A stretch of DNA of 37,236 nucleotides from NCBI GenBank assembly GCA_035533075.1, contig DATLUO010000241.1:1-37236 (forward strand). The letters run 5' to 3'. The position numbers were made by a program, and so were the translations under genes. Under the pieces are notes generated by a model. The model saw only the letters and a program-made list of their open reading frames with translations, had not been told where the DNA came from and ran no database searches. Origin of the DNA: Pirellulales bacterium. GTDB taxonomy: Bacteria; Planctomycetota; Planctomycetia; Pirellulales; JAICIG01. This document shows, one piece after another, positions 1-37,236 of this stretch (within the stretch, counting starts at the first letter, position 1; the number at the start of each line of letters is the position of its first letter).

Positions 1-891
1 GCGCGGCTGATAGCCCAACTGGCCGCCGAGAAAAAAGTCGCCACGCAGATGGGCACGCAGAACCACGAGCATCCGGGCTATTTGCGGCTGGTGGAATTGA
101 TTCAGTCGGGCGCCATCGGCGCCGTGCGTGAAGTACACGTCATCACCGACCGGCCGGGCAGTTTTTGGCAACAGGGGCTCGAACGGCCGACCGACGCGCC
201 GCCGGTTCCCAAAAGCTTACACTGGGATTTGTGGCTCGGCCCGGCAGCCGAGCGGCCTTACAACCCCGCGTACGTGCCGTTCCGCTGGCGCGGCTGGTGG
301 GATTTCGGTTGCGGGGCGATCGGCGACATGGCGATTCATCTGATGGACCCGGCCTTCTGGGCGCTCAAGCTTGGCGGGCCGGTCAAGGTCACATCGAAGG
401 GCCCGCCGCCGCACGCGGAAAGCGGCCCGACCTGGATGGAATCGCACTTCGAGTTCGGCCCGCGCGACGGCCTGCCGCCTTGCCAAGTCGTTTGGTACGA
501 AGGCACAGTCAAGCCGCAGCCCGAGAGTGCCGCCTTGCTGCCGATGAACGGCTCGCTGTTCATCGGCGACGAAGGCAAGATCGCCATCGAGCACGGGCAG
601 ATGCCAAAACTGCTGCCCGAAGAAAAGTTCGCCGCCTTCGAAGGCCCCGAGCCCTCGCTGCCGCGTTCGCCCGGTCATCACCAGCAATGGATCGAAGCCT
701 GCAAGACCGGCGGACGCGCGGGGAGCAACTTCGCCTACGCCGGCCCGTTCACGGAGATCGTGCTGTTGGGCAACGTGGCTTACCGCGTCGGCAAGCCGAT
801 CACTTACGATCCCGCGTCGGTGAAAATCACCGACGTGCCCGAGGCCAACCGGTTCCTGGGCAAAGAGTATCGCAAAGGCTGGGAAGTCTGA
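1..891 (+). CDS. Gfo/Idh/MocA family oxidoreductase, 5'-truncated
   Basis: This is the C-terminal part of an NAD(P)-dependent sugar or inositol dehydrogenase-type protein. The frame is open from base 1, so the Rossmann nucleotide-binding domain and the EKP catalytic motif lie outside the window; the ATG at 49 is internal. Visible family signatures are the TQMGTQNH segment just after the missing EKP helix, the R-x-V-E-L-I-Q-S-G-A-I-G stretch, and a GCGAIGDMAIHLMDPAFW block typical of the bacterial C-terminal alpha/beta domain. The reading frame ends in TGA at 889-891. The substrate cannot be told from sequence. In planctomycetes such proteins are very numerous and many are exported, but the N-terminus needed to see a signal peptide is absent here. 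It is followed by a hairpin repeat and then the dimethylformamidase-like gene on the same strand. Confidence 0.92.
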   Translation, partial: ARLIAQLAAEKKVATQMGTQNHEHPGYLRLVELIQSGAIGAVREVHVITDRPGSFWQQGLERPTDAPPVPKSLHWDLWLGPAAERPYNPAYVPFRWRGWWDFGCGAIGDMAIHLMDPAFWALKLGGPVKVTSKGPPPHAESGPTWMESHFEFGPRDGLPPCQVVWYEGTVKPQPESAALLPMNGSLFIGDEGKIAIEHGQMPKLLPEEKFAAFEGPEPSLPRSPGHHQQWIEACKTGGRAGSNFAYAGPFTEIVLLGNVAYRVGKPITYDPASVKITDVPEANRFLGKEYRKGWEV

Positions 892-907
892 GGCGACAGC
901 GGCGAGC

Positions 908-925
908 CGGAGGCGTCAGCCTCCG
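908..925. repeat. Hairpin repeat, 7-bp stem
   Basis: CGGAGGC and GCCTCCG flank a GTCA loop, 17 bases after the oxidoreductase stop. There is no T-tract. It resembles short extragenic hairpin repeats seen in planctomycete genomes; it could help end the upstream transcript. Confidence 0.45.
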
Positions 926-1007
926 TGTCGTACCACGGCATCCATCGCAGTCGCCGTCGTGCATGCGTTCGGCGTGCAACGCGAAGGCCTATGCCGCAGA
1001 GGAATCA

Positions 1008-1031
1008 CGAAAGCGCGAAAGAACGAAAGAG
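1008..1031. repeat. Three tandem 8-base units starting CGAAAG
   Basis: CGAAAG begins at 1008, 1016 and 1024, giving an exact 8-base period. The last unit runs into the AGGAAGG ribosome-binding site (1030-1036) of the next gene, so unit number could affect the leader of that mRNA. Confidence 0.6.
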
Positions 1032-1040
1032 GAAGGCCAG

Positions 1041-2504
1041 ATGCGTTTAATGAGGTTCGCAGTCGTGACAGATCGGGTATTCATTTCCTTCGCGGTGCTG
1101 CTGGCATTGGCCGCGATGACTCGCGCCGACGAGCCGCAGCCGGTCACGCGGTCGCTGTATGTCGAAGGCTATACGGATCAGCTCAGTTATGCGCCGGGCG
1201 ACACGGTCGAGTTCCACGTCTCCGCGACGGCGCCCAAGTGGTCGCTGGAAATCTCGCGGCTGGGGGCGAAGACCGAAACGGTTTTCAAGCAGGAAAACCT
1301 AGCGGGCGCCGCCTACCCGGTTCCGGCCAATGCTTCGTCGCACGGCTGCGGCTGGCCGGCATCGTTTACGCTGAAGATTCCTTCGGATTGGCGCAGCGGC
1401 TATTACGACGCAGTGCTGCGCGTAGCCGATGGCGGCGGCGAGTTCACCGAGCGCAACCGCCGCACGGCCGAGTCACGGCTGTTTTTCGTCGTTCGTTCGG
1501 CTCAGCCGGGAAAGAATTCCAAGATTCTGTTGCAATTGGCCACGAACACGTACAACGCCTACAACAATTGGGGCGGGCATAGCCTGTACGCCTTTCACGC
1601 CCGCAACAAGCTGCAAGGCACGCGAGTTTCGTTCGATCGCCCGCTGGCCGGGCAGTTTCGCACCTGGGAGTTGCCGTTCGTGGCCTGGGCCGAGCGTAAC
1701 GGCATTGCCCTCGAATACGCGGTCAACTCCGATCTCGAATTTCGCCCCGAGTTGCTCAAGCAGTATAAGCTGGTGCTCAGCGTCGGCCACGATGAATATT
1801 GGTCCACGCCGATGCGCGATCATCTGGAAGCTTATATCGGCGCGGGCGGCAACGTGGCCTTCTTCAGCGGCAACACTTGCTGCTGGCAGGTGCGCAGCGA
1901 GGCCGAGGGCCGGCAGCTTGTCAGTTACAAGCAGGCGTTCAATCTCGATCCGCTGTTTCCCAGCGGCAAGCGGCGGCTGTTGGCCACGCTTTGGAGCCAT
2001 CACCTCGTAGCCCGGCCGGAGAACCAACTGACCGGCGTGGGCTTTCTGCACGGCGGCTATCATCGCAGCCACGGCCAATACATGGACGGCGCGGCGGCGT
2101 TTACCGTGCATCGCCCCGAGCATTGGGTCTTCGCCGGCTCGGGGCTGAAGGCCGGCGAAAGCTTCGGCGGCAAGAACACGATCGTGGGCTACGAGTGCGA
2201 CGGCTGCGAGTTCGAGTTGCAAGACGGCTTGCCGACCCCGACGCATCGCGACGGCACGCCCGAGACGTTCGCGATTCTCGGCACATGCCCTGCCCGCTGG
2301 CATCCCGATGACGCGCTGTGGTACGACCGCTTTCCACGCGACAAAACGGGCGCCCCGGCCGAAGGCCACGCCGTGATGGGCGTCTACACGCGCGGCGGCT
2401 CCGTTTTTACCGTTGGCACGACCGACTGGGCACACGGCCTGGCCGGCGACGACCCGGCCGTCGAGCGGATCACGCGGAACGTGCTCGAGCGGTTTTCGAA
2501 GTAG
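1041..2504 (+). CDS. Exported N,N-dimethylformamidase-beta-like protein
   Basis: A 487-aa protein. The ATG at 1041 was chosen because AGGAAGG lies 4 bases upstream and because translation from there begins with a signal peptide: basic MRLMR, hydrophobic core about residues 12-26, likely cleavage after TRA (29). The frame stays open far upstream, but that part overlaps the oxidoreductase gene and is not protein-like. A beta-rich N-terminal region (about 35-150) is followed by a C-terminal domain with TYNAYNNWGGHSLY (170-183), SVGHDEYWS (248-255) and a glycine-rich GGNVAFFSGNTCCWQVR stretch (269-285). These match the large-subunit C-terminal domain of N,N-dimethylformamidase, an iron-dependent amidase with a glutamine-amidotransferase-like fold. 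Many proteins with this domain are uncharacterised, so amidase activity is only a family-based guess and the substrate is unknown. Confidence 0.85.
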   Translation: MRLMRFAVVTDRVFISFAVLLALAAMTRADEPQPVTRSLYVEGYTDQLSYAPGDTVEFHVSATAPKWSLEISRLGAKTETVFKQENLAGAAYPVPANASSHGCGWPASFTLKIPSDWRSGYYDAVLRVADGGGEFTERNRRTAESRLFFVVRSAQPGKNSKILLQLATNTYNAYNNWGGHSLYAFHARNKLQGTRVSFDRPLAGQFRTWELPFVAWAERNGIALEYAVNSDLEFRPELLKQYKLVLSVGHDEYWSTPMRDHLEAYIGAGGNVAFFSGNTCCWQVRSEAEGRQLVSYKQAFNLDPLFPSGKRRLLATLWSHHLVARPENQLTGVGFLHGGYHRSHGQYMDGAAAFTVHRPEHWVFAGSGLKAGESFGGKNTIVGYECDGCEFELQDGLPTPTHRDGTPETFAILGTCPARWHPDDALWYDRFPRDKTGAPAEGHAVMGVYTRGGSVFTVGTTDWAHGLAGDDPAVERITRNVLERFSK

Positions 2505-2689
2505 CTCTTGGCATCCGAAGCGTCAGCCACTGAAATGCCGGAGTATTTCCTGCTTCTGCGGTGATGGGACATCTCGCCGAAGCCTCCGATCTCGGTCGCT
2601 GCAAGATTCCGGCCTTCTTGACGCGCGATCGGCTATATACTGCTGTGTTAATGCGTGAACCGTTTCAGGCAACATTACTGAGGCCAACA

Positions 2690-3106
2690 ATGGTTCGCCA
2701 AAGGTCCACGCTCAAGCAGTTTTCGATTGTCGCTACGGCTCTTTGCCTCACCTTGGGTACGTTCGGCATCTGCGGAATATCATGGAGTCCACGAATATCC
2801 ATTGCGCCTGCAAAGGTGGGGCAGCGGATAGCGGTTCGGGTTCAGTATCCTCCTTGGCACGGTCGCAGGTTCGCGCTTTGGATATGTCCTAGCGGGACCT
2901 ATGATTGGTGGGGAGATGGCGAGCGAGACACGGGAGTCGCGGGCCTCGCAACGCGCAAATGGCACGGCGGCTATTATTCCGAAGCGCAGTTGGGCCCGGT
3001 CCTCGCGCCGGGTGATTATGACGTCTATCTGACGTATGAAATTGCCCCGCCAATTGATGCTGAAGATCATACTCCGGCGTACGGTAAGATAACCGTGGCG
3101 GAGTGA
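2690..3106 (+). CDS. Small secreted or anchored protein of unknown function
   Basis: A 138-aa protein that I do not recognise. The frame extends upstream to 2561, but the ATG at 2690 has GAGG at 2680-2683 (6-base spacing) and gives an N-terminal hydrophobic segment (about residues 10-30, ATALCLTLGTFGICG), as expected for export or anchoring. The ATG at 2651 is a weaker alternative with no ribosome-binding site. The rest looks like a single beta-sandwich: RISIAPAKVGQRIAVRVQYPP, a Trp-rich TYDWWGDGERD turn, and GDYDVYLTYEIAPP near the end. A possible -10 element (TATACT, 2636-2641) lies upstream with no good -35. It ends 26 bases before a convergent small gene. No functional assignment is justified. 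Confidence 0.6.
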   Translation: MVRQRSTLKQFSIVATALCLTLGTFGICGISWSPRISIAPAKVGQRIAVRVQYPPWHGRRFALWICPSGTYDWWGDGERDTGVAGLATRKWHGGYYSEAQLGPVLAPGDYDVYLTYEIAPPIDAEDHTPAYGKITVAE

Positions 3107-3132
3107 GTCCTGTCCGTTCAGGATTGCCGGCG

Positions 3133-3333
3133 CTAAGCGATTAAGGCCGCGTTTTTTCGCTGCTTGTCCAGGCATGCCGCCGAATTCCGAAGACATTGCT
3201 CCAATCGCGCAAGCAATCTTCGTTGCGTCGCTTCCAACTTGCGGACCATGATCAGCAGCGGTTCGTCCGGCGGCGACGCAGGCAGGAACTCGAAGCTGCC
3301 TTGCCGATTCGCCCCAAGTGCTTTTTTGTCCAT
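3133..3333 (-). CDS. Small coiled-coil protein, 66 aa (paralog of the 51-aa ORF upstream)
   Basis: Begins at ATG 3333 with AAGG nine bases upstream; a TTG three codons earlier is less likely. A flexible N-terminal half containing SPPDEP is followed by a charged, heptad-like helix, KLEATQRRLLARLEQCLR, then NSAACLDKQRK. The helix aligns without gaps with the neighbouring 51-aa product: both contain TQRRLL, then L, R, S and a C-L-x-K ending, about 12 identities in 24 positions. The pair is transcribed 3651 to 3133. No known family is recognised. Duplication of the helix supports it as genuinely coding despite its size. Confidence 0.55.
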   Translation of the reverse strand: MDKKALGANRQGSFEFLPASPPDEPLLIMVRKLEATQRRLLARLEQCLRNSAACLDKQRKNAALIA

Positions 3334-3495
3334 GAGTTGCAACCTTAAGTGGGAGGCGTTCTCGAGTTGACGTTCGCCGCAGATTCGCGTTCACTTCAAG
3401 TAACGTCGAAAATGGCCCGAGGCGCGCGCAGCAGCGGATGCGACTGGGGTTGTTCGACGGGCGAGACGCCGGGCGCCGGATTGCGCCGCGGGGCT

Positions 3496-3651
3496 TCATT
3501 GCCGCGGCAATTTCGCCTTTTTCAGGCACTGCTCGGAGCTGCGAATGCTCTTGTCGAGTTGTTGCAAGAGCCGGCGTTGGGTCTTTTTGAGTTCCAGCGT
3601 TTTGGCACGGAGAGAATCGGCTTCGACGGCTTTTTTGCGATTGGGCGACAT
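3496..3651 (-). CDS. Micro-ORF, 51-aa basic coiled-coil protein
   Basis: Begins at ATG 3651, with AGGA five bases upstream, and ends in TGA. The product starts MSPNRKKAVEADSLRAKTLE, then has KKTQRRLLQQLDKSIR and ends SSEQCLKKAKLPRQ. It is very basic and almost entirely helical in character. It aligns with the C-terminal helix of the 66-aa product encoded 162 bases downstream on the same strand, so the two are probably tandem duplicates. Function unknown; a small nucleic-acid-binding or partner-binding helix is possible but speculative. An AT-rich block upstream (about 3775-3815) could hold the promoter. Confidence 0.5.
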   Translation of the reverse strand: MSPNRKKAVEADSLRAKTLELKKTQRRLLQQLDKSIRSSEQCLKKAKLPRQ

Positions 3652-4018
3652 CGAAATCCTGCATGAGCGGTCCACTCAAGTCGACGACATCCTCAGCGTT
3701 CAATCGAATAAAGCATCCGCAGCCCGACATGCTATCCGCCATTCTTTCCAATTCGGTTTCCGGTAAGCGCCTGTCATAATAATTGCAATTAAGAATCTTT
3801 TATATATCCAGTTTCTCGGCGGCGCGGTCAGTTAGCGGAAGAGAGCGTCGTTCCAACTACAAATTACCTGTCGTGGAGGCGTCCCGCCTGTGACGAAGCA
3901 GGCGTCCCGCCCGCACCACAACTCAGGACGCCGCCCGGCAATGCTCGATTTGTCGCGTGCCGCTGGCTAGGATGAAGTGCATCGCGCCGCAGGCGCATCA
4001 ACGGTACAGAGGTCGGTC
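3652..4018. other. Divergent intergenic region with AT-rich block and a direct repeat
   Basis: This 367-base gap separates the micro-ORF (-) from the GntR gene (+). About 3775-3815 is strikingly AT-rich for this genome and is the best place for promoters, although I see no clean -35/-10 pair. At 3877-3888 and 3900-3911 the 12-base word AGGCGTCCCGCC occurs twice; each copy holds a GGCG/CGCC mini-hairpin. AGAGG at 4008-4012 is the ribosome-binding site of the GntR gene. Confidence 0.5.
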
Positions 4019-4771
4019 ATGTCCCGCGTCGATCGCGTGTCGGAAGTCGTCCAGGCTTTGGAAGATAAGATCCTAAGCGGCGGTCTCAATCCCGGCGATC
4101 CGCTGCCCTCGGAGCGAGAGATCAGCACGCAACTGGGGGTCAGCCGCACCGTCGTTCGCGAGGCGATCGGCCGGTTGGCCGGCCTGGGCCTGGTTCGCAG
4201 CATCCAAGGTTCGGGCACGCGGGTCGCCGCGCCGAGCGGCCGGCAGATTTCGGTCGGCTATCAGCGTTTGCTGCGCTGGTCGGATTGCCGGTTGGAAGAC
4301 CTAGCCGCCGTGCGGTTGCCTTTGGAGACGGCCATCGCGGCGTCGGCGGCGATTCATCGCACCGAGGTTCAGCTCGCTTCGCTCGAAGAGACGCAGCAGA
4401 CTTTGGGAAACCCGGCCAAATCGCTCAAAGCGCACCTCAAGGCCGACCTTGATTTTCACGCGATTCTCGCCGAAGCCACCGGCAACGCGATGTTCCACCT
4501 GGTGCTGGCGCCGATTCAGGAATTGCTCATCGAGAGCCGGCGGCAGACGCTGGGCCGCCACGGCGCGGCCCTCGCCCATCGTCACCACGCCGACATTCTG
4601 GCCGCCGTCGTAGCCGGCGATGCGCGGCTCGCCAGCCAGGCCATGCGAGAGCATATCGAAGCGAACTTTCAGCACTTGCGTGCAGCGGCGACGAGCGTCG
4701 ATGCGGTCCTGCTCGGCGATCAGCCGCAGGGTGGCGATACCATTCAGCGGCGCGTCAAGGAATTTCCGTAG
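4019..4771 (+). CDS. FadR-type GntR family transcriptional regulator
   Basis: A 250-aa DNA-binding regulator. The ATG at 4019 is preceded by AGAGG with 6-base spacing; the in-frame GTG at 3977 lacks such a site. The N-terminal winged helix-turn-helix (about 5-72) shows the GntR hallmark PLPSEREISTQLGVSRTVVR followed by the wing GLVRSIQGSGTRV. The C-terminal helical FCD effector domain (about 90-220) carries the expected metal-site residues, D143 and H147 in the ADLDFH segment, then H190 and H212. Family members usually sense an organic acid, sugar acid or similar metabolite and repress adjacent catabolic genes. No obvious target operon is adjacent: the upstream neighbours are the micro-ORFs, transcribed away from it. 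The ligand is unknown. Confidence 0.92.
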   Translation: MSRVDRVSEVVQALEDKILSGGLNPGDPLPSEREISTQLGVSRTVVREAIGRLAGLGLVRSIQGSGTRVAAPSGRQISVGYQRLLRWSDCRLEDLAAVRLPLETAIAASAAIHRTEVQLASLEETQQTLGNPAKSLKAHLKADLDFHAILAEATGNAMFHLVLAPIQELLIESRRQTLGRHGAALAHRHHADILAAVVAGDARLASQAMREHIEANFQHLRAAATSVDAVLLGDQPQGGDTIQRRVKEFP

Positions 4772-4813
4772 GGAACGCCCTGCTATGCGGTTCAGCCGCA
4801 AGGCGGCGCAGAA

Positions 4814-4990
4814 TCATCCTGTACCGCCCGTCGAGAAGGTTTCGCGAACCCAGGCTCGGAATGAGCGGATCCACGCCGTCTCGTCGGTCGTCGCTCGCTC
4901 TTCGAGGAAGCGATTCAGTCCCGCTATGCGCAATTCCAGCAAATTCCTGCTGCGTTCGGATTCAGCGTACTGTCCTTCGGCCAGCCATCG
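4814..4990 (-). pseudogene. Protein-like open frame without a start, probable gene remnant
   Basis: On the minus strand, 58 codons run open to TGA at 4814-4816. The translation looks like real protein: EGQYAESERSRNLLELRIAG, then LNRFLEERATTDETAWIRSF, then RAWVRETFSTGGTG. There is no ATG or GTG after the in-frame stop immediately upstream. A second frame just upstream reads DVHIEIDDGWPKDS and then stops, so one frameshifted gene could explain both. I do not recognise the family. Confidence 0.35.
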
Positions 4991-5008
4991 TCAATCTCGA
5001 TATGAACA

Positions 5009-5041
5009 TCCCCTCGGCCGCAACGGCGCGCGGCGAGGGGA
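5009..5041 (-). terminator. Strong hairpin downstream of the IscA-type gene
   Basis: TCCCCTCG pairs with CGAGGGGA (8 bp), with an inner CCGC/GCGG stem around an 8-base loop and one bulged base. It begins about 33 bases after the stop codon. No U-tract follows, so it may be a 3'-protecting structure rather than a classic intrinsic terminator. Confidence 0.5.
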
Positions 5042-5074
5042 TCGGTGGGTTTCGCGTTTTCTCGCGGCGGCCGA

Positions 5075-5407
5075 TCAGGCCTGGAACGAACTGCCGCAGC
5101 CGCAGCTCTTGACCGCGTTGGGGTTGTCGAAGGTGAAGCCGCGCTTCTCCAGGCCTTCGTAGAAGTCGACCGTCGTGCCGTCGAGATACAGCGCGCTCTT
5201 CTTGTCGACGACCACCGTCACGCCGTGATAGTCGTACTTGCTGTCGACCTTTTCATCGTAGGTCTTGTCGAAGCCGAGGCTGTATTGAAAGCCGCTGCAG
5301 CCGCCGCCCGCCACGCCGACGCGCAGGACCGTGTCCTCGTCGAACTTCTGTTCCTGCATGATCCGCTTGACTTCGTTGGCGGCCTTTTCGCTCAATGCCA
5401 CTGCCAT
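5075..5407 (-). CDS. IscA/ErpA/HesB-family iron-sulfur cluster carrier
   Basis: A 110-aa A-type carrier, full family length, which accepts or inserts Fe-S clusters in the cytoplasm. The three conserved cysteines are present: C37 in GGGCSGFQY, and C102 and C104 in the C-terminal SCGCGSSF. Start ATG at 5407; AGGAG lies 12 bases upstream, a rather long spacing. It follows the cysteine desulfurase gene on the same strand, 129 bases downstream, which fits a shared role in cluster assembly. A perfect -10 hexamer in that gap suggests it can also be transcribed alone. No scaffold (IscU/NifU) gene is next to it. Whether it is IscA, ErpA or SufA by function cannot be told from sequence. Confidence 0.94.
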
Positions 5408-5477
5408 AGTGCTCTACCACTCCTGAAAAAGGGTGCGTGCTTGCTAAGCCCGGATTTTGACAACCAAGTATGCCTAA

Positions 5478-5483
5478 ATTATA
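5478..5483 (-). promoter_or_regulatory. Likely -10 element of the IscA-type gene
   Basis: TATAAT on the minus strand, about 70 bases before the start codon; only weak -35 matches 17-18 bases upstream. Confidence 0.5.
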
Positions 5484-5536
5484 CAACTCGCTGGAAAAAG
5501 GGAAGCCAGCCGGTCCCGAAACCGCGAAAAAACGCC

Positions 5537-6730
5537 TCAGGCCAGGCTGCTCAGCTTGCGCAGCCGGACGACCGCCTGGCTGACCGCCTCGATGGCAAAC
5601 TCGACGTCGTCGGCCGTATTGAACCGGCCCAAGCCGAAGCGCAAGCTGGCCCGCGTCAGATCTTCGCTAAGACCCAAGGCCCGCAGCACATGGCTGGGCT
5701 CCGGGTCGGCCGACGTGCAGGCGCTGCCGGAGCTGACCGCCAGCCGCTTCATGCTCATCATCAAGGCCTCGCCGTCGACGTGGGCGAAACTGAGGTTCAA
5801 ATTGCCGGGCAAGCGCCGGCTGCGGTCGGAAAGGGCCGGCCCGTTGAGCGACACTCCTTCGAGGGCTTTCAACAACCCGGCGCAAAGCCGATCGCGCAGC
5901 TCCGCCAGCCGCGTCGCCTCTGCAGGCAGTTCCGCGAGGCAAAGTTCCAGCGCCTTGGCGAAGCCCGCGATGCCCGGCACGTTGAGCGTGCCGCTGCGCA
6001 GCCCCCCTTCCTGGCCGCCGCCGTCGATCTGCGGCTGCAAACGGACGGGCGGACTGCGGCGCCGGACGTACAACGCCCCGACCCCCTTGGGGCCGTATAT
6101 CTTGTGGGCCGAGAAGCTCATCAAATCGATCTGCAATTCCGTCACGTCGACGGGCAGTTTTCCGACGGCTTGCGTGGCGTCGCAGTGCAATAGTACTCCC
6201 CGCTGGCGGCAGATGGCGCCGATTTCGGCCAGCGGCTGGATGACGCCGATCTCGTTGTTGGCCAGCATCACCGAGACCAGCGCGGTGTCGTCGCGGATGG
6301 CGGCGGCCACTCGCCCCGTGTCGACAAGCCCCGCGCAAGCTTCGCCGACCGGCGCCACCGGCAAGAGCGTGACTTCGAAGCCGCGGCGGCCGAGACGCTC
6401 CAGCGGATCGAGCACGGCTTTGTGCTCGGTCGCGAGGCTGATGAAATGATCGCCTTTGCGCTTGCCGCGTTCGGCGACGCCGCGCAACGCGAGATTGTTG
6501 CTCTCGGTCGCGCCGCTGGTGAACACGATCTCGCGCGGCTCGGCGCCGATGGCCGCGGCGATCGACTGCCGCGACTCGTCGACGGCGTCCTTGGCCTCCC
6601 AGCCCCAGGCATGGCTCACGCTGCGGGCGTTGCCGTAGCGCTGGCTGAAAAACGGCAGCATCGCCTCGACCACGCGCGGATCGACGCGCGTGGTGGCGTG
6701 GTTGTCCATGTAAACGCGATCGGCGGGCAT
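5537..6730 (-). CDS. Cysteine desulfurase, NifS/IscS type
   Basis: A 397-aa PLP enzyme that removes sulfur from L-cysteine as an enzyme-bound persulfide for Fe-S cluster and thio-cofactor synthesis. Class V aminotransferase motifs are all present: SGATESNN (72-79), TEHKAVLD with cofactor-stacking H103, [14 protein letters not shown] (182-195), and [10 protein letters not shown] with the PLP lysine K210. The active-site loop [20 protein letters not shown] holds the catalytic C338. The loop is the longer, mobile kind of IscS/NifS (group I) enzymes rather than SufS. Start ATG 6730 gives [14 protein letters not shown], the normal N-terminus. It lies upstream of the A-type carrier gene in the same direction. 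A short GCCT/AGGC stem followed by six Ts spans its stop codon and may end some transcripts. Its leader can form alternative hairpins. Confidence 0.96.
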
Positions 6731-6771
6731 CGAGAATGCGCGAACGAACAGAGCTTTTTAAGAGCGGTCAA

Positions 6772-6799
6772 CGCCGCCAACGCGGCGGCGGTTGCCGCC
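6772..6799 (-). promoter_or_regulatory. Two mutually exclusive hairpins in the cysteine desulfurase leader
   Basis: 6772-6790 forms CGCCGCC/GGCGGCG (7 bp, 5-base loop). 6787-6799 forms GGCGG/CCGCC (5 bp, 3-base loop). They share bases 6787-6790 and so cannot coexist. Both lie between the -10 and the start codon. Regulatory meaning is inferred only. Confidence 0.3.
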
Positions 6800-6805
6800 A
6801 TTATA
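6800..6805 (-). promoter_or_regulatory. Likely -10 element of the cysteine desulfurase gene
   Basis: TATAAT on the minus strand, 70 bases before the start codon at 6730. No convincing -35 is seen. Confidence 0.45.
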
Positions 6806-6843
6806 TCAGTCCGGCGAACTGTCCGCTTCGAGCGAGTTGTTTT

Positions 6844-6876
6844 GCGCAGCCGCTCGAAGGCGGCTGGGCGCTTTTT
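6844..6876 (+). terminator. Intrinsic terminator-like hairpin with T-tract
   Basis: GCGC-AGCCGC pairs with GCGGCT-(GG bulge)-GCGC around TCGAAG, followed directly by five Ts. This is a good intrinsic terminator for plus-strand transcription, yet no plus-strand gene ends here. It sits between two divergent promoters and could stop antisense transcription out of the desulfurase gene. Confidence 0.5.
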
Positions 6877-6944
6877 AAGTTGGCGGGCGGTTAATTCCCA
6901 GTTTTTCACAATTTACCAGTAAGTTCGTCTCTTTCCTCGCCCGA

Positions 6945-6950
6945 TATAAT
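6945..6950 (+). promoter_or_regulatory. Likely -10 element of the 124-aa protein gene
   Basis: TATAAT 41 bases before the GTG start; the region 17 bases upstream has only a weak -35. Confidence 0.45.
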
Positions 6951-6991
6951 CCCAATGGAACTCCTCATGACGGGGCTGCCGGAGCAGGGAA

Positions 6992-7366
6992 GTGGTCGCA
7001 CTTGTCCTGTACCTGGCGTGCGGCTCGACGCCAGAGTGCTACGTTGAAGAGCACGTCGACACGATCGCCGTGGTTCACGTCAAAGACGGCGCCGAGCTCG
7101 TCTTCTTCTTCGACTTCGTCCAGGGCGAGTGGGTTTGCCTCGATCATCGTTGGCTGGCGGGCGACATGCTGCCGGGCCGCTTGGGCGAACAGTGGACGCT
7201 CGCCTGGCACGACGACGGCGATTCGTGCTGGCGGCTGATACTCGCCGATCACTGGTACGAAACTTGGACGGACGAGAGCCCGTTGGCGGCGCAGCACAAC
7301 CGTCCATGGTTCGCTCGCTTGTTGGCGCCCGGGCTGAAACAGCCCTGTAAACCCGTCCCGCCCTGA
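6992..7366 (+). CDS. Conserved-looking protein of unknown function, 124 aa
   Basis: The GTG at 6992 is preceded by GGAG with 7-base spacing, and an in-frame TGA at 6968-6970 rules out a much longer product. The protein begins MVALVLYLACGSTPECYVEEHVD and is rich in Trp and acidic residues, for example GEWVCLDHRWLAGDMLPG and WRLILADHWYETWTDESPLAAQ. It ends in a proline-rich tail. The N-terminal hydrophobic stretch is too short for a clear membrane span. It reads like a compact soluble beta-rich protein. I do not recognise a family, and neighbours give no hint beyond a response regulator downstream. Confidence 0.65.
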   Translation: MVALVLYLACGSTPECYVEEHVDTIAVVHVKDGAELVFFFDFVQGEWVCLDHRWLAGDMLPGRLGEQWTLAWHDDGDSCWRLILADHWYETWTDESPLAAQHNRPWFARLLAPGLKQPCKPVPP

Positions 7367-7600
7367 GCCCGTAGCGTCCGACGCGTCTTGAACCCGCCGC
7401 GTTTTCTCGCAGCGAGCCCTCCCGTCTCTCCGCCGAGCGTGCAAATCGCGTACGGAAAAAAACCGTCCGTTTGCGCAACCGCTACCCCCCTCCCCACGCA
7501 AAAGAGTGCTGTACAGACCCAGCGATCCATGCCAAACTAGGTTATTGGGAGAGTCGATCGACGGACCCGATGGTAGAGCGTTTAAAACGAGAGACGGTAA

Positions 7601-8047
7601 ATGTGTAGCCAGACGATTGGTCGCCCGATGGAGATACTGTTGGTCGAAGATGGCCTGGTCGATGCTCGCGTGACGATCGCGGCGCTCCGCAAGGGCCTGA
7701 TTCAGCACCGCTTGACGCTGATCCGCGATGGCATCGAGGCGATGGAATTTCTTCGCCGAGAGGGTAAGTTTGCCAGGGCGCCCCGTCCTGACCTGATTTT
7801 GCTCGATCTCTGCCTGCCCAAGAAAGACGGCCGCGAGGTGCTGGCCGAGGTCAAGGCCGACGACTCGTTGCGATCCATTCCGGTCGTCGTGATGACCAAT
7901 TCGGACGACGAAGAAGACCGCCTGCAAAGCGAATTGCTCGGCATCGATTGCTTCATCACCAAGCCGGTCGACACCGACAAGTTCTTGACGGTCGTGCGAC
8001 AGCTCAGGCGGTATCTGCACGCCGACCTGATTCTGCCCTCGGTTTGA
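7601..8047 (+). CDS. Stand-alone response regulator receiver protein (Rcp1-like)
   Basis: A 148-aa single-domain CheY-like receiver with no output domain. Numbering from ATG 7601: acidic pocket E16-D17 in LLVEDG, phosphoacceptor D69 in LILLDLCLPKKDG, switch T99 in VVVMTNSDDEED, and conserved K121 in FITKPVD. The long loop before the phosphoacceptor strand, FLRREGKFARAPRPDLILLDL, is typical of the Rcp1 group, whose members pair with phytochrome-like or hybrid histidine kinases. The second ATG at 7628 (MEILLVEDG) is also possible; neither has a strong ribosome-binding site. No histidine kinase is encoded nearby, so the partner is unknown. It probably acts through protein-protein contact in the cytoplasm. 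Confidence 0.93.
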   Translation: MCSQTIGRPMEILLVEDGLVDARVTIAALRKGLIQHRLTLIRDGIEAMEFLRREGKFARAPRPDLILLDLCLPKKDGREVLAEVKADDSLRSIPVVVMTNSDDEEDRLQSELLGIDCFITKPVDTDKFLTVVRQLRRYLHADLILPSV

Positions 8048-8503
8048 CGCGGCCCGGAATTCTTGCGCAATCGGCGCGTGGCAATCCCGCCGCCGCGCGC
8101 GGGAGGAAAACCTTGCCGATTGCGAGGCGTGCGCCGCGCTAGCGCGTTCGACTCGCCCTTGGCCTCTGCGAAAAAAGTCCGCCGACGCGTCGCGGCCCGA
8201 TCGCCGAAAAGCCGAACTATCCTCCAGGCTTTTTCCCTCACGCGCGGTCCGTCCGCCGGACCCGGCGGGAATTGCCGAAGGAAACGGACAGGGAAAATCG
8301 GCTCAGTGGAACGTCCCAGCGCGATCTTCGGCCGCAACCCATTGAGCCACGGATGAAACACAGATGGATCACGGATGAAAAACAGAGTCGGAAAAACCGT
8401 GTCCGATCCGTGTTCGATCCGTGTTCGATCCGTGGCTCGCCCCCGCCAAAATCGCCGCTTGAATCTTCGCGAGACGCGGAGAAATAGAACGTTTGTAGGA
8501 CGG
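8048..8503. other. 456-base gene-free region with hairpins
   Basis: No convincing coding frame is seen between the response regulator and the PLD gene. It contains a GGTCCG/CGGACC hairpin at 8246-8262 and the large CACGGAT-type inverted repeat at 8344-8438. Confidence 0.5.
8344..8438. repeat. Imperfect inverted repeat built of CACGGAT / ATCCGTG words
   Basis: The ends GAGCCACGGAT (8344-8354) and ATCCGTGGCTC (8428-8438) are perfect 11-base inverted repeats. The left side holds further GGATCACGGATGAAA-type words. The right side is a tandem array of the 11-base unit CGATCCGTGTT starting at 8404, 8415 and 8426 (last partial). The whole can fold into one long hairpin. Confidence 0.65.
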
Positions 8504-9886
8504 ATGTGGTTCATGCCGCGTTGGTCTCTCGGGGCTTGGTCGTTTGGGGCGCTGGCAATCGTCGTCTCGCTGGCGCGAAGCGCGCCGGCCGACGCGTTTC
8601 GACTACTGGCGTCCGACCACGAGGCGGCCCAGGCCCGCGTCGACCTCATCGACCAGGCGACCGTCTCGATCGAGACGTCGTATTATTGGATCGGCAACGA
8701 CCGGATCGGGGCGATGTTCCTCTCGCGGCTCGAAGCGGCCGCCCGGCGCGGCGTGCGAGTGCGGTTGGTCGTCGACGCCGAACACAACGACGTGCCCCTG
8801 GAAGTCGAGGCCCTGCTGATTCGCTCGGGCGTCGAGATCAGGGAATATCACCCGGTCGGTCTGCGTCATCCGCTGTGGATCAACTACCGCATGCACGACA
8901 AGACGCTGGTCGTCGACGGCAAGCATCTGATCGTCGGCAGCCGCAATATTCGCGAACCGCATTTCGGCTTGGCCGAGATCAACTTCGTCGATCGCGACGC
9001 CTATCTGCGCGGCCCGACGGCCCGGCAGGTGCAAAGGTACTTCGAATGCCTGTGGACCTGCGCCGAAGTTGCGCCGCCCGATCTCGGTCGCCAGCCGCAC
9101 CGGCGACGCGAGCGCAGCTCGCTCGATTTGACCAAAGTCGGCGTCCGCCAGGTCACCGGCCCGCTCTCGCCGCAGGAGGCGGCCCGACTTTGGCTCGAGG
9201 CGGCTAGCGACGTTGCCGTCGGCTGCCAGCCGATTCTCGGCGAGACGGAAACCGATTGGTCGGCCGCCGGCACGCGCCAGACGGAGTGCCTGCGGTTCGT
9301 CTTCGATCCGTGCGGGCGCAAGGGACATCCGCGCGGCATCAGCCGGCAACTGATCGACCTCATCGACGGCGCCCGCTCGAGCATCCTGTTCGAAACGCCC
9401 TACTTCCTGATGTCGAGCCGCTTGAAACGCGCGCTGGCCGGCGCCATCGCCCGCGGCGTGCAAGTGCGGGTATTGACCAATTCGCTGGAAACGACCGATC
9501 ACCGCACGCTCACGGCCGGCTTTACCAACCAGAAACAATGCTTTCTGCTGCCGCGCGGCGTCGACGTCTGGGAGTTGGCCGGCGACGATCGTCACTTGCA
9601 CGCCAAGTCGGCCGTCTTCGACGGCTCGATCGCCTTCGTCGGTTCATACAATTTCGATCCTCGCGCGGAGTATCTCAACACCGAAACGGGCGTCATCATC
9701 AATGCCCCGGAGATCGCCGCCTGGGTCGAGTCCTCGATCCGCGACCACATGCGGGGCAGTTATCACATCGGCTCGGACGGCCGCGATCGGGCCGAGGGCA
9801 GGCGCTTTCCGGGCGCCTCGGCCGGCCAGATCTTGAACATGGAGCCGTTGCGATTCGTCGCCCCGCTGGTGCGGCGGTGTCTGTAG
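8504..9886 (+). CDS. Exported phospholipase D-fold (cardiolipin synthase-like) protein
   Basis: A 460-aa protein with two PLD-like domains. The first HKD motif is MHDKTLVVDG (H131, K133) followed by GSRNI; the second is HLHAKSAVFDG (H366, K368) followed by GSYNFDPR. Each fits HxKx4D, so the two halves can form one active site through a phospho-histidine intermediate. The N-terminus, about residues 8-30 with SAPADA, looks like a signal peptide, suggesting action in the periplasm or at the membrane. Start ATG 8504 has AGGA three bases upstream; ATG 8513 is nearly as good. The open frame back to 8375 crosses the repeat and is not protein-like. Likely reactions are phospholipid hydrolysis or phosphatidyl transfer; which one cannot be decided. 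There is no lipid gene next to it. Confidence 0.88.
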   Translation: MWFMPRWSLGAWSFGALAIVVSLARSAPADAFRLLASDHEAAQARVDLIDQATVSIETSYYWIGNDRIGAMFLSRLEAAARRGVRVRLVVDAEHNDVPLEVEALLIRSGVEIREYHPVGLRHPLWINYRMHDKTLVVDGKHLIVGSRNIREPHFGLAEINFVDRDAYLRGPTARQVQRYFECLWTCAEVAPPDLGRQPHRRRERSSLDLTKVGVRQVTGPLSPQEAARLWLEAASDVAVGCQPILGETETDWSAAGTRQTECLRFVFDPCGRKGHPRGISRQLIDLIDGARSSILFETPYFLMSSRLKRALAGAIARGVQVRVLTNSLETTDHRTLTAGFTNQKQCFLLPRGVDVWELAGDDRHLHAKSAVFDGSIAFVGSYNFDPRAEYLNTETGVIINAPEIAAWVESSIRDHMRGSYHIGSDGRDRAEGRRFPGASAGQILNMEPLRFVAPLVRRCL

Positions 9887-10112
9887 ACGCCGGGGATTAC
9901 CGCCTCGGTGGTCGTTCGGCCAATCCAAGGGAGATTGCTCGGCTTCTGCAGTCTTCTTTCCGCGCTGCGGTTTACCACATTCACGGCATCGGTCGTGCTT
10001 TTGACGACTTGCGTTTTTCCGCAAGCCCGACCGAAAGGCGCCGTGTTTTTGAGCAATCGCTGCGAATTTGCCGAGGCTTTCGACAAACGCTCGCCCGACC
10101 GGCTTGCGAGGC

Positions 10113-10241
10113 CTATTCGCCCGAAAGTACGTGCCGGAACAACGGCATCCAAAGCAGACTGCCAATCGCAATACCTGCGACGAGCCACAAAGCGACTTGA
10201 AAGAACACGTTCGGTTGACGTAAGTCCTGATCCTCATTCAT
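10113..10241 (-). CDS. Small single-span membrane protein, 42 aa (putative)
   Basis: ATG 10241 to TAG 10113. A polar start (MNEDQDLRQPN) precedes one strong hydrophobic helix (about residues 12-36, VFFQVALWLVAGIAIGSLLW), then a short RHVLSGE tail. The frame is open upstream to 10421, but that part is arginine-rich and not protein-like. The ribosome-binding site is weak (GGAG 13 bases upstream). Function unknown. The flanking stretches 9887-10112 and 10242-10508 contain no other gene I can support. Confidence 0.4.
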   Translation of the reverse strand: MNEDQDLRQPNVFFQVALWLVAGIAIGSLLWMPLFRHVLSGE

Positions 10242-10459
10242 CGCTGCCACGTTGCTCCATTTCTGAGTTACCGCCTGCTTTCGTTGTTGAATCCCCGGCG
10301 ACGGCCTGTGGCGCCGAACTGCGTCACTCCATCGGTCCATCGTCCATGCAATAGGTAGCAATTCGCGTGCCAAGCATCTGCCGACAGCAAGGGCGACCGA
10401 GCCGACGCGCCCGGTTGGCATAGCGGCTTACGTCAACACGATACCCGGGCCGATCAACA

Positions 10460-10479
10460 AACCGGGTTAGGAGCCGGTT
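10460..10479 (-). terminator. Hairpin after the DUF1552 gene
   Basis: AACCGG/CCGGTT (6 bp) around an 8-base loop, 29 bases past the stop codon, followed by a short T-rich run. Possible terminator of the two-gene operon. Confidence 0.35.
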
Positions 10480-10508
10480 AGGTTTCTGCGCGCTTTGCCG
10501 CGAAGAGC

Positions 10509-11855
10509 TTACACGCGCGAGAAGATCGAATCGCCGACGACGCCCGTGCTGTCGGAAAACGACTCTTGCTCGATGCCCAGCGAGTGCAGGATGCTGAGAA
10601 ACACGTTCGACATCCGCGTTTCGTCGCGGCGCCAGTAGACGCCGTGCTTGAGCCCCATATTCGCCCCGCCGGCGATCAGGGTGGGAAGATTCCTCGGGTT
10701 GTGCGTGGTGCTGGCGCCGCTGCCGAAGAGCACGATGCTGTTGTCCAGCACCGGGCCGCTCTTATCGCGGAACTCTTGCAGTCGCGCGAAGAAGTACGCC
10801 AGTTGCTCGCTCAGGAACAAGTCGTACTTGGCGAAATTCAACTGGCCGTCCTTGTCCTCGGCGTGCGACAGGCTGTGGTGCGTGCGGCTCAGGCCGAGCT
10901 TCAGCGGGAAAGTATCGCTGATGCCCATGCCGTCTTCGCGATTCAGCATGAACGCCACGCTGCGCGTGATGTCGGCGTCGAAGGCCAAGGCGATCAAATC
11001 GAACATGTTGCGGTAATACTCGCGCGGTTCGCCCTCGGGAGAGGCGTCGAGATTGAGGTGCGAGTAGTCCTGGGCTTTCAGCGGGATGTCGATCCATTTC
11101 TCCGAAGCGGTCAGCCGCGATTCGACTTCGTCGAGCGAGGTCAGGTACTGATCCATCTTCTCGCGGTCGGAGTTGCCCAGCCGCTTATCGAGCGAGCGAG
11201 CGCTTTCGAGCACGGCGTCGACCAGGCGGATGCGCCGCTGGAGTTGATCGCGCCGCGATTCGAGCGACGCCCGGTCGCCGCGAAACAGGCGATCGAACAC
11301 CCGGCGGGGACTGTTCTCGGCCGGGATCGGCTTGCCTTCCAGGCTGTACGAAATCGTGCCGGTGCGCGACAGAAAGCCTGTGCCGGCGTCGATCGACAAC
11401 ACCAGCGAAGGCTGGCGGCAGTATTGCTTGGTGTAGAGCGCGACGGCCTGGTCGAGCGCCACCGAGTTGTAAGCGCCCGGCTTGGGATTGTGCAGCGGGG
11501 CGCCGGTGAGCCACATGTCGGAGCAGACGTGCGGGTCGGCCTTGGGACCGCTCGGGTGGTACAGCCCGCCCAGGAAGCTCAATTGATTGCGAAACGGCGC
11601 CAGCGGTTCGGTCGATTTGCCGAACACGAACTGGCCGTTCTGCTCGGCCCTCGGGAACCAGCTCCAGTCGTCGATCGCGTGCTGCGGCCTCGGCAGCGAC
11701 ATGCCGTTGGCCGTGTAGAGGGCGCAGAATCGCCGGGGAATCTGCCCTGCAACCTCGTCGCCCATCGCGTCCAACACGGGCAGCGCCAACGAAACGCCGG
11801 CCAAGCCTTTGAGCACGGAACGACGATCGAGCTTCGCGGGTGCAGGCACAAGCAT
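10509..11855 (-). CDS. DUF1552 family Tat-exported protein
   Basis: A 448-aa protein of the DUF1552 family, common in planctomycetes and related bacteria; no biochemical role is established. The N-terminus [19 protein letters not shown] (twin arginines R11-R12) is a Tat signal, so the protein is probably exported folded. The C-terminal half has [20 protein letters not shown], typical of this family and of related DUF1501 sulfatase-like proteins. It lies 36 bases downstream of the di-haem DUF1592-group gene in the same direction, the usual pairing. For the ATG at 11855 the GAGG site is only one base away. The GTG two codons later (11849) has AGGA at 6-base spacing and may be the true start. 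Export together with a haem protein suggests a shared envelope process. Confidence 0.93.
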
Positions 11856-11891
11856 TCCTCGTTAATAAAGATATCGGCAGCGTGCAGACCG

Positions 11892-14800
11892 CTACTTCTC
11901 CAGGAACAACTCGCTTTGAACGACGAACCGGATGAGGTCTTGCAGGCGGTAACCGGCGGGCTTTGATTTTAGCCCCTCTTCCTTGAGGAATTCAAGTTCC
12001 TGGTAGCTCAGGCTGCGGCCCGCGGCGTAGCCGGCCAGGTGCTTGAGAAAGCTGAACGCCACCTGATCGAGCCGCTCTTCGGCCAGGTACTCGCGCAAGC
12101 CGCGGGCGTCGGCGATCTCCGTGCCGTCGGGCAGCGTCGATCGGGCGTCGACCGCTTGCCCGCTCTTGAACAGCCCGCCGGCGTCGAACTGCTCCAACGG
12201 CAGCCCCCAGGGGTCGATGCCTGAATGACACTTGGCGCAGCCTTCCTGATTACGATGCCGTTCGAGCTTCTGGCGGAGCGTGAGCTGCGCGCCGTCGTCC
12301 TGCGGCAGAACGGGCACGTTGGGCGGCGGATCGTCGGGCGGCTCGGCGATGATCTTCCGCGCCAGCCAGGCGCCGCGTTTGACGGGGTTCGCTTCCCGGC
12401 CGTCCGACAGTCCCGCGAGAATTCCGGCCTGGGCCAGCACGCCGCCCAGGTTCGCATGCTCGTGTTTGATCTCCACGAACTCGAAGCCGCGCTCGGTGCG
12501 ATCGGCCAGGCCGTAGTAGCTGGCGACGACCTCGTCGGCCACGATGAAGTCGGATTGCACGAGGTTTTTAAGCGGGAGATTGTGACGCACGAGATGCGCG
12601 AGAAACTCCACCGGCTCTTGCCGCAAGTGCGTCTTGGCGTGGCGGGTCAGCCTCGGATAACGCTGGCGATCGGTCTCGACGACGTCGAGCTTGTCGAGGT
12701 TCAGCCACTGCGAAGCGAACTCGCGGGCGAACTGGTCGAACCGCGGGTCCTGGATCATGCGTTCGGTCTCGGCGTCGAGCGAATCGTGCAACCGCCCGGC
12801 TGCGGCCAGCGACAGCAGCCGCTCGTCGGGCGTCGTGTTCCAGAGGAAATAAGAGAGTTTCGAGGCCAACTCGAACGGGTCGAGAGGCTCTGCCTCGGGG
12901 CTCTTGCTGTTTTCGATCAGGAACAGGAATTGCGGTGAAGTCAGCGCGACCAGCAGCGCGTCTTTGACGCTTTGCCGGAATTCGTTCGTCCGCGCGAACG
13001 AATCTTGCCACACGGCGAACAGCGCCGCTTGTTCCTGCTCTGAGACTGGCCGGCGGAAGGCCCGCGTGGCGAACGAACGCAGGATTTCGCCCGCGTAGAC
13101 GGCCGGCTCGGATTTGTGTTCCGAGTCAATAAAGATGTTGCCGTGCGTGGCCGGCGGCCAGGCGTCATAGAACGGCCCTTCGAAGTCCACGGAACGGACG
13201 AGCAACCGCGGCATGTCGCGGCCGTCGGTGTATTCGCTACGGACGCCGATTTCGCGGATGCCGGCCAGGTAGTTGACGTTGTCTTTCTCCACGTCGGGGC
13301 TGGGAAAGTTGGCGATGGCGCCTTCGAACACGTAGTCCTTCAGCTCCGAGGACGCCGCCGTTTGCGCATCGCCGACCGGCGCGAGCGTGCTGCCGCAATC
13401 GCGCCGCAAGCCGAGATGAACGCCGATTCGCGGCGAGCGGTTTTCGAAGATCGCGAAGCGTCGGGCCAGCTCGTGCGTTTCCTCCAAGGGCGTGAAGAGG
13501 ATGCGCAACGGCGCCGGCTTGCCGCCGTATTCAGCGGCCACAGCCAGCGGACCGGCCGGTAATCGGACGAGCAGAAACGCCGGTTGATGAAGCGTTCCGG
13601 AAAAGCGCCGCTGGCCCAGGCTGAGCGTCAGGACCTGCGGCTTCATGGAGGCACGGGCGCCCTCGCCCGTGACTGCCGCGCCGGGCGGGGGCGCCCGGCC
13701 CTCCATTGATTCGGCGCCGTTCGTCTTCAATTGCGCATCGACCTGATAGATGCCCGCCGATTCGATCGCGACCGTTTGCGGCTGCGTGAGATCTTCGACC
13801 GCGACAGCCCCGGGCGACGACGCATCGCTGCTGGCGGCGCCGGGATCGAGCAGCAGGCCGTCGTCATATTTGGCGGCCTTGATCGTCACGCGAAACCGGC
13901 CCAGATCGGGCAGCTCGCGGAGCGAGATTTTGAAGTTGGCCTTCGGCCCGTAAGTGCTGTCGACCTGAAACAACTCGTCGCTGGGAATCGCCGGCCGCAG
14001 CAACAGGCCCTCGGGAACCGTCTGATACGCCAGGCCTTTGGGATAGCCGTCCGAGCCGCGCATGCAGGCGAAGACTGCGTGATAAATGCTGTCGTACTCG
14101 CGCCAGCCGCGCACCGTGTCGTTGCCCTGATAGCCTTCGATGAAGCGGTACTTGCTTCGCATCACGAACGGCTGGTACGCGAACGGCTTCGTGGGTTGCA
14201 ACTGAGCGACTTTGAAGTCGTCGTTCTTGAGCAGATGGCTGAGGGCGCCGAGGATCAACTTGTCGGGACACGGCTCGGGGTTGATTTTCTCCCCCAGATC
14301 CATGCGGAAGTTTTGAATCTCGGGCGGCGAGGCCTCGTCGACGATCGAGCGATCAAGGGCCTTCTCCGCGATGCTGAAATAAGCTTCGACCAACAACGGC
14401 GAGAGCAACATCGTCCGGCCGTTATTCAAGAACCCTTCTTTGGAGACCGCGTCGGGCGGCAGCACTTCGGTCAAATCGTCTTCGATTGCCAAAAGATCTC
14501 GCAGCGTGTTGCGATATTGCGAGACGGTTAGCCGCCGCACGGAACCGTTCTTGGCCTGCTTGCGCGAGCGGACCATGACCAGCGCGTCGTCGATCCAGCC
14601 CGCGAGCAGTTGCCGCTCGTCGGCGGTCGGCTGGGGTTCGTCCTCGGGCGGCATCGTTTCGTCGGTCAGTTGCTCGCGAATCGCTTTCCAAAGGAACGCT
14701 CGCCGGCCTTCCAGCGAGCCGTCCAGGTGATCGACGCGAATGCCCGACTTCATCTTGTCGAGGTTGTGGCAGCGCAGGCAGTGTTTTTGGATCAGCGGCT

Positions 14801-14981
14801 GGATTTGCGTTTGAAACCGCTGCTGGATGGCGGCGACCTGGCCGGCGGCAGCTTCTTCGGCCGCGGGTGCGTTTTGGGCCAGCGTGTTTGCGATCTGAAA
14901 GATAAAGAGCAGGTTCGCCGTCGCCAGCACGGCAAAAGCGAAACGGAACTTCGACGTTGAATGCGAATGTGCGTGGGCCAT
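11892..14981 (-). CDS. DUF1587/1595/1592/1588/1585 multidomain exported di-haem cytochrome-like protein
   Basis: A 1029-aa protein from ATG 14981. A longer frame reaches 15134, but the putative -10 at 15040-15045 and the signal sequence right after MAHAHSHS favour the shorter start. The signal core is about 13-34, with cleavage near NTLAQ. Domains in order: N-terminal cytochrome-like region with haem motif CLRCH (C68, C71, H72); DUF1587 about 150-215 ([16 protein letters not shown]); a beta-rich insert about 300-560; DUF1595 about 630-690 ([15 protein letters not shown]); DUF1592 about 700-828 ([19 protein letters not shown]); DUF1588 about 855-945 with a second haem motif CAKCH (C915, C918, H919) and [13 protein letters not shown]; and DUF1585 to the end. 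The two motifs imply covalent c-type haems and a periplasmic redox role, but no substrate is known. Residues 426-446 are encoded by a repeat element. First gene of an operon with DUF1552. Confidence 0.94.
13645..13706. repeat. 62-base three-way-junction repeat inside the DUF1592-group gene
   Basis: Terminal inverted repeats ATGGAGG/CCTCCAT enclose two GC hairpins: CCGGGCG/CGCCCGG (7 bp, 4-base loop) and CACGGGCG/CGCCCGTG (8 bp, 4-base loop). It is translated in frame as a Gly/Ala/Pro-rich stretch ([20 protein letters not shown]) between otherwise ordinary beta-rich sequence. It looks like an extragenic-type repeat that has entered a coding region. Confidence 0.7.
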
Positions 14982-15039
14982 GTTCTCTGCGATTTTTAGT
15001 TCGTCGGCCGTAAAAGGCGGGCTTTGCTCAGGGGGGTCC

Positions 15040-15045
15040 ATTGTA
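15040..15045 (-). promoter_or_regulatory. Possible -10 element of the DUF1592-DUF1552 operon
   Basis: TACAAT on the minus strand, 59 bases before the chosen start codon; the -35 is poor. It overlaps the start of the hydrolase remnant. Confidence 0.35.
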
Positions 15046-15300
15046 CGACAAAAACGCCCCGTCGAGTAATCTCTGCGCCGTTGCAAAATCCAGTTGCTGC
15101 TCGTCGGCGAAGACGATTTCGCTTGCTCCGTCATGCGTGCGGACGCCGAATGTTATCGCGTCGAAGGCCGCACGGTCGAATTCGTTTCCATTCCCGGCTG
15201 GGGCCACCAATGGTCGCCGGCGCACAACTCGCGAATTTGGAGTTTTCTTTCGCAACATTCGCTGGTCGGCGATCGATCCCGATTGCTCGACGCGAACTGA
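15041..15300 (+). pseudogene. C-terminal remnant of an alpha/beta-hydrolase-like gene, frameshifted
   Basis: From 15070 to TGA at 15298-15300 the plus strand reads [19 protein letters not shown], then EGRTVEFVSIPGWGHQWSPA, then SRIWSFLSQH. This is the usual end of an alpha/beta hydrolase: the Asp-loop (VGEDDF), the catalytic His (PGWGHQW) and a final helix. There is no start codon with a ribosome-binding site and a TAA stands at 15067-15069. In the neighbouring frame, 15041-15070 reads [10 protein letters not shown] and joins smoothly if one -1 shift is allowed at about 15070. The catalytic Ser region is missing, so it cannot work as an enzyme. The DUF1592 promoter now occupies its 5' end. 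A chance open frame is the alternative. Confidence 0.45.
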
Positions 15301-15308
15301 ATTCCGGG

Positions 15309-15899
15309 TTACGCGCCGGACGTTTCCGGCCAGGCGCGCAGTGCGAACTCGGCGACTTCGCTCAGTTGAGCGCGGGTGGCGCCGCCGGCGGCCTGCACCG
15401 AAAGGCCCCAGATCACGGTAATGATGTAGCGAGCCAGGATCGCGGCATCGGCGCTTGCCGGCAGGTCGGCCTCGGCGATCGCGTGCCCGAAGCGGCGGCG
15501 GACCGCGGCCTCGGCCGCAGCCCGAGTCAGGCTGAGTTGCCGCCGAATCGACTCGGCGCCGGGTCCCGAGACCAGCGCCCCCTGTACGAGCAAACAGCCG
15601 TCGGGGTGGCGCGGGTTCATGGCCATGTCGATCGCGCCGCGGAACAGCGCTTCGGCAGCGCGGCGTGCGGTCGGTTCTTGCAGGGCTCGCGGCAGGTAGG
15701 AAGCCGGCTTTTCGAGATAGCGATCGAGGGCTTTGTGGAACAGGGCTTCCTTATTGCCGAAAGCGGCGTACAGACTGGGCATATTCACGCCCATCGCCCC
15801 GGCCAGCGACGCGCCTTCGTAGCCATGCCGCCAGAAGATCAACAGCGCCGCATCGAGTGCCGCATCGAGGTCGAATTTTCTCGGCCGCCCTCGGGGCAT
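15309..15899 (-). CDS. TetR/AcrR family transcriptional regulator
   Basis: A 196-aa regulator. Start ATG 15899 has AGGAAG six bases upstream. The N-terminal TetR helix-turn-helix (about 8-54) runs FDLDAALDAALLIFWRHGYEGA, then LAGAMGVNMPSLYAAFGNKE, followed by the linker ALFHKALDRY. The C-terminal ligand domain is all-helical, with CLLVQGALVSGPGAESIRRQ in the core, as in TetR members that control oxidoreductase or efflux genes. Its stop is 8 bases from the end of the hydrolase remnant, tail-to-tail, so it may once have controlled that gene or may control the divergent DUF420-like gene. Ligand unknown. TetR proteins often repress themselves, but I see no clear operator palindrome around its -10. 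Confidence 0.92.
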   Translation of the reverse strand: MPRGRPRKFDLDAALDAALLIFWRHGYEGASLAGAMGVNMPSLYAAFGNKEALFHKALDRYLEKPASYLPRALQEPTARRAAEALFRGAIDMAMNPRHPDGCLLVQGALVSGPGAESIRRQLSLTRAAAEAAVRRRFGHAIAEADLPASADAAILARYIITVIWGLSVQAAGGATRAQLSEVAEFALRAWPETSGA

Positions 15900-15942
15900 C
15901 CACCGCTTCCTCTCGCCCCGTCAATTATTTATCGAGTGCTAC

Positions 15943-15948
15943 ATTATA
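15943..15948 (-). promoter_or_regulatory. Likely -10 element of the TetR gene
   Basis: TATAAT on the minus strand, 44 bases before the start codon, in an AT-rich patch; no good -35. Confidence 0.45.
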
Positions 15949-15987
15949 CAGCTTGACAGGCGAACCGTGATGGCGACCGAAACCGAA

Positions 15988-16008
15988 AGCGGCGATTCGA
16001 ACGCCGCT
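15988..16008. repeat. Hairpin in the TetR/DUF420-like divergent spacer
   Basis: AGCGGCG and CGCCGCT (7 bp) around ATTCGAA, itself nearly palindromic. Could be a regulator site or an extragenic repeat. Confidence 0.4.
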
Positions 16009-16180
16009 GGATCCGCGCCCGACAAGCCGCATGGTTATCGAAAACGACCGTCAAACTCGCCTGCCAAGAAAATCGCTTTTTCGTTAGACTAGCCTACGGG
16101 CGGTTTGAAGCGCCGCAACCAAGCTGGCGGCTCGCACGGCTCGATCCCTGCTTCCCGTACTTTTGTAACCGTCGCCCTTT

Positions 16181-16663
16181 ATGCCGTATCCCGATCTGGA
16201 TGGTTTTCTGGGAACGCGCGCGTCGTTGATGCTCGACGTGGTCTTTCTGGCGATGTTCGCCGTCTTGCCCGTCATGGCGTGGAGCATCTATTTGGTCAAG
16301 TTCCGGCGACGGTACCTGCTGCACAAGCGGATTCAGCTTGCCTTGGGCCTGGTGCTGCTGGTCGCCGTCGTGCTGTTCGAGGGCGATATGCGCGTCCATG
16401 GCTGGGCGGAGCGCGCCAAACCTTCGCCTTATCACGAGACCTGGGTTCCCTGCTCGCTTTACATTCACCTGCCGTTCGCCGTTTCGACGGCCATCCTCTG
16501 GCTCGTCGTGACGATCCGCGCGGTGCGGCGCTTTCCCTGCCCGCCCGAGCCCAACCAGCACAGCCGCTCGCACGTGGTCTGGGCCAAGCTGGCGGCGATC
16601 GACATGCTCTGCACCGCCCTGACCGGTTGGGTCTTTTATTGGCTGGCGTTCGTGGCCGGCTAG
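16181..16663 (+). CDS. DUF420-like four-helix membrane protein
   Basis: A 160-aa integral membrane protein with four predicted helices at about 15-39, 49-67, 91-113 and 132-157. Histidines lie near membrane edges: H48 (LLHKR), H73, H96 (YIHLPF) and H131 (SRSHVVWAK). This pattern, in particular an HK at the start of helix 2 and a His in helix 3, resembles DUF420 proteins, some of which (the YozB/CtaM group in Bacillus) aid assembly of haem-copper oxidases. No oxidase genes are adjacent, so that role is only a possibility. Start ATG 16181 has no clear ribosome-binding site, but the protein begins sensibly before helix 1. It is divergent from the TetR gene and convergent with leuA. Confidence 0.7.
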   Translation: MPYPDLDGFLGTRASLMLDVVFLAMFAVLPVMAWSIYLVKFRRRYLLHKRIQLALGLVLLVAVVLFEGDMRVHGWAERAKPSPYHETWVPCSLYIHLPFAVSTAILWLVVTIRAVRRFPCPPEPNQHSRSHVVWAKLAAIDMLCTALTGWVFYWLAFVAG

Positions 16664-16725
16664 CAACCTGCCGGCTTTGCTTTCACCAACCGCCGACAGC
16701 CGGGGGTGGCTGGCGGCAGAGCCCA

Positions 16726-16755
16726 GGCGATGCCCCAGCGCACTGGGGCTTCGCC
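16726..16755. terminator. Long hairpin between convergent DUF420-like and leuA genes
   Basis: GGCGA-T-GCCCCAG pairs with CTGGGGC-T-TCGCC around CGCA: 12 paired bases with one T-T mismatch. A second stem CCAGAT/ATCTGG follows at 16760-16784. Placed between two converging genes, they may act as a two-way terminator. The sequence also resembles planctomycete extragenic repeats. Confidence 0.45.
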
Positions 16756-16817
16756 CGGCCCAGATCCAGAAGCTCGCTATCTGGACATGCAGCAATTCAC
16801 GGCTGCCAAAGCGCTTG

Positions 16818-18374
<1,557 letters not shown>

Positions 18375-18408
18375 CGGTCGATGGTCCTGTATTCGAGTGC
18401 TTGATTTG

Positions 18409-18414
18409 ATTCTA
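18409..18414 (-). promoter_or_regulatory. Possible -10 element of leuA
   Basis: TAGAAT on the minus strand, 34 bases before the start codon; weak -35. The GGCCGGTC hairpin lies just upstream. Confidence 0.35.
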
Positions 18415-18425
18415 CCCTGTCTGCA

Positions 18426-18444
18426 GGCCGGTCCTAGACCGGCC
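18426..18444. repeat. Hairpin repeat upstream of leuA
   Basis: GGCCGGTC and GACCGGCC, an 8-bp perfect stem with a 3-base loop. Resembles a planctomycete extragenic repeat; it overlaps the expected leuA promoter region. Confidence 0.55.
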
Positions 18445-18561
18445 CGGGTAGCGCCAACCGCGCCCTCGTCGGCAGCAGGCCGCGCCGGCGGTTGGGCGGC
18501 ACGGCGCCGGCGGAAAACAGGCGAAAATCGAACGGCGAGTGCATTGCAGGAGCTTTTCCGA

Positions 18562-18675
18562 GTAGGTCAGGCTTTCCAGCCTGACGCCCACCGTAGGTCA
18601 GGCTTTCCAGCCTGACGGCCGTCAGGCTGGAAAGCCTGACCTACGGTGGGCGTCAGGCTGGAAAGCCTGACCTAC
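18562..18675. repeat. Axis of symmetry: four copies of a 24-base hairpin repeat
   Basis: Copies at 18562-18585 and 18593-18616 in one direction and, by mirror, at 18621-18644 and 18652-18675 in the other. Each starts GTAG and contains GTCAGGCTTTCCAGCCTGAC, an 8-bp stem with a TTCC loop. The inner copies are separated only by GGCC, the axis. The gene-free span between the two leuA copies, 18375-18862, holds this array, the GGCCGGTC hairpins and the leuA promoters. Confidence 0.9.
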
Positions 18676-18792
18676 TCGGAAAAGCTCCTGCAATGCACTC
18701 GCCGTTCGATTTTCGCCTGTTTTCCGCCGGCGCCGTGCCGCCCAACCGCCGGCGCGGCCTGCTGCCGACGAGGGCGCGGTTGGCGCTACCCG

Positions 18793-18811
18793 GGCCGGTC
18801 TAGGACCGGCC
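18793..18811. repeat. Hairpin repeat upstream of leuA (mirror copy)
   Basis: Reverse complement of the GGCCGGTC/GACCGGCC hairpin at 18426-18444. The mirrored leuA -10 is at 18823-18828. Confidence 0.55.
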
Positions 18812-18862
18812 TGCAGACAGGGTAGAATCAAATCAAGCACTCGAATACAGGACCATCGACCG

Positions 18863-20419
<1,557 letters not shown>

Positions 20420-20481
20420 CAAGCGCTTTGGCAGCCGTGAATTGCTGCATGTCCAGATAGCGAGCTTCTGGATCTGGGCCG

Positions 20482-20511
20482 GGCGAAGCCCCAGTGCGCT
20501 GGGGCATCGCC
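20482..20511. terminator. Convergent-gene hairpin (mirror copy)
   Basis: Mirror of 16726-16755; 12-pair stem with one mismatch between leuA and the DUF420-like gene. Confidence 0.45.
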
Positions 20512-20573
20512 TGGGCTCTGCCGCCAGCCACCCCCGGCTGTCGGCGGTTGGTGAAAGCAAAGCCGGCAGGTTG

Positions 20574-21056
20574 CTAGCCGGCCACGAACGCCAGCCAATA
20601 AAAGACCCAACCGGTCAGGGCGGTGCAGAGCATGTCGATCGCCGCCAGCTTGGCCCAGACCACGTGCGAGCGGCTGTGCTGGTTGGGCTCGGGCGGGCAG
20701 GGAAAGCGCCGCACCGCGCGGATCGTCACGACGAGCCAGAGGATGGCCGTCGAAACGGCGAACGGCAGGTGAATGTAAAGCGAGCAGGGAACCCAGGTCT
20801 CGTGATAAGGCGAAGGTTTGGCGCGCTCCGCCCAGCCATGGACGCGCATATCGCCCTCGAACAGCACGACGGCGACCAGCAGCACCAGGCCCAAGGCAAG
20901 CTGAATCCGCTTGTGCAGCAGGTACCGTCGCCGGAACTTGACCAAATAGATGCTCCACGCCATGACGGGCAAGACGGCGAACATCGCCAGAAAGACCACG
21001 TCGAGCATCAACGACGCGCGCGTTCCCAGAAAACCATCCAGATCGGGATACGGCAT
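20574..21056 (-). CDS. DUF420-like four-helix membrane protein (mirror copy)
   Basis: Identical 160-aa product to 16181-16663, with four membrane helices and histidines H48, H73, H96 and H131. Convergent with the mirrored leuA. Confidence 0.68.
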   Translation of the reverse strand: MPYPDLDGFLGTRASLMLDVVFLAMFAVLPVMAWSIYLVKFRRRYLLHKRIQLALGLVLLVAVVLFEGDMRVHGWAERAKPSPYHETWVPCSLYIHLPFAVSTAILWLVVTIRAVRRFPCPPEPNQHSRSHVVWAKLAAIDMLCTALTGWVFYWLAFVAG

Positions 21057-21228
21057 AAAGGGCGACGGTTACAAAAGTACGGGAAGCAGGGATCGAGCCG
21101 TGCGAGCCGCCAGCTTGGTTGCGGCGCTTCAAACCGCCCGTAGGCTAGTCTAACGAAAAAGCGATTTTCTTGGCAGGCGAGTTTGACGGTCGTTTTCGAT
21201 AACCATGCGGCTTGTCGGGCGCGGATCC

Positions 21229-21249
21229 AGCGGCGTTCGAATCGCCGCT
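21229..21249. repeat. Divergent-spacer hairpin (mirror copy)
   Basis: Mirror of 15988-16008 (AGCGGCG/CGCCGCT). Confidence 0.4.
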
Positions 21250-21288
21250 TTCGGTTTCGGTCGCCATCACGGTTCGCCTGTCAAGCTG

Positions 21289-21294
21289 TATAAT
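21289..21294 (+). promoter_or_regulatory. Likely -10 element of the TetR gene (mirror copy)
   Basis: TATAAT, 44 bases before the TetR start at 21338. Confidence 0.45.
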
Positions 21295-21337
21295 GTAGCA
21301 CTCGATAAATAATTGACGGGGCGAGAGGAAGCGGTGG

Positions 21338-21928
21338 ATGCCCCGAGGGCGGCCGAGAAAATTCGACCTCGATGCGGCACTCGATGCGGCGCTGTTGATC
21401 TTCTGGCGGCATGGCTACGAAGGCGCGTCGCTGGCCGGGGCGATGGGCGTGAATATGCCCAGTCTGTACGCCGCTTTCGGCAATAAGGAAGCCCTGTTCC
21501 ACAAAGCCCTCGATCGCTATCTCGAAAAGCCGGCTTCCTACCTGCCGCGAGCCCTGCAAGAACCGACCGCACGCCGCGCTGCCGAAGCGCTGTTCCGCGG
21601 CGCGATCGACATGGCCATGAACCCGCGCCACCCCGACGGCTGTTTGCTCGTACAGGGGGCGCTGGTCTCGGGACCCGGCGCCGAGTCGATTCGGCGGCAA
21701 CTCAGCCTGACTCGGGCTGCGGCCGAGGCCGCGGTCCGCCGCCGCTTCGGGCACGCGATCGCCGAGGCCGACCTGCCGGCAAGCGCCGATGCCGCGATCC
21801 TGGCTCGCTACATCATTACCGTGATCTGGGGCCTTTCGGTGCAGGCCGCCGGCGGCGCCACCCGCGCTCAACTGAGCGAAGTCGCCGAGTTCGCACTGCG
21901 CGCCTGGCCGGAAACGTCCGGCGCGTAA
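21338..21928 (+). CDS. TetR/AcrR family regulator (mirror copy)
   Basis: Identical 196-aa product to 15309-15899. AGGAAG at 21326-21331 precedes the ATG by six bases. N-terminal helix-turn-helix, helical ligand domain; tail-to-tail with the hydrolase remnant. Confidence 0.9.
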   Translation: MPRGRPRKFDLDAALDAALLIFWRHGYEGASLAGAMGVNMPSLYAAFGNKEALFHKALDRYLEKPASYLPRALQEPTARRAAEALFRGAIDMAMNPRHPDGCLLVQGALVSGPGAESIRRQLSLTRAAAEAAVRRRFGHAIAEADLPASADAAILARYIITVIWGLSVQAAGGATRAQLSEVAEFALRAWPETSGA

Positions 21929-21936
21929 CCCGGAAT

Positions 21937-22196
21937 TCAGTTCGCGTCGAGCAATCGGGATCGATCGCCGACCAGCGAATGTTGCGAAAGAAAACTCCAA
22001 ATTCGCGAGTTGTGCGCCGGCGACCATTGGTGGCCCCAGCCGGGAATGGAAACGAATTCGACCGTGCGGCCTTCGACGCGATAACATTCGGCGTCCGCAC
22101 GCATGACGGAGCAAGCGAAATCGTCTTCGCCGACGAGCAGCAACTGGATTTTGCAACGGCGCAGAGATTACTCGACGGGGCGTTTTTGTCGTACAA
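21937..22196 (-). pseudogene. Alpha/beta-hydrolase C-terminal remnant (mirror copy)
   Basis: Mirror of 15041-15300, with the same VGEDDF and PGWGHQW motifs and the same frameshift. Identical damage in both arms means the decay predates, or is independent of, the doubling. Confidence 0.43.
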
Positions 22197-22255
22197 TGGA
22201 CCCCCCTGAGCAAAGCCCGCCTTTTACGGCCGACGAACTAAAAATCGCAGAGAAC

Positions 22256-25200
22256 ATGGCCCACGCACATTCGCATTCAACGTCGAAGTTCCGTTTCGCT
22301 TTTGCCGTGCTGGCGACGGCGAACCTGCTCTTTATCTTTCAGATCGCAAACACGCTGGCCCAAAACGCACCCGCGGCCGAAGAAGCTGCCGCCGGCCAGG
22401 TCGCCGCCATCCAGCAGCGGTTTCAAACGCAAATCCAGCCGCTGATCCAAAAACACTGCCTGCGCTGCCACAACCTCGACAAGATGAAGTCGGGCATTCG
22501 CGTCGATCACCTGGACGGCTCGCTGGAAGGCCGGCGAGCGTTCCTTTGGAAAGCGATTCGCGAGCAACTGACCGACGAAACGATGCCGCCCGAGGACGAA
22601 CCCCAGCCGACCGCCGACGAGCGGCAACTGCTCGCGGGCTGGATCGACGACGCGCTGGTCATGGTCCGCTCGCGCAAGCAGGCCAAGAACGGTTCCGTGC
22701 GGCGGCTAACCGTCTCGCAATATCGCAACACGCTGCGAGATCTTTTGGCAATCGAAGACGATTTGACCGAAGTGCTGCCGCCCGACGCGGTCTCCAAAGA
22801 AGGGTTCTTGAATAACGGCCGGACGATGTTGCTCTCGCCGTTGTTGGTCGAAGCTTATTTCAGCATCGCGGAGAAGGCCCTTGATCGCTCGATCGTCGAC
22901 GAGGCCTCGCCGCCCGAGATTCAAAACTTCCGCATGGATCTGGGGGAGAAAATCAACCCCGAGCCGTGTCCCGACAAGTTGATCCTCGGCGCCCTCAGCC
23001 ATCTGCTCAAGAACGACGACTTCAAAGTCGCTCAGTTGCAACCCACGAAGCCGTTCGCGTACCAGCCGTTCGTGATGCGAAGCAAGTACCGCTTCATCGA
23101 AGGCTATCAGGGCAACGACACGGTGCGCGGCTGGCGCGAGTACGACAGCATTTATCACGCAGTCTTCGCCTGCATGCGCGGCTCGGACGGCTATCCCAAA
23201 GGCCTGGCGTATCAGACGGTTCCCGAGGGCCTGTTGCTGCGGCCGGCGATTCCCAGCGACGAGTTGTTTCAGGTCGACAGCACTTACGGGCCGAAGGCCA
23301 ACTTCAAAATCTCGCTCCGCGAGCTGCCCGATCTGGGCCGGTTTCGCGTGACGATCAAGGCCGCCAAATATGACGACGGCCTGCTGCTCGATCCCGGCGC
23401 CGCCAGCAGCGATGCGTCGTCGCCCGGGGCTGTCGCGGTCGAAGATCTCACGCAGCCGCAAACGGTCGCGATCGAATCGGCGGGCATCTATCAGGTCGAT
23501 GCGCAATTGAAGACGAACGGCGCCGAATCAATGGAGGGCCGGGCGCCCCCGCCCGGCGCGGCAGTCACGGGCGAGGGCGCCCGTGCCTCCATGAAGCCGC
23601 AGGTCCTGACGCTCAGCCTGGGCCAGCGGCGCTTTTCCGGAACGCTTCATCAACCGGCGTTTCTGCTCGTCCGATTACCGGCCGGTCCGCTGGCTGTGGC
23701 CGCTGAATACGGCGGCAAGCCGGCGCCGTTGCGCATCCTCTTCACGCCCTTGGAGGAAACGCACGAGCTGGCCCGACGCTTCGCGATCTTCGAAAACCGC
23801 TCGCCGCGAATCGGCGTTCATCTCGGCTTGCGGCGCGATTGCGGCAGCACGCTCGCGCCGGTCGGCGATGCGCAAACGGCGGCGTCCTCGGAGCTGAAGG
23901 ACTACGTGTTCGAAGGCGCCATCGCCAACTTTCCCAGCCCCGACGTGGAGAAAGACAACGTCAACTACCTGGCCGGCATCCGCGAAATCGGCGTCCGTAG
24001 CGAATACACCGACGGCCGCGACATGCCGCGGTTGCTCGTCCGTTCCGTGGACTTCGAAGGGCCGTTCTATGACGCCTGGCCGCCGGCCACGCACGGCAAC
24101 ATCTTTATTGACTCGGAACACAAATCCGAGCCGGCCGTCTACGCGGGCGAAATCCTGCGTTCGTTCGCCACGCGGGCCTTCCGCCGGCCAGTCTCAGAGC
24201 AGGAACAAGCGGCGCTGTTCGCCGTGTGGCAAGATTCGTTCGCGCGGACGAACGAATTCCGGCAAAGCGTCAAAGACGCGCTGCTGGTCGCGCTGACTTC
24301 ACCGCAATTCCTGTTCCTGATCGAAAACAGCAAGAGCCCCGAGGCAGAGCCTCTCGACCCGTTCGAGTTGGCCTCGAAACTCTCTTATTTCCTCTGGAAC
24401 ACGACGCCCGACGAGCGGCTGCTGTCGCTGGCCGCAGCCGGGCGGTTGCACGATTCGCTCGACGCCGAGACCGAACGCATGATCCAGGACCCGCGGTTCG
24501 ACCAGTTCGCCCGCGAGTTCGCTTCGCAGTGGCTGAACCTCGACAAGCTCGACGTCGTCGAGACCGATCGCCAGCGTTATCCGAGGCTGACCCGCCACGC
24601 CAAGACGCACTTGCGGCAAGAGCCGGTGGAGTTTCTCGCGCATCTCGTGCGTCACAATCTCCCGCTTAAAAACCTCGTGCAATCCGACTTCATCGTGGCC
24701 GACGAGGTCGTCGCCAGCTACTACGGCCTGGCCGATCGCACCGAGCGCGGCTTCGAGTTCGTGGAGATCAAACACGAGCATGCGAACCTGGGCGGCGTGC
24801 TGGCCCAGGCCGGAATTCTCGCGGGACTGTCGGACGGCCGGGAAGCGAACCCCGTCAAACGCGGCGCCTGGCTGGCGCGGAAGATCATCGCCGAGCCGCC
24901 CGACGATCCGCCGCCCAACGTGCCCGTTCTGCCGCAGGACGACGGCGCGCAGCTCACGCTCCGCCAGAAGCTCGAACGGCATCGTAATCAGGAAGGCTGC
25001 GCCAAGTGTCATTCAGGCATCGACCCCTGGGGGCTGCCGTTGGAGCAGTTCGACGCCGGCGGGCTGTTCAAGAGCGGGCAAGCGGTCGACGCCCGATCGA
25101 CGCTGCCCGACGGCACGGAGATCGCCGACGCCCGCGGCTTGCGCGAGTACCTGGCCGAAGAGCGGCTCGATCAGGTGGCGTTCAGCTTTCTCAAGCACCT

Positions 25201-25345
25201 GGCCGGCTACGCCGCGGGCCGCAGCCTGAGCTACCAGGAACTTGAATTCCTCAAGGAAGAGGGGCTAAAATCAAAGCCCGCCGGTTACCGCCTGCAAGAC
25301 CTCATCCGGTTCGTCGTTCAAAGCGAGTTGTTCCTGGAGAAGTAG
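22256..25345 (+). CDS. DUF1587/1595/1592/1588/1585 di-haem protein (mirror copy)
   Basis: Identical 1029-aa product to 11892-14981. Haem motifs CLRCH at 68-72 and CAKCH at 915-919, signal peptide at the start, and the repeat-encoded stretch at 426-446. The ATG at 22256 follows the putative -10 TACAAT at 22192-22197. First gene of the operon with DUF1552. Confidence 0.92.
23531..23592. repeat. Three-way-junction repeat in the DUF1592-group gene (mirror copy)
   Basis: Mirror of 13645-13706. In this orientation the element reads in the sense direction: ATGGAGG at 23531, hairpins at 23539-23556 and 23566-23585, CCTCCAT ending at 23592. Confidence 0.7.
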
Positions 25346-25381
25346 CGGTCTGCACGCTGCCGATATCTTTATTAACGAGGA

Positions 25382-26728
25382 ATGCTTGTGCCTGCACCCG
25401 CGAAGCTCGATCGTCGTTCCGTGCTCAAAGGCTTGGCCGGCGTTTCGTTGGCGCTGCCCGTGTTGGACGCGATGGGCGACGAGGTTGCAGGGCAGATTCC
25501 CCGGCGATTCTGCGCCCTCTACACGGCCAACGGCATGTCGCTGCCGAGGCCGCAGCACGCGATCGACGACTGGAGCTGGTTCCCGAGGGCCGAGCAGAAC
25601 GGCCAGTTCGTGTTCGGCAAATCGACCGAACCGCTGGCGCCGTTTCGCAATCAATTGAGCTTCCTGGGCGGGCTGTACCACCCGAGCGGTCCCAAGGCCG
25701 ACCCGCACGTCTGCTCCGACATGTGGCTCACCGGCGCCCCGCTGCACAATCCCAAGCCGGGCGCTTACAACTCGGTGGCGCTCGACCAGGCCGTCGCGCT
25801 CTACACCAAGCAATACTGCCGCCAGCCTTCGCTGGTGTTGTCGATCGACGCCGGCACAGGCTTTCTGTCGCGCACCGGCACGATTTCGTACAGCCTGGAA
25901 GGCAAGCCGATCCCGGCCGAGAACAGTCCCCGCCGGGTGTTCGATCGCCTGTTTCGCGGCGACCGGGCGTCGCTCGAATCGCGGCGCGATCAACTCCAGC
26001 GGCGCATCCGCCTGGTCGACGCCGTGCTCGAAAGCGCTCGCTCGCTCGATAAGCGGCTGGGCAACTCCGACCGCGAGAAGATGGATCAGTACCTGACCTC
26101 GCTCGACGAAGTCGAATCGCGGCTGACCGCTTCGGAGAAATGGATCGACATCCCGCTGAAAGCCCAGGACTACTCGCACCTCAATCTCGACGCCTCTCCC
26201 GAGGGCGAACCGCGCGAGTATTACCGCAACATGTTCGATTTGATCGCCTTGGCCTTCGACGCCGACATCACGCGCAGCGTGGCGTTCATGCTGAATCGCG
26301 AAGACGGCATGGGCATCAGCGATACTTTCCCGCTGAAGCTCGGCCTGAGCCGCACGCACCACAGCCTGTCGCACGCCGAGGACAAGGACGGCCAGTTGAA
26401 TTTCGCCAAGTACGACTTGTTCCTGAGCGAGCAACTGGCGTACTTCTTCGCGCGACTGCAAGAGTTCCGCGATAAGAGCGGCCCGGTGCTGGACAACAGC
26501 ATCGTGCTCTTCGGCAGCGGCGCCAGCACCACGCACAACCCGAGGAATCTTCCCACCCTGATCGCCGGCGGGGCGAATATGGGGCTCAAGCACGGCGTCT
26601 ACTGGCGCCGCGACGAAACGCGGATGTCGAACGTGTTTCTCAGCATCCTGCACTCGCTGGGCATCGAGCAAGAGTCGTTTTCCGACAGCACGGGCGTCGT
26701 CGGCGATTCGATCTTCTCGCGCGTGTAA
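25382..26728 (+). CDS. DUF1552 family Tat-exported protein (mirror copy)
   Basis: Identical 448-aa product to 10509-11855, with twin-arginine signal (R11-R12). It starts 36 bases after the di-haem gene. AGGA at 25378-25381 fits the GTG at 25388 better than the ATG at 25382. Confidence 0.91.
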
Positions 26729-26757
26729 GCTCTTCGCGGCAAAGCGCGCAGAAACCT

Positions 26758-26777
26758 AACCGGCTCCTAACCCGGTT
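26758..26777 (+). terminator. Hairpin after DUF1552 (mirror copy)
   Basis: Mirror of 10460-10479 (AACCGG/CCGGTT). Confidence 0.35.
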
Positions 26778-26995
26778 TGTTGATCGGCCCGGGTATCGTG
26801 TTGACGTAAGCCGCTATGCCAACCGGGCGCGTCGGCTCGGTCGCCCTTGCTGTCGGCAGATGCTTGGCACGCGAATTGCTACCTATTGCATGGACGATGG
26901 ACCGATGGAGTGACGCAGTTCGGCGCCACAGGCCGTCGCCGGGGATTCAACAACGAAAGCAGGCGGTAACTCAGAAATGGAGCAACGTGGCAGCG

Positions 26996-27124
26996 ATGAA
27001 TGAGGATCAGGACTTACGTCAACCGAACGTGTTCTTTCAAGTCGCTTTGTGGCTCGTCGCAGGTATTGCGATTGGCAGTCTGCTTTGGATGCCGTTGTTC
27101 CGGCACGTACTTTCGGGCGAATAG
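26996..27124 (+). CDS. 42-aa putative membrane protein (mirror copy)
   Basis: Identical to the product at 10113-10241: one hydrophobic helix at about 12-36 after a polar start. The flanking stretches hold no other gene I can support. Confidence 0.38.
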   Translation: MNEDQDLRQPNVFFQVALWLVAGIAIGSLLWMPLFRHVLSGE

Positions 27125-27350
27125 GCCTCGCAAGCCGGTCGGGCGAGCGTTTGTCGAAAGCCTCGGCAAATTCGCAGCGATTGCTCAAAAACACGGCGCC
27201 TTTCGGTCGGGCTTGCGGAAAAACGCAAGTCGTCAAAAGCACGACCGATGCCGTGAATGTGGTAAACCGCAGCGCGGAAAGAAGACTGCAGAAGCCGAGC
27301 AATCTCCCTTGGATTGGCCGAACGACCACCGAGGCGGTAATCCCCGGCGT

Positions 27351-28733
27351 CTACAGACACCGCCGCACCAGCGGGGCGACGAATCGCAACGGCTCCATGT
27401 TCAAGATCTGGCCGGCCGAGGCGCCCGGAAAGCGCCTGCCCTCGGCCCGATCGCGGCCGTCCGAGCCGATGTGATAACTGCCCCGCATGTGGTCGCGGAT
27501 CGAGGACTCGACCCAGGCGGCGATCTCCGGGGCATTGATGATGACGCCCGTTTCGGTGTTGAGATACTCCGCGCGAGGATCGAAATTGTATGAACCGACG
27601 AAGGCGATCGAGCCGTCGAAGACGGCCGACTTGGCGTGCAAGTGACGATCGTCGCCGGCCAACTCCCAGACGTCGACGCCGCGCGGCAGCAGAAAGCATT
27701 GTTTCTGGTTGGTAAAGCCGGCCGTGAGCGTGCGGTGATCGGTCGTTTCCAGCGAATTGGTCAATACCCGCACTTGCACGCCGCGGGCGATGGCGCCGGC
27801 CAGCGCGCGTTTCAAGCGGCTCGACATCAGGAAGTAGGGCGTTTCGAACAGGATGCTCGAGCGGGCGCCGTCGATGAGGTCGATCAGTTGCCGGCTGATG
27901 CCGCGCGGATGTCCCTTGCGCCCGCACGGATCGAAGACGAACCGCAGGCACTCCGTCTGGCGCGTGCCGGCGGCCGACCAATCGGTTTCCGTCTCGCCGA
28001 GAATCGGCTGGCAGCCGACGGCAACGTCGCTAGCCGCCTCGAGCCAAAGTCGGGCCGCCTCCTGCGGCGAGAGCGGGCCGGTGACCTGGCGGACGCCGAC
28101 TTTGGTCAAATCGAGCGAGCTGCGCTCGCGTCGCCGGTGCGGCTGGCGACCGAGATCGGGCGGCGCAACTTCGGCGCAGGTCCACAGGCATTCGAAGTAC
28201 CTTTGCACCTGCCGGGCCGTCGGGCCGCGCAGATAGGCGTCGCGATCGACGAAGTTGATCTCGGCCAAGCCGAAATGCGGTTCGCGAATATTGCGGCTGC
28301 CGACGATCAGATGCTTGCCGTCGACGACCAGCGTCTTGTCGTGCATGCGGTAGTTGATCCACAGCGGATGACGCAGACCGACCGGGTGATATTCCCTGAT
28401 CTCGACGCCCGAGCGAATCAGCAGGGCCTCGACTTCCAGGGGCACGTCGTTGTGTTCGGCGTCGACGACCAACCGCACTCGCACGCCGCGCCGGGCGGCC
28501 GCTTCGAGCCGCGAGAGGAACATCGCCCCGATCCGGTCGTTGCCGATCCAATAATACGACGTCTCGATCGAGACGGTCGCCTGGTCGATGAGGTCGACGC
28601 GGGCCTGGGCCGCCTCGTGGTCGGACGCCAGTAGTCGAAACGCGTCGGCCGGCGCGCTTCGCGCCAGCGAGACGACGATTGCCAGCGCCCCAAACGACCA
28701 AGCCCCGAGAGACCAACGCGGCATGAACCACAT
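27351..28733 (-). CDS. Exported phospholipase D-fold protein (mirror copy)
   Basis: Identical 460-aa product to 8504-9886, both HKD motifs intact (H131/K133, H366/K368), signal peptide at the N-terminus. Confidence 0.86.
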   Translation of the reverse strand: MWFMPRWSLGAWSFGALAIVVSLARSAPADAFRLLASDHEAAQARVDLIDQATVSIETSYYWIGNDRIGAMFLSRLEAAARRGVRVRLVVDAEHNDVPLEVEALLIRSGVEIREYHPVGLRHPLWINYRMHDKTLVVDGKHLIVGSRNIREPHFGLAEINFVDRDAYLRGPTARQVQRYFECLWTCAEVAPPDLGRQPHRRRERSSLDLTKVGVRQVTGPLSPQEAARLWLEAASDVAVGCQPILGETETDWSAAGTRQTECLRFVFDPCGRKGHPRGISRQLIDLIDGARSSILFETPYFLMSSRLKRALAGAIARGVQVRVLTNSLETTDHRTLTAGFTNQKQCFLLPRGVDVWELAGDDRHLHAKSAVFDGSIAFVGSYNFDPRAEYLNTETGVIINAPEIAAWVESSIRDHMRGSYHIGSDGRDRAEGRRFPGASAGQILNMEPLRFVAPLVRRCL

Positions 28734-28798
28734 CCGTCCTACAAACGTTCTATTTCTCCGCGTCTCGCGAAGATTCAAGCGGCGATTTTGGCGGGGGC

Positions 28799-28893
28799 GA
28801 GCCACGGATCGAACACGGATCGAACACGGATCGGACACGGTTTTTCCGACTCTGTTTTTCATCCGTGATCCATCTGTGTTTCATCCGTGGCTC
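28799..28893. repeat. CACGGAT-type inverted repeat (mirror copy)
   Basis: Mirror of 8344-8438, lying in the gene-free region 28734-29189. Confidence 0.65.
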
Positions 28894-29189
28894 AATGGGT
28901 TGCGGCCGAAGATCGCGCTGGGACGTTCCACTGAGCCGATTTTCCCTGTCCGTTTCCTTCGGCAATTCCCGCCGGGTCCGGCGGACGGACCGCGCGTGAG
29001 GGAAAAAGCCTGGAGGATAGTTCGGCTTTTCGGCGATCGGGCCGCGACGCGTCGGCGGACTTTTTTCGCAGAGGCCAAGGGCGAGTCGAACGCGCTAGCG
29101 CGGCGCACGCCTCGCAATCGGCAAGGTTTTCCTCCCGCGCGCGGCGGCGGGATTGCCACGCGCCGATTGCGCAAGAATTCCGGGCCGCG

Positions 29190-29636
29190 TCAAACCGAGG
29201 GCAGAATCAGGTCGGCGTGCAGATACCGCCTGAGCTGTCGCACGACCGTCAAGAACTTGTCGGTGTCGACCGGCTTGGTGATGAAGCAATCGATGCCGAG
29301 CAATTCGCTTTGCAGGCGGTCTTCTTCGTCGTCCGAATTGGTCATCACGACGACCGGAATGGATCGCAACGAGTCGTCGGCCTTGACCTCGGCCAGCACC
29401 TCGCGGCCGTCTTTCTTGGGCAGGCAGAGATCGAGCAAAATCAGGTCAGGACGGGGCGCCCTGGCAAACTTACCCTCTCGGCGAAGAAATTCCATCGCCT
29501 CGATGCCATCGCGGATCAGCGTCAAGCGGTGCTGAATCAGGCCCTTGCGGAGCGCCGCGATCGTCACGCGAGCATCGACCAGGCCATCTTCGACCAACAG
29601 TATCTCCATCGGGCGACCAATCGTCTGGCTACACAT
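29190..29636 (-). CDS. Rcp1-like response regulator (mirror copy)
   Basis: Identical 148-aa receiver to 7601-8047; phosphoacceptor D69, switch T99, K121. Confidence 0.91.
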   Translation of the reverse strand: MCSQTIGRPMEILLVEDGLVDARVTIAALRKGLIQHRLTLIRDGIEAMEFLRREGKFARAPRPDLILLDLCLPKKDGREVLAEVKADDSLRSIPVVVMTNSDDEEDRLQSELLGIDCFITKPVDTDKFLTVVRQLRRYLHADLILPSV

Positions 29637-29870
29637 TTACCGTCTCTCGTTTTAAACGCTCTACCATCGGGTCCGTCGATCGACTCTCCCAATAACCTAG
29701 TTTGGCATGGATCGCTGGGTCTGTACAGCACTCTTTTGCGTGGGGAGGGGGGTAGCGGTTGCGCAAACGGACGGTTTTTTTCCGTACGCGATTTGCACGC
29801 TCGGCGGAGAGACGGGAGGGCTCGCTGCGAGAAAACGCGGCGGGTTCAAGACGCGTCGGACGCTACGGGC

Positions 29871-30245
29871 TCAGGGCGGGACGGGTTTACAGGGCTGTTT
29901 CAGCCCGGGCGCCAACAAGCGAGCGAACCATGGACGGTTGTGCTGCGCCGCCAACGGGCTCTCGTCCGTCCAAGTTTCGTACCAGTGATCGGCGAGTATC
30001 AGCCGCCAGCACGAATCGCCGTCGTCGTGCCAGGCGAGCGTCCACTGTTCGCCCAAGCGGCCCGGCAGCATGTCGCCCGCCAGCCAACGATGATCGAGGC
30101 AAACCCACTCGCCCTGGACGAAGTCGAAGAAGAAGACGAGCTCGGCGCCGTCTTTGACGTGAACCACGGCGATCGTGTCGACGTGCTCTTCAACGTAGCA
30201 CTCTGGCGTCGAGCCGCACGCCAGGTACAGGACAAGTGCGACCAC
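29871..30245 (-). CDS. Unknown 124-aa protein (mirror copy)
   Basis: Identical to the product at 6992-7366; GTG start with GGAG seven bases upstream; mirrored -10 TATAAT at 30287-30292. Confidence 0.63.
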   Translation of the reverse strand: MVALVLYLACGSTPECYVEEHVDTIAVVHVKDGAELVFFFDFVQGEWVCLDHRWLAGDMLPGRLGEQWTLAWHDDGDSCWRLILADHWYETWTDESPLAAQHNRPWFARLLAPGLKQPCKPVPP

Positions 30246-30360
30246 TTCCCTGCTCCGGCAGCCCCGTCATGAGGAGTTCCATTGGGATTATATCGGGCGA
30301 GGAAAGAGACGAACTTACTGGTAAATTGTGAAAAACTGGGAATTAACCGCCCGCCAACTT

Positions 30361-30393
30361 AAAAAGCGCCCAGCCGCCTTCGAGCGGCTGCGC
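30361..30393 (-). terminator. Intrinsic terminator-like hairpin (mirror copy)
   Basis: Mirror of 6844-6876; on the minus strand the stem is followed by five Ts. Confidence 0.5.
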
Positions 30394-30431
30394 AAAACAA
30401 CTCGCTCGAAGCGGACAGTTCGCCGGACTGA

Positions 30432-30437
30432 TATAAT
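30432..30437 (+). promoter_or_regulatory. Likely -10 element of the cysteine desulfurase gene (mirror copy)
   Basis: TATAAT, followed by the alternative hairpins at 30438-30450 and 30447-30465. Confidence 0.45.
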
Positions 30438-30506
30438 GGCGGCAACCGCCGCCGCGTTGGCGGCGTTGACCGCTCTTAAAAAGCTCTGTTCGTTCGCGCA
30501 TTCTCG

Positions 30507-31700
30507 ATGCCCGCCGATCGCGTTTACATGGACAACCACGCCACCACGCGCGTCGATCCGCGCGTGGTCGAGGCGATGCTGCCGTTTTTCAGCCAGCGCT
30601 ACGGCAACGCCCGCAGCGTGAGCCATGCCTGGGGCTGGGAGGCCAAGGACGCCGTCGACGAGTCGCGGCAGTCGATCGCCGCGGCCATCGGCGCCGAGCC
30701 GCGCGAGATCGTGTTCACCAGCGGCGCGACCGAGAGCAACAATCTCGCGTTGCGCGGCGTCGCCGAACGCGGCAAGCGCAAAGGCGATCATTTCATCAGC
30801 CTCGCGACCGAGCACAAAGCCGTGCTCGATCCGCTGGAGCGTCTCGGCCGCCGCGGCTTCGAAGTCACGCTCTTGCCGGTGGCGCCGGTCGGCGAAGCTT
30901 GCGCGGGGCTTGTCGACACGGGGCGAGTGGCCGCCGCCATCCGCGACGACACCGCGCTGGTCTCGGTGATGCTGGCCAACAACGAGATCGGCGTCATCCA
31001 GCCGCTGGCCGAAATCGGCGCCATCTGCCGCCAGCGGGGAGTACTATTGCACTGCGACGCCACGCAAGCCGTCGGAAAACTGCCCGTCGACGTGACGGAA
31101 TTGCAGATCGATTTGATGAGCTTCTCGGCCCACAAGATATACGGCCCCAAGGGGGTCGGGGCGTTGTACGTCCGGCGCCGCAGTCCGCCCGTCCGTTTGC
31201 AGCCGCAGATCGACGGCGGCGGCCAGGAAGGGGGGCTGCGCAGCGGCACGCTCAACGTGCCGGGCATCGCGGGCTTCGCCAAGGCGCTGGAACTTTGCCT
31301 CGCGGAACTGCCTGCAGAGGCGACGCGGCTGGCGGAGCTGCGCGATCGGCTTTGCGCCGGGTTGTTGAAAGCCCTCGAAGGAGTGTCGCTCAACGGGCCG
31401 GCCCTTTCCGACCGCAGCCGGCGCTTGCCCGGCAATTTGAACCTCAGTTTCGCCCACGTCGACGGCGAGGCCTTGATGATGAGCATGAAGCGGCTGGCGG
31501 TCAGCTCCGGCAGCGCCTGCACGTCGGCCGACCCGGAGCCCAGCCATGTGCTGCGGGCCTTGGGTCTTAGCGAAGATCTGACGCGGGCCAGCTTGCGCTT
31601 CGGCTTGGGCCGGTTCAATACGGCCGACGACGTCGAGTTTGCCATCGAGGCGGTCAGCCAGGCGGTCGTCCGGCTGCGCAAGCTGAGCAGCCTGGCCTGA
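30507..31700 (+). CDS. Cysteine desulfurase, NifS/IscS type (mirror copy)
   Basis: Identical 397-aa product to 5537-6730, PLP lysine K210 and catalytic C338 present. GCCT/AGGC then six Ts at 31691-31711 span its stop codon. Confidence 0.94.
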
Positions 31701-31753
31701 GGCGTTTTTTCGCGGTTTCGGGACCGGCTGGCTTCCCTTTTTCCAGCGAGTTG

Positions 31754-31759
31754 TATAAT
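31754..31759 (+). promoter_or_regulatory. Likely -10 element of the IscA-type gene (mirror copy)
   Basis: TATAAT 70 bases before the IscA start at 31830. Confidence 0.5.
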
Positions 31760-31829
31760 TTAGGCATACTTGGTTGTCAAAATCCGGGCTTAGCAAGCAC
31801 GCACCCTTTTTCAGGAGTGGTAGAGCACT

Positions 31830-32162
31830 ATGGCAGTGGCATTGAGCGAAAAGGCCGCCAACGAAGTCAAGCGGATCATGCAGGAACAGAAGTTCGACGA
31901 GGACACGGTCCTGCGCGTCGGCGTGGCGGGCGGCGGCTGCAGCGGCTTTCAATACAGCCTCGGCTTCGACAAGACCTACGATGAAAAGGTCGACAGCAAG
32001 TACGACTATCACGGCGTGACGGTGGTCGTCGACAAGAAGAGCGCGCTGTATCTCGACGGCACGACGGTCGACTTCTACGAAGGCCTGGAGAAGCGCGGCT
32101 TCACCTTCGACAACCCCAACGCGGTCAAGAGCTGCGGCTGCGGCAGTTCGTTCCAGGCCTGA
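31830..32162 (+). CDS. IscA/ErpA-family Fe-S carrier (mirror copy)
   Basis: Identical 110-aa product to 5075-5407, cysteines C37, C102 and C104. AGGAG at 31813-31817. Confidence 0.92.
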
Positions 32163-32195
32163 TCGGCCGCCGCGAGAAAACGCGAAACCCACCGA

Positions 32196-32228
32196 TCCCC
32201 TCGCCGCGCGCCGTTGCGGCCGAGGGGA
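32196..32228 (+). terminator. Hairpin after the IscA-type gene (mirror copy)
   Basis: Mirror of 5009-5041 (TCCCCTCG/CGAGGGGA with an inner CCGC/GCGG stem). Confidence 0.5.
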
Positions 32229-32246
32229 TGTTCATATCGAGATTGA

Positions 32247-32423
32247 CGATGGCTGGCCGAAGGACAGTACGCTGAATCCGAACGCAGCAGGAATTTGCTG
32301 GAATTGCGCATAGCGGGACTGAATCGCTTCCTCGAAGAGCGAGCGACGACCGACGAGACGGCGTGGATCCGCTCATTCCGAGCCTGGGTTCGCGAAACCT
32401 TCTCGACGGGCGGTACAGGATGA
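32247..32423 (+). pseudogene. Protein-like open frame without a start (mirror copy)
   Basis: Mirror of 4814-4990; TGA at 32244-32246 precedes the frame, TGA at 32421-32423 ends it. Confidence 0.35.
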
Positions 32424-32465
32424 TTCTGCGCCGCCTTGCGGCTGAACCGCATAGCAGGGCGTTCC

Positions 32466-33218
32466 CTACGGAAATTCCTTGACGCGCCGCTGAATGGTAT
32501 CGCCACCCTGCGGCTGATCGCCGAGCAGGACCGCATCGACGCTCGTCGCCGCTGCACGCAAGTGCTGAAAGTTCGCTTCGATATGCTCTCGCATGGCCTG
32601 GCTGGCGAGCCGCGCATCGCCGGCTACGACGGCGGCCAGAATGTCGGCGTGGTGACGATGGGCGAGGGCCGCGCCGTGGCGGCCCAGCGTCTGCCGCCGG
32701 CTCTCGATGAGCAATTCCTGAATCGGCGCCAGCACCAGGTGGAACATCGCGTTGCCGGTGGCTTCGGCGAGAATCGCGTGAAAATCAAGGTCGGCCTTGA
32801 GGTGCGCTTTGAGCGATTTGGCCGGGTTTCCCAAAGTCTGCTGCGTCTCTTCGAGCGAAGCGAGCTGAACCTCGGTGCGATGAATCGCCGCCGACGCCGC
32901 GATGGCCGTCTCCAAAGGCAACCGCACGGCGGCTAGGTCTTCCAACCGGCAATCCGACCAGCGCAGCAAACGCTGATAGCCGACCGAAATCTGCCGGCCG
33001 CTCGGCGCGGCGACCCGCGTGCCCGAACCTTGGATGCTGCGAACCAGGCCCAGGCCGGCCAACCGGCCGATCGCCTCGCGAACGACGGTGCGGCTGACCC
33101 CCAGTTGCGTGCTGATCTCTCGCTCCGAGGGCAGCGGATCGCCGGGATTGAGACCGCCGCTTAGGATCTTATCTTCCAAAGCCTGGACGACTTCCGACAC
33201 GCGATCGACGCGGGACAT
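32466..33218 (-). CDS. FadR-type GntR regulator (mirror copy)
   Basis: Identical 250-aa product to 4019-4771; winged helix at about 5-72, FCD metal residues D143, H147, H190 and H212. The mirrored intergenic region 33219-33585 carries the AT-rich block and the AGGCGTCCCGCC repeat. Confidence 0.9.
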   Translation of the reverse strand: MSRVDRVSEVVQALEDKILSGGLNPGDPLPSEREISTQLGVSRTVVREAIGRLAGLGLVRSIQGSGTRVAAPSGRQISVGYQRLLRWSDCRLEDLAAVRLPLETAIAASAAIHRTEVQLASLEETQQTLGNPAKSLKAHLKADLDFHAILAEATGNAMFHLVLAPIQELLIESRRQTLGRHGAALAHRHHADILAAVVAGDARLASQAMREHIEANFQHLRAAATSVDAVLLGDQPQGGDTIQRRVKEFP

Positions 33219-33585
33219 GACCGACCTCTGTACCGTTGATGCGCCTGCGGCGCGATGCACTTCATCCTAGCCAGCGGCACGCGACAAATCGAGCATTGCC
33301 GGGCGGCGTCCTGAGTTGTGGTGCGGGCGGGACGCCTGCTTCGTCACAGGCGGGACGCCTCCACGACAGGTAATTTGTAGTTGGAACGACGCTCTCTTCC
33401 GCTAACTGACCGCGCCGCCGAGAAACTGGATATATAAAAGATTCTTAATTGCAATTATTATGACAGGCGCTTACCGGAAACCGAATTGGAAAGAATGGCG
33501 GATAGCATGTCGGGCTGCGGATGCTTTATTCGATTGAACGCTGAGGATGTCGTCGACTTGAGTGGACCGCTCATGCAGGATTTCG

Positions 33586-33741
33586 ATGTCGCCCAATCGC
33601 AAAAAAGCCGTCGAAGCCGATTCTCTCCGTGCCAAAACGCTGGAACTCAAAAAGACCCAACGCCGGCTCTTGCAACAACTCGACAAGAGCATTCGCAGCT
33701 CCGAGCAGTGCCTGAAAAAGGCGAAATTGCCGCGGCAATGA
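33586..33741 (+). CDS. 51-aa coiled-coil micro-ORF (mirror copy)
   Basis: Identical to 3496-3651; AGGA at 33577-33580, five bases before the ATG. Confidence 0.48.
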   Translation: MSPNRKKAVEADSLRAKTLELKKTQRRLLQQLDKSIRSSEQCLKKAKLPRQ

Positions 33742-33903
33742 AGCCCCGCGGCGCAATCCGGCGCCCGGCGTCTCGCCCGTCGAACAACCCCAGTCGCATC
33801 CGCTGCTGCGCGCGCCTCGGGCCATTTTCGACGTTACTTGAAGTGAACGCGAATCTGCGGCGAACGTCAACTCGAGAACGCCTCCCACTTAAGGTTGCAA
33901 CTC

Positions 33904-34104
33904 ATGGACAAAAAAGCACTTGGGGCGAATCGGCAAGGCAGCTTCGAGTTCCTGCCTGCGTCGCCGCCGGACGAACCGCTGCTGATCATGGTCCGCAAGT
34001 TGGAAGCGACGCAACGAAGATTGCTTGCGCGATTGGAGCAATGTCTTCGGAATTCGGCGGCATGCCTGGACAAGCAGCGAAAAAACGCGGCCTTAATCGC
34101 TTAG
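33904..34104 (+). CDS. 66-aa coiled-coil protein (mirror copy)
   Basis: Identical to 3133-3333; AAGG at 33891-33894, nine bases before the ATG. Paralog of the 51-aa product just upstream. Confidence 0.53.
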   Translation: MDKKALGANRQGSFEFLPASPPDEPLLIMVRKLEATQRRLLARLEQCLRNSAACLDKQRKNAALIA

Positions 34105-34130
34105 CGCCGGCAATCCTGAACGGACAGGAC

Positions 34131-34547
34131 TCACTCCGCCACGGTTATCTTACCGTACGCCGGAGTATGATCTTCAGCATCAATTGGCGGGGCAATTTCA
34201 TACGTCAGATAGACGTCATAATCACCCGGCGCGAGGACCGGGCCCAACTGCGCTTCGGAATAATAGCCGCCGTGCCATTTGCGCGTTGCGAGGCCCGCGA
34301 CTCCCGTGTCTCGCTCGCCATCTCCCCACCAATCATAGGTCCCGCTAGGACATATCCAAAGCGCGAACCTGCGACCGTGCCAAGGAGGATACTGAACCCG
34401 AACCGCTATCCGCTGCCCCACCTTTGCAGGCGCAATGGATATTCGTGGACTCCATGATATTCCGCAGATGCCGAACGTACCCAAGGTGAGGCAAAGAGCC
34501 GTAGCGACAATCGAAAACTGCTTGAGCGTGGACCTTTGGCGAACCAT
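34131..34547 (-). CDS. Small secreted protein of unknown function (mirror copy)
   Basis: Identical 138-aa product to 2690-3106, with an N-terminal hydrophobic segment and a beta-rich body. Confidence 0.58.
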   Translation of the reverse strand: MVRQRSTLKQFSIVATALCLTLGTFGICGISWSPRISIAPAKVGQRIAVRVQYPPWHGRRFALWICPSGTYDWWGDGERDTGVAGLATRKWHGGYYSEAQLGPVLAPGDYDVYLTYEIAPPIDAEDHTPAYGKITVAE

Positions 34548-34732
34548 TGTTGGCCTCAGTAATGTTGCCTGAAACGGTTCACGCATTAACACAGCAGTAT
34601 ATAGCCGATCGCGCGTCAAGAAGGCCGGAATCTTGCAGCGACCGAGATCGGAGGCTTCGGCGAGATGTCCCATCACCGCAGAAGCAGGAAATACTCCGGC
34701 ATTTCAGTGGCTGACGCTTCGGATGCCAAGAG

Positions 34733-36196
34733 CTACTTCGAAAACCGCTCGAGCACGTTCCGCGTGATCCGCTCGACGGCCGGGTCGTCGCCGGCCAGGC
34801 CGTGTGCCCAGTCGGTCGTGCCAACGGTAAAAACGGAGCCGCCGCGCGTGTAGACGCCCATCACGGCGTGGCCTTCGGCCGGGGCGCCCGTTTTGTCGCG
34901 TGGAAAGCGGTCGTACCACAGCGCGTCATCGGGATGCCAGCGGGCAGGGCATGTGCCGAGAATCGCGAACGTCTCGGGCGTGCCGTCGCGATGCGTCGGG
35001 GTCGGCAAGCCGTCTTGCAACTCGAACTCGCAGCCGTCGCACTCGTAGCCCACGATCGTGTTCTTGCCGCCGAAGCTTTCGCCGGCCTTCAGCCCCGAGC
35101 CGGCGAAGACCCAATGCTCGGGGCGATGCACGGTAAACGCCGCCGCGCCGTCCATGTATTGGCCGTGGCTGCGATGATAGCCGCCGTGCAGAAAGCCCAC
35201 GCCGGTCAGTTGGTTCTCCGGCCGGGCTACGAGGTGATGGCTCCAAAGCGTGGCCAACAGCCGCCGCTTGCCGCTGGGAAACAGCGGATCGAGATTGAAC
35301 GCCTGCTTGTAACTGACAAGCTGCCGGCCCTCGGCCTCGCTGCGCACCTGCCAGCAGCAAGTGTTGCCGCTGAAGAAGGCCACGTTGCCGCCCGCGCCGA
35401 TATAAGCTTCCAGATGATCGCGCATCGGCGTGGACCAATATTCATCGTGGCCGACGCTGAGCACCAGCTTATACTGCTTGAGCAACTCGGGGCGAAATTC
35501 GAGATCGGAGTTGACCGCGTATTCGAGGGCAATGCCGTTACGCTCGGCCCAGGCCACGAACGGCAACTCCCAGGTGCGAAACTGCCCGGCCAGCGGGCGA
35601 TCGAACGAAACTCGCGTGCCTTGCAGCTTGTTGCGGGCGTGAAAGGCGTACAGGCTATGCCCGCCCCAATTGTTGTAGGCGTTGTACGTGTTCGTGGCCA
35701 ATTGCAACAGAATCTTGGAATTCTTTCCCGGCTGAGCCGAACGAACGACGAAAAACAGCCGTGACTCGGCCGTGCGGCGGTTGCGCTCGGTGAACTCGCC
35801 GCCGCCATCGGCTACGCGCAGCACTGCGTCGTAATAGCCGCTGCGCCAATCCGAAGGAATCTTCAGCGTAAACGATGCCGGCCAGCCGCAGCCGTGCGAC
35901 GAAGCATTGGCCGGAACCGGGTAGGCGGCGCCCGCTAGGTTTTCCTGCTTGAAAACCGTTTCGGTCTTCGCCCCCAGCCGCGAGATTTCCAGCGACCACT
36001 TGGGCGCCGTCGCGGAGACGTGGAACTCGACCGTGTCGCCCGGCGCATAACTGAGCTGATCCGTATAGCCTTCGACATACAGCGACCGCGTGACCGGCTG
36101 CGGCTCGTCGGCGCGAGTCATCGCGGCCAATGCCAGCAGCACCGCGAAGGAAATGAATACCCGATCTGTCACGACTGCGAACCTCATTAAACGCAT
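34733..36196 (-). CDS. Exported N,N-dimethylformamidase-beta-like protein (mirror copy)
   Basis: Identical 487-aa product to 1041-2504, with signal peptide and the SVGHDEYWS motif at 248-255. The mirrored tandem CGAAAG units are at 36206-36229. Confidence 0.83.
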   Translation of the reverse strand: MRLMRFAVVTDRVFISFAVLLALAAMTRADEPQPVTRSLYVEGYTDQLSYAPGDTVEFHVSATAPKWSLEISRLGAKTETVFKQENLAGAAYPVPANASSHGCGWPASFTLKIPSDWRSGYYDAVLRVADGGGEFTERNRRTAESRLFFVVRSAQPGKNSKILLQLATNTYNAYNNWGGHSLYAFHARNKLQGTRVSFDRPLAGQFRTWELPFVAWAERNGIALEYAVNSDLEFRPELLKQYKLVLSVGHDEYWSTPMRDHLEAYIGAGGNVAFFSGNTCCWQVRSEAEGRQLVSYKQAFNLDPLFPSGKRRLLATLWSHHLVARPENQLTGVGFLHGGYHRSHGQYMDGAAAFTVHRPEHWVFAGSGLKAGESFGGKNTIVGYECDGCEFELQDGLPTPTHRDGTPETFAILGTCPARWHPDDALWYDRFPRDKTGAPAEGHAVMGVYTRGGSVFTVGTTDWAHGLAGDDPAVERITRNVLERFSK

Positions 36197-36311
36197 CTGG
36201 CCTTCCTCTTTCGTTCTTTCGCGCTTTCGTGATTCCTCTGCGGCATAGGCCTTCGCGTTGCACGCCGAACGCATGCACGACGGCGACTGCGATGGATGCC
36301 GTGGTACGACA

Positions 36312-36329
36312 CGGAGGCTGACGCCTCCG
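36312..36329. repeat. Hairpin repeat (mirror copy)
   Basis: Mirror of 908-925 (CGGAGGC/GCCTCCG). Confidence 0.45.
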
Positions 36330-36345
36330 GCTCGCCGCTGTCGCC

Positions 36346-37236
36346 TCAGACTTCCCAGCCTTTGCGATACTCTTTGCCCAGGAACCGGTTGGCCTCGGGC
36401 ACGTCGGTGATTTTCACCGACGCGGGATCGTAAGTGATCGGCTTGCCGACGCGGTAAGCCACGTTGCCCAACAGCACGATCTCCGTGAACGGGCCGGCGT
36501 AGGCGAAGTTGCTCCCCGCGCGTCCGCCGGTCTTGCAGGCTTCGATCCATTGCTGGTGATGACCGGGCGAACGCGGCAGCGAGGGCTCGGGGCCTTCGAA
36601 GGCGGCGAACTTTTCTTCGGGCAGCAGTTTTGGCATCTGCCCGTGCTCGATGGCGATCTTGCCTTCGTCGCCGATGAACAGCGAGCCGTTCATCGGCAGC
36701 AAGGCGGCACTCTCGGGCTGCGGCTTGACTGTGCCTTCGTACCAAACGACTTGGCAAGGCGGCAGGCCGTCGCGCGGGCCGAACTCGAAGTGCGATTCCA
36801 TCCAGGTCGGGCCGCTTTCCGCGTGCGGCGGCGGGCCCTTCGATGTGACCTTGACCGGCCCGCCAAGCTTGAGCGCCCAGAAGGCCGGGTCCATCAGATG
36901 AATCGCCATGTCGCCGATCGCCCCGCAACCGAAATCCCACCAGCCGCGCCAGCGGAACGGCACGTACGCGGGGTTGTAAGGCCGCTCGGCTGCCGGGCCG
37001 AGCCACAAATCCCAGTGTAAGCTTTTGGGAACCGGCGGCGCGTCGGTCGGCCGTTCGAGCCCCTGTTGCCAAAAACTGCCCGGCCGGTCGGTGATGACGT
37101 GTACTTCACGCACGGCGCCGATGGCGCCCGACTGAATCAATTCCACCAGCCGCAAATAGCCCGGATGCTCGTGGTTCTGCGTGCCCATCTGCGTGGCGAC
37201 TTTTTTCTCGGCGGCCAGTTGGGCTATCAGCCGCGC
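36346..37236 (-). CDS. Gfo/Idh/MocA oxidoreductase, 5'-truncated (mirror copy)
   Basis: Identical to 1-891 and cut at exactly the same codon by the other window edge, as expected if one fragment was reflected about the axis. Confidence 0.9.
   Translation of the reverse strand, partial: ARLIAQLAAEKKVATQMGTQNHEHPGYLRLVELIQSGAIGAVREVHVITDRPGSFWQQGLERPTDAPPVPKSLHWDLWLGPAAERPYNPAYVPFRWRGWWDFGCGAIGDMAIHLMDPAFWALKLGGPVKVTSKGPPPHAESGPTWMESHFEFGPRDGLPPCQVVWYEGTVKPQPESAALLPMNGSLFIGDEGKIAIEHGQMPKLLPEEKFAAFEGPEPSLPRSPGHHQQWIEACKTGGRAGSNFAYAGPFTEIVLLGNVAYRVGKPITYDPASVKITDVPEANRFLGKEYRKGWEV

Follow-up and report, generated by a model that had tools for sequence, protein, structure and literature searches.

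Two small open reading frames (ORFs) lie close together on the minus strand of a contig from a Pirellulales bacterium, and we read them as a pair of related microprotein genes. ORF A encodes 66 aa and ORF B 51 aa, and the pair is best explained by a translated small gene that underwent tandem duplication long ago. We put the probability that A and B are paralogous, translated genes at roughly 0.55. The argument for paralogy leans most on position: the two are reciprocal best matches in an 8.5-Mb genome and lie 162 bp apart on the same strand. If this reading is correct, the tandem duplication provides internal coding evidence for microproteins that have no homologues, in a phylum where many genes lack annotation.

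Genomic setting of the A/B pair

The window, meaning the whole stretch of DNA analysed here (37,236 bases), is the entire contig C241. The preliminary description of this DNA reported minus-strand ORFs of 51 and 66 aa separated by 162 bases, and both are present, with A downstream of B (Table 1). They occupy an intergenic stretch of ~870 bp, flanked by a small orphan ORF and a regulator of the GntR/FCD type. Other neighbours are a HesB-type iron-sulphur protein, a cysteine desulfurase-like aminotransferase and a 2-isopropylmalate synthase, together with proteins of the DMFA2_C, PLD-domain, DUF1552 and PSCyt1/PSD cytochrome types. Gene order runs from a DMFA2-like gene through the orphan ORF, A/B, the GntR regulator and the HesB gene to the cysteine desulfurase. 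The DUF1552 and PSD/PSCyt domains agree with a planctomycete host.

Table 1 Coordinates of ORFs A and B, their aligned blocks, flanking genes and mirror copies in the window.
Feature	Position	Strand	Remarks
Small orphan ORF	2561 or 2690 to 3106	+	Neighbour on A side
ORF A, 66 aa	3133..3333	-	Low-confidence N-terminal ~23 residues, then long predicted helix 24-65
A block aligning with B, 28 codons	3157..3240	-	A residues 32-59; alignment
Ribosome-binding-like site TAAGG	3343..3347	-	Spacing 9 nt to ATG of A
ORF B, 51 aa	3496..3651	-	One predicted helix 3-46, net charge +10
B block aligning with A, 28 codons	3511..3594	-	B residues 20-47; alignment
Ribosome-binding-like site AGGA	3657..3660	-	Spacing 5 nt to ATG of B
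GntR/FCD regulator	3977-4771	+	Neighbour on B side; family library match
Mirror copy of B	33586..33741	+	Other arm; regarded as assembly artefact
Mirror copy of A	33904..34104	+	Other arm; regarded as assembly artefact

Several features of the surrounding sequence were recorded alongside the pair. GC content is lower over 3001-4000. The orphan ORF, read from 2690, begins with a hydrophobic segment resembling a signal peptide, is poorly adapted in its codon use (p 0.72) and has a weak relative on contig C132 of genome G001 (29%, E 5.9e-6). The cysteine desulfurase-like gene (5537-6730) has a second, 79% identical copy elsewhere in the bacterium's genome, on contig C175, with different neighbours in the stretch that was read. 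The opening codons of the PLD-domain ORF (8375-9886) contain 3.5 copies of an 11-bp tandem repeat (8397-8434), and this gene probably begins farther downstream than the ORF does.

The window is an exact palindrome: its 37,236 bases match their reverse complement with 0 mismatches. The preliminary description did not mention this property, by which the A/B pair is mirrored at 33586-34104. The centre of the palindrome (18618/18619) lies within a hairpin-repeat array at 18580-18660 of the type GTAGGTCAGGCTTTCCAGCCTGAC. Fragments of the repeat turn up on roughly a dozen further contigs of this assembly, a distribution that points to a family of interspersed hairpin repeats. The palindrome is very probably an assembly fold-back at this hairpin repeat, and for that reason the second A/B pair is not counted as a second locus. 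When a contig is a perfect palindrome, a locus on it can appear twice in the assembly, which inflates its apparent copy number; because all of C241 is such a palindrome, claims about paralogues or copy number that draw on both arms are unsafe.

Protein-level similarity between A and B

The best local alignment of A and B is ungapped and spans 28 residues, 13 of them identical (L, TQRRLL, L, R, S, CL and K), with a raw score of 67. This reproduces the gapless match described previously, in which TQRRLL was followed by L, R, S and C-L-x-K with about half of the positions identical. The similarity is specific to one frame: among 36 frame pairs tested over both ORFs, A(-0) with B(-0) scores 67 and the other 35 score at most 32. 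DNA identity in the aligned block is 51%, and different codons encode 9 of the 13 shared residues, which places the resemblance at the protein level.

Score 67 was reached by none of 5000 residue shuffles of B, by 1 of 20,000 shuffles that keep the hydrophobic/polar pattern, and by 0.16% of 5000 shuffles that keep finer residue classes. Protein similarity between these neighbours is beyond chance, and weaker under the fine residue-class shuffles. Without correction, high-scoring spurious ORFs rich in Arg, Ala and Pro push the pair down to 17th among 10,064 non-overlapping ORF pairs in one arm; with composition correction, applied to the 400 lowest-E pairs only, it ranks first (p 6.5e-6). In a search of the bacterium's own 8.5-Mb genome, the best non-self match of A is B (E 0.066) and that of B is A (E 0.031). 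By our arithmetic, an equally strong match within 500 bp on the same strand has a chance expectation of ~4e-6.

Between A and B, pS is 0.86 and pN 0.38, with dS saturated, and mismatches in the block number 16, 8 and 17 of 28 at the three codon positions. Choosing the alignment by its protein similarity biases these indices, and they are no proof of selection.

Similarity of this kind could also arise if both ORFs are translated and two short charged helices have converged, with no duplication involved. We consider this unlikely, but it is a live rival because A and B each score 54 against a coiled coil within a long open frame of genome G150 (locus L049), and because nine peptides, all from loci fetched for resembling A, score at least 67 against A. 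The small share of fine-class shuffles that attain the A/B score leaves some room for convergence as well, and a third family member that could confirm descent was not found. Nonetheless, the coiled-coil pattern does not demand the gapless succession of TQRRLL, R-x-S and C-L-x-K, and convergence would have to account for reciprocal best matches that are also close neighbours.

Codon use and other gene signals

Codon use was scored with a model built from 4431 codons of 11 neighbouring genes, against a null of random ORFs with the region's dinucleotide make-up. B (p 0.0003) and A (p 0.005) are the top two of nine ORFs tested, the seven others in the stretch ranging from p 0.02 to 0.82. When only synonymous choices are scored, B retains p 0.0003 and A is weak (p 0.0375). 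Host-like codon use is thus strong for B and modest for A, and both ORFs carry a coding signal in the same frame that is independent of their similarity to each other.

The preliminary description argued that duplication implies translation and selection. Paralogy and translation are supported by the frame-specific protein similarity of neighbours together with host-like codons, whereas support for selection does not extend beyond the pair itself. The same description found the ribosome-binding sites plausible. A site of this type does precede each ORF, but it is weak evidence because similar matches are common in this sequence: among 11 further genes of the window that were scored (one of them taken from start 1043 instead of 1041), 4 have a match of at least 4 nt, compared with 426 of 3000 random places. 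On the minus strand, 2500-4100 contains a single sigma-70-like site, located at 4089-4062 and ~400 bp before B, and shuffled sequence yields just as many. Promoter-like and terminator-like counts in this region are not above shuffle level.

These modest signals bear on the possibility that neither ORF is a gene, and that both are chance open frames with a chance similarity. An intergenic stretch like this one should contain ORFs of 50-70 codons by chance alone. A number of overlapping ORFs of comparable length are present, e.g., 3349-3666 (+), and one of them, 3196-3348 (+), which is antisense to A, has a codon p of 0.02. The shuffle-level promoter and terminator counts and the failure to find homologues of A or B point the same way. 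Against this stand the frame specificity of the similarity, the codon scores and the first composition-corrected rank among ORF pairs, and we regard a pair of chance frames as quite unlikely.

We find it very improbable that A and B are what is left, in decay, of a mobile element or of a coiled-coil gene that was formerly longer. The poor codon adaptation of the adjacent ORF at 2690-3106 and the locally lower GC would suit such decay. Each ORF, however, has its own start, stop and ribosome-binding-like site, no element genes were recognised nearby, and matches to long coiled-coil frames are weak and mutually inconsistent.

Predicted structure

Helices had been claimed for both products, and AlphaFold2 indeed predicts one long helix for each in single-chain models. 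The helix of B has a mean pLDDT of 92; that of A reaches pLDDT 96-98 over residues 31-60 and follows an N-terminus of low confidence. The net charge of A is +5, half that of B. Hydrophobic positions common to the two aligned blocks (offsets 1, 8, 9, 12, 16, 22 and 23) run along one face, and the models and these positions together describe a continuous amphipathic helix in both ORFs. Such helices may form coiled coils.

Search for relatives

A search with A against 97 genomes gave no convincing homologue. A profile of A and B was run against order, class and phylum samples of 396, 397 and 392 genomes, own genome included. It matched 5 of 395 other genomes in the order sample at E <= 0.01 (~4 expected by chance) and 2 of 391 in the phylum sample at E <= 0.003 (~1 expected). 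In the class sample it matched 19 of 396 at E <= 0.02 where ~8 were expected; because the excess lies mostly in long open frames, we read it as ordinary coiled coils. A single class-sample match, in genome G471 (locus L064), falls in a short stop-free frame. B alone matched 2 of 395 other genomes of the order sample at E <= 0.02, with ~8 expected. Pattern scans of genome_contigs and viral_contigs yielded no convincing homologue, and tblastn of plasmids with B gave no match. The preliminary description had looked to homologues as a check on the pair and named their absence as one of two joint conditions that would refute it; no orthologue of A or B was found in the order, class and phylum samples or in the pattern scans, and on this condition the outcome goes against the description.

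That description had also recognised no family, and this holds for Pfam, NCBIfam, PHROGs and PADLOC, none of which has a match to A or B. A sequence search of the PDB returned matches at chance level (best E 0.24), a structure search with the helix of B returned no match, and a search of positions 1-18618 for RNA families was likewise without a match. We found no publication on the pair in a literature search, which does not prove its absence from print.

Forty-seven loci were compared with both A and B. These are the fetched non-self matches from the A search and the A+B profile searches, in which further matches exist. Four of the 47 (L046, L049, L063 and L064) reach z >= 4 for both A and B. 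They were rejected as homologues, none being a small stop-free ORF clear of any longer overlapping frame. In L046 an in-frame stop interrupts the match, and L064, the best small-ORF candidate, runs antisense to an open frame of 607 aa and matches no Pfam family. Locus L045 was also set aside, because a 323-aa frame of the same strand overlaps it.

Relatives of the neighbouring cysteine desulfurase, GntR regulator and orphan ORF in genome G001 are spread over three contigs, with no A/B-like ORF observed in their vicinity. A genome_contigs scan with the GntR neighbour gave three loci, all alphaproteobacterial by record titles.

Since relatives were not found elsewhere, A and B are probably lineage-restricted small genes. 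This restriction must be interpreted with caution because it rests on thin sampling, the family being represented by one other genome in the searched sample.

Proposed explanation

We hypothesize that A and B are real small genes of a kind easily overlooked in annotation, which would have arisen by an old tandem duplication and been kept in one planctomycete lineage. The two would be transcribed together, B first, and each product would be a single basic amphipathic helix. The shared hydrophobic stripe could allow a short coiled coil, whether by self-pairing, by pairing of A with B or with a partner protein; pairing through this stripe is a tentative proposal drawn from the predicted helices. 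The divergent tails might then give each copy its own target. A bolder version, which we think rather improbable, is that a lineage-specific microprotein gene duplicated and diverged into a hetero-oligomeric helix pair with a new cellular role (e.g., as a basic nucleic-acid- or membrane-binding coiled coil) and without counterpart outside one planctomycete family. As it stands, A/B is an ORFan microprotein pair and not a new kind of system.

Comparison with known systems

Type II toxin-antitoxin pairs are usually tightly coupled genes. The A/B pair resembles such modules in consisting of two adjacent small genes on one strand, and a toxin-antitoxin or defence pair might be suspected on that ground. 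It differs from them in its wide gap and in having two products that are alike, and neither product matches the libraries searched, including PADLOC for defence genes. We consider this identity highly improbable.

Coiled-coil segments of large planctomycete proteins, such as the 953-aa stop-to-stop frame of L049, share helix words of the type K-L-E-x-T-Q-x-x-L-L-x-x-L with the pair. The L049 coiled coil, however, is part of a long open frame and does not share the R-x-S...C-L-x-K end of A and B.

The pair also resembles unannotated, lineage-restricted small ORFan genes such as those of global smORF catalogues, which are likewise shorter than 100 aa, lack a domain and detected relatives, and have their own start and ribosome-binding-like site. 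Unlike single small ORFans, A and B form a diverged tandem pair, and the pair supplies internal coding evidence that single ORFans lack.

Follow-up and report, generated by a model that had tools for sequence, protein, structure and literature searches.

The host gene and the inserted element

The window analysed here, that is, the whole 37236-base contig of a Pirellulales bacterium, carries on its minus strand a gene (11892-14981) for a di-haem protein of 1029 amino acids with the Pfam domains PSCyt1, DUF1587, DUF1595, DUF1592, DUF1588 and DUF1585, directly followed on the same strand by a DUF1552 gene (10509-11855). The likely start of the di-haem protein is the ATG at 14981, which opens a signal-peptide-like sequence (MAHAHSHS...), and the presence of two CxxCH motifs supports the 'di-haem' assignment. 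The entire contig is identical to its reverse complement (0 mismatches; centre at 18618/18619), and all genes are doubled in mirror. This arrangement is almost surely an assembly artefact (fold-back), and one half therefore carries all the information. The fold point falls between copies of a palindromic REP, GTCAGGCTTTCCAGCCTGAC, which suggests that the assembly folded back at this repeat.

Downstream of the region encoding the PSCyt1 and DUF1587 domains and upstream of that encoding the other four domains, the gene contains an element of 62 bases (13645-13706, minus strand) that resembles a REPIN or BIME and consists of two inverted REP units. Its mirror copy at 23531-23592 on the plus strand was rejected as a second insertion because the contig is an exact palindrome, and represents the same locus. 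Read along the minus strand, the element starts with ATGGAGG (13706-13700) and the hairpin GCCGGGCG-CCCC-CGCCCGGC (13699-13680), which together make up the first unit (13680-13706), an exact match to the pattern GGAGGNNCGGGCGNNNNCGCCCG. After an 8-base spacer, GCGGCAGT (13679-13672), the second unit (13645-13671) follows in inverted orientation, as the hairpin CACGGGCG-AGGG-CGCCCGTG (13671-13652) and CCTCCAT (13651-13645); on its own, plus strand it reads ATGGAGG and CACGGGCG-CCCT-CGCCCGTG. Both hairpins are perfect, with 8-bp stems and 4-base loops, and the outer repeat pairs over 7 bp, so that an earlier note on this DNA, which described terminal ATGGAGG/CCTCCAT repeats enclosing two such hairpins, had read the anatomy correctly. 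Each unit has the dimensions of a REP (a GC-rich palindrome of 20-40 bp with a stem of >=7 bp and a loop of 2-5 bases), and the two units lie on opposite strands with their hairpins 8 bases apart, as in an inverted REP doublet. The unit can be summarized by the consensus RTGGAG followed by the hairpin CGGGCG-CCCY-CGCCCG.

The predicted folding of the element is stronger than that of all 200 dinucleotide shuffles (200/200, z = -4.65). As single-stranded DNA, the energies of the three-way 'clover' and of a single long hairpin are nearly equal, at -28.5 and -28.8 kcal/mol, whereas as RNA the long hairpin (-53.1 kcal/mol) is favoured over the three-way form (-43.2 kcal/mol) by about 10 kcal/mol. 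Thus, the three-way, cruciform-like fold that had been proposed for this sequence is possible in DNA but is not the sole fold and is not the one preferred in RNA. A hairpin of the strength predicted for the RNA might slow ribosomes.

The open reading frame extends from 15134 to 11892 and runs through the element, which adds 21 Gly/Ala/Pro-rich residues. Counted from the ATG at 14981 these are residues 426-446, as in the earlier note, and in the longer frame from 15134 they are 477-497. The frame is kept because the insertion added about 63 bases (the 62 bases of the element and one flanking base), a multiple of three corresponding to 21 codons. The 63-base sequence is free of stop codons in five of its six frames; for the gene to survive, it was therefore mainly necessary that the length fitted and that the site tolerated an addition, and a harmless landing is not improbable.

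Distribution of the unit and the search for a transposase

We scanned the genome of this bacterium (8.54 Mb in 296 contigs) for further units. With the mirror copy left out, the pattern GGAGGNNCGGGCGNNNNCGCCCG occurs exactly at seven places, two in the host gene and five on another contig, C69, which provides the additional intergenic copies that one would look for in the case of a mobile repeat. All five lie in a single intergenic tract (C69:5364-5536), where two of them point one way and three the opposite way. The tract is bordered by a transketolase and a sulfatase gene that converge on it with their 3' ends, a position that is typical for REPs (PMC3733652). The next-best matches in the genome have 2 mismatches, and the totals for up to three mismatches equal those of a reversed-pattern control. 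Hence the unit is repeated and mostly extragenic, but with one such extragenic locus only, and its copy number, two loci in the genome, is very low for a REP family. The two contigs that hold the units have GC contents of 63% and 64% and tetranucleotide correlations with the rest of the genome of 0.71 and 0.61, with values of 0.35-0.70 for single 3-kb loci, and this composition gives no indication that they are contaminants. The nearest orthologues of the host protein, however, come from a different family within the order, which leaves a small probability that the host-gene contig stems from another member of the order.

Across 395 other genomes of the order, we found two exact matches to the unit, against six for the reversed control; beyond chance, the unit is absent from these genomes. 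BLAST comparison of the element with 295 of these genomes yielded nothing convincing either; weak matches in five genomes of the order fall within long open frames, do not show the two hairpins and were judged to be due to chance. A much wider scan with GGAGGNNCGGGCGCCCYCGCCCG, covering 84,980 species genomes (GTDB), identified 61 stretches, of which 53 belong to Acidobacteriota by their record titles (Terriglobia, Acidobacteriales and the like). The others are one Lentisphaerae MAG, one Kiritimatiellae MAG and six chance-like stretches in GC-rich Actinobacteria and Methylorubrum. Four Acidobacteriota genomes contain 77-138 matches to the unit within 2 mismatches on both strands, compared to 0-9 for the reversed control.

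Among 53 Acidobacteriota units, the stem has 9 bp in 41, and the sequence reads GTGGAGG in 26 and ATGGAGG in 19. The dinucleotide preceding GGAGG is accordingly GT (26) or AT (19), giving GTGG or ATGG, the latter being also the form of the host-gene copies and of the inverted units on contig 69; for REPs, a conserved tetranucleotide, GTAG or GTGG, is described at a distance of 0-2 bases on the 5' side of the stem (PMC6006769). In a set of 63 units including those of the present genome, the two pairs at the foot of the stem outside the constant core are standard-paired in 61 and 55 units, compared to 46.6 and 32.4 after shuffling; the test is inflated by copies that are related to each other, yet the pair type clearly changes, with A-T, C-G and G-C at one position and G-C and C-G at the other. 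Furthermore, two-hairpin doublets closed by TGGAG/CTCCA are present in Acidobacteriota as well (e.g., L142 and L154). The abundance in Acidobacteriota, the co-variation in the stem and the occurrence of doublets there lead us to regard the TGGAG units as a REP-like family and the element in the window as an inverted doublet of this family. At many of the Acidobacteriota loci inspected (L100-L160), the unit is followed by a second, different hairpin of the CCGAGCGAAGCTCGG type, forming a composite of about 45 bases. In the literature searched, we found no description of this composite element and no paper describing the TGGAG family of Acidobacteriota; in the RepRanger paper, which lists Acidobacteriota genomes with counts (PMC12306157), we noticed no mention of the TGGAG unit.

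The earlier note had also called for a search for a REP-associated tyrosine transposase. Genes of this type are present, with 12 Y1_Tnp (PF01797) matches at about ten loci in the genome, but the unit does not occur at the 8 loci that we examined, and neither of the two loci with exact units has a Y1_Tnp match. Likewise, none of 30 transposase loci inspected in Acidobacteriota is convincingly flanked by the unit, and the search for cognate RAYT candidates in this genome and in four Acidobacteriota genomes produced none that was convincing. At one locus of Acidobacteriaceae bacterium RYN_4 (L208), a Y1 transposase gene is followed within about 1.5 kb downstream by three GGAGCG-variant units, in a region that also holds several other palindromic repeats, e.g., around CAGCGGCTAAAGCCGC; this locus is a possible home of the cognate enzyme. 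Given this outcome of the transposase search, we class the element as REP-like by its anatomy and distribution and do not claim complete membership of a RAYT/REP system; the element may depend on a transposase acting in trans or on one that has been lost.

The genome additionally harbors a canonical GTAG-tagged REP family, GTAG-GTCAGGCT-TTCC-AGCCTGAC, in the window (18562-18675, around the centre of the palindrome) and on contigs 41, 79, 107, 113, 143, 145, 193 and 194. It is found at 17 places exactly and at 10 with one mismatch, mirror copies included, and forms several inverted pairs of 44-80 bases. The 12 PF01797 matches together with this second, GTAG-type family indicate that Y1 machinery exists in this bacterium.

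The receiving loop in orthologous proteins

We retrieved 28 orthologous loci from genomes of the order, 27 of which span the site of the element. In the alignment, the 21 residues are absent from all 27 (27/27), as would be expected of sequence gained by insertion and as the earlier note had anticipated for the residues near 426-446. The nearest full-length orthologue has about 64% protein identity (roughly 46-68% for the orthologues in general) and the loop is variable, so that the comparison is one at the protein level. Together with its in-frame translation, this absence from the orthologues of an otherwise conserved protein marks the element as an in-frame palindromic insertion similar to the RPEs.

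The orthologues fall into two groups with respect to the loop. In 12 of the 27, it contains no folded domain (e.g., L161, ...LYQIDVFCAPGEPQGLFFLQLG...), whereas in the remaining 15 a Laminin_G_3 (LamG) domain (PF13385) of about 160 residues occupies the site of the element; the two alignment rows tested matched this family with E values of 1.9e-25 and 4.1e-27. The LamG-bearing loci are among L169-L184, with the domain at the equivalent of residues 470-500 in the numbering from 15134. If the 21 residues are not counted, the segment running from I/LYQ to the next LG is 25 residues long in the window protein, compared to 22-27 in the LamG-less orthologues L161, L162, L163 and L166; removal of the insertion thus leaves a loop of the length seen in the shortest LamG-less proteins.

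A structure model of residues 360-690 (counted from 15134), based on an alignment of 21 sequences, has a mean pLDDT of 78.7. Residues 472-497, which correspond to the element and its edge, have pLDDT values below 50 and lie between two beta strands in blocks above 90, so the 21 residues are probably disordered according to this model. A fold search with the loop-bearing domain returned no match at E <= 0.001. The 21 residues are most likely a near-neutral linker extension without a function of their own.

Origin of the insertion and comparison with known systems

With considerable confidence, we interpret the element as an inverted REP doublet (a REPIN or minimal BIME) that was inserted in a DUF1592-group gene, the most likely agent being a Y1-type transposase that acted in trans. 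The proposal of the earlier note that a palindromic element moved into the gene without breaking the frame is supported by its absence from the orthologues, the copies on contig 69 and the abundance of the unit in Acidobacteriota. A chance palindrome in GC-rich coding DNA that was never mobile might be envisaged, considering that the genome has 63% GC and that many short GC palindromes exist in the window; however, the genome has 5 more exact units outside the gene, Acidobacteriota have dozens of copies, exact matches in the related genomes stay below those of the control, the folding stands far outside that of shuffled sequences and the orthologues lack the residues. The second locus in the genome and the Acidobacteriota copies refute this explanation, to which we attach practically no probability.

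A different history would be the loss of a domain: the ancestor had a LamG domain at this site, which disappeared through a deletion that the REP doublet brought about or at whose junction the doublet was captured. Of the 25 orthologues in a tree built from the remainder of the protein, 15 carry LamG at the exact site. The window protein groups with LamG-bearing proteins (the fork, with support of 87/87, is drawn open) and in the alignment the element sits neatly in the place of the domain. Nevertheless, an alternative clade that unites the window protein with its LamG-less close relatives is not rejected (p-AU 0.106 and 0.074), twelve LamG-less orthologues contain no repeat, so that loss or absence of the domain needs none, and insertion into an already short loop accounts for the same facts. 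We consider it unlikely that the element marks a domain loss, although the lineage may once have had LamG. The presence of LamG requires six changes on the tree, indicating that the loop site has been remodelled repeatedly. The insertion could also be adaptive, if the 21 residues altered a protein interaction or the mRNA hairpin slowed translation, with the beta-sandwich domain folding separately. The strong predicted RNA hairpin (-53 kcal/mol), the preserved frame and the extra folded domain at this site in other lineages agree with such a role, but the insertion is known from a single genome, the model predicts disorder for the added residues, which are of low complexity, and stop-free frames are expected by chance in 5 of 6 cases, which renders an adaptive origin very improbable. 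Similarly low odds can be given to a more elaborate scenario in which the REP family crossed from Acidobacteriota to the planctomycete and the REPIN was domesticated as a linker where LamG had been lost, a mobile repeat thus replacing a folded domain.

By analogy with the REP literature, insertion of the mobile doublet would have started with a Y1-type (HuH, RAYT/TnpA-REP) transposase that recognises the doublet in its clover fold on single-stranded DNA and moves it in trans. The doublet would then have landed in the surface loop between two beta strands where many orthologues carry Laminin_G_3, and the approximately 63 added bases would have kept the frame, yielding a disordered linker that is probably neutral. 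The family is abundant in Acidobacteriota, present in a genome whose PSCyt/PSD and DUF1552 gene content is that of a planctomycete and missing from the rest of the order, which is indicative of REP movement between phyla; the family may have arrived from Acidobacteriota or from a donor common to both. The locus offers a clear case in which a mobile palindrome gave rise to new protein sequence, in a bacterium that is not among the species investigated to date and with a receiving loop that is defined by many orthologues and a predicted structure.

REPINs are inverted REP doublets that fold into a long hairpin or a two-hairpin 'clover', and their movement in trans by RAYTs has been proposed (PMC3116915). 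The element shares with them the two inverted units, the short spacer and the possibility of both folds, but published REPINs are mostly extragenic and high-copy and have a cognate RAYT, whereas here two loci exist, the doublet lies inside a gene and no cognate enzyme was found. In the case of the Y1 transposases, those of class 3 in Planctomycetes and Acidobacteria have atypical structures, and the canonical ones use a GT[AG]G guide (PMC6006769). The Laminin_G_3 insertion of the orthologues occupies the same loop of the same protein family, which tolerates added sequence, but is a folded domain of about 160 residues rather than a 21-residue repeat-derived stretch. Rickettsia RPE-1, RPE-4 and RPE-6, as far as they are cited in PMC3733652, are in-frame palindromic insertions in apparently functional protein genes and are similarly translated into new residues; they are unrelated in sequence to the present element and have many intragenic copies per genome, compared to one gene known to be hit here. 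REP dimers or groups that encode 20 to 30 amino acids have been reported within ORFs of several species, among them O. terrae, a member of the Verrucomicrobia and the PVC group (PMC3733652). Like the present element, these lie inside an ORF, but their tags are GTAG or CGTC, where the units found here have (G/A)TGG-AG in front of the stem, and genes for DNA synthesis and repair are numerous among the listed hosts, unlike the DUF1592-group gene described here. The kind of event is thus already known, and the TGGAG family, the host gene and the cross-phylum pattern are, as far as we could see, new.
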